From the NCBI RefSeq assembly GCF_023074835.1, contig NZ_JALLGW010000001.1, positions 1,488,001 to 1,552,000 on the forward strand: a stretch of 64,000 bases of DNA. Reading direction: 5' to 3'. This stretch comes from Halomarina salina. GTDB lineage: Archaea; Halobacteriota; Halobacteria; Halobacteriales; Haloarculaceae. A program made the translations under genes and the position numbers. Shown here one piece after another: positions 1 to 64,000 of this stretch. How positions within the stretch are numbered: the first letter of the stretch is position 1; each line of letters begins with the position of its first letter. The notes beneath the pieces are model-generated. The model made no database searches. It saw only the letters and a list, made by a program, of their open reading frames with translations, and was not told the origin of the DNA.

Positions 1-18
1 GTTCGGAGGTGAGAGTGC

Positions 19-942
19 GTGAGTAATCAAGACACTACTACGAAGCAGTCGGTCATCGCGACGACCCGTCGTCGCTACCGTTCGGTGAAGAACTCGCGGC
101 GGCTCGGCCGCTTCCTCAGCAACCGTCTCAACGTGGTCGGCTTGCTGTTCGTCAGCGTGGTCGTTCTCTCGGCGATCTTCGCACCGGTGATTGCACCGGA
201 GGGACCGAACGAGCAGGACCTGTTCAACCGTCTCGATTCGCCGTCGGTCGACCATCCGATGGGGACCGACCAACTCGGCCGCGACGTCCTCTCACGGCTG
301 CTCTACGGGGCCAGAATCTCGCTGCAGATCTCCCTCGCCGTCGTCGCAATCACGCTCGCTATCGGAACGGCGGTCGGCCTCGTCGCAGGCTACGCAGGCG
401 GGTGGGTAGACGAAGCGTTGATGCGGTTCGTCGACATCTTACTCGCCTTCCCAGGGATACTACTGGCACTCGTCATCGCGGGGATCCTTGGCCCGAACCT
501 GACGAATATCATGATCGCCCTCGCGGTGGTCGGGTGGACGCAGTACGCCCGTATCATTCGTGGGAGCGTCCTGAGTGTCAAACAAGAAGAGTTCGTAAAA
601 GCGGCACAGTTGATGGGAGTCCCACGCAGGCGCATCGTCCTTCGGCACATCCTCCCGAACGTGGTGACGCCGGTCATCGTCCTCGCGACGATGGACATGG
701 CGTACGTCATTCTGGGAACGGCGGGGCTGTCGTTCCTGGGCCTCGGCGCGCAGCCACCGACACCAGAGTGGGGAACGATGCTCTCTCAAGGGCGGAACTT
801 CGTCGACACCGCGTGGTGGGTCGTCAACTTCCCCGGACTCGCCATCATGATCACCGTCCTCGGGTTCAACCTACTAGGGGATGGACTACGCGACGTTCTC
901 GACCCGCGCGACATGGGTGACGTCGAAAACAAGGGTATGTGA
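19..942 (+). CDS. peptide/nickel-type ABC transporter permease (DppC/OppC family)
   Basis: Inner-membrane permease of a peptide-type importer; it forms the transmembrane channel with a second permease that should lie upstream of the window. The 307-residue protein has a cytoplasmic basic N-terminus, a first membrane segment at about residues 38-60 (OppC N-terminal domain) and a five-helix binding-protein-dependent permease core. The cytoplasmic EAA loop lies at about residues 190-212, with the typical ending ILPN. The GTG start is supported by a Shine-Dalgarno sequence, GGAGGTGA at positions 5-12. One base separates its stop from the next ATPase gene, so it is part of a dppCDF-type operon. 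Family assignment is firm; the substrate (di/oligopeptide or another solute) cannot be read from the permease. Confidence 0.93.
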   Translation: MSNQDTTTKQSVIATTRRRYRSVKNSRRLGRFLSNRLNVVGLLFVSVVVLSAIFAPVIAPEGPNEQDLFNRLDSPSVDHPMGTDQLGRDVLSRLLYGARISLQISLAVVAITLAIGTAVGLVAGYAGGWVDEALMRFVDILLAFPGILLALVIAGILGPNLTNIMIALAVVGWTQYARIIRGSVLSVKQEEFVKAAQLMGVPRRRIVLRHILPNVVTPVIVLATMDMAYVILGTAGLSFLGLGAQPPTPEWGTMLSQGRNFVDTAWWVVNFPGLAIMITVLGFNLLGDGLRDVLDPRDMGDVENKGM

Positions 943-943
943 A

Positions 944-1990
944 ATGAGTGAGACACTACTGGAGGTCGAAGACCTCCACACGCGGTTTGCAACGAGAGAA
1001 GGGACAGTCCACGCCGTCGAAGGCGTATCGTTCAGCGTCGATAGGGGTGAAATCGTCGGGGTCGTCGGCGAGAGTGGTTCGGGGAAATCCGTAACGGCTC
1101 GTTCGCTCATCCGCCTCGAAGACCCCGGCTACATCGAGCGGGGTTCAGTTCGGTTCGATGGCATCGAGATGACTGACGCCGATGACCGCACGATTCGTCG
1201 CGTTCGTGGCGATGGGATGGCGATGGTGTTCCAAGACCCGATGGAGACACTGAACCCCGTGTTCTCGATCGGGGAGCAGATCGTCGAGTCCATCAAGGTC
1301 CACGAATCGCCCGAGAAACAGCGGTTGCTCGACTACCTCAACGTTCCCCTGTTCAGTAGCAGGGGGAAACGGAGTCAGATGCGACAGCAGGCTATCGACC
1401 TCATGAGCGAGGTTGGAATCCCGCATCCCGAGACGCGTGTCTCGGCGTACCCCCACGAGTTCTCGGGCGGGATGCGCCAACGCGCGATGCTGGCCATCGC
1501 ACTCGCCAGAGAACCCGACCTCTTGATCGCCGACGAGCCAACGACAGCGCTCGACGTGACGATTCAGGCCGAAATCCTCCAGCGCATTCGCGACCTCAAC
1601 GAAGAGTTGGGGATGGCCGTCCTGATGATCACACACGACCTCGGTGTGGTCGCCGAACTCTGCGACAAGGTCGTGGTCATGTACGGTGGTCAGGTGATGG
1701 AAGAGGGGCCCGTCGAAGACGTGCTGACGAACCCGAAACACCCGTACACGGAATCACTGCTCGGGTGCATGCCACAGACGTGTGACCGAGGGGAGCCACT
1801 GAACGTCATCGAAGGCAGAGTCCCGTCGATGGTCGGTGAACCCACTGGTTGCCCGTTCGCTAGTCGATGCTGGTGCTCGTCTGAGAGCTGTACTACCGGG
1901 GACCTACCGACAGAACGGGTTGGAGAGGACCATACCTCGCGCTGTCATCACGTCGAAGAACTCAGCGAACCGATGGAGGCCGACCAGTGA
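944..1990 (+). CDS. peptide-type ABC transporter ATPase (DppD/OppD family)
   Basis: First of two ATPases that energise the importer. The 348-residue protein has a Walker A motif GESGSGKS at about residues 42-49, an ABC signature FSGGMRQR near 172, and Walker B LLIADEP near 188. A C-terminal oligopeptide/dipeptide-transporter extension ends in the cysteine-containing stretch CPFASRC typical of OppD/OppF. The ATG at 944 is preferred over earlier in-frame starts because those would overlap the permease gene by more than 60 bases. The stop overlaps the next ATPase start by four bases (translational coupling). Confidence 0.93.
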
Positions 1991-2991
1991 CACGGCCTAT
2001 CGTCGAGATCGACGACGTCGTCAAACGATTCCCTGTCGACGATTCACTCTTTGCGAAGCTCCTCGGTAACGACACGTACGTCACTGCAGTCGACGGCGTG
2101 TCACTCTCTATCGAACCCGGTGAGACGCTCGCGTTGGTCGGCGAATCCGGTTCTGGGAAGTCGACGCTCGCCAACTTGGTCACCGGCCTTCACGCACCGA
2201 CAAGCGGGACGATACGATTCGAAGGCGAGGCTGTCGGAGAGGCAACCACCCGAGACAAAGAGACCCTCGCGGCCATCGGAATGGTGTTCCAGAATCCCCG
2301 TGGGAGTCTCGACTCTCGACACACTATCGAGCAGATAATCGCTGAACCACTCAAGGCCCGTGGCTGGTCCGCATCTGAGCGTGAGCAGAAAGTCGAGTCC
2401 CTCATCGAACGGGTGAATCTCTCGCAGGCATATCTCTCGAGACATCCCCACGAACTCTCGGGCGGTGAAGCCCAGCGGGTTGCTATCGCTCGAGCCATCG
2501 CTCTCAACCCGCGATTGATCGTTCTCGACGAACCTGTGAGCGCCCTTGACGTGAGCGTCCAGGCCAAGATCGTCAACCTGCTGATGGAGCTTCAAGAGGA
2601 CTTGAATCTGACGTACCTGTTCATCGCGCACGACCTCAACGTCGTCGAGCACATCGCAGACCGGATTGCGGTCATGTACCTCGGCCAGCTCATGGAACTC
2701 GCCCCGACGGAGGCACTCTTCACACAGACGAGCCATCCCTACACGGAGACCCTTCTCTCTGCGATTCCGAGTGTCGACCCGACGACCCAGAAAGAGCGGG
2801 TAATCCTCGATGGAGATATCCCGAGTCCAATCAACACGCCTAGCGGCTGCGTGTTCCATACCCGTTGTCCACTGGCAGACGAGCAATGTGCGACTCAAAC
2901 ACCAGTGCCCGAGGATATTGGAGAGTCCACTTCGTGGTGTCACTATGCCACCGAATTTACCAATGATGAGAAACAGATTGCAGGGCGGTGA
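1987..2991 (+). CDS. peptide-type ABC transporter ATPase (DppF/OppF family)
   Basis: Second ATPase of the importer, 334 residues. Walker [10 protein letters not shown], signature LSGGEAQRV and Walker B LIVLDEP are all intact. The C-terminal OppF extension includes the cysteines of CVFHTRCPLADEQC. It starts with GTG, overlapping the dppD-like stop by four bases, and ends three bases before the following small gene, so all four genes from 19 to 3474 are probably co-transcribed. Heterodimer formation with the preceding ATPase is the norm in this family. Confidence 0.93.
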   Translation: MTRPIVEIDDVVKRFPVDDSLFAKLLGNDTYVTAVDGVSLSIEPGETLALVGESGSGKSTLANLVTGLHAPTSGTIRFEGEAVGEATTRDKETLAAIGMVFQNPRGSLDSRHTIEQIIAEPLKARGWSASEREQKVESLIERVNLSQAYLSRHPHELSGGEAQRVAIARAIALNPRLIVLDEPVSALDVSVQAKIVNLLMELQEDLNLTYLFIAHDLNVVEHIADRIAVMYLGQLMELAPTEALFTQTSHPYTETLLSAIPSVDPTTQKERVILDGDIPSPINTPSGCVFHTRCPLADEQCATQTPVPEDIGESTSWCHYATEFTNDEKQIAGR

Positions 2992-2994
2992 GCG

Positions 2995-3474
2995 ATGAAT
3001 AACGACGATTCAGAGGCCACAGAAGGTTCGATAGAGCCTGCTGAGGAGGCCCTCCCACCAGAGAAACTCAACTATCCCGAATTCGTCTTCGAAGAAGGGG
3101 AAATCGATGCCGACGGCGGGTTCGACCTCACACAGGGGATGAAGAGAGAGGAGATGGTCTCGTGGCTTCGTGACCTCGCGGACGGGCTAGAGAGCCACGA
3201 CGTCGCCGTCGAGTCGCCGGATGGTCACGTGACGTTTGGCGTCGGGACCGGCGACGTCAGGATGCAGTTCGACCCCGACGAGAACCATCGCGGGACGCTT
3301 TCTGTCGAGTTCGGACTGAAGGCCAAAGCGATGTTCGTATCGGACGACCCAACGAGCCGAAAAACCGGTGCGCGTGGGAAGACGGGGTTCATTCCACTGT
3401 CGATGCTCACAGACGACAAGCCACCCGAGTCCTACAGATGTTATAGTTGGATTCGGGACCCGACAGACCCGTAG
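2995..3474 (+). CDS. amphi-Trp domain-containing small acidic protein
   Basis: A 159-residue soluble acidic protein with no signal peptide or membrane segment. The middle (about residues 45-115) starts with KREEMVSWLRDLADGL, followed by alternating short beta strands. This pattern matches the amphi-Trp domain found in small haloarchaeal and bacterial proteins of unknown function. The N-terminal 30 residues and the C-terminal tail are probably disordered. It begins three bases after the dppF-like gene, so it may be co-transcribed with the importer, but nothing ties it functionally to transport. The domain name is a recognition call; no function is known. Confidence 0.65.
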   Translation: MNNDDSEATEGSIEPAEEALPPEKLNYPEFVFEEGEIDADGGFDLTQGMKREEMVSWLRDLADGLESHDVAVESPDGHVTFGVGTGDVRMQFDPDENHRGTLSVEFGLKAKAMFVSDDPTSRKTGARGKTGFIPLSMLTDDKPPESYRCYSWIRDPTDP

Positions 3475-3766
3475 TCGGTTCACGCAGACTAGTCGACTCC
3501 TTTGAGAATGGGATCCCGAAGAACATCGCCAACAGGGCGTAGGTGAGCGACGAGAGATGAGAGTCCGACTGTCGGTGCTAACCACCCTACTGGAGCGATC
3601 CCATCGATCAACGTCGTCGTGATTCTTTCCCCGACTGTAATATTGCATTCTTTGAAGTAATGGGATGCAGAATTTATTCCATCTCTAATACTTTCCCTCC
3701 AGAGGCTCTGTGTGGTGAGGACATCATCGCCTTATCAGGGAGGCCGATCTCACCTACCTCCCCGAG

Positions 3767-4486
3767 TTAGAGGAAGTCGTTGACGTTGAGGCCGCCACTC
3801 TCGCCGTGGCCGCCGTCGCCGCCCTCGTCGGGGTTGGCCTCCTCGTAGGGTTGGAGGAGGACGAACCCGTCGGGGGTGGCGAACTCCAGCTGGAACGTCT
3901 CACCCGACGAGCGCCCGAGGAAGCTCTTGACGTTCAGGTCGTGGTTCGCACTCGGGGAGACGTTCGCACTCCAGGCGACCGTCGCGTTCGGGTCGGTCCG
4001 GACCGGCGTCGGCACGACGAGCGGTTCGCCGTGGGTCGTGATGGCGATGTGGCCCGGTCCGCTGAGGTAGACGTTGAACAGTCCACCGGAGGACGCACCA
4101 GCGATGGAGTTCAGCATCTTGATCTCCCAGCCCACGGTGTCTTCGAACGCGAGGACGTCGTTCCCGTTCACGCTGATCTCGTCGTCGGCGTCGAGGGAGA
4201 GAATCTGGACCTCCTTGCCCTGGTCGGCGAGATAGAGGTGCCCGGCTCCCGACGCCTGCATCATCACGCCGCCTTCGCCCGTCACCTTTCGCTTGAGCAT
4301 GCCAGTGAGGCCGCTGCTGGCGGACTTGCGTTCGAAGGCGATGTCGCCGGTGTAGCCGATCATCGACCCCGCCTTGCACATGACGCTCCCGTCCAGGTCG
4401 ACGTCGAGGAGCTTCGAACTCTCCAGTTCGAACGTTTCGACGGTCTCGCGGGGTTCGTGCGACGCCACGAACTCGTCGAGGTTCAT
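3767..4486 (-). CDS. AIM24 family protein
   Basis: 239-residue beta-rich protein of the AIM24/DUF124 family (named for a mitochondrial biogenesis protein), widespread in bacteria and archaea without a defined biochemical role. Family features include the start MNLDEF, repeated beta-strand blocks, the glycine-rich GAGHLYLAD stretch, and a region (LNSIAGASSGGLFNVYLSGP) typical of the family core. The ATG at 4486 is chosen because GGAGGGG lies just upstream on the minus strand and the in-frame extension to 4684 is arginine-rich and non-conserved in style. It is transcribed against its left neighbour and separated by 1.3 kb from the next gene, so it is probably monocistronic. Confidence 0.85.
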   Translation of the reverse strand: MNLDEFVASHEPRETVETFELESSKLLDVDLDGSVMCKAGSMIGYTGDIAFERKSASSGLTGMLKRKVTGEGGVMMQASGAGHLYLADQGKEVQILSLDADDEISVNGNDVLAFEDTVGWEIKMLNSIAGASSGGLFNVYLSGPGHIAITTHGEPLVVPTPVRTDPNATVAWSANVSPSANHDLNVKSFLGRSSGETFQLEFATPDGFVLLQPYEEANPDEGGDGGHGESGGLNVNDFL

Positions 4487-5795
4487 TCGCACCCCTCCAC
4501 GTCGGCGACCGAACTCGCCCGCGGCTCTGTCCGGGCCCTGCCCGGTGTCGACTCGGCCGCTCGTCCTGTGGGTGCAGTTCCGTCCGTTACGGCCATCGAG
4601 AGTGTCGCGTGTCTCATAGTTCACTCCGCCGCTCCCGTGACTACCCACCGGTCGGAGCGGACCGCTCCCCCGATCGACTGTCACGTAGGGCGGATAGTGA
4701 CAGGGGAGGGGGAGACCAATTATAGTCGACTATCGACCCGTGTTCACGCCGTGAACAGCGTGTTCGACCGGTCGCCGACCTCCTCCTCGAAGCCGTGGAG
4801 TCGCCCACCGCCGCACTATCGAGCGCTCACGCTCCCACCGCGCTCGCCGACTCGATAACCGAACTGGAGTGGCCTGATTGCCGACTGTCATCTGTCGAAC
4901 CCCGACGTGTCACCCCCCTCGATGGTACCCCGGTCTGCCCGGAGATGACAACTTTAGAAGTTTCTTCCCAGTATTCTCCTGGTTTATGACTGGGGCGTCG
5001 GAGGACTCTCGCGACTACAGAGAGAAGAGTGCAGGTGAAGTCGGCGGTGCAGCCGGCCGTTCGTGGAACGTATCGAATGCACGAGGGGCGCACAGTCCAT
5101 AAATTCACGATATGAGACAGTTAAAATCGAAACGAGACGTTCGACAGTATATACGCTCTTCTATTTCCGACTTGACCATCGGAAGTTCGAATTCGTCCTA
5201 AAAGATTCACTTCCGGATTCGGTGGTGCGTACTGCCGACGCTCGTCTCGAACCGCACCGGCGAGCAACTGCTCGTTGAAGCCGACGAACGGGTCGTCGAT
5301 TGGCTGCTGAACACGTTCCGACACCTCTCAGACAGTACTCTACCCCTGGAGCCAATCGTGGCCATCGGTGCCAAGAGTGCGAATGCCGCTACCGCGACGA
5401 CCCGGCCGCCCGACTCCATCCATGACGCGATCGCCGATAGCGACCGACTCATCTCGCTCTGCGAAGCAAGCGAGCAACTATTTATGAACACAAAGCCTGG
5501 GTACTGTCGATTCGGAGGCCGGGGAGGACCACCACGCCTCAGTTCTGAGCGTCTCCGACGTGGGGAGTCGTCACCCAGGGACATCGCTGAGTGGTGAATA
5601 CCTCACCGTGATTCGAACCGCTGAGACAGAAGAACGAAGCAGCGGTCGATTGGAGGTACCGACTGGGTGGCAGTGCTCAGCGACACGTTCCACGCCCCCG
5701 AGGATTCCCCCCGGCGAGAGGCGGTGAACGACGCCTCCAGTATCCCGACCGGTGCAGCGGTGCCGTGGGGGTCACGCGTCGGTGCGCCGAGCGGG
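4487..5795. other. 1.3-kb gap without a convincing gene
   Basis: No frame on either strand shows the acidic, GC-third-position signature of its neighbours over a useful length. A perfect 12-base palindrome ATAGTCGACTAT lies at 4722-4733 beside AT-rich sequence that could hold the AIM24 promoter on the minus strand. From about 5240 to 5597 (+) one frame reads fairly protein-like (GEQLLVEADERVVDWLL and SDRLISLCEASEQLF) but lacks a sensible start and ends in arginine-rich sequence; it may be gene debris. Stretches around 4930-5220 are AT-richer than the surroundings. Confidence 0.5.
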
Positions 5796-6563
5796 TCACT
5801 GCGCGAGGTATCCCCCATCGACGACGAACGACTGGCCGGTGACGAAGCGGGCGTAATCCGACGCCAGGAACGTCGTCATCGCACCGATATCCGCTGGGGT
5901 GCCCAGATAGGGGAGTGGCGTCTGCGACTCGAACGCTTCCCGGCGCTGTTCGTCGGCGAGCGCGTCTCGGGTCAGTTCCGTTTCTACCACGCCTGGGCAG
6001 ACTGCGTTGACCTGAATCGGCACGTCGGCGTAGTCGAGCGCGAGCGACCGCGTCAACGATACGACGCCGCCCTTCGACGCGACGTACGCCGGCTTCCGGC
6101 GCTGGGCGACGAACGCGAGTTGCGACGCCACGTTGACGATGCGCGGCGCAGGACTCTCCTTCAGATACTCGACGGCGTGGTGTGCACCGTTGTAGACCCC
6201 CGTCAGGTTGGTGTCGAGTACCGCCTGCCACTCCTCGGGGTCGGTCTCCACCACCGACCCCTCGTGGGAGATGCCGGCGTTGTTGACGAGCACGTCGAGA
6301 CCGCCGTAGGTGTCGACGGTCGTCTCGACGAGTTCGGCGACGTCGTCGCCGTCCGCGACGTCCGTCTCGACGAACTCCGCGTCTCCTCCCTCGGCGCTGA
6401 TGCGCTCGACGGTCGTCCGGTCGGCGTCGGTCGGGGGGTCGCGCGTGACGTCGGCGACGACGACCCGAGCGTTCGATTCGGCGAGCGTCGTCGCGATGCC
6501 GCGACCGATGCCCGCGCTTCCACCAGTGACGATAGCTGTCCGGTCGGAGAGATCGATGTGCAT
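5796..6563 (-). CDS. SDR family NAD(P)-dependent oxidoreductase
   Basis: 255-residue classical short-chain dehydrogenase. It has the cofactor motif TGGSAGIGRG at about residues 14-23, NNAG near 92, the catalytic Ser in NVASQ and the Tyr/Lys pair in YVASK, and the usual C-terminal TGQSFVVDGG. It probably interconverts a hydroxy and an oxo group on an intermediate of the pathway encoded by the same-strand genes upstream (LeuCD-like, lyase, CoA-transferase). The ATG at 6563 begins the canonical Rossmann N-terminus; longer upstream reading is out-of-frame shadow of leuD. Last gene of the minus-strand block, 140 bases after the leuD-like gene. The substrate cannot be inferred. Confidence 0.92.
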   Translation of the reverse strand: MHIDLSDRTAIVTGGSAGIGRGIATTLAESNARVVVADVTRDPPTDADRTTVERISAEGGDAEFVETDVADGDDVAELVETTVDTYGGLDVLVNNAGISHEGSVVETDPEEWQAVLDTNLTGVYNGAHHAVEYLKESPAPRIVNVASQLAFVAQRRKPAYVASKGGVVSLTRSLALDYADVPIQVNAVCPGVVETELTRDALADEQRREAFESQTPLPYLGTPADIGAMTTFLASDYARFVTGQSFVVDGGYLAQ

Positions 6564-6703
6564 CCTCGACGGTACCAGCGCGGCGAGCGGTCGAAAGCTT
6601 TGGGAGGCTCGTCGGTCTGCGGTCTGCAGCCGTGGGAGTCGTGAGGAGTCACAGCAGCGGTGACGAACCGCGGGGGCCGAGCCACGGAGTCCGGCGCTCG
6701 CGC

Positions 6704-7216
6704 TTATCCCTGCAACTTGGCGCGCGTGTAGGGTTTCAGTCCGCCCTGTTCGACGATGGACTGGAGGAACTCCGGCAGTGACTCCGCCTCGTACTCCTCG
6801 TCCCGCGTGTGATTGACGATGGTCCCGGTCGCGAGCTCCATGTGGATGTCGTCGCCGTCCCGGATGCGTCCTGCCTCCGGGCTGATGAGGACCGGGAGGC
6901 CGAGATTGATCGCGTTCCGGAAGAAGATGCGGGCGAACGACTCCGCGACCACTCCCGCGACACCGGCCCCGACGAGCGAGAGCGGGGCCTGTTCGCGCGA
7001 CGACCCGCTGCCGAAGTTCTCGCCACCGACGACGAACGCTCCTGGTTGTACCTCCCGGGAGAACGCCGGACGGAGGTCCTCGAAGGTGTGCTCGGCTAGC
7101 TCTCCGGCCTCGCTGGAGACGATGAACCGCGACGGGATGATCTGGTCGGTGTCGATGTCGTCGCCGAACACCCACGCACGGGCGGGCTTCGACGGGTCCT
7201 GTGCATCGTCGGTCAT
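6704..7216 (-). CDS. 3-isopropylmalate dehydratase-like small subunit (LeuD family)
   Basis: Swivelling small subunit (170 residues) of an aconitase-superfamily hydro-lyase. The N-terminal VFGDDIDTDQIIPSRF and the later GSGSSREQAP are the hallmark substrate-binding sequences of LeuD/HacB-type subunits. Its start overlaps the large-subunit stop by four bases, so the two are co-translated. In leucine synthesis the pair isomerises isopropylmalate; relatives hydrate citraconate, homoaconitate or dimethylmaleate. There is no leuA/leuB next to it, only a CoA-transferase and an HMG-CoA-lyase-like gene, so a catabolic hydratase on a C5-C6 unsaturated diacid is the better inference. Confidence 0.88.
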   Translation of the reverse strand: MTDDAQDPSKPARAWVFGDDIDTDQIIPSRFIVSSEAGELAEHTFEDLRPAFSREVQPGAFVVGGENFGSGSSREQAPLSLVGAGVAGVVAESFARIFFRNAINLGLPVLISPEAGRIRDGDDIHMELATGTIVNHTRDEEYEAESLPEFLQSIVEQGGLKPYTRAKLQG

Positions 7217-8538
7217 GGCCGAGCCCCCTGGGCGAGTGCCACGTCGTCGAACCGCTTCGTCTCGACACGGCGCGGGTCTGTAATCTCACCGTACAGTGCC
7301 GAGGCGCCGACCGTCGCCGGACTGGCCAGATACACCTCGGAGTCCATCGACCCCTCGCGACCGGGGAAGTTGCGGTTCGCGGTCGCGAGACAGACGTCGC
7401 CGTCCCCGAGGACGCCCTGGTGGTAGCCCGCGCAGGGTCCACACCCGGCGCTCTGGACGACCGCACCGGCGTCGACGAATGTCGTCAGGACCCCCGTTTC
7501 GAGCATCTTCTGGTAGACGGCGCCCGACGCGGGGACGACGACCATCCGCACGTCCGGTGGGAGTTCTTCGCCCTCGATGATGTCGGCGACGACCTGCATG
7601 TCCTCGAATCGGCCGTTCGTGCAGGTTCCGACGAACAGCTGGTCGACCGCCGTCCCCTCGACCTCGCCGATGTCGACGGCGTTCTCCGGGTTCGACGGGA
7701 CCGACACCTGCGGGGCGATCTCCTCCGCACGATAGCGGTGGACGGCCTCGTACTCGGCGTCCGAATCCGAGTGCAACGCGGGGTCCTCGACGTCGATGTC
7801 CGGTGGACTGCCGGTCTCGGCTTCGAGGTATCGCGCGGTCCGCTCGTCGGGTTCGACGATGCCGGCCTTGCCGCCCATCTCGATGGCCATGTTCGTCAGG
7901 ACGAACCGCTCGTGAATCGGGAGGTCCTCGATAGTGCTCCCGCCGTACTCGGCCGCCATGTACGTACAGCCCGCGAACCCGACGTCGCCGATGAACTTCA
8001 GGATGAGGTCCTTGGCGTAGACGGCGTCCGGGAGGTCACCCTCGACCTCGAAGCGCTTCGTCTCGGGGACGCGAAACCAGAGTTCGCCGGTCGCCAGCGC
8101 CGTCCCGAGGTCTGTCGACCCGACGCCGGTCCCGAACGCGCCCAACCCGCCGTAGGACGTCGAGTGGGAGTCGGCACCGATGACGAGGTCGCCCGGTCCG
8201 ACGTGGCCCTCCTCGACGAGGACCTGGTGGCAGATGCCGTCGCCGACGTCGTACTGGTGGGCACCGTGTTCGGCGGCGAACTCCCGGAGCGCGTTGTGGT
8301 TGTTCGCCGCCTGGACCCCGTCGGCGGGGGCGTGATGGTCTATCGTGAACACCGTCTGCTCGGGCGCGAACAGCGACCCCTCGCCGTCGGTCACCTCGTC
8401 GAACGTTCGAAACGCTAGCGGTCCCGTGATGTCGTGGGCCATCGCCACGTCGATGTCCGCCTCGACGTAGTCGCCAGCACGAACGTCACGCCCGGACTTC
8501 TCCGAGAGCTGTTTTTCCGCGAAGGTCTTCCCAGTCAT
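7213..8538 (-). CDS. 3-isopropylmalate dehydratase/aconitase-family large subunit (LeuC family)
   Basis: 441-residue Fe-S subunit. Family features are the N-terminal TFAEKQLSEKSG, the DHH of FTIDHHAPADG, GADSHSTSYGGLGAFGTGVGS, and cysteine motifs LFVGTCTNGR and SAGCGPCAGYHQG that supply the three [4Fe-4S] ligands. NRNFPGREGS near the C-terminus is also typical. All catalytic elements appear intact. Start ATG at 8538 gives the usual N-terminus. It is co-translated with the LeuD-like subunit and follows the lyase gene after 58 bases. By neighbourhood it probably hydrates or dehydrates a methyl-substituted dicarboxylate (for example citraconate/citramalate) rather than serving leucine synthesis; this is inference. 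Confidence 0.88.
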   Translation of the reverse strand: MTGKTFAEKQLSEKSGRDVRAGDYVEADIDVAMAHDITGPLAFRTFDEVTDGEGSLFAPEQTVFTIDHHAPADGVQAANNHNALREFAAEHGAHQYDVGDGICHQVLVEEGHVGPGDLVIGADSHSTSYGGLGAFGTGVGSTDLGTALATGELWFRVPETKRFEVEGDLPDAVYAKDLILKFIGDVGFAGCTYMAAEYGGSTIEDLPIHERFVLTNMAIEMGGKAGIVEPDERTARYLEAETGSPPDIDVEDPALHSDSDAEYEAVHRYRAEEIAPQVSVPSNPENAVDIGEVEGTAVDQLFVGTCTNGRFEDMQVVADIIEGEELPPDVRMVVVPASGAVYQKMLETGVLTTFVDAGAVVQSAGCGPCAGYHQGVLGDGDVCLATANRNFPGREGSMDSEVYLASPATVGASALYGEITDPRRVETKRFDDVALAQGARP

Positions 8539-8596
8539 GGTCGAATCGTAGCCGTGTTCCGGCCGGCCAACGGGCGAGATAGTGTGTGGGGAGTCA

Positions 8597-9544
8597 TCAA
8601 TCGTTCGCCTCCTCGACTGTCTCCAGCACGCGCTCCACGGTACCGCCCATGAGCACGTGACTCGTCGCGCCCAGCCCGAGTGCCTCGCTGACGTGGTGAG
8701 CGACCGCCTCGACCCGGTCGGGGTCGGCGCTCGTCTCGATACCCATCGCCGTGAGCATCTGGACGAGGTCCTCGGTCGGCGTGTTGCCGACTCCCGCCAT
8801 CCCCTCTGGAAGCACGACCCCTCCACCGAGGCCACAGACCGAACTGTCGAACCGGTCGACCCCGGCCTGCATCGCAGCGAGCGTGTTGGCGAGGCTCATC
8901 CCGTTCGTGTCGTGGAGGTGCAGTCCGTACGTCGTGTCCGGCCAGCGCTCCATGATCGTCGAGAACAGGTCGGTGACCTGAACGGGGTTGGCCAGTCCCA
9001 TCGTGGTCGCCAGCGTCACCTCGTCGACGCCTGCCTCGACCGCCCGTTCGACGACCCGTTCGGTCGCTGCGGGGTCGATGCGGCCCTCGTACGGGCAGTA
9101 GAAACTCGTGCCGATGCCGGCCTCGACGGTCACGTCGGTCCCGTCGGCGAGGTCGACGATAGCGTCTACCTCCTCCAGGATGTCGTCGACCGTCATGTTC
9201 TGGTTCTTCCGACTGTAGCTCTCGCTGACCGTGATGAGCGCGTTCACCTTGTCGACGTCCGCGTCGAGCGCCCGTTCCATGCCGACCGCGTTGGGCACGA
9301 GCGCCCGGTAGGTCGTGTCTGGGTTCCGGTCGATACGTGCGGCCACCTCGTCGGCGTCCCGGAGCGTCGGGACGGCGTCGGGGTGTGTGAACGAGGTTAT
9401 CTCGATCTCGTCGACGCCGGTCGAGGAGAGGCGGTCGATGATGTCGACTTTCTCGTCGGTCGGGACGAACTCGTCGAGCCGCTGGAACCCGTCGCGCGGG
9501 AGCATCTCGACGAGCGTGACGTCCTCCGGGAGGTCGAGCGCCAC
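8597..9544 (-). CDS. HMG-CoA-lyase-like DRE-TIM enzyme lacking the canonical lyase cysteine
   Basis: 315-residue TIM-barrel protein of the hydroxymethylglutaryl-CoA lyase group. It has EMLPRDGFQ near residue 13 (the metal/catalytic Arg-Asp loop), EITSFTHPDAVP near 48, and a metal-binding HLHDTNG. In true HMG-CoA lyases the glycine-rich loop reads GLGGCPYA with an essential Cys; here the sequence is GLGGGVVLPEG, with Gly at about residue 242. The following GNTPTEDLVQML is kept. Substrate or mechanism therefore probably differs; a related 3-hydroxyacyl-CoA such as citramalyl-CoA would fit the neighbours. It starts with GTG immediately after the CoA-transferase stop. Confidence 0.85.
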   Translation of the reverse strand: MALDLPEDVTLVEMLPRDGFQRLDEFVPTDEKVDIIDRLSSTGVDEIEITSFTHPDAVPTLRDADEVAARIDRNPDTTYRALVPNAVGMERALDADVDKVNALITVSESYSRKNQNMTVDDILEEVDAIVDLADGTDVTVEAGIGTSFYCPYEGRIDPAATERVVERAVEAGVDEVTLATTMGLANPVQVTDLFSTIMERWPDTTYGLHLHDTNGMSLANTLAAMQAGVDRFDSSVCGLGGGVVLPEGMAGVGNTPTEDLVQMLTAMGIETSADPDRVEAVAHHVSEALGLGATSHVLMGGTVERVLETVEEAND

Positions 9545-10774
9545 TCAGATCACCTCCTCGTCGACGAGGTCGGCGATAGTCGCGTCGTCGTACCCCAGGA
9601 GCCCGCCGTAGACGGGTTCGTTGTGTTCGCCCAGGCTCGGGCCCAGGTGCCGAACCTCACCCGGCGTCTCGCTGAACTTCGGGAAGGCGTTCTGCACCGT
9701 CGCGTCGCCGAGTTCGTCGTCGTCGACGGTGACGAGGGCGTCTCGGGCGCGGTACTGTTCGTCCTCGAAGATGTCCTCGACGTTGTAGATGGGGGCGATG
9801 GTGGCGTCCGCGTCGTTGAACGCCTCCAGCACCTCCTCGCGCGTGTGGTCGTCCATCCACTCCTGGATGATACGGTCGAGTTCGTCCACGTTGTCGAGAC
9901 GAGCCTCGTTGTCGGCGAACCGCTCGTCGTCTTTCAGGTCCGGTCGGTCGATGGCGTCGAACACCCGCATCGCGGTCGGTTGGGCGCTCGCCGAGATGGC
10001 GACGTACCGGTCGTCGCCCGTCGGGTAGACGTTCCGCGGTGCCGACGACGTCGAGCGGTTACCGGACCGCTCCTCGACCGTATCCAGCTGGTCGTAGCGC
10101 AGGGGCTGTGGACCGAGCAGCGAGAAGATGGGCTCGGTGAGGCTCGTGTCGATGTACTGACCGCCGCCGTCGTGGACCTCGCGGTGGTACAGCGCGAACA
10201 TGATGGCGAACGTCGAGAACAGGGCGGCGACGCCGTCGGCGAGCCCCGTCGGCGGCAGCAGGGGCTCCCGGTCGGGGTAGCCGTTGAGATACGCGAACCC
10301 GCTCATCGCCTCCGCGAGCGTCCCGAACCCGGGCCGCTCCGCATAGGGGCCGGTCTGTCCGAACCCCGAGAGCCGGCACATGACGAGGTCCGGATTCAGC
10401 TCCGAGAGGCGCTCGTAGCCGAGGTTCCACCGTTCGAGCGTTCCGGGCCGGAAGTTCTCGACGAGGACGTCAGCCTCCGAGACGAGGTCCTCGAAGACGA
10501 CCTGTCCCGCCTCGACGCCGAGGTTCAGCGTGACCGAGCGCTTGTTCCGGCCCAGGTACTTCCACCAGAGACCGGTCCCGTCCTTCTGGGGGCCGAACTG
10601 GCGCAGGTGGTCTCCCGTCGCTGGATGTTCGACCTTGATGACGGTCGCACCGAAATCGGCGAGGAATCGGCCGACCGTCCCCGCGGAGATCATCGTCCCC
10701 GCTTCGACGACCGTCAGGCCTTCGAGCGGTCCGTGCGCTGCATCTTCGTCCATCGTCGTCTCGATTCCGTTCAT
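9545..10774 (-). CDS. class III CoA-transferase (CaiB/BaiF family)
   Basis: 409-residue CoA-transferase that would move CoA from a donor such as succinyl-CoA to a carboxylic acid. Family features are GLTVVEAGTMISAG, ADFGATVIKVEHP, GRNKRSVTLNL, and the catalytic aspartate in the GLADGVAAL segment, followed by GGQYIDTSLTEP. Length is normal. It directly precedes the HMG-CoA-lyase-like gene (no gap) and the LeuC/LeuD pair, so acid activation followed by carbon-carbon cleavage is the natural reading. A second member of the family at 59374-60606 sits beside another DRE-TIM enzyme. The donor and acceptor acids are unknown. Confidence 0.92.
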   Translation of the reverse strand: MNGIETTMDEDAAHGPLEGLTVVEAGTMISAGTVGRFLADFGATVIKVEHPATGDHLRQFGPQKDGTGLWWKYLGRNKRSVTLNLGVEAGQVVFEDLVSEADVLVENFRPGTLERWNLGYERLSELNPDLVMCRLSGFGQTGPYAERPGFGTLAEAMSGFAYLNGYPDREPLLPPTGLADGVAALFSTFAIMFALYHREVHDGGGQYIDTSLTEPIFSLLGPQPLRYDQLDTVEERSGNRSTSSAPRNVYPTGDDRYVAISASAQPTAMRVFDAIDRPDLKDDERFADNEARLDNVDELDRIIQEWMDDHTREEVLEAFNDADATIAPIYNVEDIFEDEQYRARDALVTVDDDELGDATVQNAFPKFSETPGEVRHLGPSLGEHNEPVYGGLLGYDDATIADLVDEEVI

Positions 10775-10911
10775 ACGGTACTCCTCCTCGCGTCGTGGCA
10801 GGCTACTCGCGGAGCGGCTCCGGCGGCAGCAGACTGCGTGTGTGATGTGATGTGGTGCATCGGTTGGCGTCGTCGTCTTCGATCGGTCGACGGGGTCCGT
10901 GCTGTTGTCGC

Positions 10912-12303
10912 TCAGATGGGGCGGTCGATGTGCGTTCCGTGGCCGGCGTCGCCGACGATCTCACCGTGCTCGTAGGCCACCTGGCCCTTCACGACGGTGT
11001 GGGTCGGCCACCCCGTCACCTCCCGGCCGTCGTACGGGGAGTAATCGGCGGCACTCTTCAGTAGTTCGGGCGTCACCTCCCTTTTCTCGTCGAGGTCGAC
11101 GACGGCGAGGTCGGCGTCGCTGCCCACCCTGACGGTGCCTTTCTTCGGATAGAGGTTGAACGCCTTCGCCGTGTTGGTCGACGTCACCTCGACGGCACGC
11201 TCCAGCGAGATGCGGCCCTCGTTGACGCCCTCCGAGAGTATCAGTGGGAGCATCGTCGCCGTACTCGGGAATCCGGGGAGGCTGTCGGGGACGTCCTGGC
11301 CGATCTTCTCCTCGGCCATGTTACAGCAGTGGTCCGTACCGATGCAGGAGATGGTCCCGTCGGCGACCCGCTCCCAGAGCGTCTCGCGGTCTTCCGCGGA
11401 GCGGACCGGTGGGTTGACGTTGTGACGTTCGTCGGCTTCCTCGCTCGTGAGCGTCAGGTAATGCGTGCAGGTCTCGCCGGTGAGCCCCCAGCCGGCGTCC
11501 TTGAGCGTCGCGAGTTCGTCCGCGGTCTGGCCGGAGGAGACGTGGACGGCGTAGAAGTTCTCGCCGTAGTCGTGCTGGCGGGCCAGCGCCGCCCCGGAGA
11601 TCATGCTCTGGGCCTCGGCGTACCCCGGGAACTGCTCGACGAGGGCGTCGTAGTCGCGGTACTCCTGGTCGTCATCCAGCTCCGTCTCGAGGTACGGGTT
11701 GTCGCCGAGCGAGTTCGTTATCTCGACGTTCTCGGAGTGGTAGCCCAGCGTCGTCGGGACGTCCTGGTCGGCGAGCGCCTGGATGAACGCGTCACCGAAG
11801 TCGTCGCGCATCTCGCAGTCGACGCCGAACTTCTCGGCGGCGCTGTACTTGTAGTTCATGTACCACTTGAACGTGGTGATGCCCAGCTCGTCGACGATGT
11901 AGGGGATCTCCTCGACGTGCTCGAACGACAGCAGTCCCAGCGAGAAGAAGTAGTCGTGGTAGTAGTTGGGTTCGGCCTGCTCGAAGTACTCACCCATTAT
12001 CTCCTCGTACGACCCCGGTCGCCGGAAGTAATTCCCGATGGTGGTCACGCCACCGACGAGGTCCGACTGGGATTCGCTCTCGGCGTCCTCCGCCAGCGTG
12101 CGGTAGATGCCGTGGTGCGTGTGTGGGTCGATGGCTCCTGGGAGGACGTGCTTGCCGTCCGCGTCGATCTCGCGGTCGCCCTCGACGCTCCCCGGACTGG
12201 CGATTGCGCTGATGAGACCGTCCGTCGCCGCGACGTCCGCCTCGAACGTCCCGTGTTCCGGCGTGACGACGGTACCGTTCCTGACGACGAGGTCGTGGGT
12301 CAT
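10912..12303 (-). CDS. dihydropyrimidinase/hydantoinase-family cyclic amidohydrolase
   Basis: 463-residue amidohydrolase that hydrolyses cyclic amides such as hydantoins, dihydropyrimidines or imides. The metal-site pattern is complete: DPHTHH (two His), Lys in TFKWYM (expected to be carboxylated), His in GYHSENVEI, His in VHVSSGQT and Asp in GTDHC. Composite-barrel features at both ends (LVVRNGTVVTP; GSDADLAVVDL) support cytosolic hydantoinase-type architecture. Its start overlaps the stop of the isochorismatase-family gene by four bases, so ring opening and hydrolysis of the opened product are probably coupled. A gap of 137 bases separates it from the CoA-transferase downstream. Preferred substrate unknown. 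Confidence 0.9.
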   Translation of the reverse strand: MTHDLVVRNGTVVTPEHGTFEADVAATDGLISAIASPGSVEGDREIDADGKHVLPGAIDPHTHHGIYRTLAEDAESESQSDLVGGVTTIGNYFRRPGSYEEIMGEYFEQAEPNYYHDYFFSLGLLSFEHVEEIPYIVDELGITTFKWYMNYKYSAAEKFGVDCEMRDDFGDAFIQALADQDVPTTLGYHSENVEITNSLGDNPYLETELDDDQEYRDYDALVEQFPGYAEAQSMISGAALARQHDYGENFYAVHVSSGQTADELATLKDAGWGLTGETCTHYLTLTSEEADERHNVNPPVRSAEDRETLWERVADGTISCIGTDHCCNMAEEKIGQDVPDSLPGFPSTATMLPLILSEGVNEGRISLERAVEVTSTNTAKAFNLYPKKGTVRVGSDADLAVVDLDEKREVTPELLKSAADYSPYDGREVTGWPTHTVVKGQVAYEHGEIVGDAGHGTHIDRPI

Positions 12304-12968
12304 GGTTCCTCCAGTGTCTCGACGTACTCGCGGACCTCCTCGGTCTCCAGGACCTCGGCGTACTTCATCCACATGTCGAGGAGGCCGATCTTGTGCGACG
12401 CCTCGATACGGTCGAAGAGACACTCCTGGGGTAGAACGACGCCGTACCCGTGCTGGGTGGCGTCGACGACCGTCGCCCGGACGCACCCGCTGGTCGAGTT
12501 CCCGACGACGATGAGCGAGTCGTGCTCCCCCTCGGTCAACAGGTCGTCCAGCTCGGTGTCGAAGAAGACGCTCGCGTACGTCTTGTCGATGACCGTCTCG
12601 CCCTCCTCGGGCGCGACGGGGTCGACGATGTCGAGGTCGGGGTGGTCCGGGTCGTCGTAACTCGACGGCACGACCCGACTGTACACGACCCGGAGTCCCT
12701 CGTCGCGCGCGAAGTCGAGGAACGGGTCGATGTGGTCGATGGCGTCCCAGGCGATCTCCCCCATCGCCGTCCGGTACTCCTCGACTGCATCGAGGATCGG
12801 GACGTCGTCGCCGACGATGAGTCGCTGCATGTCGATGACCAGTACCAGCGGGTTCTCACCGAGCCCTCGTGACTCCCACGAGGACGCTCCCTCCTTGTCG
12901 TACCCGGCCGCCGTGATGACGGCCTCGTCCCGCTCGGAGAGCAGGTCCTCCCAGATTCGCTCTGTCAT
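12300..12968 (-). CDS. isochorismatase-family amidohydrolase (N-carbamoylsarcosine amidase-like)
   Basis: 222-residue cysteine hydrolase of the isochorismatase superfamily. The catalytic triad is visible as Asp in VIDMQR, Lys in DKTYAS and Cys in NSTSGC, followed by VRATVVDATQHGY. N-carbamoylsarcosine amidase and RutB-type ureidoacrylate hydrolases share this pattern. With the coupled hydantoinase gene, it most likely removes a carbamoyl or amide group from the ring-opened product, releasing CO2 and ammonia or an acid. ATG at 12968 is chosen because it lies about 30-40 bases below an AT-rich TATA-like element. A second homologue is at 60722-61372. Confidence 0.88.
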   Translation of the reverse strand: MTERIWEDLLSERDEAVITAAGYDKEGASSWESRGLGENPLVLVIDMQRLIVGDDVPILDAVEEYRTAMGEIAWDAIDHIDPFLDFARDEGLRVVYSRVVPSSYDDPDHPDLDIVDPVAPEEGETVIDKTYASVFFDTELDDLLTEGEHDSLIVVGNSTSGCVRATVVDATQHGYGVVLPQECLFDRIEASHKIGLLDMWMKYAEVLETEEVREYVETLEEP

Positions 12969-12998
12969 TGTCTCACACACGGCTGCGGTGCCCACTGG

Positions 12999-13010
12999 CA
13001 TAAATTTTCG
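12999..13010 (-). promoter_or_regulatory. TATA-like promoter element for the amidohydrolase/hydantoinase operon
   Basis: On the minus strand the sequence reads CGAAAATTTATG, an AT-rich island in GC-rich surroundings. The TTTATG core lies about 33 bases upstream of the ATG at 12968. This is the usual haloarchaeal TATA spacing for a transcript with a very short leader. Position-based inference only. Confidence 0.5.
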
Positions 13011-13088
13011 TCACTCCTGCCGCGATGGGTCGGGTTCTCGTGGTCGAGTGCGGCCGACCCACTACGGCGACCTCGACCCCCTGCTCCG

Positions 13089-14120
13089 CTATCCGGACCG
13101 CTCCGGCGCGAAGGTCTCCAGGGTACGCTCGACCCACTCGTCGTCGGTCCCGGACGGCGTCCGGACGATAGGCAGGTCGACGCCCAGTGCACGAAGCTCT
13201 TCCAGTTCGTCGCGCGCGGTCGTCGGCGTTCCGACGAGGCCGACGACATCGAGAAACGACTCGGAGAGTTGGCCCGCGGCGGCTTCGGTCGTCTCTGCCT
13301 CGCGGGCGGCCTCGACCTCGTCGCCGAACCCGGCCTCCTCGGCGACGCGGGCGTAGTATCCGGGGATGTCGCGGAGGTAGTACGCCACGTGGTTCGCGGC
13401 GGCCTCGTAGGCGACGGTCGGGTCGTCGTGGACCGCCGTGAGGACGTACATGGCCACGTCGATATCAGCCGGGTCGCGGTCGGCGCGGCTCGCCCCCTCG
13501 GCGAGCCACCCCGTCGCCTCCTCGAACCGCGACGGTGGGTAGAGGTTCGGCAGCCACCCGTCGGCCACCTCGCCCGTCAGTCTGACGTTGCCCGGCCCGA
13601 GCGCCCCGTTGTAGATGGGAATCGACGACCGCTCGGGTTCGAACGCCTCCCAGAAGCTGGTCCGGTCCGGGCTGTAGAACTCTCCCTCGAACCCCTCGGC
13701 CTCGCCTCGGAGGTATCGCCGGACGAGTTCGACGTACTCGTGGAGTCGTGCGAGCGGTCGGTCGAACTCGACGCCGTGGAACGTCTCGACGACTCCCGGG
13801 TGAGCGACGCCGAGGCCGAGGATGGCACGGCCACCCGAATGCTCGTCGAGCGTCGCCGCCGCGGCCGCCAGCGCGGCCGGCGTCCGGGAGAACACGTTGA
13901 CGATACCCGTCGCCAGACCGATCTCGTCCGTGTGGACCGCCCACCGCTCCAGTTTACCGAACGCTGTCTTCCCCTGCCCCTCGGCCGCCCAGACGGAGTC
14001 GTACCCCAACTCCTCCGCGCGAACGACCTGCTCCGGGTCGTCGCGGAGCGCGAACAACACCCCCGTTCGCTTCCGGTCGCTCGTCACGCCAGTCCCCGGA
14101 TGCTCACTCGGTACGCCCAT
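13089..14120 (-). CDS. LLM-class (luciferase-like, probably F420-dependent) oxidoreductase
   Basis: Up to 343 residues with the luciferase-like TIM-barrel pattern: GYDSVWAAEGQGKTAFGKLE, then IGLATGIVNVFSRTPAALA, and SGGRAILGLGVAHPGVVE, which is typical of F420-binding archaeal members (methylene-tetrahydromethanopterin-reductase-like). A GTG about 12 codons in could be the true start. RutA, the uracil ring-opening monooxygenase, belongs to the same superfamily and works with an isochorismatase-family RutB, so association with the adjacent amidohydrolase is suggestive, but the residues visible here favour an F420 enzyme. Cofactor and substrate remain unassigned. Confidence 0.87.
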   Translation of the reverse strand: MGVPSEHPGTGVTSDRKRTGVLFALRDDPEQVVRAEELGYDSVWAAEGQGKTAFGKLERWAVHTDEIGLATGIVNVFSRTPAALAAAAATLDEHSGGRAILGLGVAHPGVVETFHGVEFDRPLARLHEYVELVRRYLRGEAEGFEGEFYSPDRTSFWEAFEPERSSIPIYNGALGPGNVRLTGEVADGWLPNLYPPSRFEEATGWLAEGASRADRDPADIDVAMYVLTAVHDDPTVAYEAAANHVAYYLRDIPGYYARVAEEAGFGDEVEAAREAETTEAAAGQLSESFLDVVGLVGTPTTARDELEELRALGVDLPIVRTPSGTDDEWVERTLETFAPERSG

Positions 14121-14290
14121 CGTTCACTCATCAGCGGTCTCGTCTCGACCATGTCATGGAGTTGCACGCCTCGGCGTGGTAAAGCTGTCGCGCCGCCCGG
14201 CCACTCGCGAGTGAACCACTCCGACGGTCGCTCTCGACGGTCTCGCTCCTCCTCGTCCCGCCAGTCGAACCTCCGAACGTCGTCGCTCGG

Positions 14291-15064
14291 TCACCCCGTC
14301 GAGTGAACGCCGCCGTCGACGACCAGCGACTCCCCCGTGACGTAGCTCGCCAGGTCGCTCGCGAGGTACAGCGCCGCGTCGGCGACATCCTCTGGCCGAC
14401 CGAACGCGTCGAGCGGAACGCGTTCTCTGAAGGCCTCCCCCGCTGCCGTGTCGATGACCTCGCTGTCCTCACGAGTCATCGCCGTCTCGATGACGCCGGG
14501 GTGGATGACGTTCGCCCGGACGCCACTCGGGCCGAGTCCGTCGGCCAGTGCGTACGTCATGAGCCGAATCGCTCCCTTCGACGCCGAGTAGGCGACGTAG
14601 TCACCGACCCCGTACAGCCCCGCCGTCGACGAGAGGTTCACGATGCTTCCCTGCCCCTGCTCGACCAGCCGTCGCGCGGCGGCCTGCGACCCGAAGTACG
14701 TCCCCTTCACGTTCGTCTCGAACACGCGGTCGAACTCCGCCTCCTCGGCCGTCAGGAACGACTCGGCGTGGAAGACGCCGGCGTTGTTCACCATGACGTC
14801 TATCTCGCCGAACGCGTCGGCCGCTGCGACCGCCCGTTCGAGCGCCGCCGGGTCACGCACGTCGCACTCGACGAACGTCGCCCGGCGGTCGGTCTCCTCG
14901 CGGATGTACTCGTGTGTGGGGCGACCCGTCTCTCGTGGCTGCTCGCGCAGGTCTGCGACGACGACGTCTGCGCCCTGTTCGGCGAACCGTGTGGCGATAG
15001 CCCGACCGATTCCACTCGTGGCACCGGTGACGACCGCGGTCTGGCCGTCGAGTAGGTGGTCCAT
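14291..15064 (-). CDS. SDR family NAD(P)-dependent oxidoreductase
   Basis: 257-residue classical SDR with TGATSGIGRAIA near residue 14, NNAGVFH near 92, catalytic Ser in NLSSTAG, Tyr/Lys in YSASKGAIRL and the C-terminal TGESLVVDGGVHSTG. It is transcribed divergently from the LivGF-type ABC genes. A perfect inverted repeat (15135-15156) lies between the two starts and could control both. It faces the LLM oxidoreductase gene in the same direction with 170 bases between. Probable role is oxidation or reduction of a transported substrate or early intermediate; substrate not predictable. Confidence 0.92.
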   Translation of the reverse strand: MDHLLDGQTAVVTGATSGIGRAIATRFAEQGADVVVADLREQPRETGRPTHEYIREETDRRATFVECDVRDPAALERAVAAADAFGEIDVMVNNAGVFHAESFLTAEEAEFDRVFETNVKGTYFGSQAAARRLVEQGQGSIVNLSSTAGLYGVGDYVAYSASKGAIRLMTYALADGLGPSGVRANVIHPGVIETAMTREDSEVIDTAAGEAFRERVPLDAFGRPEDVADAALYLASDLASYVTGESLVVDGGVHSTG

Positions 15065-15134
15065 GCGACCACGTCGCAGTGTGATGGGTTGACCGTTTCG
15101 CCCCGCGACCGTCCGGAGTGCCGTGTGCGAGGGC

Positions 15135-15156
15135 GTACCAACGCTTAAGTTGGTAC
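15135..15156. promoter_or_regulatory. perfect inverted repeat over the livG-like promoter (candidate operator)
   Basis: GTACCAAC, six bases (GCTTAA), then GTTGGTAC: an 8-base perfect inverted repeat centred in the 110-base space between the divergent SDR (-) and LivG-like (+) genes. The spacer holds the CTTAA that is the only TATA-like element about 28 bases before the LivG-like ATG at 15175. A dimeric repressor bound here would block that promoter. No known regulator is assigned. Confidence 0.6.
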
Positions 15157-15174
15157 CTCACATCTGCCGTGTCA

Positions 15175-15915
15175 ATGGCACCGCTTCTGGAGACCACCGA
15201 CCTGGAGAAGACGTTCGGCGCTCTCGTCGCGAACGACGGCATCTCACTCACCGTCGACGCGGGCGAGGTCCGGGGAATCATCGGACCGAACGGCAGCGGA
15301 AAGTCGACGTTCTTCAACACGGTCACGGGCTTCTACACCGCCGACGGGGGGACGGTCACGTTCGATGGCGAGGACATCACTGGCTGTTCGTCTCACGAGA
15401 TCGCACGCAAGGGACTGGCACGGACGTTTCAGATCGTCTCGCCGTTCGAGAACCTGACCGTCCGGCAGAACCTGCTGGCGGTCCACTCGAAGGGGGTGCG
15501 AGTCAGCGAGGACAAACGCGAGCGGGCGGACGAGATTCTGGAGTTCCTCGACATCGCTCACCTCGCAGACGACGAGGCCAGCGAGATGAGCGGCGGGCAG
15601 CAGAAGCTCCTCGAACTCGCCCGCCTCCTCATGCTCGACCCGAAGTGCATCATGCTCGACGAGCCGACAGCGGGCGTCAACCCCGCCCTCCAGGACCGCA
15701 TCCTCGACCGACTCATCGCGATGAACGACCGCGGGACGACCTTCGTCATCGTCGAGCACGACATGGACCTCATTCGAGCGTTCGCGGACACGGTGACGGT
15801 GTTCGACCAGGGCAGAATCATCGCGGAGGGGACGTTCGACGAAGTGACCGCGGAGTCGCGAGTCCGCGACGCGTATCTGGGCGTCGAGAGCGACCTGAAG
15901 GAGGTGCTCGGATGA
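15175..15915 (+). CDS. branched-chain/carboxylate-type ABC transporter ATPase (LivG family)
   Basis: 246-residue ATPase with Walker A GPNGSGKST near residue 39, signature MSGGQQKLLELAR, Walker B IMLDEPTAGVNP and the C-terminal helix (DAYLGVE) characteristic of LivG/BraF. ATG at 15175 sits one TATA spacing below the CTTAA element and is probably leaderless. Its stop overlaps the LivF-like start by four bases. The matching binding protein and permeases are 3-4 kb away at 19671-23134, separated by a minus-strand gene pair. LivG-type ATPases serve amino acids, amides, urea or carboxylates; the catabolic genes around suggest an organic acid or amide. Confidence 0.93.
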   Translation: MAPLLETTDLEKTFGALVANDGISLTVDAGEVRGIIGPNGSGKSTFFNTVTGFYTADGGTVTFDGEDITGCSSHEIARKGLARTFQIVSPFENLTVRQNLLAVHSKGVRVSEDKRERADEILEFLDIAHLADDEASEMSGGQQKLLELARLLMLDPKCIMLDEPTAGVNPALQDRILDRLIAMNDRGTTFVIVEHDMDLIRAFADTVTVFDQGRIIAEGTFDEVTAESRVRDAYLGVESDLKEVLG

Positions 15916-16679
15916 GCACCGACTCCGACCCGACGACCGACGCCGAGGACCGCCCGACGACCGGGACGAGCGACCAACTCGTCGTCGAGAACGTCGTCAC
16001 CGGGTACGGCAATCACGAGATCATCCACGACGTCTCCGCGAAGAGTCACGAGGGGGTGACCTGCATCTTCGGACCGAACGGCTCGGGCAAGTCGACGCTC
16101 ATCAAGGCGATGGGCGGCAAGCTACCGCTGTGGAGCGGACGCAAGCGCATGGGCGACCGGGACCTGACGGACGCGAACGCGAGCGACATGGTCGACGCCG
16201 GCGTCATCACCGTCCCGCAGGACGGCGGGCTGTTTCCGTCGATGACCGTCCGAGAGAACCTCCTCATGGGTGGGCACTCCGTCGACGACGACGACCTCGT
16301 CAGCCGTCGGATGGATGAGGCCTACGAGGCGTTCCCTATCCTCGAGGAGAAGACGGCTGCGAAGGCCACCTCGCTCTCGGGCGGGCAGCAGATGATGCTG
16401 AGCTTCGCCCGAGCGATGGTGTCCGGAGCCGACGTGTTCCTGCTCGACGAACCGTCGGCAGGACTCGCGCCGACGCTCGTCGACGACGTGATGGAACAGG
16501 TCCGTACCCTCGTCGACAGGGGCGTTCAGGTCGTCCTCGTCGAGCAGAACGTCAAGACGGCCCTCCGCGTCGCCGACCACGTCTACATCCTCGCCCAGGG
16601 GCGCACCCAGTTCGACGGGCCACCCGCCGACCTGGCCGAGGAGGACGAACTCATCGAACTGTACCTCGGCATCAAGTAA
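15912..16679 (+). CDS. branched-chain/carboxylate-type ABC transporter ATPase (LivF family)
   Basis: 255 residues with an about 22-residue acidic, Thr-rich N-terminal extension before the ATPase fold. Walker A GPNGSGKST, signature LSGGQQMMLSFARAM, Walker B FLLDEPSAGLAP and the LivF-type C-terminus ELYLGIK are all present. It pairs with the LivG-like ATPase upstream through a four-base overlap. ATG at 15912 is the only start consistent with coupling. The partner permeases are the LivH/LivM-like proteins at 21087-23134. Confidence 0.93.
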   Translation: MSTDSDPTTDAEDRPTTGTSDQLVVENVVTGYGNHEIIHDVSAKSHEGVTCIFGPNGSGKSTLIKAMGGKLPLWSGRKRMGDRDLTDANASDMVDAGVITVPQDGGLFPSMTVRENLLMGGHSVDDDDLVSRRMDEAYEAFPILEEKTAAKATSLSGGQQMMLSFARAMVSGADVFLLDEPSAGLAPTLVDDVMEQVRTLVDRGVQVVLVEQNVKTALRVADHVYILAQGRTQFDGPPADLAEEDELIELYLGIK

Positions 16680-16733
16680 CTCCCTCATTCCTCTGTACCG
16701 TCGCTCTGAACGAGGTGTAGCGATCCTCCTCGG

Positions 16734-18080
16734 CTATCCTAACTCTCCGTCACCGGATCGAAGCAGTTCGAAGAGCGTCGTCGAATCCGCAGGACCCTCT
16801 CGGGTCGCGGCCCACAGGTCGTTGGCGGAGTCGGTGCCCAGCACGGGACCGACGAGGTCGGTGAACTTCTCGCGGACGACGCTCTCCTCGTACGGCCGTT
16901 CGGCACCGCCGGCGGCGTGAACGACCTTCTCCGAACGCGTCGAGCCATCGGTCGTCGTCACGGTGACTCGTGCGGAGCGCTGGTCGGGAAGCCGGTCACG
17001 CATCTCGTCGGTGGCGACGACCTCGACGCGGTCGGCGAGTGCCAGCGTCGGTTCGTCGATGGCGTCGGCGACGAACGCCGGCTTTCCCGAGGTGCCGTGG
17101 ACGAGGCGCGTCGCGACGGCGAACGGCACCGAGAACTTCGCCTGGAGCGCACTGCTGGGTCGGGTCTCGGTGAGCGCGGCCGCCGCGGGGTAGGTCTCGA
17201 CGCGGACGCCATCGACGGTAGCCGGATCGAGTCCGCTCTCCAGCAGCGCGTCGACCGCGTCGATAGTCGGGTGGGTGTACCGACAGGCGGCGTGTCGTTT
17301 GAAGTACCCCTGCGTCACCTCCCACCGCTCACCGAGGTCGGCCCCGAGCGCGTCGCGGTCGACCGTCCCCTCGACCGCGAGGTCGAGGTGTCTCGCGATG
17401 CCGTCGTCGACCCCCGAGAACCCGGCAGCCGCGAGGTCGGCGGCCAGGAGCCCCGAGAGGTTCGCTCCCCCGGCGAACGCCTGCCGAACGGTCGCCCCTT
17501 CCGTGGCTGCGGCCATCAACGTGTGCTGGGCGTCCTTCGCGGCGATTCGAGCCGCCTGCTCGACGGTCGCGGCGTCGTACCCGCGATTCACCGCGACGCC
17601 GACCGCCGCGCCGACCGGGCCCCAGACGCCGTGCGGGTGGTAGCCCTCCGCCAGTGGCTGACAGGCTCGACCGGCCCGGGCGGCCGCCTCGTACCCGGCA
17701 ACGAACGAGACGAGGAGGTCGTCACCGGACCCGTCGTCGACCTCCCAGTCGGCGAGCAGCGCCGGTAGGACGTGAATCGCGGGGTGGCCGGCGGCGTACT
17801 TGTGCCCCTCGTCCAGTTCGAGCACCGTCCCCGACGCGCCGCCAGCGAACGCGGCGAGATAGCGCGACGTCGTCGCGTCGTGTCCGACGACCGTCGCCGA
17901 CCCCGGTGTCCGCTCGCAGGCACCGTCGACGAACCCCCGAACGTCGGGGTCGGTCGAGCCGCCGACCATCGCTGCGACGGTGTCCGCAACCACCAGTCGG
18001 GCGTGCGAACGGACTGGTTCCAGAACGTCGTCGAACGAGAGAGTGGCCGCGAAGGTCGCCAGTTCCGTCTCGGCGCTCAT
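16734..18080 (-). CDS. MmgE/PrpD family protein (first copy)
   Basis: 448-residue member of the MmgE/PrpD family, which includes 2-methylcitrate dehydratase, cis-aconitate decarboxylase and iminodisuccinate epimerase. The N-terminal helical domain has VVADTVAAMVGGS and LDEGHKYAAGHPAIHVLPALL; the second half has YFKRHAACRYTHPTIDAVDAL and KFSVPFAVATRLVHG, all typical of the fold. It is translationally coupled (four-base overlap) to the upstream flavoprotein gene. The same two-gene pair occurs in mirror orientation at 23701-26519. The expected reaction is dehydration, decarboxylation or isomerisation of a small polycarboxylate produced or oxidised by the flavoprotein; which one is undetermined. 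Confidence 0.9.
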   Translation of the reverse strand: MSAETELATFAATLSFDDVLEPVRSHARLVVADTVAAMVGGSTDPDVRGFVDGACERTPGSATVVGHDATTSRYLAAFAGGASGTVLELDEGHKYAAGHPAIHVLPALLADWEVDDGSGDDLLVSFVAGYEAAARAGRACQPLAEGYHPHGVWGPVGAAVGVAVNRGYDAATVEQAARIAAKDAQHTLMAAATEGATVRQAFAGGANLSGLLAADLAAAGFSGVDDGIARHLDLAVEGTVDRDALGADLGERWEVTQGYFKRHAACRYTHPTIDAVDALLESGLDPATVDGVRVETYPAAAALTETRPSSALQAKFSVPFAVATRLVHGTSGKPAFVADAIDEPTLALADRVEVVATDEMRDRLPDQRSARVTVTTTDGSTRSEKVVHAAGGAERPYEESVVREKFTDLVGPVLGTDSANDLWAATREGPADSTTLFELLRSGDGELG

Positions 18081-19576
18081 GCGTCGCCCTCTGTCGTGGT
18101 CGAATCGGCGTCACCCGCGACCGACTCGGCCACGAACTCGCCGACCAGGTGTCCCTCGGTGAGCGCCGTCATGAGGTCCATCCCTGGGATGTAGACGTTG
18201 GGGTCACCGCCTTCGAGGCTCTCGGCGGCGTTGCCGCCGGCGTAGAGGTTCTCGACGACCGATCCGTCGTCGCGAACGACTCGCATCCGCTCGTCGACGA
18301 CGATACCCTGTCTCGCCTTGACGTACATCGGCTGTATCTTCGCCGTGTAGAACGGCGGCGTGAGTTCGTGAGGGTAGGCACGCCCGTACGGGACGTCGGC
18401 CGCGTCGTCGGTCGCCCGGTTGACGGTCGCGATGGTGGAGCCGAGCCGGTCGCCGTCGAGACCGTAGCGGGCTGCGACCTCCGCGACGGTGTCGGCCACG
18501 TCGAAGCAGTCCTCGTCCAGCAGGAAGGAGAACTGGTGGTTCGTGAGCGGTTCGTCGAGGAACAGGTCGACGATGGACCCGTCGAGGACGATGTAGCCCG
18601 TCGCGTCGGGCTGGTCGAGGAGGTGCATGTCCATGACCCGGTAGGGGACGTTCCCGCAGTCCATGAACCGCTCGGCGTCGTCGTTCACGATGATAGCGCC
18701 GGCCTTGACGAGTTCGTTCGGGAGGTAGACGCCTTCGGGGACGGTGAACGGACCGTGCATGTCGTACAGCGGTTCGTCGAGTCGCAGCCCGAGTTCCTCC
18801 GCGATTCGAAGCGCGTCGCCGGTGTTCTCACGGGTGCCCCAGTAGTCGAGCCCGGCGATCTCCGGGACGCGCTCGGCGATGAGTTCCGGGTTGGCCGCGA
18901 ACCCGTCGCAGGCCAGGAGGACGTGGTCGGCGCGAATCATGTGGGTGGTCTGGCGGCGCGGGACGGCGGTCGGGTTCTCCTTGGAGGCGACGCCGATGAC
19001 CGCGCCAGTCGTCTCGTCGCGGAGCAGCTGGTCACAGGGGAACTCGGTCCGGACGTCGACGCCGCGTTCCACTGCCGCCTCGTGGAGGGCGTCGGTGACG
19101 GGTTTTCCGGCCCGCGGGATGACGCCGTCGTCGCGGACGGGGTAGTGCGTCCGGTGGACCCGGTGGCCGGCCATCTCGAACCGGCCGGTGTGGAGGGTGA
19201 GGTCGGCTCCGATCTCCTCCCGTAGCCAGTCGAGCGTCCGACCGGAGTTCCCGGCGACCGTCGTCACGAGCGTCCGATCGAGCGTGTACTGGTCGGCGGA
19301 CGACTCCGTCTGCTGGGCGAGGAGGTCGTCGTAGAACGCCTCGGCCGAGTCGTCGATGCCGCGTTCTCGCTGGAGCGACGAGTCGACACCGCAGATCTGA
19401 CCGGTCGCCACTCTGGCTTTGCCGCCGATGCGGTCGGCCTTCTCGAGGAGTACCACGTCGGCGTGGACGGCCGCTGTCGCCGCTGCCGCGAGGCCACACC
19501 CGCCCCCACCGACGACGGCGAACTCCGTCGCCGCTTCCCAGTCGACCAGTTCCGGGTCGACGTCTCGAACGAACAT
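18077..19576 (-). CDS. fumarate reductase/KsdD-type FAD-dependent oxidoreductase (first copy)
   Basis: 499-residue flavoprotein. The N-terminal FAD-binding GGGGCGLAAA motif begins near residue 23, followed by LLEKADRIGGKARVATGQ; a C-terminal VENLYAGGNAAE closes the FAD site. This is the soluble single-polypeptide type used for desaturation of diacids or steroids (for example TcuA tricarballylate dehydrogenase). No heme or signal peptide. ATG at 19576 lies about 26 bases after a CTTATG element, fitting a leaderless transcript; upstream extension would be proline-rich antisense sequence of the binding-protein linker. Coupled to the MmgE/PrpD gene and divergent from the binding-protein gene. Confidence 0.9.
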   Translation of the reverse strand: MFVRDVDPELVDWEAATEFAVVGGGGCGLAAAATAAVHADVVLLEKADRIGGKARVATGQICGVDSSLQRERGIDDSAEAFYDDLLAQQTESSADQYTLDRTLVTTVAGNSGRTLDWLREEIGADLTLHTGRFEMAGHRVHRTHYPVRDDGVIPRAGKPVTDALHEAAVERGVDVRTEFPCDQLLRDETTGAVIGVASKENPTAVPRRQTTHMIRADHVLLACDGFAANPELIAERVPEIAGLDYWGTRENTGDALRIAEELGLRLDEPLYDMHGPFTVPEGVYLPNELVKAGAIIVNDDAERFMDCGNVPYRVMDMHLLDQPDATGYIVLDGSIVDLFLDEPLTNHQFSFLLDEDCFDVADTVAEVAARYGLDGDRLGSTIATVNRATDDAADVPYGRAYPHELTPPFYTAKIQPMYVKARQGIVVDERMRVVRDDGSVVENLYAGGNAAESLEGGDPNVYIPGMDLMTALTEGHLVGEFVAESVAGDADSTTTEGDA

Positions 19577-19670
19577 ACGTGCACCTTGTGACACGCTCGC
19601 ATAAGCGTTAGTGGAACCGAAGCTCCGCAGCCATCCCAAACCAAGATTTATGTGGTCTCCGCAGAGAGGT
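19577..19670. promoter_or_regulatory. divergent promoter region between flavoprotein and binding-protein genes
   Basis: Minus strand: CTTATG at 19600-19605 lies about 26 bases from the flavoprotein ATG. Plus strand: TTTATG at 19647-19652 lies about 22 bases from the binding-protein ATG at 19671. Both fit haloarchaeal TATA boxes of leaderless genes. The minus box is preceded by AACG, giving AACGCTTATG, close to AACGCTTAAG over the livG-like promoter at 15141-15149. Confidence 0.5.
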
Positions 19671-21032
19671 ATGGGACAGAAGTCCATGTCAAGGGATAGC
19701 AAATATAGCAGTACCAGCAGGCGACAGTACATCGCAGCCCTCGGCGCCGCGGGGCTCGCCGGGTTAGCAGGGTGTGCGAGCGGAGAGGACGCCACTACCA
19801 CGGAAGGGGGGAACGGTGGCGGTGGCGGTGGTGGCGGCGGTGGCGGCAACGGCACTGGCACTACCACCGGCACGACCGGCGGGAGCGCCGAGGAGGTCGT
19901 CATCGGTGCCAACGAACCGCTCTCGGGGAGTCTGTCGCGAGCCGGGTCCGCGATGGCGCGCGGAGCCGAACTCGCGACGATTCACGTCAATCAGGGCGGC
20001 GTCGTGCCCGGGTTCGACGAGGGGGGAATCCCGAGTCTCGACGGGGCGACGCTCGCGCTCGAACGAGGCGACAACGAGGGGACACAGGAGCTGGGCGGTG
20101 AGGTCGAACAGCAGCTCATCGACGCCGGAGCGGTCGCCATCACGGGCTGTTACTCCTCGCCGGTGACGCTGTCGGCGGCCCAGATCGCCGAACGCGAGCA
20201 GGTCCCGCACGTCATCGACGTCTCGGTCGCCAACCGTATCCTCCAGGACCGACAGCTCGAATACGGCTTCCGCGTCTCCCCGAACGCAGACCGTTTCGCC
20301 CAGAACTACGCGACGTTCATGCCGGAGATGGCACGGGCGAACGGGGCGACGATGGACACGGCCGGGCTGGTCTACCTCGACAACGCGTTCGGGCAGTCCA
20401 TCGCCGAGACGCTCCAGGCCCAGCTTCCGGAGAACGACGTGGAGGTCCTGTTCGCCGACGCGTACGCGTTCGACCAGGGCAACCTCTCCACCGAGGCGAC
20501 GAAGGCGAAGCAGAACGACCCCGACGCCCTCGTCTTCACGGGCTACGGCAACGGTGGCATCAAGATGATGAACGGCCTGCAGAACGTCGACTACCGCCCG
20601 TCGCTCCTGACCGGCTGTTCGACCCCGACGTTCACGTCCGAGCAGGTCATCTCGGAGATCGGTTCGTTCGTCGACGGCGGCTTCGGCAACAACTACGACT
20701 TCGATCACAACCTCGACTGGACGGAGACGATCTTCACCGACTACGAGTCGGAGTTCGGTGACCCGCTCAACGTGATCCACACCTCGATGAGCTACACGGC
20801 GGTCATCGTGATCGCCAACGCCATCGAACAGGCCGGGTCGACCGACCCGACGGCGATTCGGGACGCGCTCAGCCAGGTCACCGTCGAACAGCACCCGGCT
20901 GCCATGGGACCGGTCACCTTCCGCGACGACGGCGAGAACGAGAACAGTCTGGCACCCATGCTCCAGGTTCAGGAGGGGGAGGCAGACGTCGTCTACCCCG
21001 AAGAGTACGCACAGTCGAGTCCGCAGTTCTGA
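19671..21032 (+). CDS. ABC transporter substrate-binding lipoprotein (LivK/amide-binding type)
   Basis: 453-residue secreted binding protein. A Tat signal (STSRRQYIAALG) is followed by a lipobox ending LAGLAGC, so it should be folded before export and lipid-anchored. A Gly/Thr linker follows, then a periplasmic-binding-protein type I domain: VVIGANEPLSGSL, ARGAELATIHVN, VYLDNAFGQSIAETL, DALVFTGYGNGG. ATG at 19671 fits TATA spacing; an ATG at 19686 would also leave the signal intact. It heads the plus-strand livKHM-like operon and is divergent from the flavoprotein gene. The ligand is an amino acid, amide or organic acid; not resolvable from sequence. Confidence 0.92.
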   Translation: MGQKSMSRDSKYSSTSRRQYIAALGAAGLAGLAGCASGEDATTTEGGNGGGGGGGGGGGNGTGTTTGTTGGSAEEVVIGANEPLSGSLSRAGSAMARGAELATIHVNQGGVVPGFDEGGIPSLDGATLALERGDNEGTQELGGEVEQQLIDAGAVAITGCYSSPVTLSAAQIAEREQVPHVIDVSVANRILQDRQLEYGFRVSPNADRFAQNYATFMPEMARANGATMDTAGLVYLDNAFGQSIAETLQAQLPENDVEVLFADAYAFDQGNLSTEATKAKQNDPDALVFTGYGNGGIKMMNGLQNVDYRPSLLTGCSTPTFTSEQVISEIGSFVDGGFGNNYDFDHNLDWTETIFTDYESEFGDPLNVIHTSMSYTAVIVIANAIEQAGSTDPTAIRDALSQVTVEQHPAAMGPVTFRDDGENENSLAPMLQVQEGEADVVYPEEYAQSSPQF

Positions 21033-21086
21033 GCCGCTGTCGACCGTTGAGCAACTATTAAATAGCCCTTCCCCCATCGTAGAGCT

Positions 21087-22025
21087 ATGTTACGCATTGT
21101 CTTACAGAGCGACTTCCTTGGACCGATCCAGGACTTTCTGAGCGACGTGGCTGCGCTCGACCCGCTGATACTCCAGCTGGCGGTCTTCGGTCTCCTGCTG
21201 GGGGGTATCTACGCGCTGGCCGCACTGGGTCTCACGATGATCTTCGGCGTGATGGATATCGTCAACTTCGCACACGGGTCGTTTCTCGTTCTGGGGATGT
21301 TCTCCTCGTGGTGGGTCGCGACGACGTTCGGTATCTCTCCGTTCATCACCATCGGGGTCAGTGCGCTCTTCTTGCTCCTGGTCGGGGTGGTCGCGAGCGT
21401 ACTGACCATCGAACCGATAATCGAGGAACCCGCGGAGAACCAGTTCATCGTCACGCTGGGTATCTCGTTCATCATCGTCGCACTGCTCGAGATGCAGTTC
21501 GGCGCCCAGTCGCGGTCACTGGGGCTCCAGTTGGGCTCCTACCAGTTTCTCGGTGCGCTCATCCCGAAGGCCCAGCTGTACGCGCTCATCATCGCGGTCG
21601 GCGCGATCGCCGCGTGCTGGGGGTTCCTCTACTACACGAAACTCGGGCGGGCCCTCCGAGCGACGGCCGACAATCGCGATGCCGCCTGGTACATGGGCGT
21701 CGACGTCCCCCGTGTCGACCACCTCACGTTCGGTCTCGGTGCTGCGCTCGCAGGACTCGGCGGCGGCGCTATCGTGCTGTTCTCGCCGTTCGACCCGTTC
21801 GCGGGTGAGAGCTACCTCGTGACGGCGTTCGTCATCGTCATCCTCGGCGGTCTCGGGTCGTTTCCCGGCGCGCTCGTCGGGGGTATCATCATCGGCTTCA
21901 TCGAGGTGTTCGGCAGCTATTACCTCCCGGGGACGGTGTACCAGGTCGTGATATTCGGACTGTTCGTCGTGTTGCTCTACCTCAAACCGACCGGGCTGTT
22001 CGGTGAGGAGGAGGTCGAACGATGA
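21087..22025 (+). CDS. branched-chain-type ABC transporter permease (LivH family)
   Basis: 312-residue inner-membrane permease with about eight hydrophobic segments. LivH hallmarks are GGIYALAALGLTMIFGVMD followed by NFAHGSFLVLGMF near the N-terminus, GRALRATADNRDAAWYMGV in the cytoplasmic loop and a C-terminal LKPTGLFGEEEVER. An AT-rich TATTAAATA element about 31 bases before the ATG may give an extra promoter, although co-transcription with the binding protein 55 bases upstream is likely. The stop overlaps the LivM-like start by four bases. Confidence 0.93.
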   Translation: MLRIVLQSDFLGPIQDFLSDVAALDPLILQLAVFGLLLGGIYALAALGLTMIFGVMDIVNFAHGSFLVLGMFSSWWVATTFGISPFITIGVSALFLLLVGVVASVLTIEPIIEEPAENQFIVTLGISFIIVALLEMQFGAQSRSLGLQLGSYQFLGALIPKAQLYALIIAVGAIAACWGFLYYTKLGRALRATADNRDAAWYMGVDVPRVDHLTFGLGAALAGLGGGAIVLFSPFDPFAGESYLVTAFVIVILGGLGSFPGALVGGIIIGFIEVFGSYYLPGTVYQVVIFGLFVVLLYLKPTGLFGEEEVER

Positions 22026-23134
22026 GTTCCGAGCAGTCGTCGCTCGGGAGTATCCGGACGGTCTACGACCGGGTCGACGGCTGGCGCTACGGCTCGGTCC
22101 TGAAGCTACTCGTCGTGTTCGGTATCCTCGCGGCGTTGCCGCCGCTGCTCGACGTCTACGTGTTCGGCATCGGCCTGGGGTCGTTCATCAGCACCAACAT
22201 CCTCATCGTGACCCTGGTGTACGCGACGGCCGGCCAGGCGTGGAACATCATGTCGGGCTACACCGGCTACTTCTCGTTCGGACACGCGGCGTTCTTCGGC
22301 GTGGGGGCGTACGCGACGAGCAAGCTGAGTGTCACGTTCGGCATCAGCCCCTGGGTCGGCCTCCTCGTCGGGGGAGTCGTCGCCGCGCTGGTCGGCCTCC
22401 TCGTCGGGTATCTGAACTTCCGCTACGGGTTGCGGGGTCACTACTTCGCGCTGGCGACGTTCGCCATCGCGTTGCTCCTGCAGGTCGTCGTCCGAAACAT
22501 GGGTGAACTCGGCGGGGCCGTCGGTATCTACCGGCCGTTCCCGAGCGACTACGGTGCGGAGTTCGGTCTCATCGCGATGCAGTTCCGGGATGCCACGTCC
22601 TACTACTACGTCATCTTCGGATTCCTGGTGGTGGTGACCGTCGCCGCCTGGCTGATCAAGCGCTCGCAGTACGGGCTCTACCTGTTCGCGATTCGCGAGA
22701 ACGAGGAGGCGGCAGCGAGTCTCGGCATCTCACCGTTCCGCTACAAGATGTTCGCCATCGGTACCTCTGCGTTCTTCACCGCGTGGGCTGGCGCGTTCTG
22801 GAGTATGTACGTCGAGATCATCCGCCCGTCGACCGTCTTCGGCATCAATCGGAACGTCCAGATCCTCCTCCCGTCGGTCGTCGGTGGCATCGGGAGCGTC
22901 GGCGGGACGATTCTCGGCGCGTTCGTCGTCTTCCCACTCGGCGAGGCGCTGCGTCTCTCCTTCCCGGACACGCCAGGCCTCGACACGGTGGTCTACGGCG
23001 GTGCACTGGTGCTCATCGCACTGTTACTGCCGAACGGCCTCGTCTCCCTCGGCGGGGTGTTCGGCCGGGACAGCTCCGACGACGAGGACGGGGACAGCGC
23101 GACGAACGACGAACGGGCTCCATCCGACGACTGA
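22022..23134 (+). CDS. branched-chain-type ABC transporter permease (LivM family)
   Basis: 370-residue permease with a hydrophilic N-terminus of about 30 residues and roughly nine to ten membrane segments. LivM features are GQAWNIMSGYTGYFSFGHAAFFGVGAY in two adjacent segments, the loop SQYGLYLFAIRENEEAAASLGI, and the C-terminal LLPNGLVSLGGVFG. An acidic, Ser/Asp-rich tail of about 25 residues follows, typical of haloarchaea. It completes the membrane part of the importer whose ATPases lie at 15175-16679. Confidence 0.93.
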   Translation: MSSEQSSLGSIRTVYDRVDGWRYGSVLKLLVVFGILAALPPLLDVYVFGIGLGSFISTNILIVTLVYATAGQAWNIMSGYTGYFSFGHAAFFGVGAYATSKLSVTFGISPWVGLLVGGVVAALVGLLVGYLNFRYGLRGHYFALATFAIALLLQVVVRNMGELGGAVGIYRPFPSDYGAEFGLIAMQFRDATSYYYVIFGFLVVVTVAAWLIKRSQYGLYLFAIRENEEAAASLGISPFRYKMFAIGTSAFFTAWAGAFWSMYVEIIRPSTVFGINRNVQILLPSVVGGIGSVGGTILGAFVVFPLGEALRLSFPDTPGLDTVVYGGALVLIALLLPNGLVSLGGVFGRDSSDDEDGDSATNDERAPSDD

Positions 23135-23218
23135 GCGAGTCGGTGTCGTGTCGCGGCCATCTGCCTCTTCGTGGTACCGCCGTCCGACGACCACTACGAG
23201 ACCGACGAGCCGAGCCGG

Positions 23219-23593
23219 CTACTCTACGACGCCGTCGACGACGAGGTCGTTGTGGACGACCATCCGCTCGACCCGACCGTCGGTCACCTCGTAGACGTCG
23301 ACGAAGCGAACGCCGTCGAACCGTTCGCCCTTCGAGTCGACGCCGTAGAGGGTCCCGAGGCAGACGACGTCCTTTCCCGAGACGACCCAGCGGTCGAACT
23401 CCTTGTCGGCCCACTCGTACCGCGACGAGAACCAGTCGAGCATCTCGTCGGCGGCGTCCGGCCCCTCGAAGCGAGCGGCGGGAAGCGTGATGACCGCCGT
23501 CGGGGCGAACAGTTCGCGGATGGTCCCGCGGCGCTGTTCGTCGGCCATCCGCTCGAACAGTTCCTCGACGACCGCGCGTGGTGTCGACGCCAT
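23219..23593 (-). CDS. SnoaL/NTF2-like family small protein
   Basis: 124-residue protein with an alpha+beta cone-fold pattern: VVEELFERMADEQRRGTIRELFAPTAVI at the start, AADEMLDWFSSRYEW in the middle and VRFVDVYEVTDGRVERMVVHNDLV at the end. This is typical of SnoaL-like/NTF2-like proteins, a fold used for isomerases, cyclases, dehydratases or ligand binding. ATG at 23593 is chosen; an upstream GTG/ATG would add only four residues. It is convergent with the livM-like gene and divergent from the flavoprotein gene at 23701. Specific activity not predictable. Confidence 0.8.
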   Translation of the reverse strand: MASTPRAVVEELFERMADEQRRGTIRELFAPTAVITLPAARFEGPDAADEMLDWFSSRYEWADKEFDRWVVSGKDVVCLGTLYGVDSKGERFDGVRFVDVYEVTDGRVERMVVHNDLVVDGVVE

Positions 23594-23700
23594 ACTCGTT
23601 CTCACTGTGGAGGTGGCTAAACTGTTGCTCCAGTCCGACCCGCTGGAGGCGAGTTCCCCGGTGAGGTAGCTTTACGGCGCCCCCGGCCGACGTGTGCTGT

Positions 23701-25134
23701 ATGGCATCACGTAACGACAGCCCCCCGACTATCGAGGAAGCCGACGGTGAAGTCGTCACGGCCGACGAGGTCGACTGGGCCGTAGAGACCGACGTCCTCG
23801 TCGGTGGGGGCGGTGGCACCGGTCTCGTCGCCGGACTCGCCGCTGCGGAGAACGAGGCGTTGACCGTGACTATCCTGGAGAAGTCCGGGTCGTTCGGCGG
23901 GAACACGTCGCTATCGACGGGGATGATTCCCGCAGCCGGGACGAAGCTCCAGCAGGCGGCCGGCATCGAGGAAGCCCCCGAGGACATGGCCCGCGACATC
24001 CTCGAGAAGAACGGGTACGCCGCGGACGAGGAGCGGGTGCACCACCTCTGTCGGGAGAGCGCCCCTCTGATTCACTGGCTGGTCGACGACTGGGGTATCG
24101 ACCTCCACCTCGTGAACGACTTCAAGTACCCCAAACACTCGGAATTCCGGATGCACGCCCCTCCGGGGCGGAACGGCGACAACCTCGTCTCTCAACTCGT
24201 CGACCGGGCGGAGGCGACCGAAAACGTCGAACTGCTCACCGACGCGCCGCTGCGGAAACTGGTCACCGACGACGACGCCGTGGTCGGCGCCGTGACGGGG
24301 AAACGGCACACGGAGGCGGTCGCCGCTCGTGCGGTCGTCCTCGCGACCGACGGGTTCGCCGGGAACCGGCGAATGGTCGCGAATCACTGCGAGGAGATCG
24401 CCGACGCTCTGTACTTCGGGTCGGACGGGAACACCGGTGACGGCATCCGCTGGGGTGCACAGCTGGGCGGGGAGCTGTCGTGTATGGACGCCTACCAGGC
24501 GCACGCTACCGTCGCTCACCAGACGGGGTCGCTGTCGACGTACGCGGTCGTGATGAACGGCGGCATCCTCGTCAACGAGGCGGGACGGCGGTTCGGCGAC
24601 GAGACGAAGGGCTACTCCGCCTTCGCCGTCGACGTCCTCGAACAGCCCGAGGGGCTGGGGTACGAGCTCTTCGACGCCGACATCTTCGACCGGCTCGAAG
24701 GCGAGTTCGACGACTTCGACGAGGCGGCCGCGCTGGGCGCGTACGCTTCGGCCGACGACGTCGCGACGCTAGCCGAGGAACTGGGGTGTGACCCGGCGGA
24801 GGCGACGGCGGCCGTCGAGCGGTACAACCAGGCCGTCGAAGCGGACGAACCGGACGAGGTGGGGCGGACCGACGGTCGGTCGACGCTGGAGGCGCCGTTC
24901 TACGGCGCGAAGATCACCGGTGCGCTGTTCCACACGCAGGGCGGACTGTCGGTCGACGAGCACGCGCGCGTCGTCCGGACCGACGGGTCCGTCGTCGAGA
25001 ACCTCTACGCGGGCGGTGGGGCGGCCGCAGGTATCAGCGGTCACGGCCCCGGCGGGTACCTCAGCGGGAACGGACTGACGACCGCCCTCGGCTACGGCCG
25101 ACTCGCGGGCGAGCACGTCGCGGAGACGCTATGA
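23701..25134 (+). CDS. fumarate reductase/KsdD-type FAD-dependent oxidoreductase (second copy)
   Basis: 477-residue soluble flavoprotein of the same superfamily as 18077-19576. FAD motif GGGGGTGLVAGLAAA begins near residue 37 and continues to LEKSGSFGGNTSLSTGM. RAVVLATDGFAGN and VENLYAGGGAAAGISGHG close the FAD site. The GNTSLSTG and GPGGYLSGNG loops resemble 3-ketosteroid dehydrogenase and urocanate/fumarate reductase-type enzymes that work on activated double bonds. ATG at 23701 lies about 28 bases after a TTTACG element, fitting a leaderless start. Coupled by a four-base overlap to the second MmgE/PrpD gene. Substrate unknown. Confidence 0.9.
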   Translation: MASRNDSPPTIEEADGEVVTADEVDWAVETDVLVGGGGGTGLVAGLAAAENEALTVTILEKSGSFGGNTSLSTGMIPAAGTKLQQAAGIEEAPEDMARDILEKNGYAADEERVHHLCRESAPLIHWLVDDWGIDLHLVNDFKYPKHSEFRMHAPPGRNGDNLVSQLVDRAEATENVELLTDAPLRKLVTDDDAVVGAVTGKRHTEAVAARAVVLATDGFAGNRRMVANHCEEIADALYFGSDGNTGDGIRWGAQLGGELSCMDAYQAHATVAHQTGSLSTYAVVMNGGILVNEAGRRFGDETKGYSAFAVDVLEQPEGLGYELFDADIFDRLEGEFDDFDEAAALGAYASADDVATLAEELGCDPAEATAAVERYNQAVEADEPDEVGRTDGRSTLEAPFYGAKITGALFHTQGGLSVDEHARVVRTDGSVVENLYAGGGAAAGISGHGPGGYLSGNGLTTALGYGRLAGEHVAETL

Positions 25135-26519
25135 CGCGCGAGCCACCGGAGCCCGTCCGGGAGTGGGAGGCCGCAGTGTTCGAGTTCCTCGATGCCCCGG
25201 TGCCCGAGGAGGTGCTCGAACACGGCGCGAAGACGGTCGCCGACGTCCTCGCCGCGACGGTCGCGGGGAGCGCGGCCCCGCCGTACCGTGAGACCTGGGC
25301 GGCGATGGACCTCCCGGCAGGACCCGCGACCGTCCTCGGGACCGACCGGACGACCGCTCCGATGCAGGCGGCGGCTCTCAACGGTACCGCGGCCATCGTC
25401 CAGGAAGTCGAAGAAGGGCACAACACCGGTGGACACGTCGGCTCGGGTATCGTCGTCGGCGGTCTCGCGGTGGCGGAGGCGACCGACGCCAGCGGTGAGC
25501 AGTTCGTGGAGGCGTGTGTCAGAGCCTACGAGGTCTGTGCCCGTCTGGAGGAGGCGCTGTTTCGCATGAAGGGGCGCATCAACGACGCTGTTCCCTGGTT
25601 AGTCCGCAATCCGCACGCGACGTGGACCGTCGTGGGGCCGGCGCTCGCAGGTGTCCTCGCGACCGGTGCGGACACCGCGACGGTCCGGGAGACGTTCCGC
25701 CTCGCGGCGAACCGCGCCGTCGTATCGATGGACGACCCGTACGCGAGCGGGCCGCCGTCGCGGAACCTCACCGCCGGAGCGAGCGCGAGCGTAGGCGTAC
25801 TGATGGCTCAGCAAGCGCGGGCGGGGATGACGGGCTCCGGTGGGGTCATCGAGGCCGTCTACGACCCGTTCGACGACGACGAGGCCGACCCTGGGTGGCT
25901 CACCGACCGATTCGCCGACCTCGGGGAGCGCTGGGAGTCGACGTACAACTACTTCAAGCCCTATCCGTCCTGTCGGTACACCCACCCGCCGCTGGACGCA
26001 CTGCGCGACGTCGACGGCGTCTCACAGTTCGACCCCGACGACATCGACCGAATCGTCGTCGAGACGTACGCCAACGCGGCAGAGATGAGGCGACAGGACC
26101 CTGATACCCTCACTGGGGCCAAGTTCTCTATCCCCTACGTCCTCGCTCGGTATCTCCAGAGCGGCGAGGTAACGTTGGAGCACTTCGACCCCGAGAGCAT
26201 CGCCGACCCTGCGGTCAGGTCGCTCGCCGAGCGCGTCGAGGTGCGAGTCGACAGCGCGTTCGAGGCGGCGTTCTCCGAGGACTGGGGTGCGCGGGTGACC
26301 GTCGAACTGACCGACGGGTCTCGCCACGCTGCCGAGCGGACGTACCCCCGAGGCGACTACCGCGACCCAATCGACGACGAGGCGTTCGACGAACGGCTCC
26401 GGACGCTGCTCGCCTGGGGTCTCCCCGACGCTGCGGTTGCCGACGCACACGACGCGCTCAGCACACTCCGTCGTTCAGCGGTCAGGGACACGGCTACAGC
26501 ACTCGCTACCGACAGTTGA
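25131..26519 (+). CDS. MmgE/PrpD family protein (second copy)
   Basis: 462-residue MmgE/PrpD-family protein. The diagnostic blocks parallel the first copy: VADVLAATVAGS, VEEGHNTGGHVGSGIVVGGLAVA, YFKPYPSCRYTHPPLDALRDV and KFSIPYVLARYL. The catalytic-region histidine stretch differs (EEGHNTGGH here, DEGHKYAAGH in copy one), so the two copies need not share a substrate. It is co-translated with the flavoprotein and followed after 68 bases by an IclR-type regulator in the same direction. Dehydratase, decarboxylase or epimerase action on a small di- or tricarboxylate is expected from the family. Confidence 0.9.
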   Translation: MTREPPEPVREWEAAVFEFLDAPVPEEVLEHGAKTVADVLAATVAGSAAPPYRETWAAMDLPAGPATVLGTDRTTAPMQAAALNGTAAIVQEVEEGHNTGGHVGSGIVVGGLAVAEATDASGEQFVEACVRAYEVCARLEEALFRMKGRINDAVPWLVRNPHATWTVVGPALAGVLATGADTATVRETFRLAANRAVVSMDDPYASGPPSRNLTAGASASVGVLMAQQARAGMTGSGGVIEAVYDPFDDDEADPGWLTDRFADLGERWESTYNYFKPYPSCRYTHPPLDALRDVDGVSQFDPDDIDRIVVETYANAAEMRRQDPDTLTGAKFSIPYVLARYLQSGEVTLEHFDPESIADPAVRSLAERVEVRVDSAFEAAFSEDWGARVTVELTDGSRHAAERTYPRGDYRDPIDDEAFDERLRTLLAWGLPDAAVADAHDALSTLRRSAVRDTATALATDS

Positions 26520-26525
26520 AATAGC

Positions 26526-26542
26526 GTTCGCAATTAGCGAAC
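26526..26542. promoter_or_regulatory. inverted repeat upstream of the IclR-family gene (candidate operator)
   Basis: GTTCGC, five bases, GCGAAC: a perfect 6-base inverted repeat between the MmgE/PrpD stop and the regulator start. Autoregulation through such a site is common for IclR proteins. A near-identical GTTCGCAATnnnCGAAC also occurs inside the regulator gene (26641-26657) and in a downstream remnant (27486-27502), so shared coding ancestry is a competing explanation. Confidence 0.45.
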
Positions 26543-26587
26543 ACAAGCGGTACTCCTTTGTCGTCAGTCACCCAATCAGAGACAACC

Positions 26588-27364
26588 ATGTCCAGACCCC
26601 CCGAATCCGGGCCCGCCACGGTGAGCGCGACGGAGACGTCGTTCGCAATCATCGAACAGCTGTCCGAAGTCAACGGCGCTGGGGTCTCCGAGCTGGCGAC
26701 GGCACTGGGCCGCTCGAAGAGCAACGTGCACAAACACCTCGTGACGCTCCGGGAGCTCGGGTACGTCACCAAGGACGAGGACGACACCTACTACGTCGGA
26801 CTCCGGTTCCTCGGACTGGGCGACCGGGCACGCGCTCGGTCGTCGTTCTATCAGGTGGCGAAGGACGAGACGGATTCGCTCATCGACGAAGTCGGCGAAC
26901 GCGGGCAGGTGATGGTCGAGGAGGACGGCCGCGGTATCTACATCTACCAGGCGACGACCGACCAGGCGGTACAGACCGACTCACACATCGGAACGGTCGT
27001 TCGGTTACACGCGACAGCCGTGGGGAAGTCGTACCTCGCGTTTCTCGACGAAGCGAAGCGTGAGGAACTTCTCGACTCGCTCGACCTCTCCGCAGTCACT
27101 GACGGTACGATCACCGACCGCGAGACGCTGGAAGCGGAACTGGCGACGATTCGCGACCGTGGAGTCGCGTTCAACAACGAGGAGCGAACGGTCGGAATGC
27201 GAGCCGTGGGGGCTCCGATACTCACCGACCAGGGCGGTGTCATCGGGGCGATCAGCGTCTCGGGCCCGACGACGCGTATCAACGGTGACTGGTATCGGGA
27301 GGAGATCCCACAACTCGTCCGGCGGTCCGCTCGGGTCATCGGGCTGAAAGCGACGTACTCGTAG
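26588..27364 (+). CDS. IclR family transcriptional regulator
   Basis: 258-residue regulator. The N-terminal winged helix (about residues 15-75) includes SFAIIEQLSEVNGAGVSELA and GRSKSNVHKHLVTLRELGYV. The C-terminal effector domain includes GIYIYQATTDQAV, RLHATAVGKSYLAFL and VGAPILTDQGGVIGAISVSGP, all typical IclR elements. IclR proteins sense small organic acids or aromatic intermediates and control adjacent catabolic operons. Position directly after the flavoprotein/MmgE-PrpD pair and near the Liv-type transporter suggests it regulates them. ATG at 26588 is the best start; an upstream in-frame start would run into the inverted-repeat region. Confidence 0.93.
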   Translation: MSRPPESGPATVSATETSFAIIEQLSEVNGAGVSELATALGRSKSNVHKHLVTLRELGYVTKDEDDTYYVGLRFLGLGDRARARSSFYQVAKDETDSLIDEVGERGQVMVEEDGRGIYIYQATTDQAVQTDSHIGTVVRLHATAVGKSYLAFLDEAKREELLDSLDLSAVTDGTITDRETLEAELATIRDRGVAFNNEERTVGMRAVGAPILTDQGGVIGAISVSGPTTRINGDWYREEIPQLVRRSARVIGLKATYS

Positions 27365-27483
27365 CTGGACCCACCGCCAGATAGCCTGTGGTGGCCCGAG
27401 ACACCAGTCACCCTCGACGGTCCGACGACGCCGTAGCACTGAGAGTGGGGTCTAGCGTGCACTCCCGGCGGAACTACGAACGT

Positions 27484-27540
27484 ACGTTCGCAATGTCCGA
27501 ACAGCGTTCGCGGATCGACGGCGCTGGAATAACAGAAATA
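27484..27540 (+). pseudogene. fragment of an IclR-family regulator N-terminus
   Basis: Nineteen codons read TFAMSEQRSRIDGAGITEI, which align without gaps to SFAIIEQLSEVNGAGVSEL of the intact IclR gene 845 bases upstream. The first 42 bases from 27486 match the intact gene at 31 positions by eye. Similarity stops abruptly afterwards and no helix-turn-helix second half follows, so this is a relic of a duplicated or second IclR gene. Confidence 0.6.
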
Positions 27541-28299
27541 TGTTTGTTATTCGAACCGCGAGGGGATGGACGTATCCGAGTGACAGGAGGTCCTGGCGAC
27601 CGTCCGCAGGAGGTATCGGGTCGGCGGGAGGATGGAAGGGCAACCCTCCGTCCGAGACGAACCGAACCAATGCAGAAGTAATTGCTCATAACTGTACCGA
27701 CTCCGACGCTCAGAGAGCTGGTGTCATCGAGTTATCTCGGGCGGGGGTGTTCCAGACCGACGACTGGTGGCGTCGGACGTTCAGAACAGGCGTCTGATGT
27801 GCAGGTCCGAGCGCTCGATGACACGTTCGTCGAGCGAGAACTGCTGGACGGGAGGTGGATTGCACCGAGCAGCGTCGAGTCCGCACTCATCGGGGTACCG
27901 CTCGCCGGACGCCTCGAACTCGTTCCTGTGTCCTGCTGCGAGGTCCGGCGGTCTATCTGGGCCGAGTCGCATCTCGAACCGCATTTTCGACCGGTCCGCC
28001 GTCGAATCGTGCGAGTCAGTCGTAGGCCGTCGTCCGTGAGCCGCCATCTCCCTCCACACTGTCGGTGAGCTACCGTACCGATGGTCGAGCGCCAGTAAGA
28101 CGGTCATCTCGACACGAGAATCGGTCTGGTCCAGGGCGCTCCGACGACCCCTCTCCGATAGACGATAGACAGCGGCCAGTACGCGCTCGTTGGTCGAACC
28201 ATTCCGTGTAATCACTTCTGGTGCGAACCGTGGGTCGGCGCCCGGCGTCTGCGAACGGTCGCGAAGCGTCGGCCCCGACTGGGGGTGACTCGGTCGCCG

Positions 28300-28561
28300 C
28301 GAACGCGAAGCAGCGTCGTTCTTTCGCCGTGGCTTCGCGCATCACGTCCGCTCCAGCGAGTGACCAGTGGGGGACCGCTGTGACGTAGTCGGCGTGGAAC
28401 TGTGGACGGGTCTCCTCGCCGTAGAGATACGCGGGCTCGGAGTAGTGGGCGACCGGACGGATATCGCCCCACGTCGCCGCTGCCCGCTCGAACGCCTCGC
28501 GATACGAGAGGCCGCGACTCGCGAACTGGTGGTGGTAGTCGAAGACGACCGTGACGGGCGC
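28300..28561 (-). pseudogene. C-terminal remnant of a UvsE/UVDE-type UV-damage endonuclease
   Basis: About 85 codons read like the end of a UV-damage endonuclease: PVTVVFDYHHQF (the metal-site DxHH region), GLSYREAFERAAATW, RPVAHYSEP, HADYV and GADVMREATAKER. These match, in order, the conserved C-terminal blocks of bacterial and fungal UVDE/UvsE enzymes, which nick DNA next to UV photoproducts. The N-terminal two thirds of the TIM barrel is missing and the frame upstream is unrelated sequence, so the gene is truncated and presumed inactive. Recognition is by motif order only. Confidence 0.6.
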
Positions 28562-29081
28562 TCGCGTCGAGCGAGCAGGCGGGTACGCTGACGCTGCCTC
28601 GGTCCCAGAGCCGACGTGACTCGTGGGCCTGCGTGGCCCCACTCGCTCTACCGAGTCGGTAGCGACCGACGGAGGTGCCATTCGCCATGACTGCTTCCGT
28701 CGAAACTCGCGCTGCTGGGGGCGGGGACGACCGGGGCGGCGAGTCTATCGCGATGACAGCGCCCGTCGAGACGACCGGCACTGACCAGGTGACGATGTCG
28801 TTGAGCGACGTCTCAGGACGGTACTCGAAAAAACGGTATCGAACCAGCGGGAAACTCCCCGGTTTCTCCGCTACGACGCGCCGTTCACGCCTCCCTGGTT
28901 CCGGACGAACGAGGTCGGCGTCGCGGTGGACTCCGACAGCGTCCGACGCGCGCTCGGAACCCACCGATTCTCGATGACGATACTCGGCAGCGAGCATTTA
29001 TCTACGGATATCCGTAATCCACGGCTATCGAGGGCCAGGACGACGACTCGGGTGGTCGTCACTGGACTGGGGGAACACCAC

Positions 29082-29240
29082 GTGCTCACTCAAATTACGA
29101 TCAAGTGTGTCGAGTGCGATCGAACGTACCGAATCGAAGCGTGGTCTGACGGGCACATCGACGCTCCTGGACAGAGACGGTCCTGCCCGTGTGGCAGCGC
29201 CACGTTCGAAGTGGTCGAAAGCGACGTGAAAAGCTCCTGA
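29082..29240 (+). CDS. zinc-ribbon-like microprotein
   Basis: 52-residue reading frame starting with GTG and preceded by a GGGGGA stretch about nine bases upstream. It has two cysteine pairs, CVEC and CPCG, about 27 residues apart, the spacing of a small zinc ribbon, and an acidic C-terminus. Haloarchaeal genomes hold many such zinc-finger microproteins of mostly unknown role. It is isolated in a decayed region, so function may be lost; it is kept because the cysteine pattern and composition look selected. Confidence 0.5.
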   Translation: MLTQITIKCVECDRTYRIEAWSDGHIDAPGQRRSCPCGSATFEVVESDVKSS

Positions 29241-29356
29241 CGGGTGACTTCGACCGATTGGAAGCGGCGGTTCTGGAAGCGCTGCTGAAGATAGTTAGTA
29301 GTGGTAGAAGCGGATCTCGTCGATGGCCTCTCCTGGAAGTGATAACGTCTACGAGA

Positions 29357-29392
29357 TACCCTCACCGGCGTCAATAAACGCCGGTGGAGGGT
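29357..29392. repeat. long perfect-type hairpin with one bulge (possible insertion-element end)
   Basis: ACCCTC-ACCGGCGT pairs with ACGCCGGTGGAGGGT around a CAATAA loop, giving a stem of about 14 base pairs with a single bulged base. A second short inverted repeat, GAGGATTCCTC, follows at 29393-29403. No gene ends here that would need a terminator. Such subterminal hairpins mark the ends of IS200/IS605-type elements, and the surrounding sequence is eroded, so a transposon relic is possible; no transposase or TnpB sequence was found next to it. Confidence 0.5.
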
Positions 29393-29453
29393 GAGGATTC
29401 CTCGGGCGTGATGCAGCCGGCCGTCGGCTGTTCGGTCCCTGTCTCGGTCGTGT

Positions 29454-29759
29454 TCAGTCGTCACCGACGGCGAACTCGGCGACCGTCGAGTCCGGTGTCG
29501 GGGGCGGCGACGGAACGAGTCGCTCGCGGATGCCCGAGCGCAGGTAGGCGAGCAGCGCCCACATCAGACAGCCCAGCCCAGCGCCGGCAGCCGGATACGT
29601 CATCCCCATCGACCCGAACATCAGCGTCTTCACGAAGAGGCCTGCCGTCGTCAGACCAGACGTCGCGAGCGGGATGTGTGCGTGTCGGTCGCGAATCGTC
29701 GGGAGAACCGAGACCGTCAAAACGAGCGTCACTGCGGTGATAATGTACTCTTGCCACAT
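29454..29759 (-). CDS. small integral membrane protein of unknown function
   Basis: 101-residue protein, start ATG at 29759, with hydrophobic segments at about residues 4-22, 32-50 and 55-76 and a short charged Pro-rich C-terminus. The segment order (MWQEYIITAVTL, PLATSGLTTAGLF, GAGLGCLMWALLAYL) resembles small membrane proteins seen repeatedly in haloarchaeal genomes and sometimes near mobile elements, with no assigned role. No partner gene is adjacent. The family resemblance is recollection rather than a search result. Confidence 0.65.
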   Translation of the reverse strand: MWQEYIITAVTLVLTVSVLPTIRDRHAHIPLATSGLTTAGLFVKTLMFGSMGMTYPAAGAGLGCLMWALLAYLRSGIRERLVPSPPPTPDSTVAEFAVGDD

Positions 29760-30552
29760 TGATATCGAACCTCGCTGCACCCAGAGAGCACCGAACCGAG
29801 AGGAAGCGAAACCGGGCCGCGATATCTTAACTCTGGTTCGAGCAAATATATATCTTAAGTTGTGAATCCGTGAACGATAGGCCGTCTCACGGGAGAATCA
29901 GACACGGACGCACAGTGCTGTGGGGATGACTCGCTCTCGTCGTTCGGGCCACAGAGGGTGCGGGTATAGCCGAGTAGACAGAACACGAGGCGAGTCGCGG
30001 ACTCGCCCCGTCCCCGAACCAGCGGGCGGCAGGCCACCACTCGCTGGCGCTGACATGGTATGCGGTACTCGGCCGAGCAGGAGCATCGAAATCGCTCCAC
30101 CGACCGGTGGGTCGGTGACGGGACGCTGGGCGACTGTCCAGTGGGGTATATGACCTCCGCGGTGAACGTCGCGTGAGTGCAACCGGAATTTGTCCCACCT
30201 GAAAGCCCACTATACGTGGGCGAGTCGGCCCAGACGCGGTTCCGACGACCGCCCCTCTCTGGCACACAGACTCCCCGGGCCGGTCACGCCACGGTGGGGA
30301 CGGCGTACCGGCCATCCTCTCGTTTCCTCCGGATCCTCGCTGGCGACGGTGATCGTACTCCGCATCCTCCGCTCCCACGGGAGACGTTCAGAGAGCATCC
30401 GAACGAGGAGACGGTCGGCCACGGAGTCGTCTCGAGCCTCGGCGGTCTGGGTCTCTACGAAGCGGGCGGCACGACTGGCGATACTAGTCGCGACCAGTTG
30501 CTGGTCGAGGCAAGCATTGACGTATTACGTCTATCGAGAATATCGATGTTGT
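29760..30552. other. 0.8-kb stretch without a convincing gene
   Basis: An AT-rich run around 29825-29865 (ATATATATCTTAAG) looks like a promoter with no gene attached. A small perfect inverted repeat, GCCCAC-TATAC-GTGGGC, is at 30205-30221. Open frames on both strands between 29855 and 30420 have arginine/serine-rich composition typical of non-coding GC-rich DNA. Nothing else supportable was seen. Confidence 0.5.
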
Positions 30553-30936
30553 ATGTCGAGCGATACGTCTTCGACGACCGACGAGACGCTTCCCGGACCG
30601 ATGAGTGACGACGGTCAGTTCGCGATCGACGCTGTCGCGGACGACGATCAGCAACTGGCCATCCTGCGGTGGCTGGACGACAACGCGCCGGTCTCCGAAA
30701 AGCAGGTCGCACAGCGAGTGCGCGCCTCTCCAGTCGCGGACCTCGACCTCGGCGAACTGCTCTGGCTGTACCGACGCCTGGGCTTGCTCACGCGAATCAC
30801 GCGTCCGGATGGCCCGTACCTCGATACGACGTCGACGGTCGAATCGATGGTCTCACAGCCGTCGACCGAACAGGGCGAGCGATCGCGGTCCATCGGGACG
30901 ACGCCCACTGACCGTTGGGCCCGCGACCTGAGTTGA
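30553..30936 (+). CDS. predicted winged-helix DNA-binding protein (haloarchaeal)
   Basis: 127-residue acidic protein. After a Ser/Thr-rich N-terminus, residues about 18-95 give a helix-rich wHTH pattern: AILRWLDDNAPVSEKQVAQRV, LDLGELLWLYRRLGLLTRI, then a YLDTTSTV wing. This is the composition of small haloarchaeal transcription factors. ATG at 30553 is preferred because the preceding sequence in frame is arginine-rich and an AT-rich GTATTACG lies about 30-35 bases upstream. No adjacent operon indicates its target. Confidence 0.6.
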   Translation: MSSDTSSTTDETLPGPMSDDGQFAIDAVADDDQQLAILRWLDDNAPVSEKQVAQRVRASPVADLDLGELLWLYRRLGLLTRITRPDGPYLDTTSTVESMVSQPSTEQGERSRSIGTTPTDRWARDLS

Positions 30937-31143
30937 CTGGAAACAGTTTCGGTCAGAGCGACGTGGCTCAGAGGAACCGGGCGCCCGTGCTGATAGACGC
31001 GGGGCGTGGACGTGCCACTCGCTCCGCGGTCGGCGACTGGGGAGCTTCGAACCGTGAACTGCCACCGAGGGCTACATCGTCAGTCGTCGTCGGGGGCTGG
31101 AGTCTGACCGCCCTCCTGGTCGGAGGACGCCCGGTCACGGACC

Positions 31144-31163
31144 CCATCTATCAATATAGATGG
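31144..31163. repeat. perfect 8-base inverted repeat
   Basis: CCATCTAT-CAAT-ATAGATGG, a 20-base perfect hairpin in the gap before the small gene at 31228. It lies about 35 bases above a TTTATC element that fits the leaderless start of that gene, so it could be an operator or a terminator for the preceding transcript. Confidence 0.55.
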
Positions 31164-31227
31164 TGTCACTCTCAGAAATAATACTCGCTCGGCAATGTTT
31201 ATCTCGTACATCGGGTGAGTTGCGTGT

Positions 31228-31473
31228 ATGACCGTCAGCAGTGAGACGCTCCTCCGGGACCTGGAACGACTGGAAGCGTCCCTCGGTCGGTTTCCGACCG
31301 CCAACGACGTGATTCGAGATGGTCACCACTCGGTCAACACCTACTACAAGCGCTTCGGTCACCAGTGGCGAACGGTCGAACAGGCGTACGACGACTGGAC
31401 GGCGTCGGGTGAGTCTCCCGTCGAAGCCACCCGGTTCGACTGGCGGTCGCTAGAGGGCGCTGCGAAGGACTGA
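31228..31473 (+). CDS. homing-endonuclease-associated repeat domain protein
   Basis: 81-residue protein. Residues 6-62 read LLRDLERLEASLGRFPTANDV, then SVNTYYKRFGHQWRTVEQAYDDW: the pattern of the homing endonuclease associated repeat, a DNA-binding helical domain otherwise fused to HNH or LAGLIDADG nucleases. In haloarchaea stand-alone copies occur and may act as regulators or be nuclease remnants. ATG at 31228 lies about 28 bases after a TTTATC element, consistent with a leaderless gene. No nuclease domain is encoded next to it. Confidence 0.65.
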   Translation: MTVSSETLLRDLERLEASLGRFPTANDVIRDGHHSVNTYYKRFGHQWRTVEQAYDDWTASGESPVEATRFDWRSLEGAAKD

Positions 31474-31751
31474 TTCGCTGGCGCACTCGGTCTCCCACGT
31501 CGCTCCCTTAGTGAGTGAACCGGCCGTGGACGGAGTCGGCCGTCGACTCTCCGTGTCGGCTCTGCACGTCCTCGTCGCAGTTCCCCGTCGTTCTCCTCGG
31601 AACTCCTGTACGAAGAGTAATGTGAACGCTGCCGTTGTTTGGAATACAGCTATCCGCCGTGCCGACCTGGCTGCTCACGGCGTATCGGTCGAGCACCCGT
31701 CGTGTCGGTCGTCGGGTGGACGAACGTACAGAGACGAGCGGCCCGAACCGT

Positions 31752-32411
31752 ATGTCGATAACCGTAACCATCCACATCTCCCACGACCGGCTCGCTCTCG
31801 TCCCGACACTCGGTAGGCTCGCGGACGTGACGATGGAGGTGATTCCACACGGCAACACCAATCCGGGGGCGACGGTGTTCCCGTTCCGTATCGACTACCC
31901 CGACCCGGAGGCGCTCGAAGCGGCACTGGACGACGACCCGACCGTCGAGGCCTACGACCTGATCGACCGGACCGGCGACCAGAGTATCTACTACATCGAA
32001 CACTCCGCCGAGACGAGACTCATCAGCACCGTCGTCACGGACGTGAACGGGTTCCTGCTCCACACCGAGACGACGGGGAACGGCTGGTTCGTCCGACTCC
32101 TGCTCCCGGACCGGAGCGCGCTCAACGAGATCTGGAACTACGCCTCCGACCAGGACATCACGCTCGACATCATCGAGATATACGCGAACGAGGACGCGGG
32201 GGGCGAGACCTCCTACGGACTCACCGAGCACCAGCGGACCGCGCTGGCGCTGGCGTACGAGCGCGGCTACTTCGAGGAACCGCGAGACGTCTCACTCGAC
32301 GACCTGGCGTCGGAGATGGACCTGTCGTCGACGGCGATGAGCGGTCGGCTGCGGCGAGGCATCCGGAACCTCCTCGCGGCGACCATCGCGGAACACGACC
32401 ACCACGAGTGA
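31752..32411 (+). CDS. Bat-type HTH_10 transcriptional regulator
   Basis: 219-residue haloarchaeal regulator. The C-terminal HTH_10 (bacterio-opsin activator) domain is clear: LTEHQRTALALAYERGYFEEP, then VSLDDLASEMDLSSTAMSGRLRRGIRNLL. The N-terminal 150 residues form the usual alternating alpha/beta sensor region (MSITVTIHISHDRLAL). It stands 231 bases upstream of, and in the same direction as, the DmdA/GcvT-like demethylase, so local control of that gene is the best guess. A related regulator with the same architecture is at 53817-54455, bordering the other end of the one-carbon module. Confidence 0.88.
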   Translation: MSITVTIHISHDRLALVPTLGRLADVTMEVIPHGNTNPGATVFPFRIDYPDPEALEAALDDDPTVEAYDLIDRTGDQSIYYIEHSAETRLISTVVTDVNGFLLHTETTGNGWFVRLLLPDRSALNEIWNYASDQDITLDIIEIYANEDAGGETSYGLTEHQRTALALAYERGYFEEPRDVSLDDLASEMDLSSTAMSGRLRRGIRNLLAATIAEHDHHE

Positions 32412-32609
32412 CTCGGCCGTCGACGGAGGCGTCGTAAAGCGCGTCGTTCCGAGACCTGTCGTTCCATCCGGGGGTCCCTCGTGGCTCTCCGCACGGCCGA
32501 AGCGGCTACTGCCGACCGCAGAGCGGACGACAATCGACCGCCACCGCTACCGGGTCACACGGCTGTGGTATTGACTAGCATAAAAACACCATGTACTCTC
32601 AGCAACCTC

Positions 32610-32616
32610 GTTTATT
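32610..32616 (+). promoter_or_regulatory. TATA-like element of the DmdA/GcvT-like gene
   Basis: TTTATTA about 27-33 bases before the ATG at 32643, in otherwise mixed sequence; spacing fits a transcript with little or no 5' leader. Upstream AT-rich sequence (ATAAAAACACC near 32580) may add regulatory contacts. Confidence 0.5.
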
Positions 32617-32642
32617 AGCGAGTGCAGGGGACTCTCTCAGGT

Positions 32643-34016
32643 ATGTCAGACAACACAAAGCACCCCAACTACCCCAGCGTAGACCAGTCGGACAGAGTGC
32701 TTCCCCGGAACCTCCGCCAGAGCGGCGACCCCGGCATCGAGATGCTCGTCTCGACCCGTGTCAGGAAGTCCCCGTTCTTCCACAAGTCGTACAACGAGGA
32801 GGGAGCGTGGCGGTGTACCGTGTACAACCGTATCTACCACCCCAGAGGACTCGTCAAACCGGAGGACGGCGGCGCGATGGCGGAGTACGAAGCGCTCACC
32901 GAGGCGGTGACGCTCTGGGACGTCGCCGTCGAGCGCCAGATTCGGGTGAAGGGACCGGACGCCGAGGCGCTCACGGACTACGTCATCACGCGCGACGCGA
33001 CGGCAATCGACCCGATGCGCGGGAAGTACGTCATCCTGTGTAACGAGGACGGGGGCATCCTGAACGACCCCGTGTTGCTCCGCGTCGCCGAGGACGAGTT
33101 CTGGTTCTCCATCTCGGACTCGACGCTCATGCAGTGGTTGCAGGGCGTCAACGTCGGGATGGACTTCGACGTCGAGATCGACGAGATCGACGTCGCGCCG
33201 ATGCAGATTCAGGGACCGCTCTCCGAGGACGTGATGGTCGAGGTCGTCGGCGAGGAGGTCAGCGACATCCCGTACTACGGGCTGATGGAGACCCAGGTGA
33301 ACGGCTGTGACGTCATCGTCAGTCAGACCGGCTTCTCCGGCGAGAAGGGGTTCGAGATCTACGTTCGCGACGCGATGGAGAACGCCGAGCGCGTCTGGGA
33401 CCCCGTACTGGACACGGTCAAAGCTCACGGCGGGATGCAGATAGCGCCCGGCCACCACCGCCGAATCGCCGCGGGCATCCTCTCGTGGGGCCAGGACATG
33501 GACCACGAGACGTCGCCGTTCCAGGTCAACCTCGGCTATCAGGTCCCGAGCGAGAAAGCGGGCGACTATATCGGCAAGGAGGAACTCGAACGACAGCAGG
33601 CGCTCATCGAGGACGGCGAGTACCCGTTCTCGCTGAAACTGGTCGGCCTGAAGATGGCCGGCGAGCCGATTCGCGACTACGCGCCCGACTTCTGGCTCGT
33701 CTCGGACCCCGAGACCGGCGAGGAGTGTGGCTACATGACCTCACCGTGGTGGAACCCGGAACTGGAGACGAACATCGGCCTCGGGTTCGTTCCGGCCGAG
33801 AAGCTCCAGGCAGAGACCGATTCGGCGCTGAACGACGAGATATACGAGGAGGACCTCGACATCGAGTTCGCGGTCCACCTCCCCGACGAGTACGCCGAGA
33901 CACCGGGCGAACCGGTGTTCGCGACCGTCGCGGAGGTGCCGTTCAAGGAGTCCGTCAATCCGAGCGCGAGAGAGCAGGCGAAACTCGACGCGCGACGGGA
34001 CGCGAACGACGACTGA
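32643..34016 (+). CDS. DmdA/GcvT-like THF-dependent demethylase (aminomethyltransferase fold)
   Basis: 457 residues in the glycine cleavage T/DMSP demethylase superfamily. The N-terminus resembles DmdA: RKSPF, CTVYNRIYHPRG, VTLWDVAVERQIRVKGPDA, VITRDAT, LNDPVLLRVAEDEFWFSISDS, then QTGFSGEKGFEIYV and a C-terminal barrel. DmdA proteins are about 370 residues, so this one carries extra segments, mainly C-terminal. The expected reaction is transfer of a methyl group from an S-, O- or N-methyl donor to tetrahydrofolate. The convergent MetF-like gene directly downstream could oxidise methyl-THF. Methyl donor unknown; DMSP, a methoxy-aromatic or a methylamine are options. Confidence 0.82.
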   Translation: MSDNTKHPNYPSVDQSDRVLPRNLRQSGDPGIEMLVSTRVRKSPFFHKSYNEEGAWRCTVYNRIYHPRGLVKPEDGGAMAEYEALTEAVTLWDVAVERQIRVKGPDAEALTDYVITRDATAIDPMRGKYVILCNEDGGILNDPVLLRVAEDEFWFSISDSTLMQWLQGVNVGMDFDVEIDEIDVAPMQIQGPLSEDVMVEVVGEEVSDIPYYGLMETQVNGCDVIVSQTGFSGEKGFEIYVRDAMENAERVWDPVLDTVKAHGGMQIAPGHHRRIAAGILSWGQDMDHETSPFQVNLGYQVPSEKAGDYIGKEELERQQALIEDGEYPFSLKLVGLKMAGEPIRDYAPDFWLVSDPETGEECGYMTSPWWNPELETNIGLGFVPAEKLQAETDSALNDEIYEEDLDIEFAVHLPDEYAETPGEPVFATVAEVPFKESVNPSAREQAKLDARRDANDD

Positions 34017-34100
34017 GCGAGTCGAAGTCGAGAGCCACCTCGATTCCCCGCCGATTCCGCTGGCAGTTCGTGGCCGCTCGTCTTCAGGACGATTCCGAGT

Positions 34101-34967
34101 TCAGGACGATTCCGAGAGCCGTTCGCGTCGCCACGCCTCGGTGTCGGCCGTCTCGTTGAACGTGTAGATGTGCAGGCCACCGATGCCGTACGCCTCGTCG
34201 TCCGCGTACGGGGCGAGTCCGTCGACGAGGTCGTCGGGCGTGTACGCTCCCCGCGAGCCGACGAGCTGTCTGACGAACCCGAGGATACCCGACGTCTTCT
34301 TGAGGAACTTCACCGAGTCGCCGACGCCGACCTTCTGGGAGATGGTCAGCAGCCGCTGGTACTTCAGCACGCCCGGAATCCCGACCTCTATCGGTAAGTC
34401 GACACCTCGGTCACGGACCACTTCGATCCAGTCGACGATGGCGTCCGGGTCGTAGCACAGTTGCGTGACGACGTACGTCGCGTAGGGTTCCTTCGCCGCC
34501 ATCGCATCCGAGAGCGTCTGGTCGTCGAGGAACCCGTGTCCCTCCGGATACCCCGTGATGCCGACGTGGTCGAAGCCGTACTCGGTCTCCTCGAGCGCTT
34601 CGAGCAGGTCGAGCGCCGACTCGAACTCGCCGACCGGTTCGTCGCGGTCACCGCCAGGGACGAAGATATCGGTGATGCCGGCGTCGGTCAGGCGTCGAGC
34701 GATGTCCTCGAGGTGGTTCTGGTCGGTGACGTAACGCGCGGCGATGTGTGGCGAGACATCGAACCCGGCGGCGGCCGCCTGCTCGGCTCGCTCGACGGTG
34801 CGCTCGATACCGAGCTGCGGCGACGTCGTGATGGCGATGGTCGCGTCGTCCGGGAGGTACCGAATCTCGTCGTCGAAGCTCTCGAACGGCATCAGCTCGA
34901 ACCGCGCGTTCGTCAGGAGCGTCCCGACGCCCGTCGTGTCGGCGACGGACGACGTCTCCAGCGACAT
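34101..34967 (-). CDS. methylenetetrahydrofolate reductase-like protein (MetF family)
   Basis: 288-residue TIM-barrel protein. MetF-like features include LPDDATIAITTSPQLGIERTVE, FDVSPHIAARYV, DIFVPGGDRDEPVGEF, GITGYPEGHGF, YVVTQLCYDPDAIVDWIEVV and LPIEVGIPGVLKYQRLL. These line up with the folate and FAD-binding strands of MTHFR, notably the TQLCY block. It would interconvert 5-methyl-THF and 5,10-methylene-THF. Facing the DmdA/GcvT-like gene with 84 bases between their ends, it plausibly works in the oxidative direction. ATG at 34967 gives a conventional N-terminus. Confidence 0.85.
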   Translation of the reverse strand: MSLETSSVADTTGVGTLLTNARFELMPFESFDDEIRYLPDDATIAITTSPQLGIERTVERAEQAAAAGFDVSPHIAARYVTDQNHLEDIARRLTDAGITDIFVPGGDRDEPVGEFESALDLLEALEETEYGFDHVGITGYPEGHGFLDDQTLSDAMAAKEPYATYVVTQLCYDPDAIVDWIEVVRDRGVDLPIEVGIPGVLKYQRLLTISQKVGVGDSVKFLKKTSGILGFVRQLVGSRGAYTPDDLVDGLAPYADDEAYGIGGLHIYTFNETADTEAWRRERLSESS

Positions 34968-35025
34968 GATGGGTGGAGGGAGGAGACGTTGTATCATCGT
35001 TCTGTGGGTGGGTCAGCGAACCCGT

Positions 35026-36096
35026 TTATACCACCGAGCGGCTGTCGCTCGGTCGTGTCGTCTTCTCCGCGATACGTTCCAGCACCTCCTCGGAGGAGGT
35101 CTCCCGCCTCGGGTCGTCGCTGATACGGTGCACCACGAACTCCAGGAGGTCGAACTCGCCGAGTAGTCGTCTCGTCGTCCGTCGGTCGAGCCCGAGGCGC
35201 TGCTGGACCTGGTACACCGTGACCGAGGCACAGACCGCGGCGACGAGGTCGTCGAGCGTGACGCCGTCGGGGTGCGAGACGGTCTCGTCGGCGATGCGCT
35301 CGAAGCCGTGTTCGATCACCGCGGTGTCGACCGTCTCCTCGTCGGTGGTCGCGCCGCCGTCGACCCGGTCGTCGGTCTGCCGGTCGTCGGTCTGTCGGGC
35401 GTCTCTCGCCGTCGTCTCGTAGGAGACCGCCGTGTGGACGCCCGCGTCGATCATGTACCGGCGGACGGTCTCGGTCGAGACGTCCATCTCGACGTATCGG
35501 TTCATCTCCGCGAAGGTGTCACAGGACTCGTAGAGCCGGGTCAGGAAGGCGGTGTCCTCGTACGGCGGCAGCGTCTCGTCTCTGACTGTCGCGAGTCGCT
35601 CGGCGATGGCAGGGTCGCGGTCGTCGTCACCGCTCGGTGCTGGGGGGTCGTCCGCGGACGAATCGTCCTCGGGCGGGACCGTCACCGTCTGGGCTCCCGC
35701 CGTCGAGGGTGGTGTCTCCGCCGGACCGCCCTCGGAGGGGTCGATACACAGGCGCACGGTCAGCACGACCCCGTCGTCGGTGACGACCGTCTCCTCTACG
35801 CGTGTGTCGACGGCGTTCGCCGTCGCCTCGTCGAGACCGTCGAGCATCGGGGTCGAGAACTCGATTCGAACGCCGTCCGGTCCGGTCGGTGTCGCGGTCG
35901 TCGGTTCGAGACGAGCGCCGGTGTCGCTCCCGGGGGCCGGACAGAACGAGACTGGGAGTTCCAGCGTCGCTTCGAGCCGACCGGCCGCCGTGTCCGTCGT
36001 CCGTACCTCGACGTTCTCGACCGCCTGGCCGTGCGACTCGTACTCCTCGACGACTCGAGAGAGGATATCGAACGAGGGGCCGAGTCCCACAATCAT
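35026..36096 (-). CDS. haloarchaeal HTH-domain protein, probable regulator
   Basis: 356-residue acidic protein. The N-terminal 110 residues are beta-rich. A Pro/Asp-rich linker at about 125-165 is followed by a helical segment, LTRLYESCDTFAEMNRYVEMDVSTETVRRYMIDAGVH, a HTH-like block seen in haloarchaeal regulators. The C-terminus has a second HTH-like region (TVYQVQQRLGLDRRTTRRLLGEF). It sits between the MetF-like gene (-) and, divergently, the first DMGDH-like gene (+). A CTTATCC element about 28 bases before its ATG suggests leaderless expression. It is a good candidate regulator of the demethylation genes, but no family name could be given. Confidence 0.6.
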   Translation of the reverse strand: MIVGLGPSFDILSRVVEEYESHGQAVENVEVRTTDTAAGRLEATLELPVSFCPAPGSDTGARLEPTTATPTGPDGVRIEFSTPMLDGLDEATANAVDTRVEETVVTDDGVVLTVRLCIDPSEGGPAETPPSTAGAQTVTVPPEDDSSADDPPAPSGDDDRDPAIAERLATVRDETLPPYEDTAFLTRLYESCDTFAEMNRYVEMDVSTETVRRYMIDAGVHTAVSYETTARDARQTDDRQTDDRVDGGATTDEETVDTAVIEHGFERIADETVSHPDGVTLDDLVAAVCASVTVYQVQQRLGLDRRTTRRLLGEFDLLEFVVHRISDDPRRETSSEEVLERIAEKTTRPSDSRSVV

Positions 36097-36308
36097 GCTA
36101 CTTCATGACACGTTGTGGAGGATAAGGATAGATGCTGACTATCGAACCCCTTCAAGACCACCCGGTGCGGGCGTCGCGTCGCCCGTCACTCCCGCTGTGG
36201 CGGTCGAGACCCGCCCGCTCGACCGGTACGGTGTCGGATACGTCGAGGAGTCGGCCGAGGGTGGCAGTAACTATATTGTCACACCTGCGGCACATCCGAG
36301 GGAGATTC

Positions 36309-38879
36309 ATGAACCCAACCGAAAGCCTTCCGACGGACGCGTCTACGGTCGTCGTCGGTGCCGGTATCGTCGGCTGTAACGTCGCCTATCAGCTGACGGC
36401 ACTCGGCCGAGAGGACGTGGTGGTGGTCGACCAGGGACCGATGCCGACGACGGGCGGTTCGTCGACCCACGCGCCGGGCATCATGTTCCAGACGGCCGAG
36501 GAGAAGATCCTCACCAAGTTCGCCGACTACAGCCGCCAGCTGTACTCGACGCTCGAAGGGGCCGACGGTGAACAGGCGTACCGCGAGGTCGGTGGCATCG
36601 AGGTCGCCCGGAGCGACGAGCGCATGGACTTCCTCCAGCGCCGCGTCGAGAACGCGCTGGCGTGGGGTATCGACGAACCACAGGTGCTCGGCCCGGAGGA
36701 GGTGGTCGAGCACCTCCCGCTGGTCGACCCCGAGGCGATTCAGGGGGGGTACTACTCCCCGACCGACGGTCAGGCGTCGGGCGTCGTCGCCTGCGACGCG
36801 CTCGCTCGGGAGGCGATGGACCGGGGTGCGACGTTCGTCCCCCACACGCGAACCGAGGACGTCGAGGTCGGAGCCGACGGGGTCGAGGCGGTCGTCACCG
36901 AGCGCGGCCGCATCGAGTGCGACGAGGTGGTCGTCGCGACGAACATCTGGGCACGCCAGCTGGGCGAGACGTTGGGCGTCCACCTGCCCGTCGCACCGGT
37001 CGAACACCAGTACACGATGACCGAACCGCTCGCGGAGCTCGCCGACAACGCCGTCGACGTCACCGACCACCCGCTGTACGAGAACTACGAGAACGTCTCG
37101 GGCGAGAAGGCCGAGCGACTGCTCGCGGCTCCCGACCGGCCCATCCTCCGCGACCAGGACAACGCGATGTACTACCGGACGCACGGGGACTCCTACGGTA
37201 TCGGATCGTACAACCACGACCCGGTCGTCCCGAACCCCGAGGAGCTCGGCGGCAACGACCCCGACGGCAACCAGGCGTCGGTACACGACTTCACCGAGCG
37301 GTTCATGAACGAGGCGACACATCCCGACCGCCCGGACAAGGCACCGCGCCAGGCGAGCGACGAACTCATCCCCGCGACGGCCGGGAAGGACCTGGAGTTC
37401 AAGTACAACGGGATGTTCGCGGAGTCGCCCAACGGCCTCCCCGTCATGGGTCCCGTCGAGGGGTACGACGGGCTCTGGACGGCCGCAGCCATCTGGATTA
37501 CACACGCGGGCGGGGCGGGGAAGGCCCTCGCGGAGTGGATGGTCAACGGCACGCCCAGACTCCCCGACGGTCCCATCGACCTCGCACACGCCGACGTCAA
37601 CCGGTTCGACGAGCACGAGGGGAGCTGGGAGTTCACCCGCGACATCGGCGGCGAGCAGTACCGTATCGTCTACAACGTCATGCACCCGAAGTGGGTCTGG
37701 GAGGACACGCAGCGGGACATTCGGCGGACGCCGATGTACCACGTCCACGAGGAGTACGACGCCGAACTGTGGGCTGAGGCCGGGTGGGAGGTCCCCCAGT
37801 GGTTCGAGTCGAACGCCGACCTCCTCGAGGAGTTCGGCGACCGCATCCCCGACCAAGAAGGGTGGGAGGCGACGTACTGGTCCCCGCTCGAAGGCGCGGA
37901 GGCGCTGAACGTCCGGGAGAACGTCGGGCTCCACGACATGACCTCGTTCAACAAGATCGAGATCGTCGGCCCGGACGCCGGCGAGTTCGTCCAGCGCCTC
38001 TGTACGAACGACATGGCCATCGACGTCGGGCAGGTGCGCTACACGCTCATGTGCAACGAGTCCGGCGGCGTCCGTGCGGACGTCACCGTCACCCGGACCG
38101 ACGAGGACCGATATCTCCTGCTGACGACCGGTCGCGAGGTGGGGAACAACCACGTCGCGTGGGTGCGCGAACACGCCCCGGCGGGCGTCGTCGTCACCGA
38201 CGTCACCTCCAGCCTCGCCGCGATGGTCTGTACCGGCCCGAACGCTCGCGACGTCCTCTCTGAGGTCACGGACGTCGACCTCTCGGACGATGCGTTCCCG
38301 TTCTTCACGAGTCAGGAGTGCTTCGTCAGGAACGTGCCCGTGACCGCTCTGCGCGTCTCCTACGCCGGCGAACTCGGCTGGGAGCTGTACACCCCCTCGG
38401 AGTACGGCGAGACGCTCTGGCGGTACCTGCTGGAGGCGGGCGAGGACCACGGACTCCGACCCTACGGCAACGGCGCGCTGAACGCGCTGCGCATCGAGAA
38501 GGGGTTCCGGCTGTGGGGCGTCGACCTCGACACCGAGCAGAACCCCTACGAGACGGGACTGGGGTGGGCCGTGGACCTCGACACCGACTTCATCGGGAAG
38601 GAGGCCGTCGCGGCGGCCGCCGACGGCGACCGCTCGAAGCGGGTCGCCTGCATGACGCTGGACGACCCGGAGGCCGTCGTCCTCGCCGACCGGCCCGTCC
38701 TCGACGGCGACGACCCCGTCGGCTACGTCCACAGCGCGGAGTACGGCTACACCGTCGGGGCCTGTGTCGCCTACACCTACCTCCCGCCCGAGTACGCCGA
38801 GCCGGGGACCGAACTCGACGTGCGCTACGAGGGCGACCGGTACGCGGCGACCGTCCGCGAGGAACCGCTCGTCGACTGA
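36309..38879 (+). CDS. dimethylglycine/sarcosine dehydrogenase-like flavoprotein fused to GcvT (copy 1)
   Basis: 856-residue two-part enzyme. The N-terminal DAO-type FAD domain has VVGAGIVGCNVAYQL near residue 16. A His in SSTHAPG lies at the place of the FAD-attaching His of mammalian dimethylglycine and sarcosine dehydrogenases. The C-terminal half (from about residue 430) is a GcvT-like folate domain (VGLHDMTSFNKIEIVGPDAGEF, NALRIEKGFRLWGVDLDTEQNPYETGL). The expected reaction is oxidative N-demethylation, passing the methyl group as methylene to THF. An AT-rich CTATATT about 38 bases upstream is a plausible TATA. Followed by a paralogue at 39120. Dimethylglycine, sarcosine or another N-methyl amine are candidate substrates. 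Confidence 0.9.
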   Translation: MNPTESLPTDASTVVVGAGIVGCNVAYQLTALGREDVVVVDQGPMPTTGGSSTHAPGIMFQTAEEKILTKFADYSRQLYSTLEGADGEQAYREVGGIEVARSDERMDFLQRRVENALAWGIDEPQVLGPEEVVEHLPLVDPEAIQGGYYSPTDGQASGVVACDALAREAMDRGATFVPHTRTEDVEVGADGVEAVVTERGRIECDEVVVATNIWARQLGETLGVHLPVAPVEHQYTMTEPLAELADNAVDVTDHPLYENYENVSGEKAERLLAAPDRPILRDQDNAMYYRTHGDSYGIGSYNHDPVVPNPEELGGNDPDGNQASVHDFTERFMNEATHPDRPDKAPRQASDELIPATAGKDLEFKYNGMFAESPNGLPVMGPVEGYDGLWTAAAIWITHAGGAGKALAEWMVNGTPRLPDGPIDLAHADVNRFDEHEGSWEFTRDIGGEQYRIVYNVMHPKWVWEDTQRDIRRTPMYHVHEEYDAELWAEAGWEVPQWFESNADLLEEFGDRIPDQEGWEATYWSPLEGAEALNVRENVGLHDMTSFNKIEIVGPDAGEFVQRLCTNDMAIDVGQVRYTLMCNESGGVRADVTVTRTDEDRYLLLTTGREVGNNHVAWVREHAPAGVVVTDVTSSLAAMVCTGPNARDVLSEVTDVDLSDDAFPFFTSQECFVRNVPVTALRVSYAGELGWELYTPSEYGETLWRYLLEAGEDHGLRPYGNGALNALRIEKGFRLWGVDLDTEQNPYETGLGWAVDLDTDFIGKEAVAAAADGDRSKRVACMTLDDPEAVVLADRPVLDGDDPVGYVHSAEYGYTVGACVAYTYLPPEYAEPGTELDVRYEGDRYAATVREEPLVD

Positions 38880-39119
38880 CCTCGGTCGGCCGCACGACCG
38901 GCGTCTCCTCGTGTGTCGATTCTGTCACGCTGTGGTTCGTGGACGCGTCGAGGTGCAGTCGGGCCCCCGACAGAACGCAGTCGGCCGACCGTCGAGGTAC
39001 TGACCGAGAAATGCCGCGTCGGCGCTCCTGAGGCGTCTTCGACACCGTTTCGTCGTGAGCGCCGGCCCGCCCGCCGGAGTACTTAATATTCCGAGCGTTC
39101 GAGATTGTGACCGATTGAC

Positions 39120-41675
39120 ATGAGTTCTGGCGAGCTTCCATCCAGTGCCGAGACCGTCATCGTCGGTAGCGGGGCGGTCGGGTGTAGTGTCGCGTACCAC
39201 CTCTCGGAACTCGGTGCGCAGGACGTGGTCGTCGTCGACCAGGGACCGCTGCCGGTGACCGGCGGGTCGTCGGTCCACGCGCCGGGCATCATGTTCCAGA
39301 CGTCGCCCTCGAAAGTGCAGACGAAGGCGGCTCACTACACGAGTCGACTGTTCTCGGAGATGGGCGTGTACGACGAGGTGGGCGGTATCGAGGTCGCTCG
39401 GAGCGACGAGCGCATGGACTTCCTCCAGCGCCGCGTCGAGAACGCACGCTCGTACGGATTGCCGGACCCGCAGTTGCTCGGCCCCGAGGAGGTGGTCGAG
39501 CACCTCCCGCTGGTCGATTCCGACGAGATTCTCGGCGGCTACTACTCGCCGACCGACGGTCGCGTCGACGGTATCGGTGCCCTCCAGTGGTACATCGAGC
39601 ACTCGGACGCGACGTTCTACGGCGACACCGAGGTGACCGACCTCGTGGTCGAGGGTGGGACGATTCGAGCGGTCGAGACCGACCGTGGACGCATCGACTG
39701 CGAGCGGTGCGTCGTCGCGACGAACAACTGGGGCTACCAGACGGGCCGTCTCGCGGGTATCGACCTCCCCATCGCCCCGGTCGAACACCAGTACGTCGTC
39801 ACCGAACCGCTCGACGAACTGTCCGAGTACGGCAGTTCCGTGGGCGACAACACCACCGACCTCGACGTGCCGGGGAACCGCGACATCCAGGAGTTCATGA
39901 GCGAAGCCCCCACGCAACCCGTGGGCCGCGACCAGGACCACTCGCTGTACTTCCGCAACCACGGCGACGCCCTCGGGATGGGGTCGTACAACCACGAGTC
40001 GCTCCCGGTCGACCCCGAGACGATGGGGGCGAACAGCGAGGACCGCCAGGCGTCGGTCCGGGAGTTCTCCCGACGACACTGGGAGCGGGCGACCCACCCC
40101 GACCGGGACACGTCGGCGAAGCAGGCGTTCGACGAACTGCTGCCCGCCAGCGTCGACGCCGAGTACGCCGTGACCGAGAACGGCATCTTCGTCTTCACGC
40201 CGGACGGGATGCCCGCCGTCGGACCGACCGCACAGGTCGAGGACCTCTGGAGCGCGCTCGCCATCTGGTGGACCCACTCCGGGGGGTACGGTCGCCTGGT
40301 CGCCGAGTGGATGGAGAACGACGTCCCGCGCCTCCCGTCGGGGCCGGTCGACGTCGGCGGTATCCACGTCCGCCGGTTCGCACCGCACACCGGGGAGAAG
40401 GGGTACTTCGTCGACCGGGGTTCGACCCGGTATCGGCAGGTCTACTCCATCGTCGAACCGCGGTGGCAACCCGAGGACCACCGCGGCCTCCGACGGAGTC
40501 CGTTCTACGACCAGCAACGCGAGTTGGGTGCGAACTTCGTCCAGAGCGGCGGGTGGGAGAGCGCCCAGTGGTACGAGTCGAACGCCGACCTCGTCGAACG
40601 GTACGCCGAGGAGATTTCCGAGCAGGACGGGTGGGAGTCCATCAACCGGTCGCCCATCGAGGGGGCGGAGCACCTCCACACCCGCGACGCGGTGTCGATG
40701 TTCGACATGACCTCGTTCAGTTCCATCGTCGTCGAGGGGCCGGACAGCGGGGCGTTCCTCCAGCGCACGTGTAGCAACGACGTGGACATCGACGTCGGAC
40801 AGGTCCGCTACTCGCTGCTGTTGAACGAGGGCGGCGGCATCCTCGCCGACGTCACCGTCGTCCGACTGGACGACGAGCGGTACATGGTGACGACGGGCGG
40901 GGGGAACTCGCCGGGCATCCACGGTACCTGGCTGAGGGAACGCGCTCCGGACACGGTCTCGGTCACCGTCGAGGAGGGCGCGAGGTCGACGGTCGGCCTG
41001 TGGGGACCGAAGGCGCGGCTCCTGTTGCAGCGCTGTACCGACGCCGACATCTCGAACGGAGGTCTGCCGTACTTCCGGGCGAAGCGGCTCTACGTCGGCG
41101 AGGTGCCCGTCGTCGCACTGCGGGTCTCGTACGTCGGGGAACTCGGCTACGAACTGTGGGCACCGGTCGAGTACGGCCAGCGCCTCTGGGAGACGCTGTG
41201 GGAGGCGGGTCGTGACCTCGACGTCCGACCGATGGGCGGTGGTGCCCTCGAATCGATGCGACTGGAGAAGGGCTATCGACTGTGGGGGACCGACATCGAC
41301 ACCGACGCGAACCCGTTCGAAGCCGGTCTCCCGTTCGCCGTCGACCTGGACACCGACTTCGTCGGGAAGGCGGCGCTGGAGGAGGCCCGCGAATCGGGCG
41401 TCGAGAGCCGAATCACCCCCATCACGCTCGACGACTCGACGGACATCCTGTCGAGCGGGCGTCCCGTCTTACACGACGACGGCGAGGCCGTCGGCTACGT
41501 CCAGGCGGCGGACTTCGGCTACTCCATCGGGGAGTCCATCGCCTACACCTACCTCCCGAGCGAGGTGGCCGAGGCGGGGACGGCCGTCCAGGTCCTCTGT
41601 GAGGGGGTGACCTACGACGCGACCGTCCGCGACGAACCGCTGTTCGACCCCGGACGGGACCGTATCCTGCGATAA
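39120..41675 (+). CDS. dimethylglycine/sarcosine dehydrogenase-like flavoprotein fused to GcvT (copy 2)
   Basis: 851-residue paralogue of the preceding gene, collinear throughout: VIVGSGAVGCSVAYHL near residue 13, SSVHAPGIMFQT with the presumed FAD-linking His, SDERMDFLQRRVENA shared word for word with copy 1, and a C-terminal GcvT part (MFDMTSFSSIVVEGPDSGAF; SMRLEKGYRLWGTDIDTDANPFEAGL). Its own TATA-like CTTAATATT lies about 33 bases before the ATG, so it can be expressed separately. Tandem divergence suggests split duties, for example dimethylglycine for one and sarcosine for the other. Confidence 0.9.
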   Translation: MSSGELPSSAETVIVGSGAVGCSVAYHLSELGAQDVVVVDQGPLPVTGGSSVHAPGIMFQTSPSKVQTKAAHYTSRLFSEMGVYDEVGGIEVARSDERMDFLQRRVENARSYGLPDPQLLGPEEVVEHLPLVDSDEILGGYYSPTDGRVDGIGALQWYIEHSDATFYGDTEVTDLVVEGGTIRAVETDRGRIDCERCVVATNNWGYQTGRLAGIDLPIAPVEHQYVVTEPLDELSEYGSSVGDNTTDLDVPGNRDIQEFMSEAPTQPVGRDQDHSLYFRNHGDALGMGSYNHESLPVDPETMGANSEDRQASVREFSRRHWERATHPDRDTSAKQAFDELLPASVDAEYAVTENGIFVFTPDGMPAVGPTAQVEDLWSALAIWWTHSGGYGRLVAEWMENDVPRLPSGPVDVGGIHVRRFAPHTGEKGYFVDRGSTRYRQVYSIVEPRWQPEDHRGLRRSPFYDQQRELGANFVQSGGWESAQWYESNADLVERYAEEISEQDGWESINRSPIEGAEHLHTRDAVSMFDMTSFSSIVVEGPDSGAFLQRTCSNDVDIDVGQVRYSLLLNEGGGILADVTVVRLDDERYMVTTGGGNSPGIHGTWLRERAPDTVSVTVEEGARSTVGLWGPKARLLLQRCTDADISNGGLPYFRAKRLYVGEVPVVALRVSYVGELGYELWAPVEYGQRLWETLWEAGRDLDVRPMGGGALESMRLEKGYRLWGTDIDTDANPFEAGLPFAVDLDTDFVGKAALEEARESGVESRITPITLDDSTDILSSGRPVLHDDGEAVGYVQAADFGYSIGESIAYTYLPSEVAEAGTAVQVLCEGVTYDATVRDEPLFDPGRDRILR

Positions 41676-41767
41676 CGAGGGACGGACCGACGACCGACAT
41701 CGACACTCGGCCCAGACGACCGACACCCGGCACAGACCACTACCCTCGACCACACCACGACAGACTC

Positions 41768-43030
41768 ATGCCACCGACCGACGCCACCGACGCACCCGAC
41801 CTGCCCGTGACGTACCGGGACATCGAACGAGCACGCGACCGCCTCGACGACGACACCGTGGTCAAACAGACCCCCGTCGAGACGAGTACGTCACTCGGTG
41901 CGCTGGTCGACGCGGAGGTGTTCCTCAAGATGGAGCATCTCCAGTGGACGGGGTCGTTCAAGACCAGAGGCGCGTACAACAAGATCTGTCAGGACACCGA
42001 CCGTGGCGTCGAGTCGTTCGTCGCCGCGAGTGCCGGAAACCACGCGCAGGGGGTCGCCCTCGCCGCGACGAAGTGCGGGGCGTCGTCGACCATCTACATG
42101 CCGGAGACCGCACCGCAGGCGAAGGTCGACGCCACGCGAAGCTACGGGGCGACGGTCGAACTCGTCGGGAAGGACTTCCAGGAGACGATGGCGCACGCCA
42201 AGGCGGCCGTCGAGGAGACCGACGCCGAGTTCGTCCACGCCTACGACGACCCGGACATCATCGCCGGACAGGGGACGCTCGGCACCGAACTGTACCACGG
42301 CTGTCCGCACATCGACACGGTGGTCGTCCCCATCGGCGGCGGCGGCCTCATCAGCGGTGTCTCGACGGCCATCAAGCACCTCTCGCCGGACACTCGCGTC
42401 GTCGGCGTTCAGGCCACGGGTGCGGAGACGGTCCACGAGAGCCTCGAGAAGGGGATGCCGGTCACCCTCGACGAGGTGGACACCATCGCCGACGGCATCG
42501 CCACGGGCGGCATCAGCGAGACGACCCTGCGCATCATCGAGCGGAACGTCGACGAGGTCGTCACCGTCACGGACACCGAGATAGCGCAGGCCATCCTGCT
42601 GCTCCTGGAGCGGGCCAAGCAGGTCGTCGAGGGGGCGGGCGCGGCGTCGGTCGCCGCGATACTGAGCGACTCGCTCGACGTGTCGGGCGAGACCGTCGTC
42701 CCCCTCCTCTGCGGCGGGAACCTCGACATGACGAGACTCCAGACTGTGTTGGTTCACGCCCTGACCGCCCGCCAGCAGATACTCAGACTCCGGATCCGGA
42801 TCGACGACCGGCCGGGGACGCTGCAGGACATCGCCGGGACCATCGCCTCGTTCGGGGCGAACATCCACGACGTGCGCCACGACCGGTCGGTCGACGACCT
42901 CGAGATCGGCGAGGCGTATCTGGTCTTCAGGGTCGAGACGAGCGGGGAGAGCCACGCGGCGGCCATCGTCGAGGCGGTCGAATCCAGCGGCTATAGCGTC
43001 GAGAACATCGCGACGACCCTCGAGACGTAG
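41768..43030 (+). CDS. threonine/serine ammonia-lyase with C-terminal ACT domain (IlvA/TdcB type)
   Basis: 420-residue PLP enzyme. The PLP lysine is in TGSFKTRGAYNKI, the phosphate-binding loop is GGGGLISGVS, and SAGNHAQGVA binds substrate carboxylate. The C-terminal about 75 residues form an ACT-like regulatory domain (LRLRIRIDDRPGTLQDIAG). It deaminates threonine to 2-oxobutyrate or serine to pyruvate. Downstream of two N-demethylating dehydrogenases that yield glycine and methylene-THF, serine deamination would channel the product carbon to pyruvate (through a glycine hydroxymethyltransferase encoded elsewhere). That link is inference. Confidence 0.92.
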   Translation: MPPTDATDAPDLPVTYRDIERARDRLDDDTVVKQTPVETSTSLGALVDAEVFLKMEHLQWTGSFKTRGAYNKICQDTDRGVESFVAASAGNHAQGVALAATKCGASSTIYMPETAPQAKVDATRSYGATVELVGKDFQETMAHAKAAVEETDAEFVHAYDDPDIIAGQGTLGTELYHGCPHIDTVVVPIGGGGLISGVSTAIKHLSPDTRVVGVQATGAETVHESLEKGMPVTLDEVDTIADGIATGGISETTLRIIERNVDEVVTVTDTEIAQAILLLLERAKQVVEGAGAASVAAILSDSLDVSGETVVPLLCGGNLDMTRLQTVLVHALTARQQILRLRIRIDDRPGTLQDIAGTIASFGANIHDVRHDRSVDDLEIGEAYLVFRVETSGESHAAAIVEAVESSGYSVENIATTLET

Positions 43031-43173
43031 GCAGTCGGACGGGCGGAGTGCGGAGCAGTCGGGTCAGCGGGGTGAGACGACACTGGCCGCGACCGGGTTC
43101 GACCGCCGCTCGCGCCCCTCGCTCGTGGCAACATATAACATGGGTCATTTAGAACTACGAACAGGTGTCACGG

Positions 43174-43617
43174 ATGTACCAACATATACTGATACCCTAC
43201 GACGGGAGTGAAGAGGGGCTTCGAGGAGCGACGCACGGTATCGAACTCGCGAGTGCGGTGGGTGCGACGGCCCACGCGCTGTACGTCATCGACCTGCCGG
43301 GGGTACCCCGTGCCCTGTCGCTTCGTGACGACGAGGAGCAACTCAGAGAGGAGTACAACGCGTACGCGGACAAGATCCTCGACCAGATACAGGAGGTGGC
43401 GGCGGAACACGGCGTCGAGTGCGAGACCGACCGTCGAAGCGGGTCGGTCGCCGAGGAGATCTCCGACTACGCCGAGGAGAACGATATGGACGTCATCGTA
43501 CTGGCGTCGGCGTACCGCGGCCGAATCGGGACGCTCCTCGGGGGGACGACGGACAAGGTGGTGCGGACGGCGACGGTACCGGTCCTCACACAGCGGATGG
43601 GCTACGACGAGATCTGA
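43174..43617 (+). CDS. universal stress protein (UspA family)
   Basis: 147-residue Usp-fold protein. N-terminal YQHILIPYDGSEEG, central IVLASAYRGRIGTLLGGTTDKVVRTATVPVL with the ATP-binding G-x2-G-x9-G(S/T)-like loop (GTLLGGTTDKVVR). ATG at 43174 is preferred over GTG three codons earlier because MYQHILIPYDGS is the canonical start. ACATATAAC at about 43130-43138 may be its TATA box. Usp proteins are often placed beside transporters in haloarchaea; a BCCT gene follows 1.1 kb on. Confidence 0.9.
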   Translation: MYQHILIPYDGSEEGLRGATHGIELASAVGATAHALYVIDLPGVPRALSLRDDEEQLREEYNAYADKILDQIQEVAAEHGVECETDRRSGSVAEEISDYAEENDMDVIVLASAYRGRIGTLLGGTTDKVVRTATVPVLTQRMGYDEI

Positions 43618-43699
43618 GGGGGTCTACCGGCCAATCGACGGTCGGCGGCCCCCAGGGACCGACGGCCAGGTGGCGGACAGACGGGCCCGTCCTCGTCGG

Positions 43700-43861
43700 T
43701 CAGTGCGCCACGAAGAACCGCTCCCGGAGGTAGATGACGATGCTGGCGCTCAGAAAGCTGACGCCGGCGATTCCGAACTCACCGCCGGTCATCGCGAGGG
43801 CGGCGAAGCCGATGAGGACGGCGGCGACGAGCGCCGCCACCGCCGCCGGAACGTTCACCAT
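43700..43861 (-). CDS. small two-helix membrane protein
   Basis: 53 residues (62 if translation starts at 43888) with two hydrophobic segments, AAVAALVAAVLIGFAALAM and GIAGVSFLSASIVIYL, and a short basic C-terminus. It lies between the UspA gene and a zinc-ribbon gene in the same direction as the latter. Composition and hydropathy look coding. No function is recognisable. Confidence 0.55.
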   Translation of the reverse strand: MVNVPAAVAALVAAVLIGFAALAMTGGEFGIAGVSFLSASIVIYLRERFFVAH

Positions 43862-43914
43862 GTCTCCCGGTCGGTGACACGACGACATGAAACTGTACGC
43901 TCTCCGACCGGTCG

Positions 43915-44331
43915 CTAGAACAGGTGGCCGAACTCCCAGTGGTACCGACACCGGTGACAGGTCGCCCACTCGGGGACGTCGAACGCGTTGGGGTGTCGGA
44001 TGCCGTGTTCCATCGCGTCGCCACAGACCGGACACTGGAGTCGCCTGAGCGTCAGGTCGGCGAACTCGGCGGGGGGAAACACCGCCACGCAGCGGGGACA
44101 GTCGATCTTCTCGCGAGCGTCCCGCTGGTGGATGTCCGCCCCGCACCGCGGACACGCCAGCCAGGCCGACGGCCGACTGGCCCACCCCGTGTCGCCGTCT
44201 ATCGTCGTGTTGTGCGTCTCGGGGATAGCGAGGTCGAACTTCGTGGCGTCGGGGTCCTTCCTGAGTGGCCCGACGAGGATGCCGACGAGCCGTTTCAGTT
44301 GCCCGAACAACACCCCGAAACGGTCGCTCAT
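43915..44331 (-). CDS. zinc-ribbon protein of unknown function
   Basis: 138-residue protein with a basic amphipathic N-terminus (FGQLKRLVGILVGPL), then three CxxC pairs plus a fourth (CPRCGAD; CPRCVAV; CPVCGDA; CHRCRYH). These four knuckles can form two zinc ribbons. ATG at 44331 gives the natural start. It precedes the small membrane protein on the minus strand by 54 bases and may be co-transcribed with it. Similar multi-ribbon proteins in haloarchaea are uncharacterised. Confidence 0.75.
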   Translation of the reverse strand: MSDRFGVLFGQLKRLVGILVGPLRKDPDATKFDLAIPETHNTTIDGDTGWASRPSAWLACPRCGADIHQRDAREKIDCPRCVAVFPPAEFADLTLRRLQCPVCGDAMEHGIRHPNAFDVPEWATCHRCRYHWEFGHLF

Positions 44332-44754
44332 CGCCGGTACTAGCAGGGCGGTGTGGATACGCTCAGCGCTCGTCAAAGAGCAAGAGTGTCTCGAAAAATT
44401 GATAGTCGTGTTCCATACGTCCACGGCTCTGTCAGAACTCCATGGATTCCTCTCTTCTCTGCCGATTTACCGGTTCATCCTACACGTGGTGCCCGGAAAT
44501 CACGCGAACACTTATCATACCACGATTACATTTTGGGGGGTGAGGGTGTGTGGCACACTCATACGGCTCCCGGCCGTACTGTGTAGAGCGTCGTGTGCGA
44601 GTGGAGTCGTGGTCGCGTCGATGTGCTGTCCGGTCGACAGGGCAGTGGCCTCGACCGGGGCCGTACACGAACGAGCGAACGAGAACGGACACGAGGTCAA
44701 TGATTCAACTCGACAACGGACGGGCGACAGGGTATCTGTACCGTGGGGTGACCG
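44332..44754. other. 423-base gap upstream of the first BCCT gene
   Basis: No gene seen. Sequence between about 44395 and 44540 is AT-richer, including ACTTATCATACCACGATTACATTTTG in two parts (TTATCA near 44513 and TTACATTTT near 44527), likely to hold the promoter of the BCCT gene and perhaps that of the divergent zinc-ribbon gene. The remaining 200 bases before 44755 would be leader or regulatory DNA. Confidence 0.45.
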
Positions 44755-46521
<1,767 letters not shown>

Positions 46522-46649
46522 CGCGACGACGGCGACCCGACCCCTCCTTCTTTCGACCGACGACCGCGACCGGCGTGAGCCCGCGAGCGACTGCTGTCGC
46601 GGTCGTCACGGGCCACCCACGCGCCGTCGTCGTGAGGAGGGTCGACGGC

Positions 46650-47234
46650 TCACCCCGGGGTCGCTTCCGCCTCGTCGGCGTGTATCCAGCGCCGCGTCGG
46701 TCCGCCCACGCCGAGGCACGCGAGGGCCAACCAGACGACGGCGGCGACTGCGAACGGGAGGACGAGCCAGACCGTCGCACAGACGAGCCCGACCGCGACG
46801 AGGCCGACCCAGGGTTCACGACCGCCGACCGCCGTCGTCAGCCACGCGCCGACGACGACGAACCCGAACCCGGACAGCGAGAGGACGAGCAGACACAGTA
46901 CGATGAGTAGCAACGTCGCGAGCACGCCGGACGCGACACCAAACCGCGACAGCTGGCTGACCGCGTAGCCGACGAGGAAGACGACCAGCCCGAACGCGAC
47001 GAGTCCGTAGACGACCGACACGAGGGGGTTCGCCATCGAGGCGTCGACGGCGTCGTCGATGCGACCACCCGCGACGGAGAGGACGGCACCACCGGAGAGG
47101 ACCGTCGCCACGAACGCGAGCGTCGCCAGAACCGGACCAGAGGCGTCGAGGATGGCGGCCGGCTCGACTGCCTGCACGGCGGTGAACCAGCCGTCGGACC
47201 CGACGCCGAACGCGGCAGTGCCAGCCACAGTCAT
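46650..47234 (-). CDS. hypothetical four-helix membrane protein
   Basis: 194-residue protein with hydrophobic segments at about residues 32-55, 72-96, 103-130 and 145-172, small-residue-rich and without charged motifs in the membrane. The C-terminus is short and polar. It is convergent with the BCCT gene and divergent from the formate-THF ligase gene. No family recognised; hydropathy and codon use support coding. Confidence 0.65.
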   Translation of the reverse strand: MTVAGTAAFGVGSDGWFTAVQAVEPAAILDASGPVLATLAFVATVLSGGAVLSVAGGRIDDAVDASMANPLVSVVYGLVAFGLVVFLVGYAVSQLSRFGVASGVLATLLLIVLCLLVLSLSGFGFVVVGAWLTTAVGGREPWVGLVAVGLVCATVWLVLPFAVAAVVWLALACLGVGGPTRRWIHADEAEATPG

Positions 47235-47456
47235 ATCTCGTGACTGTGACAGGTGGTGCTGAAAAGCTATCGACCGCCTGCTCCCCGGCCGTCACGCGCC
47301 GTCGGGTCCCCGTCTCGACGTCGGCATCCTCGGTCCGTCGGGTTCCGGAAGTGTCGTGGCTCGGTCGGCTCGACCGCACGACGACGACCACATCGTCTCT
47401 CGATTCTGGCAGGTGTACCAACGTTCTTGTCGCGGTGCTCGGAAGCTCACTGCGAG

Positions 47457-49181
47457 ATGTCATCACCAGACGAGGTAGCGGGGCCGCTCCCGACGGACTA
47501 CGAGATCGCACAGGCGACCGAGATGGAACCGATCTGGGAGCTGGTCGAGCCGTGGGGGCTTGGACTCGACGACCTCCAGTACTTCGGCTCGTACACGGCG
47601 AAGGTGAAACACGACGCCATCGACCGGCTTCGAGAGCAGGCCGAAGAGCGGCCCCGGAACCTCGTGCTTGTGACCGGGATGACGCCGACGCCGAAGGGTG
47701 AGGGGAAGACCGTGACGACGGTCGGTCTCGGTCAGACGCTGAACCACATCGGCGAGGAGGCGATGATAGCGATTCGGGAACCCTCGCTCGGGCCGGTGTT
47801 CGGCGTCAAGGGCGGGGCAGCGGGCGGCGGCCGGTCGCAGGTCCTCCCGATGGAGGAGATCAACCTCCACTTCACGGGCGACCTGCACGCGCTCACCTCG
47901 GCGCACAACCTCATCGCGGCGATGCTCGACGCGAAGATAGCGCAGGGCAACGACCTCGACATCGACGTCAACGATGTCTCCTGGCCGCGAGCCATCGACA
48001 TGAACGACCGCGTGCTCAGGGAGACGGTCGTCGGTCTCGGCGGGAAGACCGGCGGGACGCCGCGGGAGAACCAGTTCCTGCTCACCGCGGCGTCGGAGCT
48101 GATGGCCGTCCTCTGCATGGCGAGCGGGCTGGCCGACCTCAAAGAGCGCGTCGCACGCATCATCGTCGCCTACGACGGCGAGGGGGACCCGGTGACGGTC
48201 AACGACATCGAGGCCACGGGCGCGGTGACGATGCTGCTTCGGGACGCCATCAAGCCGAACGTCGTCCAGACCATCGAGGGAACACCGGCCTTCGTCCACG
48301 GCGGTCCCTTCGCGAACATCGCCCACGGCACCAACTCGCTGATGGCCGACAAGGCCGCGTTCGGGATGGCCGACTACCTCGTCACCGAGGCCGGGTTCGG
48401 CTCCGACCTCGGAGCCGAGAAGTTCCTGAACATCGTCTGTCGACTCGGCGAGATGGAACCCAACGCCGTCGTCCTCGTCTCGTCGGTCCGGGCGCTGAAG
48501 TACCACGGCGAGAACATGTGGCCCGCCGACTACGACGACATCGACGCCGCCGGAACCGGTGCGGTCGAGCGCGGGCTGGAGAACCTCGACAAACACGTCG
48601 AGAACCTCCAGAAGTTCGGCGTCCCCGTCGTGGTCGCCGTCAACCGCTTCCCCGACGACGCGGACGAGGAGGTGCAGGTCGTCCTCGACCACTGTCGCGA
48701 CGACCTCGACGTCCCCGCCGCGGAGTCGACCGTCTTCGAGGAGGGGAGCGAGGGCGGCGTCGACCTCGCAGAACGCGTCGTCGAGGCAGTCGAGAGTGGA
48801 GAGGCGGAGTACGCGCCGCTGTACGAGGACGAGGACTCCATCAAGGAGAAGATACACACCGTCGCGACCGAGGTGTACGGCGCGGACGGCGTGAAGTACA
48901 CCGGCGGTGCCGACCGGGACATCGAGCGGATGGAGGACCTGGGGTTCGGCGACTTCCCGGTCTGTCTGTCGAAGACGTTCCACTCGCTGAGCGACGACGC
49001 GAGCAAGAAGGGCGCGCCGACCGGGTGGGAACTCGAGATTCGCGAGGTGTACCCCTCGGCGGGCGCGGGGTTCCTCGTCGCACTCACCGGCGACGTCCTG
49101 ACCCTCCCCGGTCTGCCGAGCGACCCCGCCGCCGCGGGGATGGACATCGACGCCGACGGGAACATCTCGGGCCTGTTCTGA
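47457..49181 (+). CDS. fhs: formate-tetrahydrofolate ligase
   Basis: 574-residue enzyme that interconverts formate + THF + ATP and 10-formyl-THF + ADP + Pi. The ATP loop TPTPKGEGKTVTTVGL is near residue 78, followed by GVKGGAAGGGRSQV, EINLHFTGDLHA and NQFLLTAASELMA, and by the C-terminal GFLVALTGDVLTLPGLP, all diagnostic. With FolD at 52842 it can convert methylene-THF from demethylation to formate and make ATP. ATG at 47457 begins the family-like N-terminus. A GTACCAAC half-site, identical to half of the inverted repeat at 15135, lies about 40 bases upstream. Confidence 0.96.
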   Translation: MSSPDEVAGPLPTDYEIAQATEMEPIWELVEPWGLGLDDLQYFGSYTAKVKHDAIDRLREQAEERPRNLVLVTGMTPTPKGEGKTVTTVGLGQTLNHIGEEAMIAIREPSLGPVFGVKGGAAGGGRSQVLPMEEINLHFTGDLHALTSAHNLIAAMLDAKIAQGNDLDIDVNDVSWPRAIDMNDRVLRETVVGLGGKTGGTPRENQFLLTAASELMAVLCMASGLADLKERVARIIVAYDGEGDPVTVNDIEATGAVTMLLRDAIKPNVVQTIEGTPAFVHGGPFANIAHGTNSLMADKAAFGMADYLVTEAGFGSDLGAEKFLNIVCRLGEMEPNAVVLVSSVRALKYHGENMWPADYDDIDAAGTGAVERGLENLDKHVENLQKFGVPVVVAVNRFPDDADEEVQVVLDHCRDDLDVPAAESTVFEEGSEGGVDLAERVVEAVESGEAEYAPLYEDEDSIKEKIHTVATEVYGADGVKYTGGADRDIERMEDLGFGDFPVCLSKTFHSLSDDASKKGAPTGWELEIREVYPSAGAGFLVALTGDVLTLPGLPSDPAAAGMDIDADGNISGLF

Positions 49182-49259
49182 GTCACCGAGGCGGCCGAGT
49201 GTCCCCGTCGGGCGATGGCCGACACGCCGCGTTCCTTTTGTACCACCTCGACGAACTGT

Positions 49260-50483
49260 ATGGTAGTGAATAGCTCGCAAGGCGAAGGGGACGAGCGCGC
49301 GTACGAGGCCCTGTTCTACCGGACGGACCGGGTCGCGCTCGTCGAGTGGCGACAGTTCTCCGGGGCGAAGCCGACCGTGTTGCTGGTCGGCGTCGTCGCG
49401 CTCCTCGCGTTCGTCACCGGGCTCTCGAACATGACCCAGCAGTCGCTCGTACTGGCCGGGCCGCTGGCGGGCGTCGTGCCGGACGCGGTGGTGTTCGCCC
49501 GGTTCGCCGGCGTGCTGTTCGCGTTCCTGTTGGCCCCCCTCACGCTCGGTCTCCAGCGGCGCAAACGGCTCGCCTGGCAGGTGGCTGTCGTCTCCCTCCC
49601 GGTGCTGGCGACCCTCCCGCTCGTCACCTTCCAGACGACGGACGTACCGCTACTGCTGGCGCTGGTCGCGGCGTATCCGCTCCTCGTCGTGAATCGGGGC
49701 GAGTTCGACCGGCCCATCGAACTCTCGCCGCTCCAGGTCGCGTCGCTGGCCGCCATCGTCGGCGTCGGCCTGTACGGGACGGTCGGTGCCTACGGCCTCC
49801 GCGAGCAGTTCCTCGGCCTCGACGACTGGGCGGACGCCGTCTACTACGTCATCGTCACCATCGCGACCGTCGGCTACGGCGACATCACGCCGACGACCCC
49901 CGAAGCGCAGTGGTTCTCGCTCTCGGTCATCGTCCTCGGGACCGGCGCGTTCACCGTCGCCATCGGGGCGCTGGTCGCCCCGGCAATCGAAGCCAGAATG
50001 GCAGCCGCATTCGGAAGCATGACCGCATCAGAACTCACACTCCTGGAGGATCACGTCGTCGTACTCGGGTACGGCGACCTCACCGCACCGTTACTCGCTC
50101 GACTCGCCGACGAGACGTCGTTCCTGGTCGTCACGCCCGACCCGGACGTCGCGTCCTCGCTCACGTTCGACGGAATGAACGTCCTCACCGGCGACCCGAC
50201 CGACGAGGAGACGCTCGAAGAGGCCCGCGTCGACGTCGCCCGCGGCGTCGTCGTCTGTAGCAACGACGACGCGAGGGACGTGCTCGCCGTCCTCGCCGTC
50301 AAGAGCCTCGCACCGGACGTCCGGGTCGTGGCGGCCGCGAACGAGGAGAAACACGTCCCCAAGTTCGAGTCGGTCGGTGCCGACGACGTCGTCAACCCGC
50401 TCACCATCGGCGGTCGACTCCTCGGCGCGTCCGTCCTCGGCGCATCCTCCCCCATCGCCGACGCGATGGACGACGACGGGTGA
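49260..50483 (+). CDS. K+ channel protein with TrkA-N/RCK domain
   Basis: 407-residue membrane protein. Hydrophobic segments fill residues about 38-150. A pore module near 195-235 contains the selectivity filter TVGYGDITP. The cytoplasmic RCK/TrkA-N Rossmann domain follows (VVVLGYGDLTAPLLARL, then DVVNPLTIGGRLLGASVL). It conducts potassium or a related cation, gated by a nucleotide or ion on the RCK domain. In this neighbourhood a role in osmotic balance alongside the BCCT transporters is reasonable. Start ATG 49260 is 78 bases after fhs. Confidence 0.92.
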   Translation: MVVNSSQGEGDERAYEALFYRTDRVALVEWRQFSGAKPTVLLVGVVALLAFVTGLSNMTQQSLVLAGPLAGVVPDAVVFARFAGVLFAFLLAPLTLGLQRRKRLAWQVAVVSLPVLATLPLVTFQTTDVPLLLALVAAYPLLVVNRGEFDRPIELSPLQVASLAAIVGVGLYGTVGAYGLREQFLGLDDWADAVYYVIVTIATVGYGDITPTTPEAQWFSLSVIVLGTGAFTVAIGALVAPAIEARMAAAFGSMTASELTLLEDHVVVLGYGDLTAPLLARLADETSFLVVTPDPDVASSLTFDGMNVLTGDPTDEETLEEARVDVARGVVVCSNDDARDVLAVLAVKSLAPDVRVVAAANEEKHVPKFESVGADDVVNPLTIGGRLLGASVLGASSPIADAMDDDG

Positions 50484-50586
50484 CTCCCGGAGGCTCCCGA
50501 TGGTGGTGACACACCGTTCTCGGGTTCCTGACGTTCGTCTCAGCTGCTAGGAGGATACTTGGCCTCCCAGTGGAAACTGACAGCGT

Positions 50587-52443
50587 ATGAGCGGGAGTGA
50601 GGCCGGAGAGACCGGTGGCGTCCTCGCTGGAGTGTTGCTCCCGCTCTGCATCGGGTCGGGGGCGGTCGTCGTCGCGGGGTTCTTCTTCCCGGAGTTCGTC
50701 GGCGACGCCGTCGACGGCCACGTCTGGCTGGTCGTCGCGCTGACGTTCTTCGGCTCCGGGCTGGGCTACCTCGCCGTCCTGCCACACGCAGCGACGGCCG
50801 GCGAGGAGCACCGGCCACCGGCGCTGCTCCGAATCAGGCGACACTCCGTGCGTGTGACCCTCGGCGAGTTCCTCGCCCGTCACGACCCGGTCGTGCTCGG
50901 CGTCCCGGTCGCCGTCTTCGCCCTCTTCTGCGCGTCGCAAGCGCTGTTCCCCGGAGCGACGACGGCCGTCGTGGACGGCGTCTCGAACACCGTCCTCCTC
51001 GGTGGCGGTCCGCTGTTCCTCGGCGCGATGTTCCTCGCGGTGTGTTACTGCCTGGTCCTGCTCGTCGGCCCCTGGGGCGACGTGAGACTCGGTGCGCCCG
51101 ACGCCGAACCGACGTACACCTACCCGACGTACTTCACGCTCGTCTTCACCGCCGGCATCGCCGCCGGGGTGGTCGTCTGGGGGCCGGCGGAGGCGCTGTT
51201 CCACTACCGGACGCCCCCGCCGACCGTCGACGCGCAGCCGCAGTCGGCGGCGGCAATCGACGGAGCGCTCACCTACGTCCTGTTCCACTGGGGGCTCTCG
51301 GCGTGGAGTGCGTACGCGGTCATCGGCCTCCCCATCGCGTACTTCGTGTTCAGACACGACGCCCCGCTCCGGGTCTCGACGATTCTGGCCCCGTTCCTCG
51401 GCGTCGACGGCCTCGACTCGCTGTGGGGTCGCCTCGTGGATACGCTCGCCGTGTTCGCGACCATCGGTGGCATCGCCACGTCCGTCGCGCTCGTGAGCGA
51501 GCAGTTCCTCGCCGGCATCACCTTCCAGTGGGGGGTGACGACCGGCCGGACCGGGTCGGTCGTGTTCATCGCTGGGCTGACGCTCGTCGTCCTGCTCTCG
51601 TGTGTCACCGGCGTCCACCGGGGCATCCGGCGCATCGCCGCGCTCACCGTCGCCCTGTTCGCCCTGTTCGCTCTCGTCGTGTTCGTCGTCGGGCCGCGGT
51701 CGTTCGTCGTCTCGCGGGGCCTCGACGCGGTGGGCGCCTACGCGCTCGGCTTCGTCCCGCTGAGCCTCACCCTGGGAGACGGGTGGGTCACCGACTGGAC
51801 CGTCTGGAACTGGTCGTGGTGGTTCTCGTGGGCCCCGTTCGCGGGGCTGTTCGTCGCCGCGCTGTCCCGCGGGCGGCGGATTCGGACCGTCGTGGTGACG
51901 AGCGTCGTCGCCACGTCGGCGGCGACCATGGTCTGGTTCCTCCTGCTCGGTGGGACGTCGCTCTGGCTGCAACACCGGGGCCGGACGGACGTCCTCGGGA
52001 CGCTCGCCGACAGCGGTGGCTCCGAGGCGGTGGTGGGGTTCCTGGTGTTCGACGCCCTGCCGCTCGGCGACCTCCTCGTGTTCCTCTTCCTCGGCCTCGT
52101 CGTCGTGTTCATGGTGACGTCGGCGGACGTCTCGACGCTCGTCACCGCGTTGCTGGCCACCCGTCGCGGCCTCGCCCCGACGACGGGGAGCATCGTCTTC
52201 TGGGGGACGTTCCAGGGTGCGGTCGCCGTCTCGGTGCTCCTCTTGGGGGGCATCGAGACGCTCCAGGCGCTCGCCGTCCTGACCGGTCTCCCGTTCGCCG
52301 TCCTCTCGGTGGTCGCGCTCGGCGGGCTCACCCTGACGTTCGTCCGTGAGGAGGGCGGCCACACGTCGCTCGTCGGGCGACTCCTCGCGAAACTCCCATC
52401 GGTCGGGTTACACCACGACATCGACCCACCAGACGAGGAGTGA
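50587..52443 (+). CDS. divergent BCCT family transporter
   Basis: 618-residue member of the BCCT family with about twelve membrane segments. The tryptophan-rich substrate helix is kept (WSWWFSWAPFAGLFVAALSRGR), but the glycine-rich unwound helix, GMGIGLMF in betaine carriers, is changed to TAGIAAGVVVWGPAEALFHY. The N-terminal 150 residues are also unlike the first BCCT protein (four segments before the conserved core). Altered ion coupling or a different substrate is therefore likely. Lies between the K+ channel gene and the frameshifted zinc-ribbon gene; close to FolD, so import of an N-methyl compound is plausible. Confidence 0.88.
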   Translation: MSGSEAGETGGVLAGVLLPLCIGSGAVVVAGFFFPEFVGDAVDGHVWLVVALTFFGSGLGYLAVLPHAATAGEEHRPPALLRIRRHSVRVTLGEFLARHDPVVLGVPVAVFALFCASQALFPGATTAVVDGVSNTVLLGGGPLFLGAMFLAVCYCLVLLVGPWGDVRLGAPDAEPTYTYPTYFTLVFTAGIAAGVVVWGPAEALFHYRTPPPTVDAQPQSAAAIDGALTYVLFHWGLSAWSAYAVIGLPIAYFVFRHDAPLRVSTILAPFLGVDGLDSLWGRLVDTLAVFATIGGIATSVALVSEQFLAGITFQWGVTTGRTGSVVFIAGLTLVVLLSCVTGVHRGIRRIAALTVALFALFALVVFVVGPRSFVVSRGLDAVGAYALGFVPLSLTLGDGWVTDWTVWNWSWWFSWAPFAGLFVAALSRGRRIRTVVVTSVVATSAATMVWFLLLGGTSLWLQHRGRTDVLGTLADSGGSEAVVGFLVFDALPLGDLLVFLFLGLVVVFMVTSADVSTLVTALLATRRGLAPTTGSIVFWGTFQGAVAVSVLLLGGIETLQALAVLTGLPFAVLSVVALGGLTLTFVREEGGHTSLVGRLLAKLPSVGLHHDIDPPDEE

Positions 52444-52479
52444 GGTGGCTCCCGCACCACCTCGTCGCGCGACGTTCGC

Positions 52480-52679
52480 TCACCGGGTCTCGGTCCGGCC
52501 ACACTCCGGGCAGACGACGGTGAGTCCCTCTCCCTGGTCGCGCTCTCCCTCGACGACGCCCTCCCCGTCGCACAGTCCAGATGCAGACTCACCTGGTGGT
52601 CGCCGTGGTCCCCGAGGACGAGGTCACCCGGCTCGTCCGGAAGAACGATACCCCGGCAGTAGTAACACTCGCTTGTCAT
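52480..52679 (-). pseudogene. small zinc-binding protein disrupted by a two-base insertion
   Basis: From ATG at 52679 the frame reads MTSECYYCRG, then LGDHGDHQVSLHLDC, and is lost in Arg/Ser-rich sequence. In another frame, starting at the same Cys, it continues DGEGVV and ends TVVCPECGRTETR with a stop at 52480. The join reads GACTGTGCGACG on the minus strand; deleting one TG gives GACTGCGACG and an unbroken 65-codon protein with CxxC at each end. So a TG duplication (or a sequencing error) has broken a two-knuckle zinc protein. Confidence 0.65.
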
Positions 52680-52841
52680 GGGTTGTCAATCGTGGGTCGT
52701 GGTCAAGTATCTGCCCCGTGACCGACACATCGGGCGCGAGACGGTCGTCGAGCGTCGACACTCTCCTCGACCCGACCGGCCCTGGTCTCGCCGGCCTGTC
52801 TCGGCGACGCCTCGGCGAACGGACGAGCCAGGTGTCGCCGG

Positions 52842-53804
52842 GTGACGTCCCCGACTCTGCTGACCGGCGACCGGGCCGCCGAACGGATTCTGTCGACCGT
52901 CCGGAGTGACGTGGAGACCCTCCGTGCACACGGCGTCGTCCCGACGCTGGGGACGGTGTTAATGTCGGACGACGAGACGCAGACTCGGTTCATGGAGCTG
53001 AAACACGAGCGGTGTGCCGAACTCGGCATCGAGACGAGGCGTCGCGACGTTCCGGCGGACGCGCCCGCGTCGACGCTCTACGACACCGTCCGGTCGCTCG
53101 GGGCGGACGACGACGTCACCGCGCTCTTCGTCCAGGTTCCGCTCCCCGACCACGTCGACGGTCACCGGGTCCACTCGCTCGTCCCGATTCAGAAGGACGT
53201 GGACTGCTTCGCCCCCGAGAACCTCGGACGACTCGTGACGGGGGAGCCACGCGTCGTCCCCGTCACCGTCCGCGCCGTGGTGGAACTGCTCTCGGCGTAC
53301 GGCATCGAGACCGCGGGCCGCCACGTCGTCGTCGTGGGCCGGGACCCGACCATCGCTCGGCCGCTCGCGAACCTGCTGCTGAAACGCGGCCCCGGCGGCG
53401 ACGCGACGGTGTCGGTCTGTCACACCGCGACGACGGACCTCGCCTCGGTGACGCGCCGTGCGGACGTGCTCGTCACCGCAGCGGGCGCACCGGGACTGGT
53501 CGACGGGTCGATGCTCGGCGACGGCGTGGTCGTCGTGGACGTCAGTGCCACTCGCGTCGACGTCACGGAGTCAGCGGCGTCCGGTTCCGAATCGAACGGT
53601 CCCGGGACGAGGTCCGAGTCCGGTGCAGAGCGGCGGTTCGAACTCGTCGGTGACGTTGACTTCGACAGCGCTGCAACCAGAGCGAGTGCCATTACTCCTG
53701 TTCCCGGCGGCGTCGGTCCCCTCACGCAGGCGATGCTCGTCCGGAACGTGGTCGACGTGACGGCGAGGCGAACCGGGGCGTCCGCACTGCTCACGTCGCC
53801 CTGA
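52842..53804 (+). CDS. folD: methylene-THF dehydrogenase/methenyl-THF cyclohydrolase
   Basis: 320-residue bifunctional enzyme. The substrate/cyclohydrolase loop contains the catalytic Lys in RFMELKHERCAELGIE, but the usual Tyr of the YxxxK motif is Phe here. SLVPIQKDVDCF replaces the common KDVDGF. The NAD(P) domain has VVVGRDPTIARPLANLL (commonly GRSxIVGxP) and the family-defining ITPVPGGVGPLTQAML is intact. A Ser/Glu/Gly-rich insertion of about 20 residues precedes the last strand. It oxidises methylene-THF to 10-formyl-THF, linking the demethylating flavoproteins to Fhs. GTG start. Confidence 0.92.
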   Translation: MTSPTLLTGDRAAERILSTVRSDVETLRAHGVVPTLGTVLMSDDETQTRFMELKHERCAELGIETRRRDVPADAPASTLYDTVRSLGADDDVTALFVQVPLPDHVDGHRVHSLVPIQKDVDCFAPENLGRLVTGEPRVVPVTVRAVVELLSAYGIETAGRHVVVVGRDPTIARPLANLLLKRGPGGDATVSVCHTATTDLASVTRRADVLVTAAGAPGLVDGSMLGDGVVVVDVSATRVDVTESAASGSESNGPGTRSESGAERRFELVGDVDFDSAATRASAITPVPGGVGPLTQAMLVRNVVDVTARRTGASALLTSP

Positions 53805-53816
53805 CCGACGTCCCGC

Positions 53817-54455
53817 TCACCGGGTGTTCATCTCGCCGGTCGGGAGCGCACTGCTCAACGCCTCGTCGATGAGTTTCTTCTCGGCCTTGCGGAGGTGTTC
53901 GAGGAACGTCGAGTGACAGATGCCGAGTTCGTCGGCGAGCGTCTCGGCGTCGACCTGCCGCGGCCAGTCGAAGTAGCCCGCCTCCTTCGCCAGGGTGATG
54001 ACCTCCGACTGGCGAGCCGACAGCGAGAGCGTCGGGTCGCCGATGGGCTGGAGTCGCCCGAGGTGGACGTCGCCCAGGTCCCGCAGTTCCGCTATCATCT
54101 GCTTGAGCTCCTCGCGGCTGAAGACGATGACGTCGAACGTGCGGTGGGTCCCGTCGAACTGGTTCATCTGCTGGAGCATGCCGTGGTTCGCGCGGATGAC
54201 CGGGAGCACCCCCGACGAACGCTTGGTGATGACGAGCTGTGAGTCGGGGACGTACTTCACGTCCTGCACGGCGTCGCTCTCCCGGAGGACGTCGGCGATG
54301 GCGTCGCGGTGGTCACCGGCGTCCATGACGAACCGGATGTTCTCGTGGTCGATGGTCTCGAAGTAGTATATCGGGAACCCCCCGTTCGTGATGTCGGTTA
54401 TCTCGCTGAGGACGTGGTCCTCGTCGAGGTTGATGTGGATGGTGGCTGTGAACAT
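53817..54455 (-). CDS. Bat-type HTH_10 transcriptional regulator
   Basis: 212-residue regulator with the same layout as 31752-32411: an alternating sensor region (MFTATIHINLDEDHVLSEI) and a C-terminal HTH_10 domain, LSARQSEVITLAKEAGYFDWP followed by ADELGICHSTFLEHLRKAEKKLI. It is convergent with folD (12 bases apart) and directly downstream of, same strand as, the ABC importer operon. Likely targets are the folate/BCCT genes or the importer; this is position-based. Confidence 0.88.
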   Translation of the reverse strand: MFTATIHINLDEDHVLSEITDITNGGFPIYYFETIDHENIRFVMDAGDHRDAIADVLRESDAVQDVKYVPDSQLVITKRSSGVLPVIRANHGMLQQMNQFDGTHRTFDVIVFSREELKQMIAELRDLGDVHLGRLQPIGDPTLSLSARQSEVITLAKEAGYFDWPRQVDAETLADELGICHSTFLEHLRKAEKKLIDEALSSALPTGEMNTR

Positions 54456-54557
54456 GGTCCGTTGAGGGTCAGCGTTTCGCGTCCGTCGGCATCAACGTCG
54501 CGCCAGCCGTCCGGTCGCCGTCGGACGGTCGGCCGTCGAGTGGTCCCGGCATGGTGG

Positions 54558-55349
54558 TCAGGCCATCTGTGCAGTGTCGGCACTCCGGGAGCCGAGGCGG
54601 TTCTCGAGGACGAAGAAGCCCACGTTGACCACGGTGGCGACGAGCACGAGCACGACGATTATCGCCAGCATCGGTGCGGTCTGGACGCCCGCGATGTACT
54701 CGACGAGGGTGTAGCCGAGTCCGGCCCGCGAGGCGAACATCTCCCCGAGGACGATGCCGAGGAAGGTGAGGTTGAACCCCAGTCGGAGGCCGATGACCAG
54801 CCCCGGCAGGATGGAGGGGACGATGACGTGACGGAACGTCTGCCAGCGCGACAGCCTGAGCGAGCGGGCGACGTCGAGGTGCGTCTCGTCGATGGTCCCC
54901 ATCGCGGACATCGTGAGGATGGCGACGGGGAACACGCCGTGGAACCAGCCGAACGCTATCTTCGAGTCCATCCCGAACTGGAAGACGAACAGGAAGATGG
55001 GGAACAGCGTCACCTTCGGGATGGCGTAGGTTCCGAGGACGATGGGCTCGAACACGTCGTGCCAGAAGTCGCTGAGGCCGAGGGCCACGCCCGCCCAGAT
55101 GCCGACGACGATGGCGAGGACGTACGCGACGAGGAGTTCCGTCATCGTCCGCTCGAACCCCTCGACCATCCACCCCGAACGGATGCCGTCGAGCAGGGCG
55201 TCGAACGTGTCTGTCGGCGTGGCGAGGGCGAACCCGCTGACCGACATCGCCAGCACCTGCCAGAGCGCCACGACGACCAGCGGGACGGCCAGTCGCCCGA
55301 ACAGGACGACGTCGCCGTCGAACCGGAACCGCGAACTGCTGGTGCTCAT
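54558..55349 (-). CDS. SsuC/TauC-type ABC transporter permease (second permease)
   Basis: 263-residue permease with six membrane segments. EAA loop near residues 165-190 (THLDVARSLRLSRWQTFRHVIVPSILPG) shows the family pattern ending ILPG. It is co-translated with the upstream permease gene (four-base overlap at 55346-55349). Two distinct permeases, one ATPase and one NMT1/SsuA-type binding protein form the importer. Start ATG 55349 fits coupling. Confidence 0.92.
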   Translation of the reverse strand: MSTSSSRFRFDGDVVLFGRLAVPLVVVALWQVLAMSVSGFALATPTDTFDALLDGIRSGWMVEGFERTMTELLVAYVLAIVVGIWAGVALGLSDFWHDVFEPIVLGTYAIPKVTLFPIFLFVFQFGMDSKIAFGWFHGVFPVAILTMSAMGTIDETHLDVARSLRLSRWQTFRHVIVPSILPGLVIGLRLGFNLTFLGIVLGEMFASRAGLGYTLVEYIAGVQTAPMLAIIVVLVLVATVVNVGFFVLENRLGSRSADTAQMA

Positions 55350-56143
55350 CCCCTCACCCGCCGGTAGAGGCGGTTCTCGACGTAGCTGAGCGCGCCGTTC
55401 ATCACGAGCGCGAGGACGACGACGAACAGCATCGCGGCGTACATCCCGCGGACGTCGAAGTTGTTGTAGTTGTACGCGATGAGCCAGCCGAGGCCGCTGT
55501 CGGCGAGGATGAACTCGCTGGCGATGGTCCCGATGAGCGCGTAGACGAACCCCAGTTTCAGCCCCGTGAACACGTACGGCACCGACGCGGGGAAGTAGAC
55601 GTATCTGAGCAACTGCCAGCCCGAGAGGTTCATGTCCCGGCCCGCGAGCACGTACGCCTCGGGGATCTGGCTCAGTCCAGACGCCGTGTTCGTGACGATG
55701 ATGACGACGCTGAACCCGAACGCGATGAGCAGGATGGGCGCGATGCCCAGGCCGATGAGCGCGATGAGCAGCGGGTAGAACGCGAAGAACGGTATCGCGT
55801 AGTAGATGAGCAGGTACGGGTCGAGTATCTGCTTCAGCCACGCCACCTTCCAGAGCAGGACGCCAGCCGAGACGCCGACGACCAGCGCCAGCGCGAACGC
55901 GCCGAACACCGCCGCGAACGTCTGGACGATGTGTGGCGTGAGCGTCCCGGACTGGAGCAGCGTCACCAGTTCGTCGACCATCTCCGAGAGCGGGATGAGC
56001 GTCGTCGACGAGACGAGACCGAACCGCGGCGCGAACTCGACGAACCCGACGAGCGCGAGGACGACGATGGCCTGTGCGAGTCGGACCTTCCGCGTCCGCG
56101 AGAGGCCGACGGTCACGCCGGCCTGCTGGGTCACCTCGGACAT
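55346..56143 (-). CDS. SsuC/TauC-type ABC transporter permease (first permease)
   Basis: 265-residue permease with six membrane segments (first at about residues 24-42). EAA loop near 165-195 includes EAYVLAGRDMNLSGWQLLRYVYFPASVP. Start ATG 56143 overlaps the ATPase stop by one base (TGATG arrangement), and its own stop overlaps the next permease start. A heterodimeric permease pair is expected. Transporters of this class carry sulfonates, nitrate, taurine or pyrimidine precursors. Confidence 0.92.
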   Translation of the reverse strand: MSEVTQQAGVTVGLSRTRKVRLAQAIVVLALVGFVEFAPRFGLVSSTTLIPLSEMVDELVTLLQSGTLTPHIVQTFAAVFGAFALALVVGVSAGVLLWKVAWLKQILDPYLLIYYAIPFFAFYPLLIALIGLGIAPILLIAFGFSVVIIVTNTASGLSQIPEAYVLAGRDMNLSGWQLLRYVYFPASVPYVFTGLKLGFVYALIGTIASEFILADSGLGWLIAYNYNNFDVRGMYAAMLFVVVLALVMNGALSYVENRLYRRVRG

Positions 56144-56958
56144 CAGTTGTCGGCTTCGGCCTGTTCGGCCTGCTGGGTCTTCTGGGACAGTCCCTTCTTG
56201 CTCTCGTCTTTCAGTACGTCCCACAGCTCCCTGACGAGTTCGTTGAACCGGTCGGTCGACATCGTGTCGTCGTCCCGCGGCCGGGGGATGTCGTTCTCGA
56301 CGATGGTCTTGAACGTCCCCGGCCGGGCGCTCATCACCGCGATGCGGTCCGAGAGCTGCACCGCCTCGTTGATGTTGTGGGTGACGAACAGGATGGTCGC
56401 GCCCGTCTCCCGCCAGATGCGCAGTAGCTCCTCGCCGAGGATGAGGCGGGTCTGCTCGTCGAGCGCGCCGAACGGTTCGTCCATGAGGACGATGTCCGGC
56501 TCCATGACGAGCGTCCGGGCGATGGCGACGCGCTGGTTCATCCCTCCCGACAGCTCGGTCGGGTCGGCCTGTTCGAACCCCGAGAGGCCGACGAGGTCGA
56601 TCATCTCCTCGGCGCGCTGGCGGGCCTCCTGCTTGCCGACGCCGTTCCGCCGAAGGCCGAACTCGACGTTCTCGACGACCGAGAGCCACGGGAACGTGCT
56701 GTGGTCCTGGAACACCATCCCGATGCGCTCGTCCGGCCCTTCCACGCGGGTGCCCTCGATGGACACCTCGCCCGACGTCGGGTCGACCAGGCCGCCGATT
56801 ATCTCGAACAGCGTGCTCTTCCCACAGCCGGTCGGGCCGATGATGGAGACGAACTCGCCGCGGTCGATGGAGAGGTCGATACCGTCCAGGGCGACGATGG
56901 TGCTGACCCGGTCGTCGCCGAGGCCGTACGTCTTCGAGAGGTCGGCTATCTCGAGCAT
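56143..56958 (-). CDS. SsuB/TauB-type ABC transporter ATPase
   Basis: 271-residue ATPase. Walker A GPTGCGKST near residue 43, Q-loop FQDHSTFPWLSV, signature LSGGMNQRVAIART, Walker B VLMDEPFGALDEQTR and H-loop FVTHNINEAV are intact, the set typical of SsuB/TauB/NrtD. A charged C-terminal tail of about 35 residues is rich in Lys/Gln/Glu. Two bases separate its start from the binding-protein stop. It energises the importer formed by the two following permeases. Confidence 0.94.
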   Translation of the reverse strand: MLEIADLSKTYGLGDDRVSTIVALDGIDLSIDRGEFVSIIGPTGCGKSTLFEIIGGLVDPTSGEVSIEGTRVEGPDERIGMVFQDHSTFPWLSVVENVEFGLRRNGVGKQEARQRAEEMIDLVGLSGFEQADPTELSGGMNQRVAIARTLVMEPDIVLMDEPFGALDEQTRLILGEELLRIWRETGATILFVTHNINEAVQLSDRIAVMSARPGTFKTIVENDIPRPRDDDTMSTDRFNELVRELWDVLKDESKKGLSQKTQQAEQAEADN

Positions 56959-56960
56959 CG

Positions 56961-58100
56961 TCAGTTCAGTTGGCTCAGGTCGACGTGCTTCTCCTCGGGG
57001 AGGAACGACTGGTCGATGAGCTTCGACCACTCGACGTCCCGGTCGATGAGGTCGATGTTCTTCATCCCCTCCTCGATGGTCTGGAGCCCCTCGACGCTGA
57101 ACTCGTTCTCCACGTAGTAGTCGTCGGGACCGACGTTCTCGATGGCGGCGGCCATCGTCGCCTTGTCGTACCCGTCGTTGTACGACGCGAATATCTCGGC
57201 CATCTCCTCGGGGTTCTCGCGCACGAACTTGACGCCCTTCGCCCGCGCCCGGAGGTAGCCACGAACCGCCTCGGGGTTCTCCTCCAGGATGTTCCCGCCC
57301 GCGATGATGCACGTCTGCTGGAACTGCTCGATGTAGTCTTTCGCCCAGAAGACCACCTGCCACTGCTCTTCGTCCTGCTGCTGGGAGCTGAACACGGGGT
57401 CGAGGTTCGCCGCGGCCGCGATGGAGCCCTTGTTCAGCGCCGTCAACCCCTCGCTCACCCCGCCCATCGCCTTGAACGACACGTCGTCGGGCGTGATGCC
57501 GTCGGCGCGTTTCACCGAGAGCGCCGAGGTGTTCTGCGTGACCGACCCGGCGCTGGTGAACCCGGCCGTCTTCCCCTTCAGGTCGGTGATGTCCTGGACG
57601 TCCGACCCCTTTGGCGCGACCCAGTTGATGGTCCCCGGCGTGTTCGTCGCCCCACCGATGATGGTCAGCGGCGCGCCCGCGTAGTAGGCGTTGACCGCCG
57701 CCGGCGTCGCCACCTCGCCGAACGCCAGGCCGCCGGTCACGACGTTCCGGACCGTCGTCCCGCCGCCCGACGAACCGACGAAGCCCTCGATGGTGATGCC
57801 CTCCTCCTCGAAGTAGCCCTTCTCCAGCGCCGCCTGGTACGGCGGCGAGTACATCAGGATGGGCCAGTGAGTGACCGTCGCTTCCGTCGAGAAGGACGCG
57901 CCGCCCCCGCCACCACCGCCGTCGGTGCTCCCGTTGCCGCCGTCGCCGCCACCGCCGCCGTCGTTACTGGTTCCTCCGCCGTTCCCCTCGCCGTCTCCCC
58001 CGCCGAGACAGCCAGCGACACCGAGTGTCAGTGCCGTTCCTGTCGCGCCCAGTAGCTGTCTGCGGGTCGTGGTACCCCCGTTCGTGTCACCACTTGACAT
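56961..58100 (-). CDS. NMT1/SsuA-type ABC transporter substrate-binding lipoprotein
   Basis: 379-residue secreted binding protein. The Tat signal (TTTRRQLLGATGTAL) ends in lipobox VAGC, then a Gly/Ser/Asp linker of about 40 residues, then a type II binding fold: VTHWPILMYSPPYQAALEKG, FVGSSGGGTTVRNVVTGG, DLKGKTAGFTSAGSV, KGSIAAAANLDPVF. SsuA, TauA and HMP/pyrimidine-binding (NMT1/THI5) proteins share this pattern. It is the first gene of the importer operon; a GGTTAAAG element about 35 bases upstream is the probable TATA. Adjacent genes suggest a hydantoin, pyrimidine or related amide as ligand, which is inference. Confidence 0.92.
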   Translation of the reverse strand: MSSGDTNGGTTTRRQLLGATGTALTLGVAGCLGGGDGEGNGGGTSNDGGGGGDGGNGSTDGGGGGGGASFSTEATVTHWPILMYSPPYQAALEKGYFEEEGITIEGFVGSSGGGTTVRNVVTGGLAFGEVATPAAVNAYYAGAPLTIIGGATNTPGTINWVAPKGSDVQDITDLKGKTAGFTSAGSVTQNTSALSVKRADGITPDDVSFKAMGGVSEGLTALNKGSIAAAANLDPVFSSQQQDEEQWQVVFWAKDYIEQFQQTCIIAGGNILEENPEAVRGYLRARAKGVKFVRENPEEMAEIFASYNDGYDKATMAAAIENVGPDDYYVENEFSVEGLQTIEEGMKNIDLIDRDVEWSKLIDQSFLPEEKHVDLSQLN

Positions 58101-58279
58101 AGGCGCCGATTTACGCCGATTCGCCTTACGACTTTAACCGACACTTGTGGGGACTTTATCAGAGGGGCCGAGAGTGGGTGCTCGGCGGGTGCCGTGTTCG
58201 GACTCGGGTCGGGCGGGACGCGTCGCTGTCCGACTGTCCTCCGAGAACGAGTTCGAACGCAGTTCGACAGACCGGGTCG

Positions 58280-59374
58280 TCACTCCCGACCGACGGTCGC
58301 TCGCGCGAGGTCCAGCGCTCCGTCCAGGCCGAGGGGACCGTGGTCGGCGAGGGCCTCGGTGTACGCCGCGACGGCGTCGTCGGTGACCTCGACGCCAGCC
58401 CGGTCGAGCAGTTTCCGCGCGCCGCTGGTCCCGGTCGACGCGCCGAACACGAGTCGTCGTTCGCCGCCGAACCGTTCGGGGTCGTACGCCTCCATCGTCG
58501 CCGGGTCGCTGAGCATCGCCGTCGTGTGGATGGCGGACTCGTGCTCGCTGACGGTCTCGCCGAGAACGGCCCGCCGGTCGTCCCACTCCTCCCCGAGCGT
58601 CTCCAGCACCTGGCGGCAGGTCGGTATCAGGGCGGACTCGTCCACGCCGAAGTCGACGGTTGCGTCGACGCCCGCGGCCACGACGACCGACTCCAGGGGG
58701 CTGTTGCCCGCCCGTTCGCCGAGGCCCGCGACGCTCACGTCGGCCTTCCCGACGCCGGCGTCGGCCGCCGCGAGGACGTTCGCCGTCGCGCAGTCGAGGT
58801 CGTCGTGGAAGTGGACGCCGACGCGGCCGAGGTCGACGGCCTCGCCGAGCGTGTCGAGGTACTCGCGGACGCTGCGGGGCGTCCGCGCCCCGACGGTGTC
58901 CGCGAGCGTGAGATACTCCACCTCCGGAATCGCCTCCTCGACGGCGAGGACGTCCTCGGCAGGTGTCCGGAAGGCGTCGGCCAGCGTGACGTGCGCCGTC
59001 CCGCCGCGGTCGTGGACGTGTTCGACGGCCCCCGCGAGCATCTCGTGCATCTCCTCGCGGGTCTTCCCAAGTAGCCGGTCGAGGTGGCGGTCGGACACCG
59101 AGACGAACAGTTCGACGACGTCGGCGTCCGTGTCGAGGACGGCGTCGACGTCGCGGTCCAGCGCCCGTGCGAGACCGATGACTTCGGCGTCCGTCGTCCC
59201 GGCGAGTTCCGAGAGGACCCGCTGGTCCGTCTCGCCCGTCGCCGGGAACCCCGCCTGGACGTAGTCGAGTCCCAGGTCGTCGAGCGCCCGCGCACAGGTC
59301 AGTTTCTGGTCGGCGGTGAACTCTCGCCCCGGTAGCTGGTCGCCCTCCCGGAGCGTCACGTCCGAGAGGCGCAT
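58280..59374 (-). CDS. LeuA/homocitrate synthase-like DRE-TIM enzyme
   Basis: 364-residue enzyme of the 2-isopropylmalate/homocitrate/citramalate synthase group. N-terminal DVTLREGDQLPG carries the metal Asp and catalytic Arg; HFHDDLDCATANVL supplies the metal His pair; GLGERAGNSPLE and the subterminal ETVSEHESAIH are characteristic of the synthase branch (NifV/LeuA type), not of HMG-CoA lyase. No LeuA regulatory domain is present, so it would be feedback-insensitive. It could condense acetyl-CoA with a 2-oxoacid or run the retro-Claisen direction. Its start overlaps the CoA-transferase stop by one base. Confidence 0.87.
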   Translation of the reverse strand: MRLSDVTLREGDQLPGREFTADQKLTCARALDDLGLDYVQAGFPATGETDQRVLSELAGTTDAEVIGLARALDRDVDAVLDTDADVVELFVSVSDRHLDRLLGKTREEMHEMLAGAVEHVHDRGGTAHVTLADAFRTPAEDVLAVEEAIPEVEYLTLADTVGARTPRSVREYLDTLGEAVDLGRVGVHFHDDLDCATANVLAAADAGVGKADVSVAGLGERAGNSPLESVVVAAGVDATVDFGVDESALIPTCRQVLETLGEEWDDRRAVLGETVSEHESAIHTTAMLSDPATMEAYDPERFGGERRLVFGASTGTSGARKLLDRAGVEVTDDAVAAYTEALADHGPLGLDGALDLARATVGRE

Positions 59375-60606
59375 CAGACGACGCCCTCCGACTCCAGGTC
59401 GGCGAGTTCGGACTCCGAGAGGCCGAGTTCCCCCCGGTACACCTCCTCGTTGTGCTCGCCGTGTCGCGGGCCGAGGAACTCCACCTCGCCGGGCGTCCGC
59501 GAGAACTTCGGGATGGGCGCGAACGTCGTGAGGGGACCGACGTCGGGGTCGTCGACCTCCACGAAGTCCTCGCGCGCCCGGAACTGCTCGTCGTGGAAGA
59601 TGTCCTCCATGTCGTAGACGGGGCCGACGATGGCGTCGTGGGCCTCCAGCACCTCGATGGCCTCCTCGGTCGTCCGCTGGCGCGTCCACTCCGCTATCTC
59701 GGCGTCCAGCGCCTCGACGTTCTCGACGCGGGTCTCGTTGTCCTCGAACCGCGGGTCGTCGACGAGGTGTGGTTTGTCGATGGCGCGGGCGACCCGCTCC
59801 CATATCTTCTGGTTCGAGGCGGACATCGTCATGTAGCCGTCCGCGGTCTCGTAGATGTTCCGCGGGGCGGTGCTGGAGTGTCGATTCCCGTTGCGCTCGC
59901 TGACGTACTCCATGCGGTCGTACGCCTCGACCGCGCCGAAGAACAGTCGCCAGAGCGGTTCGGTGAGCGAGACGTCGATGACCTGTCCCTCGCCGCTTCC
60001 GCCGCGCCCGACGTCGCGTTCGAAGATGGCCATCATCGTCGACTGGAGGGCGAACTGCGCCGCCGTCAGGTCGGCGAGGCTGATGGGCGGGAGGAGCGGT
60101 TCGCTGTCGGCGAACCCGTTCGCGTGCGCCCACCCGGAGATGCCCTCGGCGACGGTGCCGAACCCCGGTTTCTCCGACTTCGGTCCGGTCTGACCGTACC
60201 CCGACAGTCGGACCATGATGGCCCGCTCGTTGACCTCGTGGACGTCGTCCGGGCCGAGTCCCCACCGCTCCATCGTCCCCGGTCGGAAGTTCTCGAAGAC
60301 CACGTCGGCGTCCGCGACGAGTTCGAGCGCGAGGTCGCGGCCCCGGTCGGCGCTCAGGTCGAGCGTGATGCAGCGCTTGTTGCGCCCCAGGGACTTCCAG
60401 GAGAGCGACTCGCCGTCCTCGGTCTTCTGGGGCCACTCCCGGATGGGGTCGCCCACCTCCGGGTGTTCGACCATCACCACGTCCGCCCCGAAGTCGCCCA
60501 TCATCGTCGTCGCGAAGGCCCCGCTGATCATCCCCGACATGTCGATGACACGGAGACCGTCGAGCGGTCCCTGCCGTTCTCGTGCACTCGTCGTCTCCTC
60601 GTTCAT
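59374..60606 (-). CDS. class III CoA-transferase (CaiB/BaiF family), second copy
   Basis: 410-residue CoA-transferase, collinear with 9545-10774. GLRVIDMSGMISGAF, GDFGADVVMVEHPEVGDP, GRNKRCITLDLSADRG, the catalytic Asp in ISLADLTAAQ and GQVIDVSLTEPLWRLF are all present. It would activate an acid from the preceding ring-opening and amidohydrolase steps. Upstream leader contains GGAGG-type Shine-Dalgarno sequence and a TTATAAA element about 60 bases from the ATG. It begins a sub-operon with the LeuA-like gene. Confidence 0.92.
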   Translation of the reverse strand: MNEETTSARERQGPLDGLRVIDMSGMISGAFATTMMGDFGADVVMVEHPEVGDPIREWPQKTEDGESLSWKSLGRNKRCITLDLSADRGRDLALELVADADVVFENFRPGTMERWGLGPDDVHEVNERAIMVRLSGYGQTGPKSEKPGFGTVAEGISGWAHANGFADSEPLLPPISLADLTAAQFALQSTMMAIFERDVGRGGSGEGQVIDVSLTEPLWRLFFGAVEAYDRMEYVSERNGNRHSSTAPRNIYETADGYMTMSASNQKIWERVARAIDKPHLVDDPRFEDNETRVENVEALDAEIAEWTRQRTTEEAIEVLEAHDAIVGPVYDMEDIFHDEQFRAREDFVEVDDPDVGPLTTFAPIPKFSRTPGEVEFLGPRHGEHNEEVYRGELGLSESELADLESEGVV

Positions 60607-60662
60607 CGTCTCCTCGTACCTCCCTCCAGCGGAAAAGCAGTTCCACCGACCAGTGTCGGGCG

Positions 60663-60669
60663 TTTATAA
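60663..60669 (-). promoter_or_regulatory. TATA-like element of the second CoA-transferase gene
   Basis: Minus strand TTATAAA, the clearest TATA match in this operon, about 57-63 bases before the CoA-transferase ATG; this would give a leader of roughly 30-35 bases containing the Shine-Dalgarno GGAG. It suggests the CoA-transferase/LeuA-like genes can be expressed apart from HyuAB. Confidence 0.5.
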
Positions 60670-60721
60670 GTCATCGTCGTCGGTAACGTGTGTGTCTGTC
60701 TCACGGTGGTCGCGTCGGTCG

Positions 60722-61372
60722 TCATTCGTCGGTCGTGGTCTCGCGTCGGTCCAGTTCCTCGAGGACGGCGTCCGTCTCCACGACGTCGCCGTACTTCGCG
60801 TCGATGTCGAACAGGTTCGCCCGGTGTGGCCCCTCTGCCCGGTCGCCGACGGCGTCGGCCGGGACGATCGTCCGGTAGCCGTGCTGGAGGCTGTCGACGG
60901 CCGTCGCGCGGATGCACCCGCTCGTCGTCACGCCCGCGAGGACGAGCGTGTCGACGCGGTCGGTCGTCAGTTCGGTCGCCAGGTCGGTGCCGAAGAAGGC
61001 GCTCGCGTACTTCTTGAGGACGACGCGCTCGTCGTCTCGGGGTTCGATTCGCTCGTCGACGGCGACGCGGTCGGTCCCGAGGCGGAGTTCGCGCAGCGCC
61101 GGCACCTTCTCGACGAACACGCCCGCGTCGCCGTACGACTCCTCGTAGGCGACGGTCGTGAAGTAGCGTGGAAGGTCAGCCTCGCGGAACGCCGTCAGCA
61201 GTCGCGCCGCCTGTGCGACCACGTCGTCGACGTCCGACCCGAGGTTCGACGACGGGTCCGTGAACGCCTCGATGAGGTCGACGACGACCAGTGCCGGTCG
61301 CTCGCCGAAGCCGACGCTGCTCGCGAACTCGCGGTTCGCGTACAGTTCCTCCGTGTCGTCGATCCAGTCCAT
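60722..61372 (-). CDS. isochorismatase-family amidohydrolase (N-carbamoylsarcosine amidase-like), second copy
   Basis: 216-residue cysteine hydrolase. Catalytic Asp in LVVVDLIEAF, Lys in LKKYASAFFGTDL and Cys in GVTTSGCIRATAVDSLQHGY match N-carbamoylsarcosine amidohydrolase closely, more so than the copy at 12300. That enzyme splits N-carbamoylsarcosine to sarcosine, CO2 and ammonia, following ring opening of N-methylhydantoin by HyuA/HyuB-type enzymes. HyuB lies 55 bases upstream on the same strand. Start ATG 61372 gives the typical short N-terminus. Substrate is inferred, not proven. Confidence 0.87.
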   Translation of the reverse strand: MDWIDDTEELYANREFASSVGFGERPALVVVDLIEAFTDPSSNLGSDVDDVVAQAARLLTAFREADLPRYFTTVAYEESYGDAGVFVEKVPALRELRLGTDRVAVDERIEPRDDERVVLKKYASAFFGTDLATELTTDRVDTLVLAGVTTSGCIRATAVDSLQHGYRTIVPADAVGDRAEGPHRANLFDIDAKYGDVVETDAVLEELDRRETTTDE

Positions 61373-61427
61373 CGGTGGTCTTCTCGGGGGGTGGTGAAGG
61401 CTGTTCGGTCGCGGGCGGTGCGCCGGC

Positions 61428-63275
61428 TCAGCGCCGCTCGAACTCGCGGCGCTCCTCGGCGATGTCCTCGGCGAGGTCGTCGTACTCGGGCAACGGGCCG
61501 TAGTCGAACTCTCCGGGCTCCTGACGGGACGAGCGGAGCGTCTCGCGCCGGTCGGCCGTCGCGTCCTCGTCGACGTTCCCGTCGTCGAGGACGACGCCGT
61601 AGGACTCGCGAGCCGCGTCCTCGGTGACGAGTCCACGCCGGACCTCCTCGGCGACCACCGACGGGTCCCGGTCGAGTGGGTCGCCGAGTCCGCCGCCGCC
61701 CGCGGTCCGGAAGACGAGTCGGTCGCCGGCCTCGACGGCGACGTTCTCCACCTTCGAGGGGAGCGACTCTTCGGTCCCGTCGGTCCGAATCAGCGTCTTC
61801 TCGCTGGTCTGGCCGTGGGTTCCGCCGTCGACGCCCCACGGGTACGTGTGCGCCCGGTCGTCCTGGAACGTGATCGCGCCGTCCTCCTCGAAGGTGTACA
61901 CCTTCGTGATGCCGTGGCCGCCCCGGAACTCGCCGGGACCGCCCGTGTCCTCGCGCGTGCTGTACTCGTCGATGGTCAGCGGGTAGTACGCCTCCTGGTA
62001 CTCGGCGGGGACGGTCCGGAACAGCGGCCACCACGAGTGGCCGTCCAGCCCGTCGCCACCGGGACGTGCGGGAATCCCGCCGTAGAGGATCTCGAGCATC
62101 TGGAACTGGTTCCCGTCCGAGTCCGTCCCGGCGTACACGAGGTTCGGCGAGGTGCCGTAGCTCCCGGCGACGGAGAACTGGTCGATGAGCTTCGAGAACG
62201 TCGCCTGGAGCACGTCGAACTGCCGCGCCATCATCGGCAGGCGGTTGCCGAGCGCGGCTGGGTACTCCGGTTGGACGACGGTCCCCTCGGGGAGCGTCAC
62301 CTCGAACAGGTCGTAGTACCCGTCGTTGAACGTCAACAGCGGGTCGAACGCCATGATGAGGAAGACGCCGGTGAACATCTTGAACATCTTCTCGTTGAGC
62401 AGGAAGTTGACCGTCCCCGGCACCTGCTCGTCGGTGCCCGTCCAGTCGAGGTACACCGTCTCTCCCTCGCGGTAGATCTCCAGGTGGAGTTTGATGGGGC
62501 CGTTGCCCATCCCGTCGTCGTCGACGTAGTCCTCGAACGTGTAGCGCTCGCCTTCGGGGACGAACTCCTCGATGAGGTCTATCATCCCGTCGCGCGTCCG
62601 GTCGAGGATGGCGTCACACGCGTCGAGATACGTCTCCCTCCCGAAGCGGTCGCAGAGTTCCTGGACACGCTCTTCGGCCGTCTTCGTGCCCGCGGCGAGC
62701 GCCTTGATGTCGGCCTCGGCGTGCTCCGGGAGGCGGGTGTTGTGCGCGAACGTCGCCAGCAGTTCCTCGTCCAGGTCGCCGGCCTCGTACAGTTTCACCG
62801 GTGGGAGGCGCACCCCCTCCTCGAACACCGTCGTCGCCTGGACGGGCATGCTCCCGGGGGTCTTCCCGCCGACGTCCATCAGGTTCCCCCACTGACTGGA
62901 GAAGCCCACGCGCTCGCCCTCGTAGAAGATGGGACGGAGCAACAGCATGTCCGGGGTGTGCGAGACGGCACCCGCACAGGAGTACGGGTCGTTGGTGGCG
63001 ACGACGTCGCCCTCCTCCAGGTCGTCCCAGTCGAACGATGCGTTCTCGATGATGGTGTCGATGGCCGACCCGAACTGTCCCATCACCATCCGGCCGTGGC
63101 GGTCGGCGATGAGCGGGAACTGGTCGGACTGCTCGCGGATGACCGGCGAGATGGCCGTCGTCTCCAGCACGCGGTCCATCTCGTAGCGGGTGTTCTCCAG
63201 CGTGCTCTCGATGATGTCGAGCGTCGTCGGGTCGACGTCGTGGTCGCCGACGAACTCGGGCGTCTCGGAACTCAT
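61428..63275 (-). CDS. hyuB: hydantoinase B/oxoprolinase family protein (HyuB)
   Basis: 615-residue subunit of an ATP-dependent hydantoinase/N-methylhydantoinase or acetophenone-carboxylase-type complex. Family blocks: DPTTLDIIESTLENTRYEMD at the N-terminus, VVATNDPYSCAGAVSHTPDM, GFSSQWGNLMDVGGKTPGSM, MPVQATTVFEEGVRLPPVKLY, and the C-terminal GGPGEFRGGHGI and TAGGGGLGDPLDRDP. All are expected for HyuB. Start overlaps the HyuA stop by four bases, so subunits are co-translated. Members act on hydantoins, 5-oxoproline or aromatic ketones; the following amidohydrolase supports a hydantoin. Confidence 0.92.
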   Translation of the reverse strand: MSSETPEFVGDHDVDPTTLDIIESTLENTRYEMDRVLETTAISPVIREQSDQFPLIADRHGRMVMGQFGSAIDTIIENASFDWDDLEEGDVVATNDPYSCAGAVSHTPDMLLLRPIFYEGERVGFSSQWGNLMDVGGKTPGSMPVQATTVFEEGVRLPPVKLYEAGDLDEELLATFAHNTRLPEHAEADIKALAAGTKTAEERVQELCDRFGRETYLDACDAILDRTRDGMIDLIEEFVPEGERYTFEDYVDDDGMGNGPIKLHLEIYREGETVYLDWTGTDEQVPGTVNFLLNEKMFKMFTGVFLIMAFDPLLTFNDGYYDLFEVTLPEGTVVQPEYPAALGNRLPMMARQFDVLQATFSKLIDQFSVAGSYGTSPNLVYAGTDSDGNQFQMLEILYGGIPARPGGDGLDGHSWWPLFRTVPAEYQEAYYPLTIDEYSTREDTGGPGEFRGGHGITKVYTFEEDGAITFQDDRAHTYPWGVDGGTHGQTSEKTLIRTDGTEESLPSKVENVAVEAGDRLVFRTAGGGGLGDPLDRDPSVVAEEVRRGLVTEDAARESYGVVLDDGNVDEDATADRRETLRSSRQEPGEFDYGPLPEYDDLAEDIAEERREFERR

Positions 63276-64000
63276 CGTCCCTCACCTCGTTCGACCGCGA
63301 GGTTGCCGTAGCGGTCGACGGTCGCCACGTGGTCGGGTTGGACCACGACCGTCGAGTCGTCGCCAGTGACGATGGCGGGACCCGGTACCTCGTTCCCCGG
63401 TCGCAACGCCGTCCGGTCGTAGATGGTCGTGTCGCGGTAGGCGTCGTCGAAGTAGACGTCGTGGCTCCCGGTGACGGCGTCGCTAGCGTCGGCCTCACCC
63501 GGTTCCTCCGCTTCGATTTCGACGCCCTGTACCGCCCCCTTGCCGACGACCCGCAGGTTGGCTATCTCGAGGGGCGCGTCGAGCGAGAAGCCGAACTGCT
63601 GGTCGTGCCTCGCCTCGAAGTCGCCCTTTATCTCGGCCAGACCGGTCTCCCGTCGGAGTTCGTCGGCGTCGACCGGGATGGACATCTGGATGTCCTGGCG
63701 GTAGTACCGGCAGTCGGCGTAGTAGTCGAACGTGCGGTCCGCCTCGTCGACGCCCTCCGAGGCCAGCCAGTCGGCGGCCGCCTCGCGAATCGTCTCCAGT
63801 TCCTCGAAGACGTCCTCGCCGGTCACCTCGTCGTCGGTCCGGAGGTACGTCTCGGAGAACTCGTTCTGGACGTCCGAGGTGAGGAAGCCGAACGCCGACA
63901 TCACGCCCGGGCCGGGCGGGACGATGAGCGGGTAGGCGCCCATCACGTCTGCGAGGGCGTTGGCGTGCATCGGGCCCGCCCCACCGAAGGCGACGAGACC
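63272..64000 (-). CDS. hyuA: hydantoinase A/oxoprolinase family protein (HyuA), C-terminal part
   Basis: At least 243 C-terminal residues; the gene continues past the window end, so the start is unseen. The first readable block is GLVAFGGAGPMHA, the conserved actin-like ATPase-domain signature of HyuA, followed by IVPPGPGVMSAFGFLTSDV and RTFDYYADCRYYRQDIQMSI. HyuA binds and hydrolyses ATP to drive ring opening together with HyuB. The Hyu pair, the amidohydrolase and the ABC importer at 54.5-58.1 kb make a coherent uptake-and-cleavage unit. Confidence 0.92.
   Translation of the reverse strand, partial: GLVAFGGAGPMHANALADVMGAYPLIVPPGPGVMSAFGFLTSDVQNEFSETYLRTDDEVTGEDVFEELETIREAAADWLASEGVDEADRTFDYYADCRYYRQDIQMSIPVDADELRRETGLAEIKGDFEARHDQQFGFSLDAPLEIANLRVVGKGAVQGVEIEAEEPGEADASDAVTGSHDVYFDDAYRDTTIYDRTALRPGNEVPGPAIVTGDDSTVVVQPDHVATVDRYGNLAVERGEGR

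Follow-up and report, generated by a model that had tools for sequence, protein, structure and literature searches.

A conserved haloarchaeal gene island with two MmgE/PrpD proteins and its putative role in the catabolism of a nitrogen-containing ring compound

Two flavoprotein–MmgE/PrpD gene pairs, arranged roughly as mirror images in the genome of Halomarina salina, are a local shuffle of one larger catabolic island. The island spans positions 6704–27364 of the window, a stretch of 64,000 nucleotides carried on a 3.1-Mb contig of the 4.46-Mb genome (Table 1). Judged by the protein families that it encodes, it probably serves the import of a cyclic imide or a similar N-heterocycle, followed by ring opening, deamidation, dehydration and rehydration in the manner of the methylcitrate cycle, and C–C cleavage.

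Table 1. Genes of the island in the window, with the basis of each assignment
Gene product	Coordinates	Strand	Basis and remarks
LeuD-type small subunit, aconitase/isopropylmalate-isomerase family hydratase	6704..7216	-	PF00694, TIGR02087 above cut-off
LeuC-type large subunit	7213..8538	-	PF00330, TIGR01343 above cut-off
HMG-CoA-lyase family C–C lyase, GTG start	8597..9544	-	PF00682, NF004283 above cut-off, alignment to human HMG-CoA lyase
Class III CoA-transferase	9545..10774	-	PF02515
Cyclic amidohydrolase, dihydropyrimidinase/hydantoinase type	10912..12303	-	PF01979, PDB matches led by hydantoinases, metal-ligand motifs
Isochorismatase-family amidase, Asp-Lys-Cys triad	12300..12968	-	PF00857, PDB relatives
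LLM oxidoreductase	13089..14120	-	PF00296; nearest solved relatives F420-dependent (Mer)
SDR dehydrogenase, accessory, present in some islands only	14291..15064	-	
LivG and LivF type ATPases	15118..15915, 15912..16679	+	ABC_tran
PrpD_A, MmgE/PrpD family	16734..18080	-	Pfam, orthologues, motifs
Flav_A, FrdA-like flavoprotein, lineage-restricted	18077..19576	-	FAD_binding_2; ATG at 19576
LivK-type binding lipoprotein	19671..21032	+	Peripla_BP_6; ATG at 19671 or 19686
LivH and LivM type permeases	21087..22025, 22022..23134	+	BPD_transp_2
NTF2/SnoaL-like small protein	23219..23593	-	PF12680; kept beside LLM in islands
Flav_B, FrdA-like flavoprotein, core island member	23701..25134	+	FAD_binding_2, neighbourhood census
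PrpD_B, MmgE/PrpD family	25131..26519	+	Pfam, motifs, modelled fold
IclR-type regulator, likely the island's own	26582..27364	+	PF01614; adjoins PrpD_B in most islands

In an order-wide sample of 146 genomes, close homologues of PrpD_A (46–57% identity) and PrpD_B (50–66%) are found in exactly the same ten genomes, which belong to several families, and the next matches lie below 40%. The chance of such an identical set of ten would be about 1e-15 for independent genomes, which the genomes here are not. Six of the ten carry PrpD_A and then PrpD_B in tandem, with no flavoprotein in between. The set of genes around the two PrpDs comprises LeuD, LeuC, the HMG-CoA-lyase homologue, the class III CoA-transferase, the cyclic amidohydrolase, and the isochorismatase-family amidase, as well as the LLM oxidoreductase, the NTF2 protein, Flav_B, LivKHMGF, and IclR; annotated plasmids of Haloferax, Halorubrum, and Natrinema carry it as well. 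Island orthologues of LeuD (68–76% identity), LeuC (70–80%; its start was placed at the ATG at 8538, the mechanically called frame beginning at 8835), and the CoA-transferase (68–77%) are well preserved. Gene order is shuffled from lineage to lineage. Natrinema zhouii has the island divided between two plasmids, one with the order Flav_B–amidase–amidohydrolase–CoA-transferase–lyase–LeuCD and the other with Liv–PrpD_A–LLM and other hydrolases, while another genome (G232) has Flav_B, PrpD_A, and PrpD_B in tandem. This well-conserved catabolic gene set is likely to be horizontally mobile.

The two pairs themselves had been singled out in a sequence-only reading of the window, and much of that description proved accurate. 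The open-frame listing and the Pfam families confirmed the four genes on their strands, and each pair does share a four-base overlap, both junctions being ATGA with the flavoprotein upstream of PrpD. Both pairs flank LivKHM as claimed, although the symmetry is only approximate, because the NTF2/SnoaL gene lies between LivM and Flav_B and the LivG/LivF genes lie outside the PrpD_A pair. A recent duplication, already dismissed in that reading, is excluded by the low identity between PrpD_A and PrpD_B (34%) and between Flav_A and Flav_B (33%), in agreement with the PrpD tree. Neither is the layout an accident of assembly, since a genome of the same genus (G173) has identical gene order and overlaps.

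The same reading took the pairs for a repeated functional pairing. Old and distinct pairs were indeed found, and the pairing recurs in other genomes, but the idea of two equivalent desaturase–PrpD modules gained no support. Within the family, Flav_A occurs in three genomes only, its two orthologues being those of G173 (83%), which repeats the mirror arrangement with the gene beside PrpD_A, and G208 (72%), in which it has no PrpD neighbour; its best matches outside its own genome in the order-wide sample are Flav_B orthologues at about 35%. The Flav_B active-site motifs LFHTQGGL, GYS, and GYLSGNGL are absent from Flav_A and both orthologues, which have their own motifs instead (VKARQGI or VKGRQGI, and YIPGMDL or YIAGMDL), and in the flavoprotein tree Flav_A is a long branch meeting the outgroup, a placement to which no meaning is attached. 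The restricted range and the differing motifs therefore argue that Flav_A is no second copy of a Flav_B-type module; it is a lineage-specific addition with a different active site. Nor are the pairs self-standing, for in most haloarchaeal islands PrpD_A and PrpD_B are in tandem and Flav_B is elsewhere in the island. The flavoprotein–PrpD junctions that first drew attention are the two least typical ones of the island.

These data bear on the possibility that the window holds two self-contained modules, in which a flavoprotein would desaturate a saturated polycarboxylate, such as tricarballylate or methylsuccinate, and a PrpD would hydrate or decarboxylate the product, with Liv as the importer of the acid. 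The NCBIfam families nearest to both flavoproteins are of the flavocytochrome c/TcuA type, one PrpD_A-like gene of Variovorax is in a cluster with TcuA/TcuB, and PrpD and a flavoprotein are adjacent in Methylobacterium and in a small number of further loci. However, Flav_A and Flav_B miss the flavocytochrome c/fumarate reductase cut-off (TIGR01813, 285.45 bits) with 191 and 230.2 bits, and they fall far short of the tricarballylate dehydrogenase TcuA cut-off (NF006130, 369 bits) with 117.2 and 175.1 bits. The superfamily is shared with tricarballylate utilisation, but no TcuB was noted in the island, and LFHTQGGL and GYLSGNGL set Flav_B apart. Moreover, PrpD_A and PrpD_B are usually together with no flavoprotein between them, and the ring hydrolase and the amidase are left unexplained. 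We regard this explanation as quite improbable. The conversion of a saturated polycarboxylate to an unsaturated product, proposed from the sequence-only reading, would be at most one step of the pathway, because a ring-opening hydrolase, an amidase, LeuCD, a CoA-transferase, and a lyase are conserved along with the pairs.

Both PrpDs have the two MmgE/PrpD domains (PF03972 and PF19305) above the gathering cut-off of 32.1 bits, with 123.5 and 109.7 bits for PrpD_A and 85.2 and 126.4 bits for PrpD_B. They are distant from 2-methylcitrate dehydratase: against the TIGR02330 equivalog (cut-off 458 bits) PrpD_B scores 22.2 and PrpD_A has no match. In the alignment, the column at which Bacillus IRG1 and IDS epimerase have Lys is occupied by Arg in all PrpD_A and PrpD_B orthologues. 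We take this column to be the catalytic Lys207 (human numbering) of cis-aconitate decarboxylase (CAD)/IRG1; on this ground identity with cis-aconitate decarboxylase was rejected. In a midpoint-rooted tree of 73 PrpDs, a single clade of 46 rows (support 100/96) unites PrpD_A and PrpD_B with most PrpDs from bacterial islands. Bacillus IRG1, IDS epimerase, and the remaining PrpDs encoded by this genome all lie outside it; the epimerase was accordingly dismissed as a member of the same subfamily. Under this root PrpD_B branches first within the clade and PrpD_A is nested among bacterial sequences, therefore the split between the two is older than the point at which haloarchaeal PrpD_A and its bacterial relatives diverged. 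The structure models were built on alignments without plasmid-derived rows. Over its full length, the PrpD_B model (pLDDT 74.6) aligns with IDS epimerase, cis-aconitate decarboxylase, and 2-methylcitrate dehydratase (Z 27–30), which argues for an intact family fold and implies no substrate; the model of PrpD_A (pLDDT 47.7) was too poor for use.

The nearly constant company of PrpD_A and PrpD_B suggests that they perform consecutive steps or form a mixed complex. The latter option, with PrpD_B as the partner with an altered active site, concerns the PrpD step only and is compatible with a ring-opening pathway. It would account for the strict co-occurrence and the frequent tandem order, as well as for the histidines: PrpD_A keeps all three compared positions, and PrpD_B lacks the middle one (the CAD His159 position), with an insertion there in all orthologues. 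However, PrpD_B shows a complete PrpD fold and invariant motifs peculiar to it, the N. zhouii plasmid carries PrpD_A without PrpD_B alongside, and most PrpD-bearing bacterial loci have a single PrpD. A mixed complex is rather unlikely.

The island has relatives far beyond haloarchaea. A search of plasmids with PrpD_A returned homologues of up to 43% identity in alphaproteobacteria. In Roseomonas and Neorhizobium, the Liv genes are directly followed by PrpD, an ICL/PEP-mutase family gene, HyuB, HyuA, a cysteine hydrolase, and a flavoprotein, and LeuCD lies upstream; Azospirillum has the order Liv–PrpD–PEP mutase–HyuB–HyuA–flavoprotein–LeuCD, and Methylobacterium nodulans has isochorismatase–Liv–PrpD–flavoprotein–PrpD–amidohydrolase, the last four genes with four-base overlaps. 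The flavoproteins of these bacteria share 36–43% identity with Flav_B. A pattern scan of 84,980 species genomes then gave more than 580 loci with Flav_B relatives, of which the best 80 were kept with flanks of up to 10 kb and scored for gene families with home-made profiles. Among these best 80 loci, a ring-amide hydrolase was present in 56, a C–C lyase of the ICL or HMG-CoA-lyase type in 48, an isochorismatase-type amidase in 46, LivHM in 27, and NTF2 in 23. LeuCD was found in 29, all 29 of which also have a lyase. A PrpD lay within 10 kb of the flavoprotein in 32 of the 80, and as its direct same-strand neighbour in five. Six loci had none of the sought parts except a transporter ATPase or SDR. 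Twenty random 20-kb haloarchaeal slices, used as a control, contained one amidohydrolase and no amidase, PrpD, LeuCD, or lyase.

Within the census, some parts replace each other. The amidohydrolase and HyuAB are almost never in the same locus (Fisher p 7e-5), and the CoA-transferase and the ICL-type lyase seldom are (Fisher 3e-4); these p-values are only indicative, because the loci are mutually related (e.g., several are from Nocardia) and all control slices come from archaea. Mutual replacement suggests equal roles, of the amidohydrolase with HyuAB and of the CoA-transferase (with the lyase) with the ICL-type lyase. An apparent mutual exclusion of LeuCD and PrpD in the bacterial loci (Fisher 2e-5) was dropped as a flank artefact, because in two loci (L120 and L138) LeuCD stands just beyond the 10-kb flank, beside Liv–PrpD–ICL–HyuAB islands.

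The enzymes at the upper end of the putative pathway have recognisable active sites. The amidohydrolase contains the metal-ligand motifs DPHTHHG, TFKWYMNYK, GYHSEN, AVHVSSG, and GTDH, so that all six binuclear metal ligands of D-hydantoinase/dihydropyrimidinase (HxH, Lys, two His, Asp) are present by motif; its score against the D-hydantoinase equivalog TIGR02033 is 259.9 bits, below the cut-off of 393.25. The amidase (PF00857, 104 bits) conserves the Asp-Lys-Cys triad, and among its closest relatives of solved structure are N-carbamoylsarcosine amidohydrolase and 3uao/3ot4; we take the latter to be the maleamate amidase NicF. The HMG-CoA-lyase homologue passes the NCBIfam subfamily NF004283 (283.8 vs. 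246 bits) and, in an alignment with human HMG-CoA lyase and the orthologues, keeps the Arg, the Asp, and the His pair. The catalytic Cys266 of the GLGGC loop is replaced by Gly in it, all orthologues having GLGGG, and its reaction may differ because this Cys is absent. In the NCBIfam search no island enzyme passed a substrate-naming equivalog cut-off.

Hydantoin or ureide catabolism would be another use of such hydrolases: the amidohydrolase would open a 5-substituted hydantoin or a dihydropyrimidine to an N-carbamoyl acid, an isochorismatase-type carbamoylase would act on it, and the remaining enzymes would degrade the side chain. The amidohydrolase is nearest to hydantoinases and dihydropyrimidinases, the amidase has similarity to N-carbamoylsarcosine amidohydrolase as well as to biuret hydrolase, relatives of the amidohydrolase at 58–60% are located in haloarchaeal ergothioneine-like clusters, and some islands have genes of the Asp/Glu-racemase family, which includes hydantoin racemases. 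However, an amino acid as the end product needs neither LeuCD nor a C–C lyase, yet the two are paired in every one of the 29 LeuCD-bearing loci, and we consider this route unlikely. Dihydropyrimidinases also open imides; a Pseudomonas enzyme acts on phthalimide with a quarter of its efficiency on dihydrouracil (PMC4437985).

From the gene set, its conservation, and its interchangeable parts we infer the reactions, their order, and the substrate of the cyclic-imide pathway as follows. The compound taken up by the Liv-type ABC transporter would be an N-heterocycle, with a cyclic imide, or a related cyclic amide or ureide, as the likeliest candidate. The amidohydrolase, or HyuA/HyuB in many bacteria, would open the ring to a half-amide, and the amidase would strip off the nitrogen to yield a di- or tricarboxylate. 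The oxidation state of the ring or the acid may be adjusted, through C–C desaturation or reduction, by Flav_B, joined in haloarchaea by LLM and NTF2. By analogy with PrpD and aconitase in the methylcitrate cycle, PrpD_A/PrpD_B and LeuCD would remove water from a hydroxy-acid and add it back, giving an isomer that can be cleaved. The branched hydroxy-acid predicted at the end of the pathway would then be cleaved to central metabolites, in haloarchaea by CoA transfer followed by the HMG-CoA-lyase homologue, and in bacteria and some haloarchaea directly by an isocitrate-lyase/PEP-mutase family enzyme. Hydantoins or ureides could pass through the same hydrolase–amidase couple.

Parts of this scheme are familiar from known systems. 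In the methylcitrate cycle, methylcitrate is dehydrated, rehydrated, and cleaved by PrpD, an aconitase-family hydratase, and an ICL/PEP-mutase family lyase, and the same three families cluster in the bacterial islands, Natrinema, and Halomarina; in contrast to that cycle, the island PrpDs are a separate subfamily far under the PrpD equivalog cut-off, a ring-opening hydrolase, an amidase, and a flavoprotein are added, and the haloarchaeal islands usually have a CoA-transferase and the HMG-CoA-lyase homologue. Bacterial cyclic-imide metabolism proceeds through an imidase and then a half-amidase. A cyclic amidohydrolase followed by an amidase is common to both, but the island differs in having an amidase from the isochorismatase family and a putative downstream route for a branched unsaturated acid. 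Anaerobic nicotinate catabolism, marked by 6-hydroxynicotinate reductase and a B12 mutase, ends with the dimethylmaleate hydratase DmdAB and the lyase Dml. Like the island, it has a ring-opening amidohydrolase at an earlier stage and, further down, a LeuCD-type hydratase that precedes an ICL/PEP-mutase family lyase; PrpD and a Flav_B-type flavoprotein are not known to belong to it. The maleamate pathway of nicotinate degradation has in NicF a counterpart of the isochorismatase-family amidase, which is similar to 3uao/3ot4, but no NicC/NicX/NicD/NicE set was noted in the island and the remaining genes differ. A citrazinate/isonicotinate pathway was rejected, as the lyase would be superfluous and the open-access literature yielded no relevant paper; homarine was set aside as well, no account of such a cluster having been found in the same literature.

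Maleimide-type cyclic imides from the oxidation of chlorophyll or haem (hematinic acid, alkyl maleimides) are conceivable substrates. Imide opening and deamidation would give a branched maleate or an aconitate homologue, to be isomerised by the split PrpD pair and LeuCD and then cleaved, in an undescribed archaeal and bacterial pathway; we offer this version as a long shot.

Each enzyme family of the island is already known, and the combination is possibly new: no description of it was found in the open-access literature, a negative that is weak evidence of novelty because the search covered open-access sources only. The gene set is common to salt-loving archaea and many bacteria, and it looks built for the use of a nitrogen-containing ring compound as food. 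Because its parts are interchangeable, a small set of compounds should be enough to test the chemistry, and in the genetically tractable genus Haloferax the whole island is borne by several plasmids, pHG2 of H. gibbonsii being an example of an island-bearing one. The Flav_B family, represented by more than 580 genome loci and annotated merely as 'FAD-dependent oxidoreductase', and a distinct PrpD subfamily would gain a pathway context.

In every orthologue from the catabolic gene island, the HMG-CoA-lyase homologue carries Gly at the position of the catalytic Cys; despite this replacement, the protein of the window scores above the NCBIfam cut-off.

Features discussed and their coordinates
Feature	Sequence	Position	Strand
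HMG-CoA-lyase homologue	window	8597-9544	
C1/betaine-type region	window	32622-52443	
Operon-like gene run, further to the island	window	54558-63970	minus
Amidohydrolase, 58-60% identity to that of the island	L056 (haloarchaeal)	12001-13392	
Same	L057 (haloarchaeal)	11998-13389	
F420 biosynthesis genes with LLM enzyme, amidohydrolase and carbon-nitrogen hydrolase	L059 (Variovorax sp. PBL-E5 plasmid)	2812-10784	

The island on the Halomarina sp. BND7 plasmid is a more complex variant, in which the same LLM/NTF2 genes are surrounded by three amidohydrolase/isochorismatase pairs together with genes for AtuA, DUF4387, a CoA ester lyase, and LeuCD with ICL. In the betaproteobacterium Variovorax, an LLM enzyme, an amidohydrolase and a carbon-nitrogen hydrolase adjoin genes of F420 biosynthesis. 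The L056 and L057 amidohydrolases immediately follow a HutU-like gene, with an aromatic ammonia-lyase gene nearby, and these loci possibly represent a haloarchaeal ergothioneine-type pathway.

In the C1/betaine-type region there are two genes each for dimethylglycine-oxidase-like fusions and BCCT transporters, alongside genes for a GCV_T protein, an MTHFR-like protein and formate-tetrahydrofolate ligase. The operon-like run, comprising a BPD permease, an NMT1/THI5-type binding protein, an IPMS-like HMGL enzyme, a class III CoA-transferase, an isochorismatase-family protein, HyuB and the C-terminal part of HyuA, looks like a second cluster for ring opening and cleavage.
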